Assembly: GCA_014871385.1 (NCBI GenBank)
Contig: CM026430.1
Span: 5,934,630-5,998,629, forward strand
Length of the DNA: 64,000 nucleotides
Direction: 5' to 3'
DNA from: Ceratodon purpureus
Taxonomy: Eukaryota > Streptophyta > Bryopsida > Pseudoditrichales > Ditrichaceae
Below, piece after piece: positions 1-64,000 of the stretch; position 1 is the first letter of the stretch, and each line of letters opens with the position of its first letter. The position numbers were made by a program, and so were the translations under genes. The notes below the pieces were generated by a model. It was not told the DNA's origin, searched no databases, and saw only the letters and a list, made by a program, of their open reading frames with translations.

Positions 1-2
1 GA

Positions 3-83
3 ACGATTTGGATTGCAGAAATGATGGAGTGTTTAATCAGGAAATCTCGACGGCGAGGAAAATCAACACCGCTATCTGGTTGA
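3..83 (+). CDS. Possible C-terminal end of a gene lying to the left
   Basis: An open frame enters from the window edge and ends at a TGA at 81-83, giving about 26 residues with a basic stretch (KSRRRGKS). A TTGCAG that could be a splice acceptor sits at 13-18. Downstream, an AT-rich stretch with AATAAATA near 330 would fit a 3' UTR. No family can be assigned from so few residues. This is inference from an open frame and could be chance. Confidence 0.2.
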   Translation, partial: TIWIAEMMECLIRKSRRRGKSTPLSG

Positions 84-1322
84 AAATCCTGAATATGTGT
101 GGGCGGTCTCTTGGGGGTGCATCAGGCTGCATTAGCACAGCATCACTCAAGTTGGAGTAGATTTGAGCATATCTGTAAGCAAGATGGGATGAAGATCACT
201 TCGTTTAAACCAATTGTCATGTGCTTGTGTACGTCATTGGTCTGTGTTGCCCCTTGCCTTGCAGTCACTAGTTTGGTGTGCATTTGTTCTTTTCTGCAAT
301 TAAATGATTTTTAATTTTGTATAAATGTAAATAAATATTTAGAAAACAAGAAATGAAAAAAAAGGCATATACATGATGAGACCTGCCAAAGACAAGGCAT
401 AGAAGGTGTTAAGATGTGCACACTACTAAAAATAGTGGTGGATTAATAAACATTTTTACAATTCACAATTCACCAAAGTCAACAAATTGGACAAAAAACT
501 TGAATTCTCCAAGTTGCATATATGGATTCCATGAATTTAACAAGTGACTGAGAGTTTGTAAGATGGCATTTGCTTAGACCCCGGTCGAAAGTGAGTTTTA
601 CCTTGAAGCGGCAAAGCTGGGTTCACTATCTGATAGACTGATTCAGCATGACTGCTTGTACATGCTGGTGATCCTCAGAGGAATTTAACACTAATGTAAA
701 CCATATAATGTTCAATGACTCTATATACATAGGATACTCTTTGTATTAGCTAAAATAACGCATTTCACTGATGTGGCGCAATTTCGGATGCCTCAAAATC
801 TGAAATCTTACTCCAACTGTCCTAGTTTTCACAATTCTGCCTTGCTAGTGAAATGCTTAGCTTCACCAGCAACACACTAATTCCTGAGTTGATGACAGAA
901 TCACTAGCTAGTGTATCACATGCGGCTCTCTCATGAACGGTGAAAAATTACCTGCTCAGGAACAGATCCACTACAAGACCATGAAACTACGTCATCGAAT
1001 TCTACGTGAACCATTATCCGGAACCTGCTATCGATGCACTGGCTGCTCTATTGCAACCCCAGAAATCGTGCAAAAATCTGTTCACTCCTGCAAGAAATCT
1101 GCTCACCAAAGAAACCCTGTCAAAGCGTTTGTAATTGGAAGGGAAAAATTGAACACTATATTTACTTATGAATAAGACCATAATTTGGAACATCTACAAT
1201 ATTTAAGATCACAACATTAACTCATAGTGCTTGACACATAACTACATCAGCATGTTCCGATCGACTTTTGAATCACCTTATCAATTGAGGGAGGATGATT
1301 TTGATTTGGAAATTCTTTCGAC
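84..1322. other. Gene-free stretch, downstream of the trihelix gene
   Basis: I see no convincing gene here. A short open frame at 933-1175 has no recognisable domain and no splice context. The right-hand part is probably the 3' flank or 3' UTR of the minus-strand gene that ends at 1323. Confidence 0.4.
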
Positions 1323-2750
1323 TTAGCTGATACGAAGGTAGTGTTGCATGAGATTAACTTCACCATGTGACCCATCATCTGCAATGTGGTCTTCTTGGCC
1401 GGCCAGACTTGTACTTGCTAAGTTCAAAGGGGCCACAACTTGATTGTACGCCGAAGTACTAGCAAAACTCCCCATGATAGTCGCCCCGTGGTGTGTGGAT
1501 AGCATATTATGTTTCTCATGCATCAAGGCCAGCTTCTCTTTTTCTATGGCTAACATCTTCTCTCGATACGTCTGTTCCTCCTCTTGTCGACTTTGTAAAA
1601 CATGCCTAAGTTTATCTTCAATCAGTTTGTTGACAAATGGAGCTATTCTAGAAATGAGGTCGTCGTTAGACATATTCGATACCTCAGCGTCCTCAGATTG
1701 TTGTAGATTGCCTTGAGAAGTACTGCGTAAAGACACGTCCAATACCACATCTTCATGACCTTGGCTACTTTGATCAGTAGTGGCTAAATTGCTGAACTGG
1801 GCTGCTGTTGAAACGATCGTTGAAACCAGCTGGTCTTGAGATGGCCCAGATAATATATAATTGGCATCCGAAGCTTGTCCAAGTTGAATTAAATCGGCTG
1901 AATTGATAGTGATAGTAGTTGAAGGGACTTGAATCGAGGGCGATGGAAGATTTGCATCCACTTCGATGCTTGTGGCCGTTCCCTTGATGCTTGCGGTTCC
2001 CTTAACGGAACATGTTTTCTTGGCGGCCTTTTCAGCCTCAATTATACTCTCCATCAGTACATACCATGCCTTATAGAATACCTGAGGGAACTTCTCATTA
2101 GACTTGCTTCTCTGGTGCTCATCCATCTTCCAAAAACTGATCCCTGAGTGAGTAGATTCATGAAATTTTTTAATGGATTTGTAATCCTTCAATAAGGTAT
2201 CCCATTGCTGCTGGCATGACTTAGAATTTCTGTCAAAACCATATTTTTCTAGAAGATTCTTCGAAACGTCATTGCTCCAGCCGGCGCATTTGATCACAGG
2301 GCCCCTTGTTAACGCTTCGAGCTTCAATACAAGCAATGCATTCTTTTCCTCTTCACTCCAGTTTGGACCTCGGACTCTCTTAGGCTTTGCAGACTTGTCA
2401 TTGGAACGTGCAATTGATCTCTTGGGTTGGCTAACAGGTTCTGCAGGGGTCTTCACTTCAGCATCATCAACCATGTGTTCTTGCCCTAGGCTAGCCGTGA
2501 CGTTCGAAGTATTGCCTTCTACAGCTTGAGCTGTGAAAAGTGCAGTGTGCGGGTGATCGGCAGATAATGTAAAGTTCGGTGTACTAGAACGAGAAGGATC
2601 AATAGTGGCTGTCTCGAATATTGGAGCCATGTTGTTACCTATCGTCGCCTTGTCACAACTCTCGTTATCTTGCAAGAAGCTCAAAACGTTCCAATCGTCC
2701 GGCATTTCATAGTCATTTTGAAACTCAACTTCGTCATCTGTCCGAGCCAT
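1323..2750 (-). CDS. Trihelix-type (Myb/SANT-like) DNA-binding protein
   Basis: Predicted nuclear protein of 475 aa in a single exon with a true ATG at 2750. After an acidic, low-complexity N-terminus there is a basic patch (KPKRVR, about 122-127). A tryptophan-anchored helical DNA-binding domain follows at about 129-235 (NWSEEEK, GWSNDV, SCQQQWDTLL, YKSI), the pattern of plant trihelix/MADF-like Myb/SANT factors. The middle is Ser/Thr/Gln-rich. The C-terminus (about 365-425) has the block DDLISRIAPFVNKLIEDK followed by a Glu/Lys/Gln-rich coiled coil, probably for oligomerisation. The same layout closes the fusion gene at 6300-9338 on the opposite strand, so the two are paralogues arranged head to head. 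Family assignment is from motif pattern; targets are unknown. Confidence 0.75.
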   Translation of the reverse strand: MARTDDEVEFQNDYEMPDDWNVLSFLQDNESCDKATIGNNMAPIFETATIDPSRSSTPNFTLSADHPHTALFTAQAVEGNTSNVTASLGQEHMVDDAEVKTPAEPVSQPKRSIARSNDKSAKPKRVRGPNWSEEEKNALLVLKLEALTRGPVIKCAGWSNDVSKNLLEKYGFDRNSKSCQQQWDTLLKDYKSIKKFHESTHSGISFWKMDEHQRSKSNEKFPQVFYKAWYVLMESIIEAEKAAKKTCSVKGTASIKGTATSIEVDANLPSPSIQVPSTTITINSADLIQLGQASDANYILSGPSQDQLVSTIVSTAAQFSNLATTDQSSQGHEDVVLDVSLRSTSQGNLQQSEDAEVSNMSNDDLISRIAPFVNKLIEDKLRHVLQSRQEEEQTYREKMLAIEKEKLALMHEKHNMLSTHHGATIMGSFASTSAYNQVVAPLNLASTSLAGQEDHIADDGSHGEVNLMQHYLRIS

Positions 2751-3393
2751 GATAGTCAGTCTGATATCTGCACATTGAATTCCGAAATGCTATTATTAAA
2801 TAATCGATTTCTTTTGCACAAACGAATTTTGTTCAGTTGGATAGAATTAACGTACAATCTAACTGAGCACAGATCTAGTAACAGAGTAGCCTAGAGCTAG
2901 CAAAAATTGCAACTTACATATTCAAGAACGAACTTCAATGATCCGCTCTGGAAGTTACACCGTTTATCCAGCAGTGAGCAATCTTGGCAGGCACGCTTGG
3001 TTTGATAGTGTAAATTTTTAGCGCAAATAACTTGAGAGAAAATGGTGTGACATGTAGAATGGTATGACAGCATAAATAGCTTTCAATACATAAGTAGAAA
3101 TGGATTTCGCATGTCACTTTCTGAGCACTCAGCTGCGGCGCGTCGCTTCAACATGCACAGGCTCCGTCTGCTTCCGCTGGTTCAGGCTATGTACCCATTT
3201 GGAGATTAACAGTGATAGATGCCCAGTAGGAAAGGGGCTTCCCAGGAGCAAAATTCAACAAATGGCGACTTTGCATCCCCTTAAGCACATGGAACTTCAA
3301 AACTGATCTCACGGCCCCTCAGCCGTTGCGTTCCGGGACCAGGCTCCCTGTTGTCACGGCCCCGAGACCCTGCGTCTGCGGGGATTTTCCATT
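2751..3393. other. Upstream region of the trihelix gene
   Basis: This is the 5' flank of the minus-strand trihelix gene and presumably holds its promoter and 5' UTR. I cannot point to a specific promoter element, and no supported coding region is present. Confidence 0.35.
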
Positions 3394-3611
3394 TTAACCC
3401 GCCCACAAACTGATATGATAAATTCTTCGAGAAAATTCCGTCACGCCAAACATACCGATCGGCAGCTCGTTCACATCTACGAGCTGAAACTTGAAGTATC
3501 GTCCGAGAACCTCGTCTTGTCGGACCTTCTGATACCTAGCATATTCCAAGTAACATCCCCAGCGTATCCACTGGTCTAGTTCGCAACTTCCATCGTCGTC
3601 TAAGAACGATA
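3394..3611 (-). pseudogene. Exon-like coding fragment, family unknown
   Basis: On the minus strand an open frame of about 70 codons ends at a TAA at 3394-3396. It has coding-like composition (FLDDDGSCELDQWIRWGCY, then RYFKFQLVDVNELPIGMFG). It has no ATG, an in-frame TGA lies just upstream, and no clear splice acceptor fits its phase, so it looks like an isolated last exon or a pseudogene scrap. I do not recognise the family. Confidence 0.3.
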
Positions 3612-4143
3612 CTCCAATGACGCATCACACAATTGGTCAGAATGCAGCTGCAAGAATCTGAGCTGGTCGGCTATGTCGCTTGCACAGTTGCACTGATGTA
3701 TAATCACCTAGCCATGTAGTGGCACCTGACGATTTTGTTGGCAGTCCCAGTGACTCCTGATGGTTATCGGACTTGAACAGTTAGCTACCTCGTGTCCAGC
3801 TTTTTAACTACTATCAAAGTCACAAATTTTTTGGCTCAAGCAGCCAGGCTTATATGCACATGTAAGGAAGGCTTCAAGCGCACAATTAAATACTTCGTGC
3901 TATGTACAGTTCTTTACTTCACAATTCAGCTAGTAATAAATTCAATCGACAGTCTTTCTGATGTACTATGCTTCGCTTCTTTGTCCTGCCTCAGAAAACA
4001 TGTACAGCCAATGACGAGATTTCTCGACATATACTTACGAGATTCCACAACACCAAAACCCTAGTCGATACTTCAAATTCCTAGCCACAACGTATCGCGG
4101 ATGAACCTAAATTATTACAGCTAGACATCAAGGAAAGGACTCA

Positions 4144-4500
4144 ATGTTAGTTATATTAGGTGGCTCAATATTGCAACAAATTAATCACAAGACCTCGATC
4201 GGATTCCTTACTACTGGGAAGATCTGTGGGGAAATTCGCAGAATCTTACCACAAGTGAAGAACGACAAACTGCAGGCGAACACGTCGATCGGTGACTTCC
4301 TCCTCAATGCTTCACAACGTCCATCTCACCAACTCAAGTTGAATGTCGACAAGCTAGCTGATGGTGTAGGTGAAGTGTAACAATTTGAAGCTGAAGGTAG
4401 AACAGAGGAAGGAGGAGAATATGGCAAATGAAGCAAAGAATTGAAGTAGAGAACTGAAGCAAAGAATTGAGGCATAGAATTGAAGCAAGAAAATGAAAGA
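4144..4500 (+). repeat. Inverted repeat copy A (diverged)
   Basis: This copy pairs with the minus-strand copy at about 5400-5800. Shared blocks include GCAGARTCTTACCA and CACAACGTCCATCT, followed by a purine-rich tract in both. The coding-like frame suggests a decayed transposon gene fragment. Confidence 0.45.
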
Positions 4501-5399
4501 GATTATCAGCTCATCGAAACAACAGTAACCGACTAGAGAACATAATAGTGAAGTGAAGCAGACTAGAGAAGTGAGTGTGCACAAGAGAACTTGGGCTCTA
4601 GCAACTTGGGCAACAATCTCGAATCCGCAGCGAGGTAATGAGGTTCGCTATCGGATTATGGTATGAGCGGTTTGGACGACGTCATTAGGTAGTCGGCGTG
4701 TCAATTGTATAGGCAAGTCCTCACCCTAAACCCACTTTCAGGACGTTGATTGAAGGGGGTTTTGGCTTCGGAAATGAGCCTCGTACTAAAACAACCGTGT
4801 TAATAAGAGCAGAAACGAATCTCCGATAGCCTCGAAGTGGAATCACTATTACAGCACTTAAGAATGTCTGTAAACTAGCGGGAGAGAGGCCTAAATCCGT
4901 CTTGGTCATGGATCTAATTCCTATGTATGCGTTGTATTCATTTCAAGTATGTAATTCTACAGATAATCGCAGATTCCGATAACACTCTTAGCGGAGTTAT
5001 GCCTCTCTCCTCGGTTACAGACAGTCTACAAATTGTCTGTACAGAACTGTAGTCCACAAAAATGTCTGTAAACTGATGTCAGCAGAAACAGCTTTGTGGA
5101 CTACCGGAGATTCCATCCTCTACCGGAGATTCGCTCCTCCCTTATTATTTTTATTATTAAACGCTTTCGGAATTGCAGCTCCAACTTCTGCAAAAGCTCC
5201 AGCCAAAAGTTGGGAAATTCTGCCGCATCCTTGTGGAGGTTCTGAACGATTGAGGGGTTGCTTAAATGACATTTGATACGCCGACACGCTGCATTTGATA
5301 TCGAAAACCGCTAGAGAAGTTCGAGTTCCTTCTAGACACGGAATTTCTAATGTGCTTGGTGAAGAAGCCCTAGGATATGCCGACATTTTTAGTTCCATT

Positions 5400-5800
5400 T
5401 CTGTGTGTCAATTGTCTTCTTCCTTTGCTTCATTTCTCTGTTTTACTTCCTCCATAGACTGCAGCGAAATCACTTGAACTACCTGAGTTCTAACTGCTGC
5501 ACTGTAAGCTGTTGTAGAACCTTTTCCAAGCTTGGCTTGTTTGTAGTGACGGGTTGAACAGTCGTTTTGATTCTAGCATGAACTGGAGGTGCTTGCACGC
5601 GGTTTGGGCCACAAGGCAGATGGACGTTGTGGAATATTAGTGAGCAAGTTGTCGACATTATTCGTCGTCCTACTTATGTCTGGTAAGACTCTGCGGATTG
5701 CCCACTTTCCTTTCATTTCTCTGTTCATGAACAGATCTATCGTGGGTTGTGACGTTATGAGTAAATTGCTCTGCAAGAAGCTGAATGGTCCTTGTGGGTT
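5400..5800 (-). repeat. Inverted repeat copy B (diverged)
   Basis: Reverse-complement relative of the segment at 4144-4500, sharing a coding-like frame and a purine-rich tail. Boundaries are approximate because the copies differ at many positions. Confidence 0.45.
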
Positions 5801-6236
5801 TGTAGGCTGGATAATCTGAGAAATTGGGTGTTATATCTAGGACGCGATGGAATTTGCGGACTAACCGTGTTGGAGGATGCTTTAAATTGTGAAACAACGC
5901 TCTATTGGGACGCTTATAATTGCAAAATTATTTTGATCTTGGTTCATAAACGACGTAAACTAGTGGCCACTGAAGTGATGTACCGGATCAATATTCTGAC
6001 AATCAAGAACTCAGGTATTTCGTGATAAGTTTATCCATTGATGCAGCTTGCTTTAGCAATTATCTCAACGCTTGTCAAATTGCTAAATCTATCATTATTC
6101 AAAATCTAGAGGATCCTAGTCACTCTTAAAACCTGAAGGAGCCATCACTGACGTATATAGCACTTTGTTAGATTTAAATTACTCCTGATTTTGTTCTTTG
6201 AAAACCAATCAACTTAATCAGGTGAGGCCACATCTG

Positions 6237-6425
6237 CAAGCGGGAAACCTGCAAGAAATCGTAGACCTAGACCTGCAATCAGACTTCAGCTTGAACAGCA
6301 TGTGGACTTCAGCTTGGACAGCATGTGATCGAGAAGTGGTAATGGCGAGTGTGGAGCCTAAGGAAGGACTTAGACCAAACATGCAGGAAGTGGTCCAAGA
6401 GCTTCGGGAGGCAGCTTTAATGGAG
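6237..6425 (+). pseudogene. Remnant of a receptor-like kinase C-terminal tail
   Basis: The reading frame from 6237 (VRPHLQAGNLQEIVD, then ASVEPKEGLRPNMQEVVQEL) matches the last kinase-subdomain stretch of plant LRR receptor-like kinases, where a basic-Pro motif and a Glu-Val-Val-Gln-Glu-Leu helix end the domain. It begins right after a plausible splice acceptor (pyrimidine-rich run then TTAATCAG). A 23-bp tandem duplication (6282-6304 and 6305-6327, one mismatch) disrupts it. It is read through into the fusion gene that follows. I see no upstream kinase exons within the window. Confidence 0.5.
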
Positions 6426-9338
6426 GAACAAAGATGTGCAAAGCTTGGATCACGTCAAGTGAAAGAGGGAGGCCACTCCAGCGCAGGCTCAGAGCTCACA
6501 GCCAGGGAATACGAAGTGGGGACCTTAAGTACGGGAGTGGACTCAATGTTTCCAAACACGTTGCCTGGCTCCCAAGACACTCAGACAGAGAGGAGCAATT
6601 TTAGACCTTTATTTGTGGGGAACGATTCAGTCTTTGAGCAACCTCGGCGGGTTGACATAGACTTATGCCAGAAGGAGTTTCTTTATACAGATTCTGAATG
6701 TGTACTCATGATGGATCAACTTAGACAAGCAAAAGCAGTCATTGAGAATGTTCGTAAAATCTCGAACACTGTATGGGTGAACAAGCAGCAGTGCAAGCAT
6801 ATGGCAGAGAGTTTCAGTACCATTGGTGAAGCATTAAAGGGCTTGAGCTGGGATGGAATTTCGGTCCGCAGTGAACCCTCGGATGGTGGCAGCAACAAGA
6901 AATATCCTGCTCTTGACGATCTTCTTACAGTGTTACGGAAAGGAGAGAATTTGGTATCGTACTACACATGGAAGGGAACGGGCAGTTCTCTTGGCCAGTT
7001 GATATACAGCCGGGAAGCTATGTTCAAGGAAATCCATGAGGAACTTGACATCCTGAAGGTGCAGTTTGATTTTGAGAGTTTTATCAATGTCGAACAGGAA
7101 ATCGACTTTGGTTCAACCTCAGGATTGAGTAAGACGCCTATTCCCTGTGTAGTGATGGAGAAAGCAGATGAGAACTGGGTAGACGAGAATTGCGACCGGT
7201 TTGTCCCTCGAATATGGGAGTCAAAGCAAACATCACAAGTGGTGGATATGGTGCAATTCGACATCACAAGTCCAGTTGCGGAAGGCATGTATGATTTCAA
7301 AAGACCCTTGCATTTGATTCCGGAGAAAACTGATATAGTGGAAGGTTGTAAACGAACCTGTAAAGGTGTCCCATATTATGCTGTACATTCAATGTTGCAG
7401 CATGAATTGGAATTGGAATTTTATAACAGGTTATATTGTCATCTTCACATAGAGGGTCTCTCGGTCAGCTGTAATGACCAGGGCTTAATTGTGATGGATC
7501 GCATGAGTGGCATAAAGTTGACAGAACTTATTGATTCTGAAAAGTGGAGAGCAGTACCAGTTTGTGCTACCACGCCCTTCAACTTTTACTTTGCAATCTT
7601 GGACATCATCTTGCAAACGGGAATGGGTATGGCATATTTGCAGTCGAAGAAAGTGGCGCATAGAGACCTTAAAGCAGGGAATGTCCTTGTCAAGAAACAT
7701 TCTGGTTCAAGCATAGTTACTGCTACGCTTGAAGACTTTGGTCTAAGCAAAGTACATGACGTTTATGAAGGTGCAGGTACTCACTTTTGGAGAGATGATC
7801 TACTTAAAGTTCCATTTGAAACAGCCGTCTGCCCCGAGATAGATGTTTATAGTTTCGGAATGTTAGCCCACGTGTTCTTGACAAGGAGTATGCGGAAGAC
7901 TACTTTGAACAAAGTCCTATTCAGTATAGAGGTGGAAACGCTTCTGAGGCATTTGCGTGATGAAGATTGGAGAGAAGAGCAGGAAAAAATTACGCAGCAC
8001 TTGCGTGTTGATGATTTGGGACAGCATGGCGATGCAGACAGTAACTGTTATCTTGAGGAGGAATCACTCACAAGTACGGTGGTCTCAGGCATGTTGGATG
8101 ATGTGGGCACAGAAAGCAATCTCGACGCTTTGGAAGTCTCTGCTCTTAGAAAAGAAGAAAATGGAAGCAAGCCGATATTGTTTTGTGAAAATTCGTCAAA
8201 ATCTGATGAAGATGATGAAGCTCAGCCCAGCGCTAAGGAGTTCTTTTTGACAAATGCTGCGGGCTCATGTGCACAAGGAACGACTCCGACCTCGTCGAGT
8301 TTGGTCCAACAGGATTCAACAGAGATTTGCCGTGGAAAGCAGATGCCAGGAATCTTAAATGATGGCGAGCCTGCTAGTAAAAGGAATCGCATCCGGATTT
8401 GGAGTGATGACGAAAAGCTTGCTCTATTGAAATCGACGAAAGGAGCACCGAAGATGGACGTGGAACCTGACTGGGATTACGTTTCTGACACTCTATGGGA
8501 AGAGTATGATTTCGACAGAGCGTCCAGTTCATGCCAGCAGCAATGGTTCACTCTTCTGCAATCTTACAGGGCTATTCAAGATCATGAATCGAGGATTCAG
8601 AGTGGTGAGAGTGATTGTATCAGTTACTGGGATATGCCTGAAGCAGAGAGATCCAGGAAGAAGTTGCAATGCACGTTCGACTTCGAGTGGTGCGAAATGA
8701 TCGAGAGGACAGTGAGCATCTTCCAGATGCAGGATGCAGATCTTCCGTCCTCTAATTTACCATTTTGTCAGTGGCAATCCAATGTAATTTACATGGACCA
8801 CTTCAGCTCTGCAAATTGTGACGAGGTGTCGGAAGATGAATCAACGGATGAAGAGAGCGAGGAAATTGACATCCAGATCGAAGACGAAGGATTGAGTGTT
8901 GATTCATTAGCAACATTTGAGTCTCAAACTGAGGATACAGCAGATAGCGATGAGCTACAAGAAAAACAGAGCCATAAGCCTTGCTACGAAACCAGTTCCG
9001 AGTATCAAGAACCAGGAGCCATGAAAGAAGAAGGCAGAACCAAGAGCTTCTGTGAAACTAACTTGACGTACTCTGGAAGCAAGAGGTCTGGTAAGGATGA
9101 CCTAATTTCAAGGATAACTCCGTATGTCAACAAACTGGTCGACGATGCACTCAAGCCATATATCACTGTTTTGCAAGGCCGGGAAGAGGGCGAGCAGAAG
9201 CATCGACAAGAGATGCTCGCCATAGAAGAACAGAAGCTGGCTTTGAAGCGCGAGAAAATGCAATTCATACGCCGGGCGATGGCCGATTCCAACGAACTTG
9301 CATTCCCAAGTTCATCACTAGACACAAGTTCATCATGA
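6300..9338 (+). CDS. Helical-domain/pseudokinase/trihelix fusion protein
   Basis: Single open frame of 1012 aa from the ATG at 6300; the frame is open upstream, and a second ATG lies at 6342. Order: receptor-kinase tail remnant (about 1-42); a helical region (about 160-280, with NTVWVNKQQC and LRKGENLVSYY) resembling the four-helix MLKL/MCA-type N-terminal domain; a kinase-like domain (about 370-545); a trihelix-type Myb/SANT domain (about 700-805); an acidic linker; and the block DDLISRITPYVNKL plus coiled coil (about 934-1000). In the kinase, HRDLKAGN (7659 on), DFG (7734-7742) and PEIDVYSFGM are present. The VAIK position reads YYAVHSM with His for Lys, and the Gly loop is degenerate, so it is probably a pseudokinase. 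The C-terminal half is paralogous to the gene at 1323-2750. Function is unknown; I infer signalling coupled to DNA binding. Confidence 0.7.
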   Translation: MWTSAWTACDREVVMASVEPKEGLRPNMQEVVQELREAALMEEQRCAKLGSRQVKEGGHSSAGSELTAREYEVGTLSTGVDSMFPNTLPGSQDTQTERSNFRPLFVGNDSVFEQPRRVDIDLCQKEFLYTDSECVLMMDQLRQAKAVIENVRKISNTVWVNKQQCKHMAESFSTIGEALKGLSWDGISVRSEPSDGGSNKKYPALDDLLTVLRKGENLVSYYTWKGTGSSLGQLIYSREAMFKEIHEELDILKVQFDFESFINVEQEIDFGSTSGLSKTPIPCVVMEKADENWVDENCDRFVPRIWESKQTSQVVDMVQFDITSPVAEGMYDFKRPLHLIPEKTDIVEGCKRTCKGVPYYAVHSMLQHELELEFYNRLYCHLHIEGLSVSCNDQGLIVMDRMSGIKLTELIDSEKWRAVPVCATTPFNFYFAILDIILQTGMGMAYLQSKKVAHRDLKAGNVLVKKHSGSSIVTATLEDFGLSKVHDVYEGAGTHFWRDDLLKVPFETAVCPEIDVYSFGMLAHVFLTRSMRKTTLNKVLFSIEVETLLRHLRDEDWREEQEKITQHLRVDDLGQHGDADSNCYLEEESLTSTVVSGMLDDVGTESNLDALEVSALRKEENGSKPILFCENSSKSDEDDEAQPSAKEFFLTNAAGSCAQGTTPTSSSLVQQDSTEICRGKQMPGILNDGEPASKRNRIRIWSDDEKLALLKSTKGAPKMDVEPDWDYVSDTLWEEYDFDRASSSCQQQWFTLLQSYRAIQDHESRIQSGESDCISYWDMPEAERSRKKLQCTFDFEWCEMIERTVSIFQMQDADLPSSNLPFCQWQSNVIYMDHFSSANCDEVSEDESTDEESEEIDIQIEDEGLSVDSLATFESQTEDTADSDELQEKQSHKPCYETSSEYQEPGAMKEEGRTKSFCETNLTYSGSKRSGKDDLISRITPYVNKLVDDALKPYITVLQGREEGEQKHRQEMLAIEEQKLALKREKMQFIRRAMADSNELAFPSSSLDTSSS

Positions 9339-10651
9339 ACCTACATGCAAAGGCAGCTCCTTCTTACATAGCTCCCAGTGAAATCGTCGAGGTTAGTCCT
9401 GGACATTGAGAAGTAATGTTTTGAGTAACTGCACATAACACATATTCTTTCTTCATAGCTTTCTTACATTGACTAGATCTGAGAATGTCATTATCCTTCC
9501 ACCATGACGAGGTTTTTGAACGTTTTCTCCTCTTTTTTGCAGGACTATATTATACTTGTTGTCCTCAGGAATGTGTCACATTCGAGATGAGATTTTGAGT
9601 GAGACAGTTGTGGATGATCACTGTAGGAAGCTCACTATACTGTAATTGGACACTGGAACACAATTTTCATTGAATTTAGACATTTCACGAATATGAGACA
9701 AGATATCTTTCAAATTTTCAATTCAAACTTTGTCTCATGTCACTGGAAGTGTCTGAATTTACAGATATGATGATCTGCGTTTAGCAGTATCACCAGTTAT
9801 GTAGTTAGAGTTCCACATATATTTAAACTCTAACTAGCTGGTTCGGTTAACCATCTTGAACTTGAAGTGAGGACACTATATCAGTCACAGCGGTCGACTA
9901 AGCGATACTGCAATGAATATGCAATCTCAATATATTTTTACTCCCATGTTTTAATATCCCGCTACAAGGAACGGCTGCATCAGATGCTGAACGGTTGAGA
10001 ATCATAAGTCTAAGAACTAAACGCTTTGTTGCACTTGTTGAAGGAATTAAATGAGGGGTTCAGTTAATGCTCTCACATGACAGGAGCAGCAACTGACATC
10101 ATACAGAAACCACGTAATCTTTGCAAGCTAAAGTTCAATTAAAAGTTCATATTCGATGATATCTGCATACTCCATCACTTGATGGATCTGCACAAGGCTT
10201 GTCTCTATTGCCGCATTACTGGAAGGAAATGAGTATCGATGATAATCAACGAAAGCACTTCCAACACCTAGTCCACATGAATAGGACGTCCAAAGTAGTG
10301 TAAGTTTTAAACGCCCAGGCACCAAGAATCAGTCAGACTGAAATTAGTACCCAGTAGTCAGGCCTTTGGTATTGCAAATGCTGTTATAAACTTAGAATGC
10401 CTCTTCCAAAACCTTTATCCACAGTTTACTCAGTGGATTAAACAGGCACTGTTTGACCTGATACATTCGAACGTCCTTACCCAACACAGGAAGTGGACAT
10501 GCACTTTCAGTCCGCAATTCACACGGTTGTTCGAACAATTACTTAAGTCACTACTTCCTGTCATGACACTTGAAGCGTCAACTTGTTTCTGCTTGTGGCA
10601 TTGAATCCTTCTCGACTATGGTCTGAAGTCGAAAAATGTGCTCTATACAGC
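9339..10651. other. Gene-free spacer
   Basis: This is the 3' flank of the fusion gene followed by ordinary intergenic sequence. I see no supported gene, RNA or repeat here. Confidence 0.4.
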
Positions 10652-10886
10652 TTGGTAAAAAATGCTGTTTCCTTGAGTGCATTTATAAAGCACTTATCAA
10701 GCCTACACCGTACCTCAGTTATCCAAACAATTGGAATCCGACAGCCAAGCAATTGGACAAGAGGTCCAGTCTGCAATAAAATCCTAAATCTGATAATTAG
10801 TCATTTTGTCCTGTCACACCAGATTGTGAATGATACCTCCGTAAAACCAACTGACCGTATATTTACATCAATTCCATTCCACATTA
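10652..10886 (+). repeat. Direct repeat R1, left part
   Basis: About 235 bp nearly identical to 14997-15238 (for example TTTATAAAGCACTTA and CAACTGACCGTATATTTAC). The continuation of the repeat resumes at 12194, so this copy was split by inserted elements. The R1/R2 pair flanks the carrier gene. No TG..CA ends or primer-binding site were seen, so it is not called an LTR. Confidence 0.8.
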
Positions 10887-11809
10887 ACCCCTGAAGTTCC
10901 TTGACTATGTTTCACCAAAAAATGCTCCAAAACTGCCATTTCCAATGTAAAAAGCATGAATGACTAAAAACTCATTATTTTCTAATTCTAACCGTAAGAT
11001 CTTCAACTAGATTATTGTAATAGACAGCTCAAAAATTTTCACTATAATAGACCGTAGAGATTAGAAGATTATAGCAATTGAAAGTTAAAAACAAATTTTT
11101 TTGACAAGATGTTTGACTAATTTGACACACCCTAACTTTTGTTTTCTTAGGTTTTTTGCATTGTGGATTTTGGGGGCTTTGATGCATGTTAAAGAAGACT
11201 AAGTCGGCTAATTGTATTAAAAAAATTACACTCAAAAGTCAAGTGTAGCATGTTGAAAACAATATTTTTATTAAGCTGAATACACAAGAATGCTAAATCT
11301 TATTTCTTTCCTAGAAATTCTATTATGTTCTAAAGTCTCAATCCAATCGGTCAATGTAAAGATTGATGTTGACATTTTAAGTGAAAAAAAGAAAAATCCT
11401 AAAATAATACTTTTTCAAACTTTTATGAAGGAAAGAAGAAGTTTTTTTAGTACATTGCCCGACATGGTGAGAAAACTTTGATATTTTGCGGAGTGAACAT
11501 TATGCACTCAAAGTCTTTTTTTTTGGAAACCTCAAAGATGACATTATGAATTATTTATAGAAATATTCTTGGAGGTAATTGATATATTTAGCATGGCTCT
11601 CCGAATGGTCCCTTGAACAACTTTTTCCACTTCAGGAACTATAACTATTTTTTTTAATTTTTGATTTAAAAAAAATAGATTCCTTCAAAGTCCTTATTCC
11701 AGCAAACGTTCACAAAAAATTCAAAAAATATTGATTTAAATTGAAGTCACACGTACGTGCCCAAACTCTAAAAAAGCTCGATTTTGCCACTTTGTCCTTT
11801 AGGGATTAA
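10884..11809. mobile_element. TTAA-flanked piggyBac-like non-autonomous element
   Basis: An insert of about 0.92 kb bounded by TTAA on both sides. Its inverted ends are CCCCTGAAG on the left and, reverse-complemented on the right, TCCCTAAAGG. TTAA target sites with CCCT-type ends are the hallmark of piggyBac elements. It encodes no transposase. The interior shares an ACCGTAAGATCTT block with the elements at 31932-32868 and 63290-64000. It lies inside direct repeat R1. Confidence 0.55.
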
Positions 11810-12196
11810 GGTATACAGATATGACCGATAACTTAAGCATTTCAACATAGTAAATCTTGGATTATCAAGGAGTTATTTTTTGTGCGTAAGAAAATAAGAT
11901 TCATGAAGAATGAGTTTTTTTCCAAAATTAATTAAGTAAAATTAGAATTACTACAATTTTTTTTGTTCAAAAGTTGGTCAAAACCTATGACCAACATACA
12001 GCTTCACCCATGACCAACAACAACAAGAGTAGTGAACAACAACATGTCTAGAACACTCACAGAGGCATTCTATTGGAAGACGCATCCTAAATCTACTGTT
12101 CATCAATTATCGGCTACTAATTTTTCTTTGCTCAGCAATAGGGAAGCCTACTTATCTCTCACAGGTGCGTTATCGGTCATGGGTGTGTATACCTTA
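11807..12196. mobile_element. MITE with TAAGGTATACA ends
   Basis: A 390-bp non-coding segment with inverted ends: TAAGGTATACAGATATGACC on the left and, on the right read in reverse complement, TAAGGTATACACACCCATGA. The ATGACCGATAAC part is shared by both ends. It abuts the TTAA element and resembles the elements at 12494-12781 and 17471-17899. It ends where direct repeat R1 resumes. Confidence 0.6.
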
Positions 12197-12227
12197 CAAC
12201 AAATCCACTTGAAATAAAACTTTCGCA
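12194..12227 (+). repeat. Direct repeat R1, right part
   Basis: TTACAACAAATCCACTTGAA and the following bases continue the R1 repeat and match 15236-15270. Comparison with the uninterrupted R2 copy shows that about 1.3 kb was inserted in R1. Confidence 0.75.
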
Positions 12228-12493
12228 TTCAGCCCAACTTAAGCTAAAAGCGCCTCGCGGTAGTCGAAATCTCACCACAAGCTTCTTCCAAGTCTCTTTA
12301 TTTTACCATCTAGAGGTACAACCACTAATTCAGTTGCTAATCTCGGTGGGTTCCATTTTGCTGCCCCTCCCCGTTTTGGGGTCCTATGGTCTTTTTTTAG
12401 TTTTTTTTAATAAATTCGGAGCGGTAGGCCCAAAATTACCTCAATGGAAATCCCCTGGAGATCACTAGAGTCTAGAACCCCACTCAAGGCAAA

Positions 12494-12781
12494 TAAGGTT
12501 GACACACCTATAGTCGACACATGACCAATAGCCGATATCTTCTAATTCCTAGATTATGAAAGAACAGATGTACCTCATTTGTATATATCGGCTATTGGTT
12601 CGGAAGTACTTTTCACTTTGAAAAATTGTACAAATTTCAATATTGGGAGATAATTCATGAAAAAATGCTCATTCTTCATGAACATTATTTTCCTATGAAC
12701 CAAAAATATCTCCTTGTCGATAACCCAAGCTTTGATATGCTAAACTGCTTTAAGTTGTCGGTTATAGGTGTGTCAACCTTA
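12494..12781. mobile_element. MITE with TAAGGTTGACACACCTATA ends
   Basis: A 288-bp segment with perfect 19-bp inverted ends (12494-12512 and 12763-12781). An inner inverted pair, CCAATAGCCGATAT (about 12524-12537 and 12585-12598), adds a second foldback. It has no coding capacity. It lies 370 bp upstream of the carrier gene and could affect its promoter. Confidence 0.75.
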
Positions 12782-13153
12782 ACAGGGGCAGAGATTTGCC
12801 CCTCCCCTCCCACCCATAGCCTGGCCTCCGAGCCACCGCTTGATGGGGAAAATAGACAGATCCACGAGGTTCTTCCTACTCCGAGGCGCGGTCAAACGTT
12901 ATCGCAAATCGTCTGGGACTCTCGGCCCTTTGCACCAGCCCTGAATTTGCACCCTGCAGCCTGGTCTGGAATCTGATTTAGTTCTAGAGTTAACAGCTAT
13001 CAGTCTGTTTCCATCGCATCAGTTCTGCGGAGGTGGGTTCAGGGGAATTTTGTGCAGTGAGCCTGGATGTGGTTTGATGGGTTTGGGGGTTAATGCGATG
13101 AGAAATGGGGAGGGATTGGTGGGTGTGTGATCGGATCAGGATCAGGGGGAGCT

Positions 13154-14596
13154 ATGGCTGCGACATCCAGCGGAGTCGAGACAGGGTTGAGGGCGGAAGA
13201 GATGAAGAGGGAAGGGGTGTTGGCGTTGGAGAGCGAGGAGGAGCGGGAGGGGCGGATCCGGGCGTTGTTCGAGTCGTTTGACAACAACAAGTGCGGCTAC
13301 TTGGAGAGCCAGCAGATAGAAAACGGGTTGCAGTCGCTGTCGTTTCCGTTCCAGAAGAAGTATGCGGTGGAGCTCGTGGAGGCTTGCGATGCCAATCACG
13401 ATGGGCGCATTGACCTCGCGGAGTTCCGGCGCTACATGGATGTCAAGGAGGCGGAGCTCTTCAAGCTGTTCGAGGCCATTGATGTGTCGCGCGATGGCGT
13501 GTTGCAGCCTGAGGAGCTTCATCTCGCTCTTGAGAATTCAGGGGTGCAATTAGGAGAACAAGAGCTGGATGCGTTTGTGCAATACATTGACCAGGACAAG
13601 AACGGGAAGATCACGTTCGGGGAGTGGCGCGATTTCTTGTTGTTGTATCCTCGCGAAGCCACATTGCCCAACATCTATCAACACTGGGAAAAGATCTCGT
13701 TGGTGGACATCGGAGAGCAAGCGGTGATTCCCGAGGGCATTGGCGAGCACCATCGGTTGCAGTATCTGGTGGCGGGCGCCATGGCGGGAGCAGTGAGCCG
13801 CACTGCCACGGCTCCTTTGGATCGGCTCAAGGTGATGCTGGCAGTGCAGACTCACACTACCACTGCTAGCATCATGCACGGCTTAAAGCACATTTACGAA
13901 CGGAATGGGTTTATGGGGTTCTTCCGTGGCAACGGACTCAACGTCCTCAAAATCTCTCCAGAGTCGGCCATTAAGTTTTATACCTATGAAATCATGAAGA
14001 AGGTTGTGGGTGGTGATGGAGAGATTGGACCTGTTGGTCGGTTAGTGGCGGGCGGTACTGCAGGTGCAATTGCTCAGGCAATCATCTACCCCATCGACTT
14101 AGTGAAGACGCGTCTGCAGTGTCATAGTGAGCCTGGACGAGCACCTCCTTTAGCCAAATTCACGCGTGACATTCTTGTGAACGAAGGGCCAAGAGCTTTG
14201 TTCAGGGGCCTTTTACCATCTATCCTGGGCATGATTCCGTACGCCGGCATTGACCTGGCTACATATGAAACTTTGAAAATCAAGTCTCGACAGTTTCTGC
14301 CGCCAGATACTGAGCCAGGACCGATGTTGCACCTATGTTGTGGCACTTTCTCTGGAGCTTTGGGAGCTACATGTGTATATCCCCTACAACTTATTCGTAC
14401 CAGATTGCAGGCACAATCTCTCAAGTCACCTGACAGGTACACAGGTATGGCTGATGCTTTTAGACGCACTTATCGACACGAAGGCATGCGTGGATTTTAC
14501 AAGGGTTGGCTGCCGAACATGCTTAAGGTGGTGCCATCGGCTAGTATTACCTACCTTGTGTACGAGGATATGAAGATTCGCTTGTCGCTCAAGTAA
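13154..14596 (+). CDS. SCaMC: EF-hand mitochondrial ATP-Mg/Pi-type carrier
   Basis: Calcium-regulated adenine nucleotide/phosphate carrier of the mitochondrial inner membrane (SCaMC/APC family). The open frame starts at a GTG at 13127, but the first ATG is at 13154 with purines at -3 and +4, giving 480 aa in one exon. Four EF-hands lie at about 43-54, 79-90, 110-121 and 146-157. Hands 2-4 are canonical (such as DANHDGRIDLAE); hand 1 has Cys at the fifth loop position and ends in Gln. Three carrier repeats follow with signatures PLDRLK (221), PIDLVK (313) and PLQLIR (410). Length fits the family. The gene lacks introns and sits between direct repeats R1 and R2. Calcium binding at the EF-hands is expected to gate transport. 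Confidence 0.93.
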   Translation: MAATSSGVETGLRAEEMKREGVLALESEEEREGRIRALFESFDNNKCGYLESQQIENGLQSLSFPFQKKYAVELVEACDANHDGRIDLAEFRRYMDVKEAELFKLFEAIDVSRDGVLQPEELHLALENSGVQLGEQELDAFVQYIDQDKNGKITFGEWRDFLLLYPREATLPNIYQHWEKISLVDIGEQAVIPEGIGEHHRLQYLVAGAMAGAVSRTATAPLDRLKVMLAVQTHTTTASIMHGLKHIYERNGFMGFFRGNGLNVLKISPESAIKFYTYEIMKKVVGGDGEIGPVGRLVAGGTAGAIAQAIIYPIDLVKTRLQCHSEPGRAPPLAKFTRDILVNEGPRALFRGLLPSILGMIPYAGIDLATYETLKIKSRQFLPPDTEPGPMLHLCCGTFSGALGATCVYPLQLIRTRLQAQSLKSPDRYTGMADAFRRTYRHEGMRGFYKGWLPNMLKVVPSASITYLVYEDMKIRLSLK

Positions 14597-14996
14597 CCGT
14601 GTAATGGCATCATGACTATGAGCTGGGCGATTGTAGAATATTGATGTGTTTTACTTCCTTTCTATGAGCTCAATAGGGGGTTTTTGTTACAACCTCTATC
14701 ACTACTTTCCCTGCTTCATTTTACTGCAAGCAAGAGGAAGATGATTTATTGACTTTCGATCACAAATGTGAGGGTGCTGCTTGAGTGTAGGTCTTGTTTA
14801 TAAAAACACAGTAGAAACAGCACTTCCACGGCTTCTCCTCGACGAGGGTGGTTGTCTCAGGGAATTCGTCTTCTTGAAATTGTGTCAGAAGCCTCAAATG
14901 TACTTTATGTCCCACATGAAGGGCCTATTGTTACCAGGTGTTCAGATGATTGAATAATACACGCCACTGTGACGTCGCTACCTGCAAAGTAGGAAA

Positions 14997-15270
14997 CTTG
15001 GTAAGAAATGCCAAGTTTCCTTGAGTGCATTTATAAAGCACTTACCAAGCCTACACCGTACCTCAGTTATACTAACAATTGGAATCCGACAGCCAAGCGA
15101 TTGGACAAGCAGGTCCAGTCTGCAATAAAATCCTAAATCTGATTACCGGTAGTCATTTCGTCCTGTCACACCAGGTTGTGAATGATATCTCCGTAAAACC
15201 AACTGACCGTATATTTACAACAATTTCATTCCACATTACAACAAATCCACTTGAAACAAAACTTTCGCAT
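14997..15270 (+). repeat. Direct repeat R2 (uninterrupted copy)
   Basis: Same orientation and nearly identical to R1 (10652-10886 plus 12194-12227). It supplies the pre-insertion reference for the nested elements in R1. No reading frame is conserved, so it is a non-coding repeat or duplicated flank. Confidence 0.8.
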
Positions 15271-15832
15271 TTAATGTCATAACTGTCCACTTGATTGCAG
15301 CACCACGCAGGTAACACATTACACTTATTAAATCTAAACAAGCAACCGCCAGTGAGAAGACGACGAGCACTTGCTCCCTTGAAGCGAAGGTTGATGGCAG
15401 CTAACTTAGGTGCAGGTAAAGTCTGGCCCGCAGCCCGAATTGGTGCAGGCTTCGCATTAGGTCAGTAGAAATGGACAGTGAAGGACACGCGTTCACAGGG
15501 CACGCGCTCTTCGCACTGGAACACACACTCTGCAACCCAAGAATGGCGGTTGATTGCACTCATTCCATTTCGTGCACTTCTGTAATGATTCCTCTTCTGG
15601 TTCAATGCAGCTGAACTGAGACGACCGTGTTGTAAGTTGCAAGTCTAGTTCCGTGCAACGTTGCAGGATAATGTTCCCTGCCGCTGTATACAAACAGGAA
15701 ACTGTACCCATGTCGAGATTACTGCTCTACTCAAAACATTTCTAAAGTTCAGCAAGGTATGAAGCTTGGTTGATTGAAGCAGACATGCAAGGTTCTGGGA
15801 GGTAGACTAGTATAACGGAAGCTCGAGCTCCA

Positions 15833-16987
15833 ATGACGATGGCCAAATGGATCTCTGTTTTGGCGACTTTACTTGTGATTGTTCTAGTTCAGTTTTCGGA
15901 AGTGAGTGCCCAGCCAGTTCTCCAGGACTTGAATAGTGACTGCCCCTTTCCCAACACCTCCATGATATCAACCACGGCCTGCTCGCACAACGACTCAAGA
16001 ATATTTCTGCCAAGGCTGACGTTGGCGTGCCTCTCCTACTTGGACGAAGAGGATGATGCTCCCAGTGCCCAATGTTGTGCAGGAGTGAGGAATGTGTCTG
16101 CTCTTAGCCCACCGTGTCTCTGCAAGCATGTGTTTTACCCTGGTCCCATGGCGAACCACACGCGAGGGAAGCTTATGCCGGGGCTTTGCAATGTCACCTC
16201 CGACTTATGTCGTATTTGTTCTGCCTTTTTGGTTGATAGAGTGTGGGCACCGCGTCATTCTTCGGTAGAGTCTGGTGAGTTCATCCTCCTCTTTTCAGAA
16301 ATTTCCTTGCTCTGTTTCATATGGAAACTATCCTCTCCTCTGATTCTGTGTCTTAAGATCATTGTCAACTCTTATTTGGAAGAGTGCTCCTTTAGGCTGC
16401 AAGCAAGCAACATAACTAAGTCCGTAACTTCATTTTTCATGTAATATTGAGGCTTATGCACTGCACAGCATGTTAATCCGATTTCGATTAGTTTTTTATG
16501 TGAGTAATATATCGATGGGGTTCTTCAGAGCCATGCCTCCACTTTTTAGAGAAGGCTTGGTTTTGCAATGGAAGTTCTGCATTGCGTTCCAAAATCATAC
16601 GAAGTAGGTATGGGCTATGATGAGTCTGGGAAGGCATGGCAAAGCGAGGTGCAAACATTGAATTGCTATGAGTTTTTAAAAAGGTTTGAATTTTTTAATT
16701 TTCTAAAAAATTCCGATGAAATGCACCACCTAGATTATTAGTAGCTTCGACAAGCATGGACCTTCTACTGTTAATTATGATATTTGTGATGTTGCTGCGC
16801 AGTGGAGAAAATATCTTCGTACAAGAAGAAAGTGCTTGGACTGGCAGTGATCTTGGGATTCGCCATGGCTTGCGTAGTGGTGGGCATCGCCCTGTTGATT
16901 CGCAGAAAACTCAAGCAAAGAAAGACCTTGCCCCCAGTTACAGTGAAGTCAGATTTCCAGAGTAAGCAACCTGGTTGTGATTACTGA
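15833..16987 (+). CDS. Membrane-anchored LTP-like eight-cysteine protein
   Basis: Two exons, 15833-16274 and 16803-16987, joined across a GTGAGT...GCGCAG intron of 528 bp (phase 1), give 208 aa. An N-terminal signal peptide (about 1-26, ending VSAQ) precedes a cysteine framework: C37, C50, C66, C81-C82, C95-x-C97, C119, C126, C129. The C..C..CC..CxC..C..C order is that of plant non-specific lipid transfer/2S-albumin-type helical domains, with one extra Cys pair. NxT/S sites suggest glycosylation. Exon 2 encodes a transmembrane helix (about 158-180) and a basic tail (RRKLKQRK). Most anchored LTPs use GPI; a type I helix with a cytosolic basic tail is less usual. Likely at the plasma membrane; ligand unknown. 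Confidence 0.75.
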
Positions 16988-18154
16988 CATGCCAGACTCG
17001 AGCCAGCTCGTATGTGATGTCGTCCTAATATAGTCCGATTTGTAGGACATTGGAGCACCGAAAGACAGGTTGGGTAATACATGCTGCACCTGAACCCGAA
17101 CCGCCTTAATGCCAGAGCTTCAGTGACATCTGTCAACTTAGCCATTAAATTTCACTGAGTTTGCCTAACGGTTCTAGTGGCCGGTAGACCACTGTAGAAA
17201 TGAGTTTAGTTTTGAAGTGCTCATGTATAATGTGGAGCTGGTTGATCACCTTAATCAAAGAGCTCTAAGCACTAGGATAATAGGTTCTGCTTGTGATGCG
17301 TGTATCTAGAAATTCACACTATGATGAACTATCCATTTATCAAGCAACACGGATTTTATATTCACGGCTTTCCCTTCACTCTTGGTATTGGAAGTGTATT
17401 GCTGGTCAATGCCAACTCCGACTCACTGGAGACTGCTATGTTGGAGACTATGTATCAGACTTTCTGGGACTAAGGTAGTAATACCATAAACCAAGACCCC
17501 CCATAACCTGTGTAGTAGACTTGAGCTGAAACTGCACCTATAGGAATCAAGATCCATGATTTTTGGTACAGCGTTGATATACCTGACAAGCGTTGATAGA
17601 CCTGCGTCGATATACCTGACAAGCGTTGAGATCTTATTTCGGTTTTGGGTAGAGTTGCTTTTGGAATAGTGCCTCTGCCAGTAGCAGACTTTATGAAGTC
17701 TACAACACAAGAAATGGGGTGGACAAACTTTTCAGCTAAAATAATTCTAGGAAATTGTCTTTTCATCAGAAAATTATGAAAACAAATTCTATCATTCAGT
17801 TTTCAATTTGTCTATGTACTTGCAATAATTCCCTGAGAAAATGATAGTTCAAATTGCTCAAAACTCCTTATTCTATCAGTTTATGGTATTACTACCTTAT
17901 ATAACAGACCATGAGCTCGATTAGCAAGATGTTATTTACTTGATTACCTTTACCACGTCAACAACCATATTTTTGTCTTTAGGTGAATGATATTCAACGA
18001 GGGGTGCTAGCAAATAGTGGACAATATACATAGCAAGTATGTATTACCCAAACAGCAGTATAAAAGACTACCCTGTGTACATCAAATTTCTGTAGTACCT
18101 CTCTGCTCACAAACGTTGTGGATAGCGACTATTGCATCTTGAGCACACAGAGCA
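16988..18154. other. Spacer between LTP-like and Dabb genes
   Basis: Apart from the MITE at 17471-17899 I see no gene. The LTP-like and Dabb genes converge here, so the stretch holds both 3' flanks. Confidence 0.4.
17471..17899. mobile_element. MITE with TAAGGTAGTAATACCATAAA ends
   Basis: A 429-bp non-coding segment bounded by a perfect 21-bp inverted repeat (17471-17491 and 17879-17899). The interior contains a short direct repeat around GATATACCTGACAAGCGTTG (about 17570-17628). The TAAGGT start is shared with the elements at 11807 and 12494. Confidence 0.75.
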
Positions 18155-20489
18155 TTACAGAGACGATGATCTTTCACCAGATGCGTCAACGACGTAGTCT
18201 GCGCTCAAGAGTTTCTCTGCAATTGGCCAGACTGTCTTTTTCATCACCTGCACATAGATTAAAAGAGAGAGATTAACCCAGTTCTTAAACTCTCAATGCA
18301 ACATAGCAGCTAGAAACGGATATTAGCAGAGAGGTAAAGAAGGTTGCATGTAGAGCAGTTCATAGGTTGGATACGTACATCAACATGGTGTGGGTGTTCT
18401 GAGTACTCCTGCAAGGCTTTCACTGCACAAAATTCACCTCAGCTATCAGACCAGACATTTAGAGTAACGCACAAAAGGTGTCTAAACATGTTTCTCCATT
18501 CCCAAAGAAAGATTACTAGAATACATATATTTGCAGTAGACGTGTTGTAACCTATCAACCTTGAACACTCTTCCACATACGGATCAAGTTGAAACTCATT
18601 GCTGGGTTGAATTTTTTGGAGGGGAAGTGCTCAACTTACATGAGGGGCATCTCACCACGACACCATGCGTGTAACGTTGGTCCCGGGCACAGAAATTGGT
18701 TCCTACATGTCAAAACAAGCAGTCATTAATTTCCTTACAACGACTGTCTTGTGGATAATACTAAGTTCATATCATAAAGATGTAAACCAGAGAGTACTCA
18801 GCGATAATCAAAGAACGATATCGTACAAAATTCAATTAACTTTTCCACCTCTAAGTTTGAAACCAGTCGATCAACTCACCAGCAGTTATCTGAACAAGAA
18901 GGGAGTTAAGCTCTGGTGCATCATTCAGACAGTTTAAGGATTTGATCATAGTATCAACATCTTCTTGGGACGTGCCATTTTTCACCTTGATGCCCACTAT
19001 ACGTTCTGCGCCACTCTTAAATGCCTATAAGAGAGTACACCTCAGATGAATCAAAACAACAGATCATGAGGATACTTAGAAGGTATAAGTCATGAATCTA
19101 ATATCCCTAACATTCTTTTGATCCTAACCGCGTGGCATTTTGCTTCAGAAACAATGCCGCAATAGGGTTTTGGATGGCAGCAGATGGCTTACATCTCCTT
19201 TTCGGTACACAGCTTCGTCGTTGTCGTCCACTTCTGCCTCATAATCTATTGTAATCTCACCCTGCAGTATAAAGTGGAACATCAAATTTGAGAACACCCA
19301 ATATTCGATATGTTCCTCAAGTTTTTGGTCGCGAAAATTTGAGCAGACTACCATAATTCAGGGAAAATCTCCTCCATAATTAAACGTCATCCACTAGGGG
19401 ACTAGAAATTGCGCTATATGACTCAAGAAATCTTCTTTTTACAGAATCAAAATCGAGCTATGTATGTGACCCCATAGGTCCCACAATAAAGTACATTAAG
19501 AGAAGGTACTTGTCTGCAGTTAATCTGAAGCTCACCGTCATAAATGGCATGATGTACTTTATAGCCATGACCGTTTTTCGCTCGCTTGCAAAGTAATCGT
19601 CAAGATCTTTCATGGAAAATAAACGCATGAATAATCCAACGTTTGCACCCTTTGCTTGACTAGGCTCGAGCACAATCCCTACAATTTCATCCAACACGAG
19701 CCGCTTCAGAGTGACATCTATTGCCCTTATCATTAGTCTCCGGCCCTTTGCAACCCAAGAGCTCGCAACATAAGCTCTTAAACTACGACATGCTCTCCAA
19801 AGCAAGAAGAAAAATCTGACTCAAAATTGAGAAAAAATTATTGCAAGACGTTTTTATGTACTAAATAATCTCGTATTCTGGCAGTGATCATTCCCCACCA
19901 ATATAGCTGTGGCAAGAGAGAGCGACTGAGTATATGTTGATGAGGATCAAGTACTCAGAACAAGTACACAGCACATGTAGTGCGGCCTCAGAAACTTGCA
20001 GGCTGCCTGCGCTCATAGCATGCTCAAACCGCAATCTCAACGTAAGGGTATGATTCAAGTAAGTGATCATACCTGCGGACTCAGCGATCACCCATTCAGG
20101 ACAGTCCTCCTTCAAATTGGCAAGCCCTTGGACAATGTCGTCCTTTACCTTGCCATCTGTGTTCGCCTTCAGCTGAAAGAGTACTGCATGCTCCACAACT
20201 TTCCTGCAATACTTCCAAGAACTCCTTACTAAGTTCTCCAAAGATGATTGAGAGAATAATGCGTAAAGAGTTCATCACAAGAGTAAGCATATGTTAGATT
20301 ACTCTCAGCAGTCGAATGGCTGCATCCAGTAAGCAGACAACATCGTCCCATACAAGAACATAACTACCTGTCTGATGCCAATGAAAGCATAACCAGTTGT
20401 ACATGCTACATTATCAGTCTTGTGTGAAAATTAGCTTTGATGGCAATGTACCTCTTCCCGATTCCAGTGGACTTCACCATTGACTCCAT
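18155..20489 (-). CDS. Two-domain stress-response A/B barrel (Dabb) protein
   Basis: Assembled from nine exons with matching phases and GT-AG borders: 20489-20452, 20203-20073, 20006-19962, 19792-19536, 19261-19193, 19024-18880, 18702-18640, 18422-18379, 18247-18155; 294 aa. Dabb hallmarks appear twice: KVVEHAVLFQLKANTDGKV with ALHVLCT in the first half, and ERIVGIKVKNGTSQEDV, QRYTHGVVVR and EYSEHPHHVDV in the second. This resembles the tandem-Dabb plant proteins (SP1-like/UP3 group), small dimeric alpha-beta barrels linked to stress. The junction 20006-19962/19792 is the least certain. The exon carrying the chosen ATG follows a strong acceptor (CCCTCTAG near 20515) and its frame is open upstream, so an extra N-terminal exon is possible. 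Confidence 0.8.
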
Positions 20490-22635
20490 AGCTGACGGCT
20501 CGCTTATCAAGCTTCTAGAGGGAAACAAACAAGAAAATGAAATCCTCCAGATGCAATACATCCAACATAACTTCCACAAAAAATATGCGTGCCAACACAG
20601 AGTCGTAAAGCTGCAGAACCATTACTTGAAATGAACCCAAAACTAAACCAATTGCTTGCACCAAATCGCTGAAGACGCAGACAATGCAAGGAACCCAACT
20701 CGACAAGGAAGCATAGAATCTCCAACAAGCGAGATAAACAGGAATAACCAACTCAACCATATAATACAATCCAAGTCTCAACACGATACAGCAGCCATGG
20801 CAGACGTACGAACACACAGAGTACAGATTGGACATCAGAAGGTCGATTTTCTCACACTTCACACGCAGTGCACGAAACTCTCCCCGCTGTTTAACTCAGA
20901 AACAACTCAGGCCTGGCTTGCACTTGCATCTCGACGTCTCCTTCAGTGCTTGAAGTGAGTTGAACTTGGCCTCTGTGAGTCCTCACAGCTTTGATTGTCA
21001 CTGAACCCGCATGTATAGTACATTCCGAACCATCGACACGGGTCAGGCACGCCATGCCCATTGCCCACATCCACGATCTGACAAAGACCACTGCACGAGA
21101 TAAAAATCGGTGCTATGAAGACGGTGTACTCTCAGGTCAGTCAATACTGAGGTCATGAACTTTCACTGCACACTTAACAAACGTCACCACCTGACATTCA
21201 ATCGGATTCCAAAAAAGACAGGTAGTTACTGGTTCTATCGGAGAGTGAGAATCTTAAGAAAAAGTAAAGGAACAAACACCTGTTACGGCAGTAACTCAAG
21301 TACCGTGTCTATATGAATCTGATCTACACTCTGATCTAACAACGTATCCAGGAATTAGAGCCTGTTTTTGGCACAGTGAACATTTGCATTCTTTACAAGG
21401 TGTCCAGGTCTGGGTTTTAGGTTTAGTGAGAATTGGAGACTCTTCATGTGCTAGAAACAAAGTTTCTATCAACTCATGTGCGATTTGCAGCAACCATGAA
21501 AGGGTGGTCAGATCAGTTGGAGGATGGAAGTGGTGTGGGGAATAAGCAGTCGGAAGTCATTGATGGAGGTTGTGTTCCTGTAATTGGGACATTGAGCAAG
21601 TTATACTAGTAACATTCGATGAGGGAAACAGGGTTGTAGGTGCAGAACTCGGATGGGAGTTTCAGCAAAAGAGAGTAGAGATTGTCTGTGCTTTGAGTGT
21701 CGGATTGTCGTTTGCTTTTCGGAGAACATACAGTAGTGCATTTCTTACACTTCGATATGTTGGAATTCAAAGTTTCTGGAGATGGCCAAATTGTGTCCTG
21801 CTTCTGATCGCCCGTGATCATCGTGTTCCCACAAAGTACTCAGCAGCTTGTGATTTCTGAAGCTCTTACGAAGACTATGGTAAACCTACCTATTAACACA
21901 TGCCACACGACATGCCCCTGAGGATTAACCCAAAGCTTGCATATCCAGTTGCAATACCCCCGACTTTGATACAAATCAAATGAAGATATCAAGCTTTCAG
22001 AACTAAAAGGTTGCAGAACATTTACATCTATTGTATTTAAAATGCAATATCTTGCATCGTGCAGCAATTAGACGCCGACAGCAGTTGAAAGGGAGACTTT
22101 CACAAACTGATGAGGAACTTCAGTTGGGAAAATATGTGTCCAGAGCGTGGACATACTGATACTTGATATACAATTTTGCTGGTTGGGCTTATGCCCTTCC
22201 AGATTACAAGCATGCACGAAGCATGCACACTTGATAACGATTGCTGCAGGCTACATATTCTTCAAACTATACCTTACTTCAATCGCTGCACTATTTCGTG
22301 CTCAATAGTTACAGAACACAATTGGCGAGATGACATAATTGGTCTCCGAAGCAGCGTGGTCTTCGCCAATAGACCATGCCCATTCATAATCTCTGTTAGA
22401 GGATGGGCTGATCACAAATTTTGACATAAATCTATAAAACCACTAATCAACTGAATCGATTCTGCTCAGGATGCCTTGCAGCAATTATCTGAGCAACAAA
22501 CGATGATGGATTTGGTCTATCAGGCGGAGAAGGATTACTCGCACCTTCAGTTGCAGGGACGTGCAAGCTATGTCAATCAAACAAGCCAGTCGTTGAATAC
22601 TCGTCGTTACCGTGTCAATCAGTCAGTAATCAAGC
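20490..22635. other. Spacer upstream of the Dabb gene
   Basis: This should contain the promoter of the Dabb gene and perhaps an additional 5' exon. An open frame at 20891-21091 (minus) looks transit-peptide-like but has no donor in the phase needed to join the next exon. The right part is the 3' flank of the next minus-strand gene. Confidence 0.35.
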
Positions 22636-24648
22636 CTAATTTGCCTGTGCCTGGTACCATAGATCTGGTTGTGTTGGTGCCGATGCTTGGTATCCTGCCT
22701 GAGGAGGATACGCCTGCTGAGCACCCGCCGATGGATATGCCATTTGCGCTTGCGGCTTGTTGTAATCCCCCATCTGAACGTAAGGAAATCCCTGAGCCAT
22801 GCCTTGAGGTTGTCCTTGAGGAGTATACATCTGGGCCTGTTGGGTAGCATAAGGTGGCAATTGCTGGACGTAAGTCGGATTCGATTGTGGCGTGTATGTT
22901 TGTGCAGCAGCTGCTGCTTGAAAATATCCTCCTGCTTGAGGCTGGAACTGTCCTCCAGCCTGAGGTTGGAAGAACGAGGAGTTTGCTGGCGGTGTGTGCC
23001 CCATGATTAGGGTCCCGGTCGGCTTCACTGCGGGCTGAGGCTGAAAGTACGACGAGTTCGCCGGCGGTGTGTAGCCCATGATCACAGTTCCGGATGGATT
23101 TGCTGCTGGCTGAGGCTGGAAATAACTCGAGCCATTCGCCGGTGTCATCTGCTGCGGTGGATAACCTTGCATCATGATGGGCACCATACCGGGGGCAGGG
23201 TTCGGGTTATAACTCGGAGCTTGGTCCGACGAAGGATATGCCGGCCATTGCTGGGTGTGCGCTTGTTGTTGATAATATCCGTTTGTTTGGGAAACTTGCG
23301 CAGCTCCGTTACTTCCAACTTGCGTTGCGCAGATCTCTTGGGTTTGAATATACGCGCCTTGGACGTTTCCGTGAGCGTCAACCTGCACACCCCCGGCGAC
23401 TTGGGTGACGACCGTGGTTTTCACTTGGGTGACACAGCTCTGCTCCATCCACTTCGTGTGCACGATCTCTGCCTTGTCCCCAAGCTTCCGGTACATTTTC
23501 TTGATGAGGTGCCGGTGCATCATGTACTTGGGTACTGCAAAGACCGGCGTCATGATCCAGGCCGCGTCCATGGCGGTGTCGCTGATCATCTCAAATAAAA
23601 TGTCACGCAGAATCTCGATCCAGAGCCAGTCTCCGAGGCTGAGCTTCTTGAGAATCTCCAGCACGGCCGTTTCCACACCCGCCATTAGGGAGTTTTTCCC
23701 CGCGCTCTTGATGGTGCTCCCGACTTGCTTGCTCATGGCCGTCAGGTCGTTGAAGGAGCGCACGTTGAGCAGAGGGATAAGCCCGAGGGTGATGGAGAAG
23801 TCGAGGCATTGGATCACGGTCGCGGCGACTACGACTGCTACGCCGCTGAAGGGGATCACCATAGAACTCAGGACGGAGAACGTCACCGTGGTCAGGTCCA
23901 TCACTCTCTTGCGGCATTCTTCATCCACGATGCCGTCCAGCCGCTTTTTGATGTATTCCTTCACCCGGAAACATATCTCGGCATCTGCAGAAATTTAATG
24001 AGATCCACAATTCAGTCAATAAGCATTCAGCAACTATTACCCACTTGGTTATATTCAAGCAGAAGAACTGCCACCACGTTCTTAATGACATTTGTGAACT
24101 GCCACCATGTTCTAAATGCAGCAGGAACATGTTTTATCTAAAACGTATATTTGTATCCAAAATCTTAGACGTATTTCGTAGCTTGGGGCAAGAAGCTTCT
24201 GAAATACTTAGATCTTCTCGAAATGCTTCAACGAAAATGGAGAAAAGAATTAGCAGCAAGCTCAACATTGACCATTTCCAATCTGAAAAATTCTCCTAGT
24301 GATCAGCAGAGTGATTGGTGAAGAAACAGCCAGTGACTGTTTAAGTACTTCCAATGGTACAAGTGTTCTATACGTGTCACAAACGTCCAAAGTCTTATGA
24401 CAGCCTAACCTCTCGACATCCCTCAAAACTGTCTATTGCACACAATCAAAGCAGCAAGAATGGTTTAACATTGACGAAATTAACAGTCCGAGTGACTAGC
24501 ATCATTAACATTTAAGTTAAAATTTACCAGTAGAGTTTTTGCGCTGTAGGCGCTGACTCTCAAACTCCTTCCTATAATCCGCCATCGACTTGTTGTCGAT
24601 CATGGCCGCAGTACCGGCTTGTCCCTGCGCTCCAGAATCAGCCCCCAT
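22636..24648 (-). CDS. Membrane protein with Gln/Pro/Tyr-rich tail
   Basis: Two exons, 24648-24528 and 23984-22636, joined in phase 1 across a 543-bp intron, give 489 aa starting MGADSGAQGQ. The longest open frame of exon 2 starts only at a GTG, and joining to exon 1 supplies the true ATG. Residues about 73-113 are strongly hydrophobic (one or two membrane passes), and a second amphipathic region follows at about 155-195. From about 222 the protein is low-complexity, rich in Gln, Pro, Tyr and Ala. It contains a tandem 25-residue repeat (SSYFQPQPAANPSGTVIMG and SSYFQPQPAVKPTGTLIMG, then SSFFQPQ). I do not recognise a family; the tail is of the kind that forms condensates or binds SH3/WW-type partners (inference). 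Confidence 0.7.
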
Positions 24649-25808
24649 CTTGACGAACAAAAACCAACCTCAACTAACAACTCCCACAGCTCTCAACCAA
24701 CGATGAGTAACTCAACGTGATCCTCCTCGCAAAGTCTCGAGCTGGAGACTGATCGAATCGTACTAGTAAAGTCGAGTCCTCATCTGCACACTAGCTACCA
24801 CGGACTTACTGCAACTACGTTAACTGATCACTCAAAGTCAAGCGAGACAGATCACTAGCTGAAAGATGCAATGCTGGGATGTTAGGTAGTTGTGATACTG
24901 GGAAGGATCCGTCTGGCCCACTTATATAGTGGAGGTAAAGGAACTGTGCCTCGGATTGATTCAGCTCAAAGTCGAAGAAGCTGTGGATTGATTCAACCAT
25001 GACTAAAATTGCCGCGTTTTGATGTAACTGTGCCACAGAGCGGTTCAGATGAGATGCGGTTCAAGCGATCAACAGGGCAATGGATTTGACTCTACGGACA
25101 ACTACCGATTACCGACTACAGTGCTTGACCCCCGAAAGCAGGGCATGGAATCCGCGGTGGCAGACTTTACGACTTTATTCTACTCCAGAATATTTCACAC
25201 GAGTAACAAGGCTGTGTTAATACTTTATCACCTGGCATGGCACTATTATTTATCGAGGATTTTGTGGACATTAGTCGAGGTGTTGCATCAAAAAGTCCCT
25301 TGGATTGCTTGTGGATTGGGCCAGATGCGAGTGGGTATGTGTTACTAACTTAGCCTTGCTCTTGTGAGTGGATATAAACACATACCATATATGTTTTTGA
25401 CACAAACTTGAGGAAGAACCTTTCTTCGGTTTGAAGACGGACCCAAAGCGAGGGCTATCCCAGGTGGGCGAGGCTATCAACTTGTCCACCACGGCCTCTA
25501 CCATGATTCCGCACGAGTTGTTAGTAGCTTGTAGACGTCGGTTGTGAAGCTGTGTGTCCAACAGTTGATTCTAAGGAAATCATTTGACTAAAATTGTTCA
25601 TTGACTGTTAGTTGCCTTGTGGAAGAAGAATAAAGACTAATCAGAATTATTATAAAATTTAAAACTTTGGTCTAAATGGAGGTGAACTGACAAGTTGAGT
25701 TGTTACCGCTTATCCTAAACCTGTTATAGATCGCAATGATGTTTTGAATGTAGTGCTGTGAATTGAACGTAGTTAAGCGAAGTTGCAAGCTAGTGACATT
25801 TGGGGAAT
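24649..25808. other. Promoter-side spacer up to transposon block 1
   Basis: This is the 5' flank of the 489-aa membrane protein gene. No gene is supported. The last 16 bases (25793-25808, GTGACATTTGGGGAAT) recur with one change at 41348-41363, on the far side of block 1. Confidence 0.4.
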
Positions 25809-25851
25809 GCTAGGACATGAGCGATGAGCCGTGAGCCATGTGCCGTGAGCG
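25809..25851 (+). repeat. Left terminal inverted repeat of block 1
   Basis: Starts GCTAGGACATGAGCGATGAG and continues in ATGAGCC-like steps. It matches the reverse complement of 41299-41340 at about 38 of 42 positions. Confidence 0.7.
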
Positions 25852-26140
25852 AGATTCCATGAGCCGTGAGCGGATGAATTACTATATTTAGTATGTGCAT
25901 TTCATCCATCAATGAGGATGAACTCATCTAAAACGAATGAATAATTTGCAAATGAACAAAGCATACTTCAAATGAAATGATGATTGGTACTCCAATGTGT
26001 CAAATTAAATCATTAGGATTCGAAAGCTCAGGTTAAAAAAAAAAACGGTTAATGAAACCTCTAGAGCCACTTGCAGGCTATGGCCAGGGAATTTAGGTTC
26101 AAACACAGATTTCTGGATGGTAGTCAGTTAGAGTTTACAA

Positions 26141-26229
26141 GAGTTTGTGGTCTAAGATCATACCAAATCTGAGGTGAAGCAAGTGAGAGTTTGTGGTCTA
26201 AGATACCAAATTTGAGGTGAGGCAAGTGA
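26141..26229 (+). repeat. Two-copy tandem repeat of about 45 bp
   Basis: GAGTTTGTGGTCTAAGAT and the following ACCAAATYTGAGGTGARGCAA occur twice in a row (26141-26186 and 26187-26229), just upstream of the coiled-coil gene. Confidence 0.8.
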
Positions 26230-26252
26230 ATCTGTAGATTGCGAGTAATGGA

Positions 26253-26445
26253 GAGGAGTAAAGTGGAGAGAGGGAAGGGGCCGTGGTTTGCATTGGAGGT
26301 TTTTTTACCCAACTGGACGCAGGATCCTTCAAGAGATTGCAACCATGTGCAAAATGATGAGTTGGTAAGAATGTTTGATGAGAGACAGAAGAAGAAAGGA
26401 TATTACTATCCAAGAGCTAAGTCTGATAGAGTTAACAACGTGTAG
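26253..26445 (+). pseudogene. Coding-like fragment with Trp-rich start
   Basis: An open frame from the ATG at 26251 encodes MERSKVERGKGPWFALEVF, then LPNWTQD and a basic stretch (ERQKKKGYYYPRAKSDR), ending at a TAG. It is in a different frame from the next gene, and no splice pair joins them cleanly. The spaced tryptophans and basic C-terminus recall a Myb/SANT-like half domain, so it may be a broken 5' exon of the following gene (inference). Confidence 0.35.
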
Positions 26446-26480
26446 AGTAATTGTATCCTGCCATTTACTAGTGTAGTAAG

Positions 26481-27168
26481 ATGCCAAAAAATGAGTGTAT
26501 CTCAGAGACTTTAGCTAGAGCTATAATGTCCGAGGTTTGCCATGGCCATCCAATGAATTGGGCCCAGTACGCTTCGGAGAGATGGAGAGTAAAAAGAAAT
26601 AGAAAAAAGAAGGAGTCAATGATAAAGTATGGAGGTAAAGAGTCCAAAAATTCCTACTATCAACTAGTAAAGGCAAAAGTTGAGGGAGAGTTAGCAAAAT
26701 CAGAACTACAACATAGCGAGATAGATGCCGAATATAGCGATCGACATGTTTTCATTAGTATGCTGATGTCATCGCCGAAGAATCCAGCCAGTGGAGCTGA
26801 GGAAGAGCGAATCAAGATATGGATATCTAGGCTACGAGGACAGTTGCAAGTTTCGGAGGGTAATCTAAAAAATATTGTGGAGAGTGCACAAGACGTGGAA
26901 GAAAATATCAAGGAGGAAGACAAAATTGTAAATCTGAAGTATAGGATTAAGGGAAATGAGATAGCCTTCATTGGTACGAAAGGTGAGATATTTATAGCCT
27001 TGATATGTTTCGTTTGCATTACCTCTACTGCTTCTAACTGCATTTGCAACTTTAACAAGACATATGAATGTAGACTTTGAATCTTCAGAATATCACTTTG
27101 AAACGCAAACATCTCAAGGTCAACTGCCCAAGAGGAAGCGCAAGCAAGCATCTGAGCTCAGACATTGA
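26481..27168 (+). CDS. Coiled-coil protein with nuclear localisation signal
   Basis: Two exons, 26481-26982 and 27089-27168, with a GTGAGA...TTCAG intron of 106 bp joined in phase 1, give 193 aa. A basic region (RWRVKRNRKKKE, about 36-47) is followed by acidic and coiled-coil-like segments (EERIKIWISRLRGQLQV, VEENIKEEDKI). The short second exon adds a classic monopartite NLS (PKRKRKQ). It lies just inside the left end of block 1 in the same orientation as the SWIM transposase, so it may be an accessory DNA-binding protein of the element (inference). No family recognised. Confidence 0.5.
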
Positions 27169-28128
27169 AGGCGTAATTTTTTCCAAAAGAGGGAGGAAGT
27201 AAAAAATAAACAAGATGAGCTAGATCCAATTACTGGTGAGTATAAAATTCCATCTGATTGAGATTATTCAGTTTAGTAGGATAGCCATTCTTGAAACCAA
27301 CTCAGATATTAAAATGCGGCACGACATGGTAAAATATTTTTCAATTTTGCAAGTTAAGTTGTTCCAAATTCAACATCTAAGACTGTCACGAAGTTTAGAA
27401 TTAGTAAGTGCGATTTCACACTAACCAGTAGTTGAAATAAATTGTATCTACCACTATGTTACCATATTATTTTATAACATGTAAGCCTCTCATGTGCAGG
27501 TTGGTTTAATTGTTAATGTCCGTCATTTGAATCTACGAGTATATGTGGCGGGAATTGAGAATTACTAAAGTGATTGCAATTGAACACGGGCAATGAATCA
27601 ATTTGAAAATGAGATTCACTTATGTAACAAAGTGTTCAATTGTGTCCGCAGGTGAAAATTACGTCAGATCATGGAGTATAATTTGGGTTCGCTCCAAATG
27701 TTGGATTATGTCTAAGTCAGATCATTTAGTACAATTTTGTTTCGCCTAGAGTGTTGGATTCTCTCTGAGCTTCAGCTATTATTTGTGAACTTGTGTTGAA
27801 CATAGTAATCATATTCGGATCATATTCAGCAAATCACAACTTCGGAAGTATCTACTTAGAAAAGTGCACTTCATGTCCTACCAACTAGACTCTCCAAAGT
27901 ATAGTGCTAAACATAATGAGTTTGTTAGACATTTTGCTTGACGATAACTTAAATATTGATCAAGTAAATATTAGGAATGAATTGTAGAGGAATGTGGCAT
28001 TCTGTAACGAACGGTATTCGTGGCTCTAATGTAAATTCCAAATGGTTGAGTAATGGGAGGTTTGCAATAATCAACGTCCGTGTGAACTTACGTGGACTGG
28101 CCATATGTGGGTCCCAATATCCTTCGTT

Positions 28129-28435
28129 TTGTGCCGAACAGGTCCTCCATGGGGCTTTGAGAAATTCATGCAAATGCACTCAAAGGCATAGTCTGTACTG
28201 AACAAGGGAGGTTAGAAAATACAAAATACCCTGTTCTGTGCCGAACAGCACTCGAAGGCATAGTCTGTACCGAACAAGGGAGGTCAGAAAATACAAAATA
28301 CCCTGTTCTGTGCCGAACAGGTCCTTCATGGGGCTTTGAGAAATGCAGGCAAATGCACTTGATGGCATAGTCTGTACCGAACAAGGGAGGTCAAAAAAAT
28401 CAAAATACCATGTTCTGTGCCGATCACCACATTTG
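28129..28435. repeat. Tandem repeat carrying the GTTCTGTGCCGAACAG motif
   Basis: Two full units and one partial unit. Each holds GGCATAGTCTGTAC, AACAAGGGAGGT and the near-palindrome GTTCTGTGCCGAACAG; the full units also hold CATGGGGCTTTGAGAAAT. The same short palindrome recurs at 33.4-39.2 kb. Confidence 0.8.
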
Positions 28436-28699
28436 GACCAAAATGTTTTCAGAACACAATCTACATTCTGCGAACCTGCATCAATCATAAATTAAGCTCA
28501 TCATAGGGTGTTCCTACCGAACTGCTTCAAGGGTCTGTAATTTATTTCCAAATATTTTACTGTTATTAGACAGTACTCTTAACTACCAACATATAATATG
28601 TTTTGATCGAATAGCAAGACAGTCTGTTGATTCCACACTTGAAAAAACGAATCAATAATCATTTTAAAATATCCATCACATTAGACTTTGTAAAATGGG

Positions 28700-30770
28700 G
28701 TGATTTCAGAACGTGTATTGCTGAATATATAAAGTGTGGTATAAAGTAAACTAATGGATATAAATAGTACCAAGGTTTTTATTTAGTTTCTTTGCTTAAT
28801 ATGTTGAAATGTAAATAAGTATACCAAGTTCGCAACTCAAAATATTTTGAATATAATAATTGAAAAATGCACTTTTGGTGAAAAGATAAAAATAGAGATT
28901 AATCTATACATTTATATAGTTTGAAGTTTTAAAAATTAATGTATAGAGCATATAATAGGCCATATATAAGTATGTATATATATATATATAAATATATGAA
29001 TATACATTTAAATACAAATAAATGTGAACATATGCAAAGCATCCAAGAGATATATATTAAATGAAAAATATTAAATGAAAAATATTAAATGAAATAAGAA
29101 ATAAACATATTTAAAATCTAATAATTTCAAACTTGATTACTTTTTTATTTAAAATAAATAAATAAGACAACATATATTTAAAGAATAAACATTGTATTTA
29201 GGAAGAAAATTACATACATTGCATTAATGAGATTTATATTACAACTCTAGTTAAGTCAATGGCTTTTGTAATAATTAAGGTAGCATTCCCACTTTCAACT
29301 CATGCCACAATTCACAAAAAAATTACATTTGGTAACAAACGGCTAACTTGGTTGATGGATTGAAAATTCTAAAATTTAGAAATTGGCCTTGCAATATAGG
29401 ACCCTAATAGTTGTAGTTGAATATTTATATAAACATTCATGTTTTATATATAAAAAAAAATTGGAATGTAAATTAAAACGGTTCACGAATTTCCTAATTA
29501 TATATTACAAATGTATTAATATTTCGTGATTATATATTAACAGACATTTATATGTATTAAAAGAAGAATCACGAAATATAAATACATTTGTAATATATTC
29601 CAATCAATGATAAAATTAATTAATAAGTATATCCAAATATCGCATAATTTAATGTATTTAATATAAATATAGTAACTTTATTCATAAACATAAAATTAAA
29701 TTTTATCATAATATCCATATACATAAATTTATAAACAAATAATTTACATATAGTTTAATGTATGTAAATTAATGTTTATGAATATGTATATATACATATA
29801 TATATATTCATTTATTTAAACATTTCTATTCATGTGTATTTATTATTTAAATATAGATACTATCATACATTTACATAAATATCTTATTGTATATACGTAT
29901 TTTAAATCTATATATGTACACATGTGAATATAAATTTATATTTGATAAAATATAAAATAAAATTATATTTATATGCATATAAATATAAATATATACCATA
30001 GTATGAGATGTGTTTTAATTCATATAGATAAATATGCATATATACTACTCCTATATACATGCATATATGATTGTAAGTACATGTACATATAAATACATCC
30101 ATGCATGTGTTTAAATATTCTTATTTATACATTTTGCTTAAGTACATATATATTTTTAGATAACTTCTAACAAGTGCTCCATATTTACATATTTCCTAGT
30201 TTGTATATATCCATATTTGTATAATAGCGACGTTGAACTTATATAAAAAACTCATATATGATATGATTTCACGTGTGTTCATATATATTTAAGAAAATCA
30301 AATATGCATGGTATTATAAAAAATACTATTTGATTTGAGTCTTTATCAAATGTCTAAAAATAAATGACCAATTGGTACTATGAAATTTATATTTATATTT
30401 GTAGAGGTATATGTGTGTTTTATATGCACTTTGATTTTTAAGGATGTGCAAATGTTTTTACATTTATTAATATTGTATACCTACTCAAATATATTTGTGT
30501 ATTTCTATATTAAACATTTGAAATGCACAATCTATATAAAATTCTAAATTTCTGTATAAGTGGTTTTGAAAAGGATTTTATTTTTTGGGTGTAATATATA
30601 TATATATATATATATAATGCATATACTATATATAATATATTGACTATATATATAATATCTTGATTGTATATATATACTATATATATAATATAATAAATAT
30701 ATAGTATATATATAGTATAAATACATATAATATATATATACTATTCAAAATTTACAATAATAGCAATATT
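28700..30770. other. 2-kb AT-rich block with TA microsatellites
   Basis: Almost pure A/T, with alternating TA runs at about 28975-28990, 29775-29805 and 30594-30735 and many ATATAAAT-type words. Open frames here are short and composition-driven. There is no gene. Such a block could be an easily melted or matrix-attachment-type segment, or a decayed spacer inside the element. Confidence 0.7.
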
Positions 30771-31294
30771 TTATTTAGATATGTTTAAACTTATCAGATA
30801 ATTATTATCAATACAGCTTAATCAATATCAGAAGTCTTAACCATTTACACATGATTACTTGTTCAGAATCTCAATGGTATTTTTTTCTTAAATCATCAAA
30901 GGCTTCAGCAAAGTTTCAATTCGTTTACTACATGTTCAAATGATATCAACTTCTGTGTATCTTACTCGAACTTGTAGTAATTACTAAACCATTGGGTGAT
31001 TTGTGTCGAATTCTGCAACTTACTGTGATAAAGTTTGCTGCCGGTCTGGTCATCATCCAAAGTATTTTCCAGCGTATCAGCTCCTCCAATTTGAAGTGAT
31101 TATAATCAGATTAGGACGGTGGACATGAACTTTCTAATCATTATCGCAAATCATTAATCAACTTAATGTACAAAATACGAGGTCGACAATGACGAAAACT
31201 CAATGCTCAATATCCAGTGTTTACTTATAGGTTCAGTTGAACGAGGATACAAAAACCGGCAAGGTTGTTAATGCGCCATCAAAGCTAATAGAAT

Positions 31295-33625
31295 TTAGGG
31301 GCTCAAGAGCGAAGCATCCATACCCCTTCCATTGTGTGGTTTTGGAGATTCAGCTGGTTTAGCCATAGGCATCAAGACTGTGTGGATCACATGGTAATCC
31401 TCCTCAATTCCAAAGAAGTGGCGACCTGATGCGCGGCAGGTACGAAGCGAAGCACCTGTAGATGAGCTAAGATCAACCACAATGTCTCCTTCTTTGGAAC
31501 ACATATCTATGAGTGTTTGAAAGAACACGTCTGACTTCTCGTGTGGACCTTGCATCGGTTTTTGGTCAGCTCCAAGTCTGGGTGCTTGAACATCATTTCT
31601 CGAGCTCAAAAATCTCAATGGATCCTCTAGAGTATTGGCTAGCAAACGGTCTGAATTTAATTTCAAAAGGCTTTGGAATTTGGTCCCAATTCGGTTTTCC
31701 TTGGGCGCAGTCGGTCTTCAGCAGCAAGATCGCCAAGAACATGTATGTCTACATATTTGAAACAAATGTCAATTAGATTAAATTGGACAACCTCTTCTAG
31801 TTCAACTTCCCTAACACAATCACACGCTAAATGCATTTAAAATTAACAAACCCAAAGAGAGTGAATAGCCATACCATCATGTCATCGTAGAGAGGATATG
31901 TGGGGGGTTCAAAGTGAGGATGTATGAGGAGTTAACCACTAACAATCCTTAAAACCCAAAATGGGTTTCTGCAATTTTGGGCATCCTAGATGGGGAGGTT
32001 AAAAGCAATTTTTTTTTTTCAACATTTTTATTAGATGCTCCATTTATAGTAAGGTCCATGTGATAAAAATTTTGAAGCCAAATTCCAATTTTAGAACATT
32101 CATCTAGAAATTTTAGGTTTCAAGTCCAAAACGGGCCGTCTAAAATTAGGTCTTTTTAAAAAAACAAAAATTGAAATATGTTCATAACCAAATCACTACT
32201 CAAATTCCATAGTGACCCAAGTCAAAAAGTTTACCAATTTTACAAGGGCAGCCTCCAAAACTTAAAAAAACAAGCTTCAAAGTTTTTAGTACTTTTTGAA
32301 TTTTTGCTTTAAAAATTTGTCAGAATTCGAGATTTTTGAATCTTTTAATTTTATTTTGTCCTGAAAATCTCAAATTTATAAAGGTACCTACTCACCTTTC
32401 ACTTTTTCTTTAGCTCACAAATTGTTTTTGTAATGCATGTTTTTCTATTTTGTCAATTTTATACCTTCTTATAGAAAATAATTTGCATGAAGGTCTAAAA
32501 AATGTTTTGAGTCCCTAAAATTTTGCATAAGCATACCTAACGTAGTTAGCTACATGGAAAAAAATGTGACCAAAATGTTTGAAGTAATAATCATCAAGTC
32601 TCCCTTTGGCCCATTTGCACCATGCCTCTCGGCCAAGGCCCAATAAAACATGTGCTGAAACTTTGAACACTATGATCTCACTAATGAAAAACATCCAACG
32701 GTTGAAATTTGGATCGATTCTTCCAAGTAGGATCAGGTACAAGATCTTACGGTTGAAATTTCAAAAAAAGATAAAAAATTTGTTTCATATCCTCGGGAGG
32801 GCATGGTGGTAAAAAATCGCAGTTTTGAGGATTCAAGCTCTTAAAAACACAAGGAAATTTAGGGTTAAGGACAAGGCGCCCATCGGGTTCATGCACATTG
32901 TCCTTCAACTCTTGGCCTTCCGGATCACTCTGGCCACCATTGTCTTGTTCATTGTTGGACTCTTGCTCTTGAGACCCGTCCATACCTGAGTCCCCATTTG
33001 AATAGGTATCCTCGTTTGGGACTGATCAAACACAACAGGTGAAACCAATTAGATTCTTTTCTATGTGGGATAAAACATTTGAGACAATTCCAAATGCACA
33101 GCTCAATGGCGTTCGATACAGAACATATTAATTTGGAAAAGAAACACATTCGGGTTTGAATAAGCTATTTACCTAGGATACCAGTTGGAATATTACTCAT
33201 CTCAAGATGCTCGATATGGTCGCCATCGTTGAAGTTCTCGTCTTCTGCTTGCAAGCCTGTAATACAAGACAATCATATAAGGTTTATAATCATCAATGAT
33301 AATCGAGGCAATGTATTCATATTAATGCAAACATTGAAATATTTTACCTTCCCCTTGTGTCATTTGTGGAATGTTGTCGCAATTGTTGTCTTCTACGCCC
33401 ATTACCTGGTGGTCAACCCCTGTGACAAAAATGATAAAACATTGAAGTCATGACGTTCGTTTGTTACAGAACGTTAGTAAGCATCACAATTGAATTGTAT
33501 CAAAAAATTAGTGGTTTGCACAAAAAGTCTTGACTCTTACCAAAGTTTGAGTTCGTCTGACCGTGTGAGGCAGAGGCATCCATCATTTCCCCTAAACCTT
33601 CTTGCTGCAGCATCAAATCTGTTCT
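31295..33625 (-). pseudogene. DNA methyltransferase-like multi-exon pseudogene
   Basis: Minus-strand exons 33625-33541, 33419-33348, 33256-33173 and 33021 onward join with correct phases and GT-AG borders, encoding an acidic, Gln/Asn-rich region (LMLQQEGLGEMMDASASHG, VPNEDTYSNGDSG). A TTAA-flanked element at 31932-32868 interrupts the fourth exon after GRLV. The last part (31295-31666) reads QKPMQGPHEKSDVFFQTLID, then GDIVVDLSSSTGASL and SGRHFFGIEEDY. This is the order QKP, GD(I/V)V(V/L)D with the AdoMet loop, then GR.F.GIE.D seen at the C-terminus of N4-cytosine/N6-adenine DNA methyltransferases. The usual DPFxGSGTT loop has become DLSSSTGAS. A frameshift near 31605 separates it from the preceding coding stretch (GKPNWDQIPKPFEIKFRPFA). 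The catalytic (S/D/N)PP(Y) motif is not securely identified. Not functional as it stands. Confidence 0.55.
31932..32868. mobile_element. TTAA-flanked piggyBac-like element inserted in an exon
   Basis: TTAA borders both ends (31932-31935 and 32865-32868). In reverse complement it starts TTAACCCTAAATTTCC. It is homologous in inverted orientation to 63290-64000; for example both carry GGAGGCTGCCCTT, the TTTTTTTCCATGTAG block and AAGATCTTACGGTTG. It has no transposase frame. It lies within the fourth exon of the methyltransferase-like gene. Confidence 0.6.
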
Positions 33626-33914
33626 CTGCAAATACCAAGTTCTTTATTATTAGTGACAGTCAATTGCTCTGAATGCACACGTTCGGTGCCGAACATAGAT
33701 AAGGCCACAAATGATCAAACGCAATCCTTGACTTCCACGTAGATAACAATCATTGAATTAGTTGTATTTGTTACAGAACACGGCATAGAACACGGCATAG
33801 ACTACAAACTACTTGCCTGCACAAATCAATGTATGGTCATAAACATGGTGAACAATTTATTGATCAAAAGCACGAGTTCGGCACAGAACGCATGTCAAGC
33901 AAGCAATTTATATG

Positions 33915-34490
33915 CATTGTGTAAAACAGAATCAATAAATTTAGATAAAATTGGATCCCCAATGGGCGTTCTGTACAGAACACATGATTCTAGTCAATGT
34001 ACATGAAACCCAATGCCAAACAAATCAATAAATTCAGATCAAATTGGATCCCCAATGGGCGTTCTGCACAGAACACATGATTCTAGTCAATGTACATGAA
34101 ACCCAATGCCAAACAAATCAATAAATTCAGATCAAATTGGATCCCCAATAGGCGTTCTGCACAAAACACATGATTCTAGTCAATAAACATGAAACCCAAT
34201 GCCAAAAAAATCAATAAATTCAGATCAAATTGGATCCCCAATGGGCGTTCTGCACAGAACACATGATTCTAGTCAATAAACATGAAACCCAATGCCAAAA
34301 AAATCAGTAAATTTAGATAAAATTGGATCCCCAATGGGCGTTCTGCACAGAACACATGATTCTAGTCAATAAACATGAAACCCAATGCCAAAAAAATCAG
34401 TAAATTCAGATCAAATTGGATCTCCAATAGGCGTTCTGCACAGAACACATGATTCTAGTCAATATACACGAAATCCAACGTTAAAATTGC
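33915..34490. repeat. 93-bp tandem array, about six units
   Basis: The block GGGCGTTCTGCACAGAACAC recurs exactly every 93 bp (GCGTTCTG at 33966, 34059, 34152, 34245, 34338 and 34431). Each unit also carries AAATTGGATCCCCAAT and ACATGAAACCCAATGCC. Every unit centres on the palindrome GTTCTGYACAGAAC. Units are nearly identical, suggesting recent amplification. Too long and too uniform for CRISPR, with no spacers. Confidence 0.92.
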
Positions 34491-35238
34491 AAAAACTAGA
34501 ATCAACACAAATTAAAACGGGATTACGCATTCTGCAAAGAATAAGGCCCAAATACTCACTTTGAACATAGATGTATAGAGAACTAGACATCGTTAGCACA
34601 ATTAATACAATGTAAAAATTCAGGTCAAAGTGTTAATCCATCAAAAAATGGATCATTAATGGGTGATTGGTAAAAAAACTTTAATTATACTAAAACCCTA
34701 ACCAAGGCTGAAATTGAAATGTGTGTCAATCATCATCAGTAATGAAAGGACAAATTGCATCCAATAATGATGTTCGTTACAGAATGCTTTAATTTTTTGT
34801 AATCTAGACATGGACCATGCAACTTCAAAAATGTGCAAATCAAGAAAAAAAAAAGAAATGGTAGGAGTTTGGCGTCGAGCTTTGGCCGAATTCACACTTT
34901 GAGAAGCGGTCTGACTACCTATGAAATGGATTCAGAGAATCCTTGATTGTCAGAATTGCTGCTATATACCATGTTCGTTAAAGAACACCTAATGCCAGTG
35001 ACTTTCAAAATGGGAAAAGAGAGTGCTTGAAACATTTCAATCCAATCACCAATACTTTTAAACTGACCCTACCTTGACTAAATGAGCAAAGTTCAAATAC
35101 ACTTAACATAATTCCATTTCATCAATATCAGTGAAGCACTTCAAAAACCTGAATGAATTAAACCAAGAACTCACTAAATATGCAAAGTCATGTACTTCCA
35201 CTTCAAGATTAAGAGACTATGATCAAGGTCTCTACCAT

Positions 35239-36750
35239 CATTCTGTGCAGAACGACCAACTACTAGCCGCTTTGTCCTCATGGTCCTGACTTCATAAAAG
35301 GGCATTCTGTACAGAATGCCATACAAGTTTTTAATTTTCAAAGACGTCTTACCTGTAGAATTCTAGTCACCTTCTAGAAGCCCACACAAATTTGGGGTTC
35401 TGACATATCTTTCTACCTGGCATCACAAACTAAGCTCTATTATCAAACTAATGTTTTATATATCCAACACTATATAATGGCCTCGACCATCTCCATACTT
35501 CCTCATTCTAAGTTCCACAATGGTTTCCAAAGTTGTTTCCTTCCGTCTCATGTCTTCGTCTGTTCCCTTTGTACTTCATGTAGATGCTGATGGATTTGTA
35601 GTGGTCGATAAGAAATCTTTGTCATAAAGTTTCAACTGAAAGAGTCATCTTTGATTTTTGAGAAAGAGGAGTTGGATAGGAATGGAGCTGTTGTACGAAC
35701 TATATATCAGAAGCCTCATGTTGTGAATGGCAGGCCCACCTATAGGATTACATCATGAAACTATACAATCATTGGTGGCCTACAATCACCACATTTGTCA
35801 CAGTCGTTTACTATGACTCCCCGACCAATGTCATATCCAATGCGTCATCTGAAGAGTAGATTGAAAAAGTATTATCATATATTATATAACATTCTGGGTA
35901 ACTGTATTCATTAGCAACTACTTTCATCATTGTAAAGGATGAGACCACAGAAGACGCTGTCTCAGTGGCTTTCATTTTAAGGTCCACTAGACCATTCTGT
36001 GCAGAACGACCACCTATTACCCACTTTGTGTCGAGACTTAACGCATGAGAAAAGGGCATACTGTACAGAATGCCCATGGAGTCCGTGCTTTTCCTGAATA
36101 AATAGGTTCTTCATATTTTAGAATTGTAGCCGCCTTCTACCAACCAAATTTAATACGAGGATCTGTCAGTTCTATATATCAGTCATTCTGACCAAACCTC
36201 TAAATATGAATCTGTTCATTATTGGAAGTCCCTAACACTACATAGTTCTCAGGACCATCTCCACATTCAATCATTCGAAGTATCACAATGGCTTCAACAG
36301 TTGTTTCTTTCCATCTTTTATCTTCGTCTGTTCCCTTTGTACTCCATGTTGACGATGATGGATATGTTGTTGTTGATGCGAGAATAATGTGTCTTAGATT
36401 TCAATTGCTACCGTCATCATTGATTGTTGAGAAAGAAGAGTTTGATAGTGCCGGATCTGTGGTACGAACTGTGTATCAGAAGGCTAAACTTGTAGATGGC
36501 AGGACCACCTATAGAGTCTGTGCAGGTTCCTATACCATCATTGGTGGTTATGAGGCCTATGACATGTCCACAGTCTTCCACTCTTACTCCTCGCTCACGT
36601 CTAGGTCGTACTAGGCGCACTCCACTTTATTATAGACTGCCTTCAGTGATTGAAACTCTTGAGAATTCCATTCATATTGTAAGTTCTGACGATGAAGAGG
36701 ATGCATTTTGAGCTCCATCTTCTTTAAAGGGTGGTAGAGCGAAGAAAGAG
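35239..36750 (+). repeat. Tandem duplication, unit about 0.76 kb
   Basis: The segment starting CATTCTGTGCAGAACGACC at 35239 recurs from 35993. Each unit holds a second palindrome (TACAGAATGCC), an upstream region and a start codon (35520 and 36288) with similar coding sequence (TVVSFHLLSSSVPFVLHVD in the second copy). The first coding copy has early stops, so the second is the likely 5' end of the transposase gene. Confidence 0.75.
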
Positions 36751-39700
36751 ATTAGCGACAGTCAGAAGATTTGGACCTCTCCGTCTTCGGATAGCTTCAA
36801 TGATGACTCCTTTGTGGGTGCAGATACATTGTTTAAGTCACTTGTTTCCGAAACTCCATCATCGGACACAGGGCGATCAAATTCCAAGGACTGCGCCGGA
36901 AGAGAGACTCCTTCAACTAACACAACTCATTCGGTTTCTACGGAGGGCGCTATTCCGAATACCCCCTCTTTTGATCGAATTCCTTTGGTTTCGAGCGTTG
37001 ATGTTAACGATGGGACTGGAATTGCTGCTACCCCAAATTCTACCTCTACGGGTTACACTAACAGTCTTTCTTCCGATTCGGAGAGATCCAACTCGGTGGC
37101 AGCGACACCTGTCACTGAGTGTGATGAAAAGGGCCCCACTACTGCACTTCTGTCGGAGACCTCACTGTCGGCATTCCTCAGCTCTACGATTCCATTGTGG
37201 TGCTTGAGAATCAGCTGATGTCAAAGAATGATTTGAAGCCAGCGGATCTCTCATCGTTTTCACATCACGAAGTGAAGTATCTTCCTGTCACGTTTGATGG
37301 GAATGCAATTTTTGAATTACCCAATTTACTGGCGGTTAAAGAAGGAGGAGCTTGATTGTTTGATGGCATGGATCGTAGAAGTGACGGTCATGCTTGGACT
37401 AAGACTGCGACGACGAATATTTCTGATCCTAAGTCTCAGTTATCATTCAAGTATGTAAAGTGTCTTAGACATTTGCGGTGTTTGAATAACATTTGCCCTC
37501 ACATTGAACGGACTGAAGATTACAACGACCTCTACTGGGAAGGGTCTACTCATGAGGTTCTTACGCCAGGCTCTAACCCCAAAATGCCTAAAAAGTTGTC
37601 TCTTGTTTGTCGTTTCTGTAAGATTGCTTTGTCCTGTTTGAAATTGTGCTCCTGTAAAATGTATTACATTGTATCTAAGAACCCTGCCATGTCAAGAGCG
37701 GCCGTTCATTTTGGCAACCACAATCACCCAGTTGCGACTGGGGAATGTAGAGAGGCATTAGATTTGATTCAAGATGAAATCTTGAATCAAGTGTCCTAGA
37801 CACCGAATGCCAAGGTTAGTGCCATAGGAATAGGTGTTGGTCGAGAGTTGCTTTTGAAGGGCCTTGTAGATGAGAGTTGTGAAGGAAAGAAGTTAGCGGA
37901 GGATGAACTGAAACAGATTTTTGATAAGTTGGCAAAGCTTAGCACTCCTAGCATTCGGTATATGATTGCTGAGGCAAGGAGTTTCTGTGGTCAAGGGGGA
38001 TACATTGACAACATCTTGAAGTTGAAGAAGTGATCGACTTATGACTACATTCAGGACAGCGTTTTTCCTTGGCAAGGCAAAGACTTGGTCTACCTATTTA
38101 AGATGTCAACGTGCGGGGCTGGAAGTGGAGTTGATCTCGTTATGAGAATACAACCAGGAAGGGACTTGGAGAACGAATGGGTGATGATCGACCACGTCAA
38201 GAGAGTGAAGGAGTGGTCGACACTTGGCATCCACATTTACGATCCAGACTACCGCAAAGTTATAACCATCGCTGTTTGCGATATGTAGTCGGAAACAGCT
38301 GAGGCCCAGGAAAGAATGTGGTTATCCATGTTGAATACGCTCGAGCAGCATGGCGTTACTAACGTCAATATCAAAGGATTTATGGCACATTCTGCCCAGG
38401 CAAACTTGAACGTTGTACGAACAATTTTTGGATCAGGGAACCCGAAGGACAAGATGGAGGGGAAGGAACAAACGTGCCAGTTTCTTTGGTCGATGGCCCT
38501 CGACCGTCATACGAAACAACTCAGAAAACCAGAACTCTAACAAGTCCATCTGAAGCTTTGTCATGATTACCGGAAGTCAAGATCAAAGTCGGACGCAGAT
38601 GCTGCTTTGGCTTCTATCAAGGCGTAGTGGTTTTCGTCAGGTGCAGTTGCCGAAGGGTCGTTGAAGGAGGTCTGTGACTGAATCAACTTCTGGCATTTCA
38701 GATTTTACCAGTGGGGATCTCACGTCTCAGAGGTAAATAATCACAATATCTTTAGTATAACATTTTTTTCTTCTGTTTTCTTTGACCTAAAATTTGACGT
38801 TTGTTACAGAACGCCCAGTTCTCTTGCCCTAATTTGACCCGTTCGGTACAGAACGACCTCTATCCATGCCCTAATTTTTAAGGTTTGGTACAGAACGACT
38901 AGCTGCCTTGCCCTAAGTTTCGTCGTTTGGCACGGAACAACCTTCGTTCCAGACTTGAAATCTATATTTGATGAAATTACACTTTTTGGTAAATTAGCTT
39001 GGTCCATGCAGTTCTTTACAGAATGACTCACTTGCCCTTGATTTAAAGAAAAAACGGGAAATTCTATGCATTATTGATCGTTTTAAATTTCTTGGTCATT
39101 TCGCAAGGTCTATGCTGTTCGGTACCGAACGACGTATTCGATGCTGATTTGAACTTTGCTTCATTTATAATGTGTCATCCAACTTGTTTTGTTTTAAAAT
39201 CATTTGACTTGCTTTAGGTTGTTCGGTACAGAACCACATTGTTGCCGCTGAATCAATGGTTGCACGATAAATTATTTACTGTTGTTATTTTCTTTAAATG
39301 CCATATTTGTAGATGTCTGAAAGCGTAAAATATGCATTTAGAATCTTGTACTGGATGTTTGTATACTTGTTTAAATTTAACAACTTCTTTGTTTCCCAAA
39401 ATTGTAATGCACGCAGTTCCTATCTCTTGAAGAAGAAGCATCCATGCCGACTTGTAATTTGTCGGAGACTGTGGATAACAAGTGGCTGCAAACATCAGGC
39501 AACAATATGGTTGACCTCTATGACGCTACGCTTGACAATTATTGCACAGCGGCTTTACAGTCGATTCAATTCCACAACTTTCTCAAGGAGCACCTTGGAG
39601 GATCTGGGCCTTGTAGAAATGTCCTGAAGTTGCGTGCAGCGACTCGAAACGGTAATCCAGTGAAAGTAGCTCAGATTGTTGGTCAGATCTCTGTCGATGC

Positions 39701-40904
39701 TCCTTTGAATTCTCGAGTTCCTCACCTCGAAGGCGAGAGTATTTTTGGATCAGCAAAGCGTAAGTTGGACCTTCCTCCTGGCAATGACGATGATTCTCAT
39801 CGGCATGATTGAGTCAATTTCTCAATTCCAAAATTGGGAAAAAAGTCAACACCAGGGGCGACACGTGGCTTGAAGCGATCTCCGAAGACATCCGAAGTGG
39901 AATCGGTTATTGTGCCACCGGTTGTACCAGTGGTTACTCGAAACAACTTGCCAATCCGGGAGTCCCCATGTACTAATCCTTTGGAATGGCGCATTGAGCG
40001 TATTTTGCCACAATGCAAGGAACAATGTAGGGGTTACAATGGTGATGGCAAGAGGTGCAACGCTCGCATTGCCAAGTACAGGCGACCCACTGCTGCTCCA
40101 ACGTTTCCTGGAATTCAGATGAAGTTTAAATCCAATGACACGGAACAGAAGCAGTTCTAGTTTTGTCCCACTAACCTTGAGGCATGTGTGATGGGTGGTC
40201 GTTCTAAATACATCATGCATTATGCCGATGTCCCAGAGATCTGGCCAGTCATGACGGGTACTAATTTGACTCAGATTGAGATAGATGGTTTAGAATCTGC
40301 TATTTTTAAGCTGGATGAGAGATTTGTAAGCCACGTCGATGAGACCAACGGTTTCACAGATGAAGGTCATGCATCGACAATGCTTGGAGGACCCTCAGTT
40401 GATCGCTTCAAATAGAGTGATCTAATTTATTCTGAGATCAATGTCAACCATGTTCTAATGCCCCCCAAGTCATCTGGGGATTATAGGCCCACTATGCGAG
40501 AGGGCAAGAAATTCAAGAATGTTGCGGAGCCATCAACTGAGCATATTGCCAAATTTAACAGATCCAAGACAATCGAGTGTTCCTTACTGATGGCGAAAAA
40601 GATCCCTCATCCAGGTTATAGATACGTTTTCACTGTCCACACTCCTGGATCTATTGACAAGAACCAGCTAAACGAAGTGACTATCGGTGATTTTCCAGCA
40701 TGCACTTGTCTTGACTTCGTCACAATGAAGACTAGTGCCCTTGGTCGTGGCTAGAAGAAATGGATCCTCTACAAGCATCTTTATTTCTGCCTTCAGAAGT
40801 TCATGGATTGTACTGTGGAGGATAAGTTCATTCATCGCCCTGCTTGGACGTTCAATGAAGTCAGTATGTTGACAGATAAAGCTGATTGGTCTGCTTACAC
40901 TTAG
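36288..40904 (+). pseudogene. SWIM-finger transposase pseudogene (Mutator-like)
   Basis: From 37200 to 38732 and from 39417 to 40904 one reading frame is kept across a phase-0 GT-AG intron (38733-39416), broken only by 12 in-frame stops (7 TAG, 4 TGA, 1 TAA). Upstream there are one-base frame changes near 36550 and 37150. Domains: a Ser/Thr-rich N-terminus; a Cys/His cluster (CRFCKIALSCLKLCSCK with FGNHNHPV, about 37600-37740) like the FLYWCH/GCM-type finger of Mutator transposases; a DDE-like core (HIYDPDYRKVITIAVCDM, KGFMAHSAQAN, EGKEQTC); and a SWIM finger (FPACTCLDF then YKHLYF, about 40690-40790). The second core Asp reads His, and the SWIM Cys before KH reads Tyr. Inactive now; once probably the mobilising enzyme of block 1. 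Confidence 0.7.
38733..39416 (+). other. Intron of the transposase gene, rich in palindromes
   Basis: The intron joins HVSE to FLSLEEEASMP in phase 0. Its 684 bp contain at least seven copies of GTTCGGTACAGAACGACC-type sequence (about 38805-39235). The exons next to it have none. Confidence 0.7.
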
Positions 40905-41298
40905 GATTTTCAGCTTTGGCGGTTTTTGTTAGATATTTCAACAAGGGTGCACTAGAAGCAATAGAATACTATAGCTCTGGATGTTCAAGTAGAGTACTTT
41001 GATTACTTTCTTTTAGCATTCTAGTATATATGGGCAATTTGCATTGCTTGGTTTGATTGGATTTGTGCCAATTAAATAAGCACCCCCTATTTGCTTCCTA
41101 ATTTCATATTAATATATCTATTTACTTTTTGTCCCTTACTCATTTCACTTAGTTTCACTTTCACTATTATACATTTATCATCCAGTTGGAGATGAAAGTC
41201 ATCAATGACAAATATTTCGTTCATTGTCATCCAGAGTTTACATCCGGTAAGAAAACATGAAAATTACTTAAATTAGAAAAATTACATGAGCCATGAGC

Positions 41299-41340
41299 GC
41301 TCATGGCTCATGGCTCATGGCTCATCGCTCATGTCATAGC
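41299..41340 (-). repeat. Right terminal inverted repeat of block 1
   Basis: Reverse complement starts GCTATGACATGAGCGATGAG, matching the left end. Just inside is the perfect 16-bp palindrome CCATGAGCGCTCATGG (41291-41306). Confidence 0.7.
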
Positions 41341-42679
41341 CTCCCTCGTGACATTTGAGGAATATGACTTAGTCTGAAGTATTAGTGTTTCCAAAGTCTA
41401 TTTACCTGAACACACTGGTGACTGTTTACCTCCATTCACCTAAAGTTCTTGAAAGCTAAACAGTGTGTCACAGAAAGCAAACAAGACCGAAGTCCACATT
41501 TGTGAAAAAATCTGCATATTTGACAGATTTTACCAAATAGTGTACAGTTTTTTGTCTGCTACAGTATCTCTACCTGTACAGTAAATGTACGGAAGTACTT
41601 ACCGTGGTCTAGACTGTGAAGTAGCTGAACAGTGTGGGGAATCTCTTCAAAATCGAGTACTGTAGTCGAGACAATTGTGGAATGAGTTCCCATTGATTCA
41701 TACAAAAAATCAACTTGCAAAATTGTATTGTACATGTGTTTAGCCCCTAAAATTCTTTGACCGTTTCTCATCAAAAACATTTTAGAACTGCCATTAACAA
41801 TGAGTAAAATTACAAAATAAAGATAAAAATAAATAGCTTTCTTTGCATCTCCAACCACATGATATTGTCTAAAATTACTAAAATATTATTAAAAGGAAAG
41901 CATTAAATTTGACAACACAGACTGTAAAATCATAGAGTTTGAAGGTAAAAATTTGTTTTTCTTCATCCTAGCCATAATGGATCACAAGATTTTTTTACTT
42001 CTATTGGTATCAATGTTTTGCAATACTAAAAGTCTAAGTTTTATATTGGTATGGTGTGCATGATGTTAATTTTTTGTATAACAAATTTTAGATGTGGTCA
42101 AGGAGTAGTGTTGTGAGAAAAATTGTAAAAGTGACATTATTCATGATATTGCCATTACAAATCTTATTTTATTTTTATATTGAATTCTTATAGAAAATGA
42201 ATTAGTACATTAAAGAAAAGGTTTATATCTATTTCTGAAATAAAAGAAAAAAAAGGGAAGAAAAAATAACAAGGTCTTTACTTTTTATGTAATGAAGAGT
42301 AATTGTTTTTGCGTCATAACTAGAAAGGTTGGAAAAACTTTAAATCTTTCTACTATACACCAAGTTTTTTTTGGGCAATCTCAGATACTATCACATTAAT
42401 TACTTAAACAACAAATATCAAAGGTAATAAAGGGATGTAATAAAGGGATGTAGCAAAAATTTGAAGTTGTTGTTTATTAAAATAAAAATGATGTATGTGA
42501 AAGTTGTTTTTTTTCAAAAAGATCAGATTTGAAAAACTTTCATTTGCAAGAGGTTATTGTAATTTTCTCCACTTACAAAACATTTCAAAAGATCAGACTC
42601 AACAAGTGACTTTGTATGAACTTGCACAGAATCCCAATTCTCAATACAACAAACAATAGCTCTTTAGAAGTAAAATATA
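41341..42679. other. Spacer between the two transposon blocks
   Basis: AT-rich, with no supported gene. Around 41725-41800 a stretch (CCCCTAAAATTCTTTGACCG) resembles the start of the TTAA element at 10884, so an older, degraded copy may lie here. Confidence 0.4.
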
Positions 42680-43123
42680 AACACCGGTTTCGTTAAAAGT
42701 GTACATAGCCATGTACATTTCTTTGTTAGGATAATTTTTTAACATTTAATTGATAATATTATGGCAGAAAACATGTTTTCGGTCATATGAATTTGTTATT
42801 CGACGTAGTTCTGAACCAATGGAAATCATTAAAGAACATGAAGCTTTATATAATTTAATTGAACATCAAATTTAGATTTGAAATAATTAAGAAATATTTT
42901 ATTTTACCTTGCAAGAACAAATCACAAAATGTGATATTTGTGATATAACAAAAGTAGAAGTTGATTTGTGATTATTTTTTTGTAGAAATTCAAAAAAATC
43001 GATGAATACTTATTAGAAAATGACATGTATAATTTATAAATGATAAAAAGTGTCACATTTCAAAACAGAACCAACCTATAGTTATGACAAATATTGCCTC
43101 CAATGTATTATACATCCATAAAT

Positions 43124-46100
43124 CTAATGCTGTAAAGACTCTGTTAAACCTAGCCCCAAAGAATAATTATCTTTTTTAGTTATCAAAGCATTCTCTCCAA
43201 AATGGGCTGCTTGAGCTACAGTATTATTAACCTCGGTTATTTTGTCTTCATTGAGACCAACAACCTTAGATCCGCTAGCTCCTTGATTTTTCCCTTTGGT
43301 GCGGACTTCAGCATATCGTAACTGAGGATCGGGTGTACATAAAATGGTGGAGTCTTCCTCACCAATAACTTCAACGGTTTTCTTTTTCTTCACTTGATGA
43401 TGAACTCCCTCATTAATACTTCTTTTGCAATTATTTGTTGGTGATGAACTTTCTTCATCAGCCTCTTCAGAATCACAAAGATTGTCTTCATCAAGTGATT
43501 CACTTTCTTTGTCCAATCAAAGAGGATCTTTGATTGGAATCGACTCTTGAACCTTATCAACATAAACTTCTTTCCACTTTTCGAGCCATAGATGCATTTC
43601 TGAAAAACTTTCCATAAGAATGAGTTCTTCAACTCTTCCACTGACATTTTCTATTATGTGAGAGAATCCCTCCATGATTATCACCCAATCTGTTCAATAA
43701 AAGTGACTAATCAAAGCTTCAATAACAGCTAGACAACGAGCCTTTCGAAACCTGAAACACATATTCCATCCATATGCTGGCTCAATAAAATAAGAAGCAT
43801 TATTTTGTTTGTCTTTAGCAAAATTATCCTCTAAAAATGATTTAGGAGGATGGCGTAAAACAATAATATATTGTCCAAGTGGAGAGAATTTGGCAACGAC
43901 TTTTGTTCCATCTTTGACAACCAAACCAGTATTCTCCGATTGTGAACCAAAGATATATGTTCCAAACTGAACATAATATTCCACAATATTATCCAAACAC
44001 ATCAAATTCTTGATGTGGTCTGCATTCTCTGCAGCTCGTAGCATGAAAAGCGCATTCCATCTCTGGACTTCTCCCATCCATAACTTGATCTTATCAGGTA
44101 CCGATGAGTACTCTGCCTTGGACCAATAACCACCTTTAGGTCCATATCGACAATCAAACACCCACAATGCACTTCTTCCCAATGAACCTTCATTGATTTT
44201 AAAAATGGAATCACCAATCTTCACTGAATCAATATGGAATCCAAATCCACATGCTCCTTCATAATTAAATTTCATTTTCCAATCACCATCTTCTTCCCGT
44301 GGAATGGCTTTTCCATTGAAATAAAGCCCCAAACCACCGCATGAAACTAGGATATGATGGTCAATCACATCGCGAGGAATCAAATCAACATCTTTGCGTT
44401 GTTTACCATAGGCAGTTTAAGGATTGATATGGCTCTAGTGCTTCCGAAAATCAGGACCTTTTGGAATATTCCTTCCAAAATAATTCACAGCATCCTTGTC
44501 TCCAAACTTCTCCACATCTACTTGGAGTCAATTCTTGTTCTCACCAAGTGGATTTTCGTGACCAGCTTTCAACCATTTGAAGGCATTTTGAATGCCAGCT
44601 CAAAGTTTTGCTACTTCACACCAATATTGTAATGATTTTCCATCATCTCCGCCAGCAAAGTAAATTTGTTGCTCTGTATCCAAAGAATCCACTGTTGCCA
44701 TTTTACAAAGCATGATGTGTTCATTTGCAATTAAACCTTGAAGAGGTCAGAGCCAAACAATAGACATACTTGGACAGTCTCCACTTGAGGCTTTTGGCTT
44801 TTTCCCACTGTAATTTGTTGCTTCTTTGACTTGAAAGTAAGTCCATTATCATAGGCATCACACATGGCCTTCAATGCTCCCCAACAAGTATCTGGAAGTG
44901 TAATTATAGAAACATAATCGTGAAATTTGATTCTCATATCTTGGTAGGAGGTCTCACCTACACCCAACCGTTGGCTTGTAATTCCTCGCAAACAACTCAG
45001 AAAATATTTTCTTTTGTCATCATCTGCATTCGGGCGACCAAGAATATCCCACAGTAATCTTGTTTTCTCCAACATTTCACCTATAGTATTGTGGTACTTT
45101 CTGTTTGTTGTAATGTCATTCAATCTTGTTGATGAAAATAAATACGTAATATCCTCATCATAAAGAACAAGCGTTGCAGGTCGTCTTGAAAATATACTAT
45201 CGTAGTCCTCCTTCAAAAGTGATTAAGATTGAAGATCACGTTTTGTCAAAGTACTTCAAGCATGTACAATATGTTGTCCATCCACCGGCTCAAATACAAT
45301 GCCTTTCAAAAATGATTCTCTTTTCACCTTAAAAGAATCTTCAATCATTTCTTTTAAGCATTTCAAGAATGATTGTTTTGAATTCTTTCCTTTGAAATGA
45401 ATTTCTCCTTCAACAACGCCATTGGGGTCCTTATAATACATTGGACGTAAAGTTATCCAATGATTTTCCACCAACTGCCTTGATCGCAATGCATTGTAAA
45501 CTTTTTCTGCAATCTTCACATTGAGGATGCGTTGATTAGTGAATCCATCAGATGGAGCTCTCACATAATGAATATCAACCAAAAAAGAGAAATCTCTTCT
45601 AAAAATATATTCTTTGTCAATTTCATCTTGAGATGGGGATCTAATAATTCCTTCCCCATAGATTTCTCATTACTCTTCTCAGAGCTAACAAGTTTTTTTC
45701 CCTTTCCTTTGGAAATAGCTCGAGAAGGTTCTTGAGTAGATGCAACAAGATCATCAGCTGTCAGTTCAAAACGTGAATTTCCACCACGAAGTTCTCCAAA
45801 TTCAAATGGAGCAGGAACTTCATTAAGTGATTGATTCTGAACCAATGAATCGTCATTTTGAGAATGGTCATCTGGAAATGAGAGTATTCCATTCCATTTT
45901 CTGTCTGATGTTGGACAATTTGGCTTCTCCAAACCTACAATATTCGAAAAATATCGAACTGAAGCAAAACGCTCATGAGCATCTATGAACTCAATCAACT
46001 CCATCTCCTCTGGTTCACTCAAACTCATGAATACATTAAGCATAGAAGTACAAAGATTTTGCCTTGTCTCCTTCAACTCTGTCCACCATTTCCGTGCTTT

Positions 46101-46444
46101 TGGTAGGCCTGTAATTTTCATGCCAACTAAATCATCCAAACTTCCAATAATATTGGAAGTTTTTAGAACAAAAAAAGTAACACCGGTTCTTGCATTTGGT
46201 ATAACAAAAATCTTGCAAGAACCCTCTTCCTTTGTAGAAGCTGGAGCCACGATTTTTTGAACAGACATCATTTTTTCCATATCTTCAAATATAAAACCTT
46301 TACTTCTCCCCACAAATAATGAGTGATTTTCAAAATAACGCGTTTGTCATCTCGTATAAGATACCATCCATAATCTTTAAAAGCATCGGAAGGCTTTGGA
46401 GTCTTCGACATTTTTACAAATTCTTTCTCTCGTGGCGGTGGCAT
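43124..46444 (-). pseudogene. Broken gene of block 2, family unknown
   Basis: A long minus-strand coding series starting at an ATG at 46444 (MPPPREKEFVKM, then KDYGWYLIRDDKRVILKI). It continues after frame changes near 46300 and 45600, through SDRKWNGILSF, DIHYVRAPSDGFTNQ and, past two in-frame stops (TGA, TAA at about 45205-45260), into KEDYDSIFSRRPATLVLYDE. Further fragments at 43694-44383 (CGGLGLYFNGKAI, DCRYGPKGGYWSKAEYS) and 43124-43516 (acidic, with VKKKKTVEVIGEED) complete it. It is divergent to the DUF7869-type gene and of similar decay, so it is probably the second protein of the element. No family recognised. Confidence 0.5.
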
Positions 46445-46576
46445 TGCAAATTTGCCTCATAAATCATACAAAATAGAAAACAAAAGTTATATTATTATTT
46501 CACGCGTAGAAGGAAAATAGCACATGCCTCACTTCTACAATAAACTATATAATAGAAACTTGAAAGCAATGTTGGT

Positions 46577-46975
46577 GTCCCACATGCCACATGAAAACCT
46601 TAAACAACAAAGGTGTGGCACATGCATCACCCCCCTCCTTCTCTTCAAAGACTTTGTTGGTAGATTTTAAAAGAGTGAACTGGTGTGGCATATGCCTCAC
46701 TCCCCGCCCCTCCTTCTATTTCAAAGATTTTGTGGATAGAATTAAAAAAAGTAAAGGGGTGTGGCATATGCCTCACCTCCCTTCCTATTTCAAGGACTCA
46801 GTCCTAGAATTTTAAAAGTAAAGGGGTGTAGCATATGTCCCCCCCCCCCCTCCCCTCACATTTTCCTACAATGACTTTGTGCTAAAAAATGAAATAGTAA
46901 AGAATTGTGGCATATGCCTCACCGCCTCCCTCTCCATACGGAATAAAATGTAAAATCTATGATTGTGGAACATGT
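46577..46975 (+). repeat. Array of GTGTGGCATATGCCTCAC repeats
   Basis: Five copies spaced 67-79 bp, each followed by a C-rich run and AAAGTAAAGG-like spacer. The core CATATG is palindromic. The array lies just upstream of the minus-strand gene start, so it may be its promoter region. Confidence 0.75.
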
Positions 46976-47790
46976 GCCTATCTCAAACATATTATATATT
47001 AAAATTTTGATGACAATTGGAAAGAAATAGGAAAGAGGGGAGGTAGTTATTGCGATGATGTATGTAAAGTAAAATAATTGATGTAATTAAACGTTGCTAC
47101 ACCATGTCAATCCATTGTATCCCTTTGAAACCTTCCAAATTTTTCACTTCAACCAAAAAGAAACCTCATGACCCCATATTTTCAGGGCCAAGCTTCAAGA
47201 CCATTAAACGAGTACTGTAAACTAGTTTGTTCAACTCTTTGCAACATGTATGCCCAACATTTGCTCTGGGAAACATCCACAGCTTGTCATTCCAAGGCTT
47301 GAGAGGGGTGAGAAATCTAGCCCAAATAACGCACGAGAAGAGAGCAGCTTTTCCCATAATCTGTACAACCTAGATAAAAACCTGAGATTCAGGCAAGAAG
47401 AACGGTCCACTGCTCAGATGACGACAACTTGAAGGCACACCTAGAGTTTCAAGGCTGAGAGCACGGCACCGTAGCGAAGTACCCAACCCGCAGATTGAAT
47501 GCGCATCCAAGCCTGCACCGTGTGTCGAGTTTGAACTTTGGAGTCCGAGAATATATCAGAATAATCAGAACTGCAATACATTCATCAACAAACGCTTTCA
47601 AAATCTTCCAAACTCAAGAAGCCGATGAGACTGATCCATCTCAGAAGCTGATCTCCAAAACAGAAGAAGCACGACGATTCAGAGGCTACCTTGACAGTTG
47701 ATCCGTCATCGAGATGACCAGCATTGTTCACTAGCGGCGTCGAAAACAGGGTTGGCGGCGATAGAGCTAGCGGAGCCTAGTACCTGCAGT

Positions 47791-47934
47791 GTGGAAAACA
47801 ACACTTGCGGAAAAAGCACATGCGGCGTGGAAGACAGAGGTTGCGGAGACAGCACATGCGTCGTCGAAAACAGCGCTAGCGGAGAAAGCACCTGCGGCGT
47901 AGAAGACAGCGCTAGCGGAGCGTGGAAAACAGTG
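47791..47934 (+). repeat. 36-bp minisatellite, four units
   Basis: Units start at 47791, 47827, 47863 and 47899 (GTGGAAGACAGCGCTAGCGG-like). They are GC-rich in an otherwise AT-rich element. One frame reads as a 12-residue repeat ending STCGV. An overall gene around it is not supported. Confidence 0.85.
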
Positions 47935-48759
47935 GTGGCGGCGTTTGTGTCGAAGTGTGTTCTTGCCCTAGGCTAAGTTTGTATCGAAGTGGACCTATGG
48001 TGTCGAGTGTGTGTGTTGGTTGGCTTTTGCTTTTGTCTCTCTCTTTGAGTTGTGTTCTGTTGGTGTTTGTGCATGCGTTGCAGTCAGTGAAGCACAAAGG
48101 TTGCAGTCACTGAAGTACTGGTGCCTTCTAGTCACAGAAGCACAAGGATGCAGATAACATTGGATATGTTATCCCGACCCCTCTTATTACTCACTTCATC
48201 ACCGATTACGTGTGCAGCGGTGACTACGCTGATACCGGGGCGTACCGTTGTGCTGAAACCTGGGAGCAGCATACATTTGAAAAGTGGTTATGTGAGTTGC
48301 ACAAGTACATATGTTCAATTTCAGTATCTTAGAAGTAAAATAAGTTTTTTTTAAGTCTAGATTTGGTAGATTTTAAGAAAACTTCAAAATTCTACAACTA
48401 TTGCAAATAGGTTAATTTTTTTTTGAAAAATATGTAAATTTTAAGCATATCAATGGCTATAATCCATGTATATAATAAAAATCCATTACTCATATTATTT
48501 AGGAGTTATTCAACATAGTTTGATTGAAAAAACGATGATGTCATTGATTTTGTGGTTATTCTACAATTTTGAAGATTTTGGGGTTTTCTTTTTCTTTATG
48601 TTAGCATAGAATATTTTCTTCTATTATGACACTAAAGTGATAAAATATGTCTTTTGTTCCATATGCACTTAAATTCTTATTTTTAGCACAATTTATTTTT
48701 TATGAAATATAGCAAAACAAAATTGGCAATTGAAAAATGTCTTACTTCATACCTCTCTC

Positions 48760-49260
48760 TCTATAAATAAGTGAATCATTAATAAGATTAAACATATGTC
48801 CCACCTCCTCTCTTTCTATTAAATAAAATAACATACAAAAGAAAAGAAATTACAAAACCAATAACATTCACCACCATTGCATTACTTAAATTCATTAAGT
48901 GGATAGAAAAAGTCATATGTCTCACCGTTACCATCTGGAAATTCATACTTTCATTGTTAAAGTTTATAACATAAAATTATATATATTGATCACATTTGAG
49001 CCTTCATTTAACAATTTGAATAAAAATTACAGTAAGGGAGGCATATGTCACACCCACAGCCTTGCTCTAAAATATTCATTAGAATTAAAAGAGGGGGAGG
49101 CATATGTCACACCCTATGCCTCCCCCCCTCTTAACTCTAATGAATATTTTAGAGCAAGGCCGTTTGGGAGGAGGCATATGTCACACCCATGGCCTTTTTG
49201 TTACAAAAGAATAAAGAATTTCTAGATGATGTGGAAGACATATGTCTCACCTCCAAGCCT
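48760..49260 (-). repeat. Array of CATATGTCACACC repeats, opposite orientation
   Basis: GAGGCATATGTCACACCC and related words recur at least five times. Relative to the 46.6-47.0 kb array they are in reverse complement, so the two arrays face each other between the divergent genes. Confidence 0.65.
49059..49160. repeat. Near-perfect 45-bp-arm hairpin
   Basis: The left arm 49059-49103 (GCCTTGCTCTAAAATATTCA...) pairs with the right arm 49116-49160 across a 12-base loop with few mismatches. It lies within the CATATG array. Confidence 0.85.
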
Positions 49261-49475
49261 CTATTGAAGAATTGGACAAGCGTAAGGGTTTGTCTAAGGG
49301 AAGCATGTATCTTATTTACTCATTTATAGAAAATGAATAAAAATGAAATTTGTGATGAATTGTTATTAGGTTGAATTTAAATAAATTTTACTATATGTTT
49401 CATTAAAATCTCACATTCAGTGGCTGCTTCTTTTTCATATGTGCCACAGTCTCCTCTAAAGATTCAGACTACTCT

Positions 49476-52400
49476 ATGGAAGTATATACCAGATGGGAAT
49501 GGGACGATGTTGATGTTGCCTTTCCTTCATCAGAAGGATTTACAAGCGGTACAGATGGTCAATATGAGCACATTAATCAATCGATGAAGCAACAACAAAC
49601 TACCATTATTAATGGGGTCATTCTTCAAAACATTTATGGTATCACGGTTGCCAAAGGAAGCAGAGGTACTATGGGCGTGGGTGATATATTAAATGATAAG
49701 CCACTTTCTATAGATGATGAAGTGGTTTATATTCAAAGAGTTCTAATTCCTGAAACTTGTGTTCATGAATTGCATCTTCAAACTATGGAAGAATGCCTTC
49801 ATAGGTATATGAGATGGCCGCAATCTCAAATCAAGGATCTTGAGATATCTATCCATCTAAATGTACCATCAACCAGCAACTACTATGGAAGTCAATATAT
49901 CACCTTTGATAAATACTCACGGCTCCCACGATTCTCGTTGATCATCTTTTGAACATACTGTGGAAGGATTGCCTACTTCTGATCCTCGACGTCCATATAT
50001 ACACAAGATTTGCCAGCAAAGAAGACCAAAAGGCCCTCGTATGAAAGGACTATCAAGATCAGAGAAAGTGACTTTACATGCAGTACAAGAAGCGAAGGCC
50101 AGAAAAGTTTGTACCCAAAACTATCTTCAAAATATCGATGATCACGATATTTTATCACTACGGTATCAATCAGTGAGCATGACAAAGTATAAAGACCGAG
50201 CACGTTGGATTCTAAATTGTCTTCGAAGCTTCATGGTTTCGTCTTCAAGTGCACAATCTGAAATTAAATTTGAAACAAAGGTGGTCGGATGTAAAGTATG
50301 TCATGCTTGTTTTGCTAAAGCAAGTGGATATTACCTTACAAGATTGAACGAGATAATATCAAGTATTCGAGATCAAGATGTAGTCAATGTTTCTCATGGA
50401 AACATTGGAAGAAGGAAGGAAGGGACTCATGAGAGCATGGCTCGGTCTATATTTGAGTCATATATTTAATTGTTTGGTGAGCCTCAATCTCATCGACAGG
50501 CAATCCAAAATTTTGATGGTTTGAAAGTTGAAGTGATTTGCCTACCCATGAATGTGCGCCGCCATGAAGTATAGACATGGATAAATAACTCTTTGCAACG
50601 TATGGGCGAAGCCAAGATAGGTTTGTCTACTTTCAAGAAGATGTGGAAAGCAGAATTTACAAACGTACATGTTCCATCTAAATCACGGTTTTCAAAATGC
50701 CAAGTATGTTGGGAGTACAAAGAAAGTATCAAATCCGTACCAAACGAAGCTATGAAGGCTATTATAACCCAAGAATATCACATACACATAAAATTAACTA
50801 TGGAGAAACCAAAAGACTATACTCGTGCAAGACAAGCTGCGGTTGAAAGTCCAAATGATGTTTTGAATATCATTATAGATGGTATGGACCAGAACACCAC
50901 GTATATGCCTAGATTCAAGTAGACTGTGAAAAGCATAGAGTCTCGATACGTAAAAACTCACTTATGTGGAGTACTTGTTCACGGGATAGGTTTATATTGT
51001 AATGTATGGGTGGATTCCCATCACAAACATGACAACAATCAAGTAGTTACATCCATCATGAAAGTTTTACAAGATGTAAAACAAAGACGTGGACAATATC
51101 CTCCTATTCTATGCATTCAAGTAGACAATTGTGGAAGAGAAAACAAGAATGTAGACATTCTTGGCCTCTGTGCTACATTAGTAGCCCTTGGATTTTTTAA
51201 GGAAATCTCGTTGTCTTCATGATAGTTGGCCATACTCATGAAGACATTGATCAACGCTTTAGTTTTATATCTTCAGCCTTAAAGCGACAAGATATTGACT
51301 CCTTGAAAGAATTGTTAGAAATCATTCGAACCCGCCCTACTTTTACAAAACCATTTATTTCTGCCGAACATCTTGATGACCATATTCGTTATTTTGAGAC
51401 AATTTCAGAACTTTGAGACCTTTTGCCTACAATTTCAGCAATTGTTTTGAGACAATTTGAACATTTTTTTTACTTTCTAATTATAGATTATCCTTGACTC
51501 GAGGATAATCTTCCCATATATAGTAAAAAAATTTGTCATAAATATAGAATCAATTAGGAAATCAATGAAGAATCTATAGTTAAGCATTAAATTGAGACTA
51601 TGAAAAGTCTCAATTTAACAAATATGGTGTTCTTGAATATATTCAAGACTGGAAGAAATTTATTACACTGTATATGCCTGAAGATCCATTTGTTGGTATT
51701 AGCCAACGAGGCAACCTCATCATTTCAGGTTTTACATGCAAAATAACAAACCGCATGTTCAAAAAAAGGATTATACAAGGTCTCCTTCATGGAAATCTGA
51801 CAATGGGTCACACATTTGTCTTCAAGCAATACCCGATGTCCAACTGAAACCAATATTGGCACCTATTTTCAATCATGATGAAAGGGAAGTTAAGGCTCTT
51901 GACAAGTTTATTTCCTTAAAGGAGCGGTATATTGCAAGACACATAAATGTGGAAAAGAATCTTCAAGCTATTGAAGAAGCTAATTGGCTCATTTCATACT
52001 TGAAAGATTTTCCAGAAAGCAATCACTCTGAAGCAGCACGTGCACCATTTTGGCCAATAATAAACAATATGGAGCTCGCGAATGCTCCTTTGCCTGAAAG
52101 GTCAACATTGTCTAGTACTGCAATTGATGATGTTCTTCAATCACTTCCCCTAGTGATGGTAACATCTTTTTTTGGACCTCGATCCGAAATGCCAAGAGGA
52201 CATCGTGTACGTGGAAATAGATCTAATATACGAGGTCAAGGAAGAGGATGTCAAGAAAGGGATGAATTTGGAACAGAAGAAATAGAAAGTGGTCAACTTG
52301 GAGATGGAGGACAAGAAATGGGTGGACAAGGAAGAGGGCGGGGAGCGCCTGGGCTAAAGCGAGGGCGGGGAAGAGGGCATGGACGAGGACGATGGCACGA

Positions 52401-52944
52401 GCGAGGACGTGGACGACGACCACCTACTCAAGGAAATCTAGCAATTCCCAATGCTATTCTTGTCGATCAATTTCCGTCATTTGATCCACACCAAGATGTG
52501 AAAATAGAGATAATTGTTGGATTGGAGACTAAGACCGACAATCGGGAGAAAGGCATTCTTTTTTTTGTTGCAAAAGTAGTATCATAAAACCAACAAGCTA
52601 CTGAAGATGGAACTGCTGAGGTTCTATGGTATCAACCCAAAATGCCTATTGGACTATATGATGAAGAAGGACATTTCCACAATCAATATACAAATTGTAT
52701 ACATCAAGGATGGAAACCTTCTCGAGAGGAGAATACTTGGATTCCTATTGACTAAATATTTACAGAATGGTATAACACATGGTATAACACAGTTGGAACA
52801 CGTACTTTAACTAGTGTACGTGGTATAAGAACTGAGAAAGAATTGAAAATTCCCAACAACGAAATGTTTCATTTCCAATTTCATTTGACTTCTATAGAAA
52901 ATAGGACATTAGTATTGTGTGATTATATATCTTCTTGTTATTAG
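49476..52944 (+). pseudogene. DUF7869-type transposase-like pseudogene
   Basis: Coding sequence starts at an ATG (49476, MEVYTRWEWDDVDVAFPSS). It shifts frame near 49945, then runs in one frame to about 51210 with stops at 50467, 50572 and 50920. Recognisable blocks: CKVCHACFAKASGYY (Cys motif), NIIIDGMDQNTTYMPRF, THLCGVLVHGIGLYCNVWVD, CIQVDNCGRENKN and VGHTHEDIDQRFS, the series I know from plant and fungal DUF7869 proteins of transposons. A one-base deletion near 51208 (TTGTCTTCATG) precedes VGHTHEDID. A stretch around 51400-51700 is scrambled by short repeats. The 3' part (51736-52587) has a Gly/Arg-rich RGRGRG tract and is followed by a terminal block (EVLWYQPKMPIGLYDEEGHF). Inactive. Confidence 0.65.
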
Positions 52945-53348
52945 ATTAAGGCACATCCTTAATCTTCAACTTTGTAGTGGAAGTGATGGGAAGGATAATA
53001 CTACTACAATCATGTTTATACTTCAAGACTTTAATTTCTTTCCCATTTCATTTTTCAAAACCAAGATTTGGATCTTTATGTAAGTAGTAAATCTAAATGA
53101 TTTTTACTATAATAAAATGATATGATGTATTGTTCTTATAATTCTCTCATTGTAAAAAATGAAATTCTCAAATTATAAGAATGTTATTGAAGGAATATCA
53201 ATAAAAGCATTGCTACTTATTATCAACAAAATTATCAATCAAAACATGTACAATGTTGATGAGAATTTACCAATTAATAATGAAATACTTAAAATTCTTG
53301 TAAGTGCACTTATTTAGGAGCATATACATTTTTAACGGAACTGGTGTT

Positions 53349-56300
53349 ATACTCCATCGAAGTTCAGCAGAATATTAATCCCTTGTCTTGGATAATGTAC
53401 AAGTAACAACTGAACTGAAAGGAACTCCTCGAGAAAGTAGATAACAAGCATCACCCAGAAGCACTCTCGAAGATGGGAGTAGCAGACAAACCCGACTTTA
53501 CAACCATTGCACTTAGTATTAGAGTGGAGATTGTTGTTCATGATAGAAAAAATCACGAGGCCAATCTTCAACCCGGAGAAAATTACATAATGAACATGCA
53601 CGCATATGTTGAGCATTTTCTTTTGGCTTGCGCAGACCAATATGGTTCTTAGGAAGCCAAGCCACCAGCATGTCTCTGGAGGGAAGCATGATTAAGTGTA
53701 CAGGAAAAGTGCTTATCTATTTGTCAATTTCAGCCCTTTTGCAAAAACTGCACAAAAGTGATGGAAAGATGTAATTGAAGTCAATTTTTTTGCTAATATA
53801 GATTCTCAACTTGTTTTTGTATAAGTTGGAAAAGTTTCGTGCAAAGTAGACACTTTAAAGTTATTGTATGAGGGCTTCAAACCCAAGCAAAGTGAATGCA
53901 ATAATTTGAAAAAGTGACTATAAAAGAATCAAAAACTATCTAAAAATCACTTTTGATGACATGGGGCCCTCTGTATGTTTAAGAAGTATTCTAAAATAGT
54001 CAATTCATATACTCATCAATTGGTTTAGGGTTCCAAAAGTACCGCAAGGATGTTATTTAGGAGGGTCACTTCCGCGGTACTTTTTGTGAGTATTTTTTCA
54101 CCGAACATTGTTTTCTAAATTGAAAAAAACATCATGTAAAGACAATAGAGGGCCCCAAATGAAGAAATTAAGACATTGAAAAAGTTCATTTTCATGATTT
54201 AGAACTAGTGGTCAAATTAAGTTTCAATTGAAGTTCTTTTCTTCATGAAGATGTATGTAAGATACCTTGTGACACCCAAAAACGTGACTAAAATGCTCAA
54301 AAACTACACCAAAATGCTCAAAATCAGATTTGAGCTTTGAAAAACAGCACACTTCATAATCACTTCCAAATGATCACATGTGTCACTTTGTTGTACACTT
54401 TATCATGCTTCCCCCCCTCTAACACATTGGCTGTCATCACACTCTCTAAACTACCAAGAACAAAAGTTAAAATCATAGAACCCATAGATCCCAAGCCAAT
54501 GTGCCACGCCACTAGCCCATCAACGGCCCCCACGACACGGCCATACCTAGTCAGCAAACAGAGAGACCACCAAAGAGCCCCAAATCAACGCACAAGCGAC
54601 TATTACCCACCATCAGTTCTATGTCTCCGCTCCTCGAGGGATCATCAGCTGGTATCAGGCTAGGAACAATGATCTGAAGACAATTGAGAAGCACCATCAC
54701 CCCAAAGCGGGCTTGTATAACAGAGTAGTAGCCTTCACAACCATCCTTTGAAGCAAAAGATTGATAATTCGGGGATTCTTGGATAAACATTTGAACTAAA
54801 AATCTTAAGATGACTATGGATGTAATCCTATATAAATCACTTATCTTTATAAGAAAATTTTGTACTACTTTGAAATCACGTGTAAATGTAAGGGAAATAA
54901 TTCCACACCTGAGGTAACCGTAACCGAACACGTTGAATATAATCCTATTTTCTGTCAGACCCCAGCAATTGATAAGAAGGATATCGTACCCAAGGGTCAG
55001 CTTTGGCAGAAAATAATTCCAAAAATAGATGTTGGAAATATTAGAAAATTATTGGCATTTTTGCCAAATATAATATCAATTATTTTTCAAAATTGCTAGA
55101 ATGTAAAGAAATTCCACTTCACATTAGATATTTACTCATATTTGAAGCATGTGCAAGTTACAGTGGAGAGGATGTGCTCATTTTGTAATCAAGCTCACAT
55201 ACATTAGTTTACAAAGAATATGGGTTAAGAAGTAGCAAGGAGTCTACGTGAGGCTTTTCAAATGTGTTGTACACAGATTTTCGGAGTCCAACTGAGCATA
55301 GAAGATGAAGTTTTATGGAATTGTGATTTACTAACAAAAGTTGATAAATCAATTCTTCTTCCAGCTCCAACATATTTTGTTTTAAAATAAGTCTTTATGC
55401 AAAAGATATGATCAAATCATTGCAGCCTTGTAAAGATTCAAAAGATAGAATGGGTTTAAAACAGTTTTTTGGAGGTCATTTGTGCATAGAAGATTAACTT
55501 TTTTGAAATTTTGTTGGTCTAAGAACAGTTTATAAATCAAGTAATCTTTCACCTTCAACAAATTTTATGTCATTTGAAGACTATACGCAAAAGTTATGCG
55601 TGTTATAAAAAGAAGACTAACTAAGTGCTTCACCTCAAAGTCCACATTTCCCATATGGATTGTTGGACACAACTCCACTTTACTTGCATAAAGCAAAGAG
55701 CATTCTCACCTTATTATCACATCTACATTATCATCCAATGCAAAACAGATGTGGAAGACGAGTACTTTAGTTGAAAATTTAAGTAAGGCTTTAAGACGAA
55801 TTTTTAAGAAATTAAAAAAGAAGATGTTGAAATTGTGAATATACTATTTTAAGGTGCCAGACATTAAAATTTGAAAATAATTAATTTTTCGACCAAGGGG
55901 TGCCGAAGCTGACCCCAGGTTACGGTACTCAAAATCGCAATCATAACATCAATGAGTCTCAAGACAACGAGCCAACCAAGCAGCACACCAAAGGGCTCCA
56001 TCGTTAACTTGTCTTCACTTCAACGAGCCTGTCGGCCGACCAATATAAGTTCAGTCACCAAGACCATTTAATAGATCAATACAAGTCGATAATCACAGGT
56101 GCCCCGACTTTGACCATCAAATTCCAAAATCGCTCGTAATGGTCTACACGCAAATTAAGTCAATCGCTGACCAAACTCCTCAAAGTTCACACCCGCAGCC
56201 CCGAACTATCTACTAACTGCTCAAATCCTGAGGCCCCTCTGCAAAGTACGGGACCAGAAGTCACAGGTGCACCTGCAAGCTTCGATCTCTACTCGAGCGA

Positions 56301-57720
56301 TCTCCTTGGCAGCAAATTACTCCGTTCAGAGGTTTACCCACTCTAGAGTACAGCACTCACTCGACCAACGCTACTACAAAACCTGAAGTGAAGCATCGAT
56401 CGGGGGATAGCATAAGATGAGGAGTTGGGGAGGGGAGACTCTTCATGTAATTCTGTGTCCGAAGAAATCAACGTTTCAAGGTTTTCTGTCTGTACGAGAA
56501 CGAGTGGAGGAAGCGACCTGGTAACTGCCCTGTGAGATACAGTTAGAAATTGTTTATAATATCGATACACGTTAACACGTAGAACGATTCTCCGTGTGAC
56601 ATGCCCGTTTGTTACAAAGCAACCAATCATTGTCTGTGACAAGGATGTTTGCACATTATAAGCTCACGCACTGAGTTTTTGGTGCGTTAAATTGCAAATC
56701 CATCAGTCCATATTCAAACCTACTTGTTGTTGTTAGAGATAGTTGTAATACTACGGAGGGTTCAAGCTTCTTCATAGTACTGTATTTACTTTTGCAACTG
56801 CCTGAATTTGTAACAGTTTCTATCAAGATATTCATTTCTGAGTCCTCTTCCAAGGCGTTTCGCAAATTATCTCGGCACTACATATTTTCTAAAATATTCT
56901 ACACTTTGATCATAACGCAACCTTGTTTCAACATATACTCAGCTGTTGTGAGCTCCATAGTTGTAAAGAGAGCCCGGTGAGCAGAAGTCTCTCCACTTTC
57001 ACCCTCTGCCGGGCGGGAAAAAGGACAATCTATCATTTCGGGGGCAGATATACAAGTATTCCGTCAAGATTACACAACCTCCGCTGCCATCGGTATCATA
57101 TTTTCCAGACATGCGCATCCACAATCCATCGTTGTACCATGTTTATATACAAAGTCAGTCAGTCAACTGTCAATAGGTTTCATACCTTCACAGTTCTTTC
57201 TCCACCTTCAGCTAAGAAGCTTTCCCATTCTCTGCGTATTCATAGTTCACCATCGTTTCCCTCTCCCTGGGGACAGTTAGAGAGTTATCCAGTAGGTGTT
57301 GAACAAAGAAAGGATTATAATACATACAGGTCTTTTCAGTTTAGCAAGAAATGAAGTGAGGAGCGCTTCATCAGGAAGTTCATCCCTGATCATCAGGAGT
57401 TCTCAGTGCCGAGGCAGGTGAACTCAGGGAGTGTCGGACTCACCGAGGGTAGCGATGTGAATGGATCTACAATTACAAGGCAGTGAGTAAGTCTCTCTCC
57501 CTCTTCTTCGATTAATGAATAGTATAAATGTTCGGTGAATAGTGTTCATGCAAACTTGGTCACTACCGGCAGCTCGATTGGAAGAGGAAGAGAAAGAGAA
57601 GCATCTGAGCATCCTAGCAGCGAAAGATGACGACCACGACGATGGTGATGATGATGATGACGACGATGGGGCATTCTGCCCATTTGCACGAAGACACAGA
57701 CCGCCCATATTTACCCTACG
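53349..57720. other. Repeat-rich spacer with retroelement traces
   Basis: No intact gene. At 54650-54664, TGGTATCAGGCTAGG resembles the initiator-methionine-tRNA primer-binding site of plant LTR retrotransposons, so an old LTR border may lie there. Segments at about 55273-55410 and 55462-55600 are diverged direct duplicates offset by 189 bp. A (GAY)n microsatellite lies at about 57628-57668 in the 3' flank of the epimerase gene. Confidence 0.4.
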
Positions 57721-59108
57721 CTAGATGATTTGCTCATGATTCCCCAACCACACTTTTCGATTGGAATTGTCGCCATAATAGCTGAGATACCACTTTACAA
57801 ACTTCTTCAGCCCTGTGTCCAAATTCGTTACGGGTCTATAGTGAAGCTGCGCCTGCGCAGACGAGATGTTTGCATGCGTGAACGGGACGTCGCCATTGCG
57901 CGGCATCTTGATGATCTCCCGCTTCGCCTTCACGCCCAAATACTTCTCCAGGATGTCGACCAACGTGGGGACTGTCACCGGAGACGTGTTGCCGAGGTTG
58001 AAGACGCGCAGCATCGCTGGCCCAGTCTTCTTCCCGCCGCTGCCGGTGCTCTTCTCCGCAGTGTCTAACGACGCCACGCATCCTTTCACGATGTCGTCGA
58101 TGAAGGTGAAATCACGAGCGAGGTCCTTTCCTCCAGGCCCTGAGTAGATGTTGATAGGCTTACCCTTCAGAATGTCGCGAGTAAAGGAGAAGTAGGCCAT
58201 GTCGGGTCTCCCCCACGGCCCATACACCGTGAAGAATCTCAAACCTGTGATCGAGAGTCCATAAATGTGGTTGTAGGTGTGCGCAATCTCCTCTCCCGCC
58301 TTCTTCGTCGCAGCGTACAAGCTCGCGGGTTGATCTGTTCTATCAGATTCCGAAAATGGCACCTGTGCAGACGAAGAAGAGAATGTGAGCCTTAAACCCT
58401 AATTTTCTCTTCAGACGTAACAGTTTAGGATTAGAACAGAAGAGGAATCAAGCATACCTTGGTGTTCAATCCGTAGACGGAGCTCGAGGAGGCCCATACG
58501 ATAGCAGGTTGCGGATTAGCGGCCTTGGACACCTCAAAGATATTGACTAGCCCTGCGACGTTGCTGTGAATATACGACATTGGGTTTTGCATTGCGTAGC
58601 GGACGCCAGCCTGCGCAGCGAGGTGCATGATGTGTGTGAACTGGACGACCTCAAAGAGACTCTCAAGGAGGAACTTGTCGTTGATGTCGCCCTCGGTGAC
58701 GAACACTCCGTGTTTCTCCAGAAGCTCCTGGCGCGCTCGTTTGAGAGATGTTTCGTAGTAGTCGTTGAAGTTGTCGAGCCCAACGACGCCATCACCGCGT
58801 TTCTTCAACGCGAGGGATACGTGCGTGCCTACAAATCCCCCAGCGCCTGTGACCAGCACAATTAGGGCATTCTCATCGCGCTGTGGTTGACATGACTGGC
58901 GGACCCGCTTTTCCCATTGGTGAGTGCGTTGGAACATCTTCATTCCCTGACTGTTGACAAAGCTATCGACAGATCTTGAAGGGCAGCTCATCAGAAAGAA
59001 GGCGGAAATCGTCAAGGCCAGCAGCAGAGACGTGACGCAAAGGAGCTTCGCTGAAACACTTGAGTGCCATCTTGACGCAACTCTTCCGAAGTAGCTGCTT
59101 CTCTCCAT
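57721..59108 (-). CDS. GAE: UDP-glucuronate 4-epimerase (GAE)
   Basis: Converts UDP-glucuronate to UDP-galacturonate, the pectin precursor, in the Golgi lumen. Two exons, 59108-58458 and 58362-57721, joined in phase 0 over a 95-bp intron, give 430 aa, the usual family length. The open frame extends upstream, but the ATG at 59108 lies just after a TTTTTTGCAG acceptor, implying a 5' UTR intron. It has a single N-terminal membrane anchor (about 22-40); a Rossmann NAD-binding loop VTGAGGFVG (86-94); WASSSSVYG; the catalytic Tyr-x3-Lys in YAATK (233-237); and FFTVYGPWGRPDM and RDFTFIDDIV typical of GAE enzymes. Many plant GAE genes are intronless, so the coding intron, exactly before VPFSE, is a lineage feature. 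Confidence 0.95.
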
Positions 59109-62100
59109 CTTTACCTGCAAAAAATCACACGCATCGTCAAAAACCTCTTCCAAGCTACAAAAGACGAATAACCAACACTGATCAAGCCCTCGAAACAGAT
59201 CATATAATAATCAGAAACTTTCACAGATGCCGAGAATAGATGCAGAGCTTAAATTGGATCTACCGAGCTCAAAAATGCGAGATCACTGGAGTATACTGAG
59301 GATATGGAGATAAAAGTAGAATTGGGCATGGTAACTACGGATCTCGATGGATAAAGGTATAGGCAGAGACGGCGAACCTTGCCGGGGGTGGACGGGAATT
59401 CGTCGAGGGCAGAGGGTGACATCTTGAGAAGAGGATTATGGAGGGATTTACTGGGGGAGTCGCACATCGGGAGCCCCCCGCCCCGCTTCTCGCAGAATGC
59501 GTGAACTGGGGCCCTCCCCTTTTTGTTCACCACCCAACACTGGACCTCGTATCGGTCTTCCAGACTTCCTCCCTGAGACCTGATTTATGAGGTCAACGTC
59601 CAACCCAACAGCCGTTCAGCTACATAATATTCTGGAATAAAGGACATACGAAAAGAAAAAGAGCCTAGATCGCCTTTGCGAACACAAATAATTCACCGAA
59701 GATGCTGCACGATGAGAAATCTTTCGGAGATGGAAGTCATGCTGATAAAATTGAGGACTAGAGCAAGATTTGATGGATCCCAGATTTCCTAGCCTGAGGA
59801 TTTTCTCGAGTTCAAGAACGATCGCTTGAAACGTGCAGAAACTTGTGCGCCATCAGACACGACCACTTAAATCCGCACTCTGAACTCTGAAGACTAACAA
59901 ATCCAGTATAACGAGCGATGTCACACTGTTCCTCTCAAGGAAATAGAAAAGTAAGAATAACGTGCGAATCCAACTTCGTTCTCTAGCGTCTAGCTTCCTA
60001 GTGAAGGTTGCAGGAGGTCCATTATTGAGCTAACGAAATCTTTAGTCAGGACATTCACCGACTGCAAGGATCCTAAACCGGACATTCACTTGATCCGAGA
60101 CTCCGTCACGAATTCGGAGTCCTGGTCTGTGCCTCAAGAGCATCGGATAAAGATCTCAAAGGTCTTTACAAGTGATTAACAGAGCATAGCAAAAAAATCC
60201 CATATTCTCATCATTTAAAAATACCTTTGCGAGGCACACTCTTGTAACAACCAAAATACTCCAAAGGGTTCATACTACTCAAGCAGAGGCTAACGAAGAA
60301 CGAAAGACAGCTCTACTTTTGAATATCACATATCTCAAGACCTGCTTGCAACAAGACGAGATCCTCCCTTTTCGAAAACCACTCACTAACTAGGATCGCG
60401 AAAAGTGAAAACTTGCCATCACAACATACCTCTAAACCGGGAAAAAAAAAAAAAAAAAAAAAAACAAACGACCAACAAATACAATATTTGAACACACCAA
60501 ATACAGGTCCGCAGCGAAGCTTCTTTTCCGCTCGAAGCTCGAAAAAAACTTAAACTCCACTAGAAGCGGAGCGAGTAACAATCCAAAACTAGACGCCCAC
60601 TCAGAAAAAAACCACCAACAACATACCCAGGTGAAGATCAAGGTCACTTACAGAAAGGCACAAGCTGCAACCTCCCGCTCCAACGCAGAAATGGCGCGAC
60701 CCAGATCTCAGCTCCCTCGACAAGAATCCCCTGAAACCGAACTGGGTACCCGAACTAGAACCCGAAAAGGTACTCGAACTAGAACTAGAACGAGTCCTCA
60801 AACTGGAACTAGAAACAATACTGAAATGGAACTAGAAACAATACTGAAACTGGAACTAGAAACAATACTGAAACTGGAACCCACGAGATCCTAGAGAGTT
60901 TCCCCAAACGGCCACGAAGATGGATAGTGAGCAACTGTTTCCAGGAGGTTCTGCTCCGCGCTTCACTCCGGCACCTCCAGAGCTCCGAGCTGATCAATCT
61001 GTGAGCTGGACTGGTAGACTAGTGTTGGCCGAGCTGCGATGGATGATGATCTGCAGTTGGTACTAAGTTACTGACTCGACTGCCAGTGGACCAAGCTCAC
61101 GCTCGCAAGTTCTGGCACAATTGTCCCCAGCTAGGTCGTATTATGTACTGGCATGCCCCCGGGTTCGGTTGGCATGGCATGCCATGTTATCCGTATCGCT
61201 CCCCTCCTGCCCTGCTCGATCGCACATGACGAGGCTAGGAAGGATGGAAGTAGCGGAGATCTAAGTTGAGCTCCGGAGTCACTGGGGTGCAGTGGCCTCC
61301 AATTATTATTCGGTTTCTACGGCACCTGGTGGGTGCCGAAAGACGCTCCGCACTTGCCTGACCACCCTAGTAATTGCCGTCTCCCCTCCTGGCTGTTTTC
61401 ACCCTGCCACAGTGAATTCATGGTGCAGTGAATTCATAAAGTCAACTTTTTTTACTCACCCTGACCTTGAGGTTTTTTTTGGGGGGGGCACACATGGCGC
61501 TCTTTTGGCCCGTGGCATTGCATCTGGTGGTGAGGCGCATGCAACAGCAAGTGACCTTGAGGTTTTAACCGTTTGAGGTACAGAAACGAGCATTAGGTGA
61601 GTTTTGAGGGCTTGTGAGGGTTGTGGGTTTGAGTCAATATGGCCTACTTTATAGTACACAATCTGGGGCTGGTTGGAGGGTGGGTAGGATTGAACGTTTT
61701 TCTAGCCTCCAATCTGATAGAGAGTTCGTGTCCAAGTTTGAGTCTGAGGAAACCTTGTTCCAATTGCATCACTAAGGCTTAAAGTATAAATTGGCTTTAA
61801 TTTGGATTTGTCGCCATTGCCAATATAGCTAAGAGTTGACCATATTAGCACTTGTAGGCTAAAGTGCATATTGAAGATGCTCAATATATGTTGGTGATTG
61901 GGTCTATTATTCTAAATGAAGGCTTGTTTGAGAAGTTTTCGTTAGTTAAATAGTCTCATTGTAAATCTCTCCAGCATAACCATCAAGAGGCCTCGCAACT
62001 TATTTATTGGTTGTTGCAGCCGGTGATATATAATAATATTTTGATATATTTGGAGTGATTTTAGACTTCTTTTTGAATGTTTGTTGATGTGGTGGTAGTC

Positions 62101-63289
62101 AATTGTTGAAATTTCAATTTGGAAGTTATTGTAGAAAAGAAATGTCAAAAATATGTCATTATGTATACTATTTATAAGGAACTTCTTAAGATTGTTAGGT
62201 TTTAAAAAATCTAATTTCATACAATATTTCTTGTAAGGACTTTAAATAAGATGTTTGAACAATTGAAAGTTGAGTGAATGTAATCTGAGAACTCAAGTGG
62301 GGGACCCAAGACCACCACCATAGTGGGTGCATGTTATGAATTTTTAGGGGGTTTCTCTCTGTTATATTTTGTTCTTATTTCTAACAACTGATTTACCGGT
62401 TTCATTATCATGCCGTTAATTGTTATGGGCCAGAATTCTTGTTGTTGTTTGGAAAGAGTGACTCTATTTTTTCCCATGATGGAACTGAAGTCAACTATGT
62501 TACCATGTGCCCAGATGAGAATGTAAGTAGGGGTTGTGCTCAATTAGTGTGACTAGAGCAATGAAAGGCCATGCAATGTTGCAGGATCTGCATTATTGTT
62601 GCAGGGGCTTTGGAGTTTCTGGGAGTAAATGGGCTGGCATTGGAAGTGGAAGATTTTTGGAGCATGATCATCTTGTGTTGCAGACTTGGTGCTCCTGTTT
62701 TGTAAACAAAATTATTCCGGGGGAGGGGGGATGATAACTGCCATTTCTGACAATGGTCACCTTTTGGCGAGTGGCTCTATCCTTATGGGACGGAACTCAC
62801 CAGCAAGGATTGATGTTACTGAATGCATCAGCTGGGGGGTCATTATGATATAAAATCATTCTCCTACCCAAAACCAAGATCTGCAGCACTCACTGCTGGA
62901 GGGTATTTCGGCTTCCCTTGCAGTGGCCTTTTTCTTTCCTACTTCAAGCTCAACTTCAGAAACTAGTAGGGACAGTCCAGTGAGGTAGTAATTCCTTTGT
63001 TGATGCTGTGAAGGACTCTGGTCCTTTTATATGCTGGGTTGAATTGAAAGGTCAGATGTTCTTGATTGTCGTGACAACCCAACCGACCAGGGGATGAGCA
63101 TAAACGTACGTACACACTGGATTTGCTAATCCATTAGTTGTGCGGGAAAAAAAAATTGTTGCAACTTACAGAAGCCAAAGATTTATTTTACCGCGAAGAG
63201 TTGCAACCAAGAGGGATGTCTCTAGCTAGTTATAGACAACAAATAATATGTAGTTAAATTAGTAGTACCCACTTGGGAACTCCAGTTGC
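59109..63289. other. GAE upstream region and gene-free spacer
   Basis: The left part holds the GAE 5' UTR intron and promoter. No further gene is supported. Features seen are a poly-A run of 20 or more bases at about 60440-60462 and a 24-bp minisatellite (CTGGAACTAGAAACAATACT) at about 60796-60880. An ATG frame over the minisatellite gives only Arg/Thr and Glu/Leu repeats and is not called a gene. Confidence 0.45.
60796..60880 (+). repeat. 24-bp minisatellite, about 3.5 units
   Basis: Near-identical units of CTGGAACTAGAAACAATACT plus GAAA. The sequence just upstream has degenerate ACTAGAACC words of the same theme. Confidence 0.8.
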
Positions 63290-64000
63290 TTAACCCCTAA
63301 AGGTTCAAGCCGTTTTTGGACCTCCAAAACCAAAAACTGTGATTTTTGACGACCTTGTAGAAGTTGAAGTATGATTCTTAATTTTTTAATTTCTTGATAC
63401 ATCCAACCGTAAGATCTTGAACCTAACTACTTGCACTAATACCATGTTAAATTTCAACGGTTGGATCTTTACCATTTGTGAGATTATAACGTTCAAAGTT
63501 TAGTGTTTATTTTTTTTTGGGGGCTTTGCGGGAAAGGCATACTCTAAATGGTGCCAAGGGAGACTTGATTATTGTTACCTCAAACATTTTGCTCATATTT
63601 TTTTCCATGTAGGTAACTAAGTTGAGCACCTCCATGCAAAATTTTAGAGTCTCATTACAACTTTTTGGCCTTCATGCAAATTAATTTCCACAAGAAGTTG
63701 CAAAAACCACAATATGGTAAAACCTAAATGACGTGAAATGCTTTTGGTTTTTTAAAAAAGTGAACGGTTAAAAGTTATGTCCATGAATTTTTGAATTATT
63801 GGAAAAAACAAATTTGAAAAATTCCTAAATCTCAAATTTTGACAAATTTTGAAAGAAAAAATTGTAAGATTACCAAAAACTGAGAAGGTTGTTTCTGTGA
63901 TTTTTGGAGGCTGCCCTTCTAAAATTGGTAAGCTTTTTGACATAGGCCACTTTGGATTTTGAGTAGTGAATTGGTTATGAACACATTTCCAAAAAAAAAA
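63290..64000. mobile_element. TTAA-start piggyBac-like element, cut by window end
   Basis: Begins TTAACCCCTAAAGGTTC at about 63291 and is homologous throughout to the reverse complement of 31932-32868 and partly to 10884-11809. The right end lies outside the window. No transposase frame. Confidence 0.55.

Follow-up and report, generated by a model that had tools for sequence, protein, structure and literature searches.

The window (the whole 64,000-bp stretch of Ceratodon purpureus contig CM026430.1 that was analysed) contains a transposable element whose limits and parts are given in Table 1. It is bounded by inverted ends, 25804-25851 and 41298-41345, which are 88% complementary over 48 nt; in their best local alignment 39 of 43 positions are identical, including the exact 17-mer highlighted in the original prediction. 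That prediction had set the limits at 25809-41340; the element with inverted ends stands, while the limits shift outward to the exact ones listed. A GCTCATG heptamer array is part of the end match on both sides, so the match taken alone would be suspect as low complexity. Beyond the array, the ends read GGGGAATGCTAGGAC... and GAGGGAGGCTATGAC..., and both abut a 9-bp direct repeat, GTGACATTT. Because this duplication abuts the ends and both end types recur genome-wide, the match is above chance, and the duplications together with the genome-wide pairing described below rule out a low-complexity artefact.

Table 1. Features of the element and its flanks (positions within the window)
Feature	Position	Strand	Basis
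Whole element, 15,546 bp	25802..41347	.	ends and exact 9-bp duplication
Left target-site duplication, GTGACATTT	25793..25801	+	exact 9-bp direct repeat
Right target-site duplication, GTGACATTT	41348..41356	+	exact 9-bp direct repeat
Y-type terminus (GGGGAATGCTAGGACATGAGC...), coiled-coil gene side	25802..25851	+	
X-type terminus (GAGGGAGGCTATGACATGAGC... on - strand), transposase side	41298..41347	-	
Coiled-coil/RING-like gene, truncated remnant	26245..27002	+	tblastn with the 414-aa frame from a full-size copy
Palindromic sites TTCKGYRCMGAA at 28234, 28306	28234..28317	.	
Methyltransferase-like gene remnant, most of last exon (SAM-binding side)	31298..31666	-	
Seven palindromic sites: 33682, 33877, 33969, 34062, 34248, 34341, 34434	33682..34445	.	
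Palindromic sites 35241, 35305, 35995, upstream of transposase	35241..36006	.	
Partial duplicate of transposase N-terminal coding region	35499..35824	+	DNA repeat pair D3 nearby
Transposase exon 1, disrupted by stop codons and a frame shift	36270..38759	+	87% identity to full-size copy, residues 306-831
Palindromic sites 38842, 39118, 39222, between the two transposase exons	38842..39233	.	
Transposase exon 2, SWIM-like region, broken by stops	39411..40901	+	89% identity over 497 aa

This copy is dead: its transposase is broken and its methyltransferase-like (MTase-like) gene is reduced to the last exon, and it is a deletion derivative of a family of 23-30 kb elements. The SWIM-finger transposase pseudogene of the original prediction is a pseudogene in two exons, but even an intact relative scores 15.0 bits for SWIM (PF04434), below the Pfam cut-off of 19.6. 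Membership of the predicted methyltransferase-like gene in the element family is upheld, but not its status as a working gene in the window copy: the remnant alone scores 25.2 bits, below the PF01555 cut-off of 26.7, and the five other exons were not detected there. The predicted coiled-coil gene is present as a truncated remnant with in-frame stops, 64-71% identical to the full-size frame; one open piece of it is the 202-aa ORF at 26472-27077. The dispersed palindrome is confirmed, with 15 sites within the element and none in the remaining 48.4 kb of the window, and five of the seven sites in 33682-34445 sit within a 93-bp tandem array (33930-34478). Neither a tRNA nor an Rfam match reaching the gathering score was found in the window.

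The two end types occur in the genome at 81 and 35 places (at most 3 mismatches over 35 bases), and the reversed patterns at none. In a first subfamily, 28 of the 35 ends of one type have a convergent partner of the other type, and in 24 of these 28 pairs exact duplications of 9-11 bp abut the ends (12 of 9 bp, 11 of 10 bp, and one of 11 bp), against 0 of 756 in a mispaired control; the remaining four pairs have a duplication with one mismatch. A sister subfamily, approximately 45% diverged from the first in the MTase catalytic exon, has exact duplications in eight of 10 pairs, one with a single mismatch and one without (control, 0 of 90). Matching duplications were found up to 90 kb apart. 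Unpaired ends comprise 7 of 35 in the first subfamily and 7 of 41 Y ends in the sister subfamily, and for two Y ends an X end in non-convergent orientation also lies within 120 kb. The prediction of a DNA transposon is borne out.

A second copy (C13:13502499-13518489) is approximately 98% identical to the window element and has its own target-site duplication. The two copies have at least nine stops in the transposase in common, their MTase genes are truncated in the same way, and their flanks do not match. Because the C13 copy has the same lesions yet its own duplication, a dead copy of the window type appears to have moved in trans, and on this comparison of sequences the window copy was itself probably mobilised in this way. 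The GCTCATG arrays at both ends might suggest that the interval is instead a chance composite of independent insertions lying between two similar heptamer arrays. The exact duplication flanking the window copy, the near-identical copy elsewhere with a duplication of its own, and the 24 of 28 exact duplications versus 0 of 756 mispaired refute this composite, leaving it next to no probability and the predicted single element in place.

Full-size members have the order X end, transposase (- strand), MTase-like gene (+), coiled-coil/RING-like gene (-), and Y end; the whole order was read in four copies, while the transposase-MTase arrangement is seen genome-wide. The copies with the same termini that were read enclose these related genes and not unrelated sequence. 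The MTase-like gene is oriented divergently to the transposase gene and comprises at least six exons in full-size members. Among the matches listed, its catalytic exon is found in 44 of 46 paired elements of at least 20 kb and in none of 16 shorter ones. By subfamily, and again among the matches listed (exon at 50% identity or more), these counts are 20 of 22 pairs of at least 20 kb (two large elements lacking the exon) versus 0 of 6 shorter in the first, and 24 of 24 pairs of at least 22.8 kb versus 0 of 10 shorter in the sister. Scored candidates numbered 150 of 801 for the MTase and 144 of 2114 for the transposase. Among 56 MTase-exon matches listed (at least 50% identity; a count omitting three pieces shorter than 50 aa at that identity, two of them from copies already counted), 49 follow an X end that points the same way, at a distance of 12-17 kb in 40 cases, and none has an opposite-orientation X end within 120 kb. 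Conversely, 45 of the 56 close transposase matches listed have an MTase exon in divergent orientation within 35 kb, and none has one in convergent orientation or on the same strand (shifted controls, 0-1). In the 52-55% transposase clade, at least 4 of 88 could be paired with a candidate MTase gene among the matches listed.

The MTase-like gene is also under strong purifying selection, with median dN/dS between 0.037 and 0.150 by exon across 15 full-size copies (Nei-Gojobori pair counts; 44-63 of 105 pairs remained for each exon after exclusion of those whose dS was saturated or did not exceed 0.05, or that shared fewer than 30 codons). We consider it very probable that this gene is functional for the element, and nearly certain that these elements are a giant terminal-inverted-repeat transposon family with an MTase-like core gene. 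As Mutator-like elements often capture gene fragments (PMC13317346), the gene could in principle be host cargo captured passively in the manner of Pack-MULEs. Selection of this strength and a fixed position and orientation largely rule this out, as does the presence of the gene in 44 of 46 large elements from two such diverged subfamilies among the matches listed, and we regard captured cargo as highly improbable. Nor do the full-size copies resemble a Pack-MULE, a captured fragment without a transposase, as they carry one.

The family is likely Mutator-like. Its 9-11 bp duplications fall within the 8-11 bp described for MULEs (PMC6446971), and it shares with them short terminal inverted repeats. 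By eye, the transposase shows a SWIM-like CxC...CxH region, which scores below the PF04434 cut-off as given above, and a CxxH motif that follows a candidate Asp. The 265-aa transposase core, however, has no Pfam family match at E values up to 10 and no MULE domain, so we call the family Mutator-like in behaviour rather than a proven member. It differs from MULEs also in size and in carrying an MTase-like gene: the table of a MULE survey gives accessory domains such as PMD, DUF, and FAR1, with SET in an oomycete group, and the word methyltransferase has no occurrence in its main text (PMC6446971).

In a full-size copy, six exons with GT/AG junctions join into an open frame of 948 aa, which matches PF01555 (N6_N4_Mtase) at 31.3 bits versus the cut-off of 26.7, over profile positions 2-217 of 221. 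This nearly full-length match would fit a catalytically active DNA methyltransferase, of N4-cytosine or N6-adenine type, marking the DNA of the element that encodes it, and many prokaryotic modification enzymes recognise palindromic sites such as those found here. Precedents within eukaryotes are the 4mC reported in Marchantia sperm (PMC8566409) and the bacterial-type N4CMT that acts on transposons in bdelloid rotifers (PMC8885841). Against such an enzyme, catalytic motif IV, expected as (D/N/S)PP(Y/F/W), reads DTPF in 10 and DQPF in five of the 15 copies read, and motif I is also altered in all 15; two more distant copies have DVPE and DFPD at the catalytic motif. Active methylation of this kind is accordingly quite unlikely. 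The bdelloid N4CMT and Marchantia DN4MT resemble the moss protein as amino-MTases in eukaryotes but are described as host-genome genes, and N4CMT has a catalytic SPPY (PMC8885841, PMC8566409).

Matches outside the family include phrog_6952 (E = 9.7e-8), and phage records are approximately 21-42% identical to the MTase-like protein among 20 of 307 matches listed. Phage PF01555 DNA methyltransferases generally have canonical catalytic motifs and are intronless, in contrast to the moss gene with its six or more exons. A ParB/sulfiredoxin-fold N-terminal domain was considered on a by-eye pattern, DGNHRLVAW, and rejected, as searches of Pfam, NCBIfam, and PDB sequences lent it no support; the Fab chains matched by the N-terminal exon are chance.

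The 12-bp palindrome TTCKGYRCMGAA occurs 17-23 times per copy in the four full-size copies read whole, scattered in introns and intergenic parts, with none of 77 sites in mapped exons. Genome-wide it is found at 2776 places, versus 503 for the reversed control; among the first 25 places on C1, at least three lie outside these elements. The protein that binds these palindromes could also be the transposase or the coiled-coil protein instead of the MTase-like protein.

A preserved MTase-like gene together with many palindromes in full-size members suggests a DNA-recognising protein that is made by the transposon itself. The transposase would cut at the heptamer-rich ends, reinsertion would proceed through a 9-10 bp staggered cut, and the transposase would act in trans, such that broken copies like the window element still move. 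The MTase-like protein would be a regulator encoded by the element that binds DNA sequence-specifically and perhaps modifies it; by recognising the palindromes of its own element, it would keep element chromatin or expression permissive. Taken as a whole, this combination of a giant terminal-inverted-repeat family, a trans-acting transposase, and an MTase-like regulator reading its own palindromes is our best explanation, with a probability of roughly 0.55. Considered separately, action of the protein through the palindromes has slightly less than an even chance, and its doing so by methylating DNA is doubtful. As in the original prediction, we infer that the protein may mark the element or help it evade silencing. 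A more elaborate version is unlikely, namely a self-recognition system in which a conserved protein resembling a prokaryotic-type modification enzyme reads, and perhaps methylates (4mC/6mA), approximately 20 palindromic tags in the introns and spacers of each element and so shields the family, broken copies included, from host silencing.

Alternatively, the MTase-like protein could be part of the transposition machinery, serving as an accessory factor or as a second, indispensable subunit, and unrelated to silencing. The mostly joint, divergent occurrence of transposase and MTase gene (the 45 of 56 among matches listed) agrees with this, and the catalytic motif is degenerate, as would suit a structural role in DNA binding. 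However, the palindromes of copy C5:6600002 are not at the termini, their range running from approximately 2.4 kb inside the X end to approximately 4 kb short of the Y end, and one 17.8-kb element, of putative mobility, keeps an open transposase core while its MTase exon is absent. We judge a machinery role rather unlikely.

A palindrome-reading regulator would do for this family the job that VANC, which is not known to be an MTase-type protein, does for VANDAL elements, by a different kind of protein. Like VANDAL elements of Arabidopsis, the moss elements combine a transposase with an element-encoded accessory gene, and the dense short motifs of VANDALs, often tandem repeats, likewise lie in introns and non-coding parts (PMC5735166). 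Such motifs in non-coding parts are present in all four full elements, and their genome-wide specificity is partly seen. Unlike the TEs of several kilobases described in that work (PMC5735166), however, the moss elements span 23-30 kb and their motif is a palindrome, and the anti-silencing role is proposed here by analogy. In bryophytes, the moss element could have solved independently the problem of silencing that VANC addresses, and a defined palindrome makes self-marking directly testable.

Transposable elements with a DNA-MTase gene under purifying selection are described in DNMT-bearing retrotransposons of dinoflagellates and charophytes and, with adenine MTases, in DIRS elements (PMC5890265). 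Whereas the transposon-encoded enzymes of that report sit in retrotransposons and are C5 enzymes, or adenine MTases in DIRS, the moss gene belongs to a terminal-inverted-repeat DNA transposon and has a PF01555-type domain with an altered catalytic motif. In this family, very large DNA transposons of 23-30 kb move as units, and dead copies have apparently moved in trans.

The window element is a copy from a transposon family that is real, large and recently mobile and in which a methyltransferase-like (MTase-like) core gene is conserved. A repeat search and alignment within the window place the originally predicted inverted terminal match at 25804–25851 and 41298–41345, part of it made up of a GCTCATG heptamer array. 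Read outwards, the termini are GGGGAATGCTAGGAC and GAGGGAGGCTATGAC, and the exact direct repeat GTGACATTT bounds both ends; the limits of the element are 25802–41347.

The genome (G000; 362,488,568 bases in 151 contigs, the window being C10:5934630–5998629) was searched with 35 bases of each end, allowing up to three mismatches. The transposase-side end (X) occurs at 81 places and the end on the side of the coiled-coil gene (Y) at 35, while the reversed patterns occur at none. Convergent X ends lie 9.6 to 90.5 kb from 28 of the 35 Y ends, the other seven being unpaired, and two Y ends additionally have a non-convergent X neighbour less than 120 kb away. All flanks of the 28 pairs were examined: an exact 9–11 bp duplication adjoins both ends in 24 and one with a single mismatch in the other four, whereas none of 756 mispaired flanks has a duplication of at least 8 bp. 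A second type of Y end, GGGGAATGCTAGAGCATGAGC, defines a sister subfamily, with 41 places among the matches listed, 34 of them paired; ten of these pairs were fetched, and the duplication is exact in eight, has one mismatch in one and is absent from one (control, 0/90). Pairs of the two subfamilies account for 62 of the 81 X ends. Given the exact duplications at 24 of the 28 pairs and at the window copy, the element is a single unit, as had been proposed, and the family is large. Eight pairs are spaced at 45 to 90 kb (C1:23738526, C2:17159778, C7:7706448, C8:7114912, C6:95991101, C12:10114688, C13:5342244 and C6:17129947; duplications exact in six, with one mismatch in two), a spacing likely caused by nested insertions. 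The C2:17159778 pair encloses a second, distant MTase-like match.

Four full-size copies (A–D) measure 26.8–27.9 kb, and the middle part was additionally read in 11 other elements of 24–29 kb and one of 31 kb. The MTase-like gene yields a 948-aa open frame from six exons joined at GT/AG junctions; there is likely an additional exon upstream, and the start of the frame is not fixed. Traces of a second gene copy, in the form of a diverged minus-strand remnant of exons 3 and 4, are present in C3:2164662 and C1:16281849 at a distance of about 20 kb from X. In the window copy, both transposase exons are broken and the coiled-coil gene is truncated; the MTase-like gene predicted there is present as a remnant, with only most of its last exon left.

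Features of the full-size elements and of the window
Feature	Location	Strand	Description
Full-size copy A	C3:2164662		Read whole
Full-size copy B	C4:7494669		Read whole
Full-size copy C	C5:6600002		Read whole
Full-size copy D	C1:16281849		Read whole
Transposase, copy C	Nearest X end	minus	Two exons, open frames 831 and 515 aa
MTase-like gene, copy C	After transposase from X	plus	
Coiled-coil/RING-like frame, copy C	Near Y	minus	414 aa
Low-G+C stretch	Window 29001–31000		About 20% G+C, long AT repeats; inside element
Inverted dispersed repeat	Window 32173–32789 and 63370–63989		71–80% alike; one copy inside element, just upstream of MTase remnant
ORF, trihelix-like	Window 1326–2789	minus	Myb_DNA-bind_4
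ORF, trihelix-like	Window 6189–9335	plus	Myb_DNA-bind_4 below curated cut-off; also protein-kinase domain
Direct repeats	Window 10667–10886 and 15015–15238		Pieces 94–100% identical, spacing about 4.35 kb
Mitochondrial-carrier gene	Window 13094–14593		Between the direct repeats
ORFs	Window 49407–52584		Include DUF7869 match at 50923–51219 (88.5 bits)

The MTase-like gene belongs to the core of the family. All six exons are present in 15 of 15 paired 24–29 kb elements, some clipped by the fetched stretch, and premature stops occur in three (A, exon 4; L036, exons 3 and 4; L037, exon 3). Median dN/dS for exons 1–6 is 0.049, 0.038, 0.052, 0.150, 0.037 and 0.074 (44–63 of 105 pairs kept), and whole-gene dN/dS among A–D is 0.06–0.07 in the 5/6 pairs with computable dS; in these four copies the transposase gives 0.08–0.23 and the coiled-coil/RING-like gene 0.20–0.29. 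Between the same elements, dS is 0.03–0.18 for the transposase versus 0.28 to saturation for the MTase gene, which makes exchange of modules among the elements probable.

Among 150 scored of 801 candidates, the catalytic exon has 56 genome matches of at least 50% identity. An X end lies ahead in the same orientation in 49, at 12–17 kb in 40 of these, and within 120 kb of all 56 there is no X end of opposite orientation. The exon is found in 24/24 sister-subfamily pairs of at least 22.8 kb and 0/10 below 18 kb, and in 20/22 first-subfamily pairs of at least 20 kb (lacking in C11:3977143 and C8:7114912) and 0/6 shorter ones. Three short copies retain a small remnant of it; in the window element and the closely related C13 copy, a remnant of the last exon survives. 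Viewed from the transposase (144 of 2114 candidates scored), an MTase exon lies divergently within 35 kb in 45 of 56 matches of at least 67% identity and never convergently or on the same strand (shifted controls, 0–1). Premature stops occur in nine of the 56 MTase-exon matches, seven of them on C6, a 110.5 Mb contig that may be a sex chromosome without recombination.

PF01555 matches the last two exons with 31.3 bits over profile positions 2–217 of 221 (cut-off 26.7), and the best outside matches found include phage DNA methyltransferases (phrog_6952, E 9.7e-8). In 15 copies, motif IV reads DTPF (10) or DQPF (5), and the segment where a glycine-rich motif I is expected is DLSASTGAS or a close variant; SPPY, DPPY, NPPY or DPPW is found in known enzymes (PMC8885841). 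As judged from these motifs, the domain is conserved and its enzymatic activity putative. Distant MTase-like matches (32–39% identity) occupy about 90 places among scored candidates, spread over chromosomes, many with open frames of 300–600 aa; motif IV is DVPE or DFPD in the two read, L080 1–1901 (G000:C4:21058900–21060800) and L081 1–1501 (G000:C9:3039700–3041200).

The dispersed palindrome of the original prediction, TTCKGYRCMGAA, occurs 23, 18, 17 and 19 times in A–D, 8–18 times in each of the five shorter elements read, among them the window element with 15, and not at all in the remaining 48.4 kb of the window; first-order Markov shuffles give at most 0.03 per element, an enrichment that is partly circular because the motif was defined on the same elements. 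C1:819806–846592, which was not among the defining elements, holds 22 of the first 25 distinct C1 places. None of the 77 sites in A–D falls inside mapped exons, which make up 29–30% of their length. Genome-wide there are 2776 places versus 503 for the reversed pattern; among the 50 distinct places listed, some fall outside the paired elements. The MTase-like protein most likely serves to recognise DNA at the palindromes of its own element, and methylation, a putative activity, is possible. A tandem array of 15 palindromes, mostly spaced at 108 bp, lies outside paired elements at C1:9822493–9824231, with a 54% transposase match (C1:9811111) about 11 kb away.

The copy at C13:13502499–13518489 is 97.5–99.3% identical to the window element in three main blocks and has in common with it at least nine transposase stops and an identical MTase truncation. 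It has its own 10-bp duplication and 488-bp flanks unlike those of the window; the defects are therefore older than the element's later move, and this defective lineage was presumably moved by the transposase of intact copies. Between the two, dN/dS is 0.52–1.00 on few changes (dS 0.009–0.031). Among the 144 scored transposase candidates (of 2114), 13 of 16 short elements have no match to the transposase core; it is broken in the window and C13 copies and open in one 17.8 kb element without the MTase exon.

By behaviour and duplication length the family is Mutator-like. Since the transposase core matched no MULE profile, its formal membership is unproven. In the accessible parts of the literature searched (including PMC5735166, PMC6446971, PMC8566409, PMC8885841, PMC13317346 and PMC5890265, with most subscription journals outside its scope), we found neither a comparable MTase-like gene in a DNA transposon nor a comparable giant moss element. 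A second large transposase clade, with at least 88 matches at 52–55% identity, many equal-scoring and with open frames of about 750–830 aa, probably represents another family of this kind that was active recently. At least four of its members have a distant MTase-like match lying divergently 8–11 kb away.

The gene content of the window is plant-like, including a mitochondrial carrier with EF hands and trihelix-type Myb domains; the genome is taken to be a moss genome, probably that of Ceratodon purpureus, and the ORFs that include the DUF7869 match may represent another mobile element.
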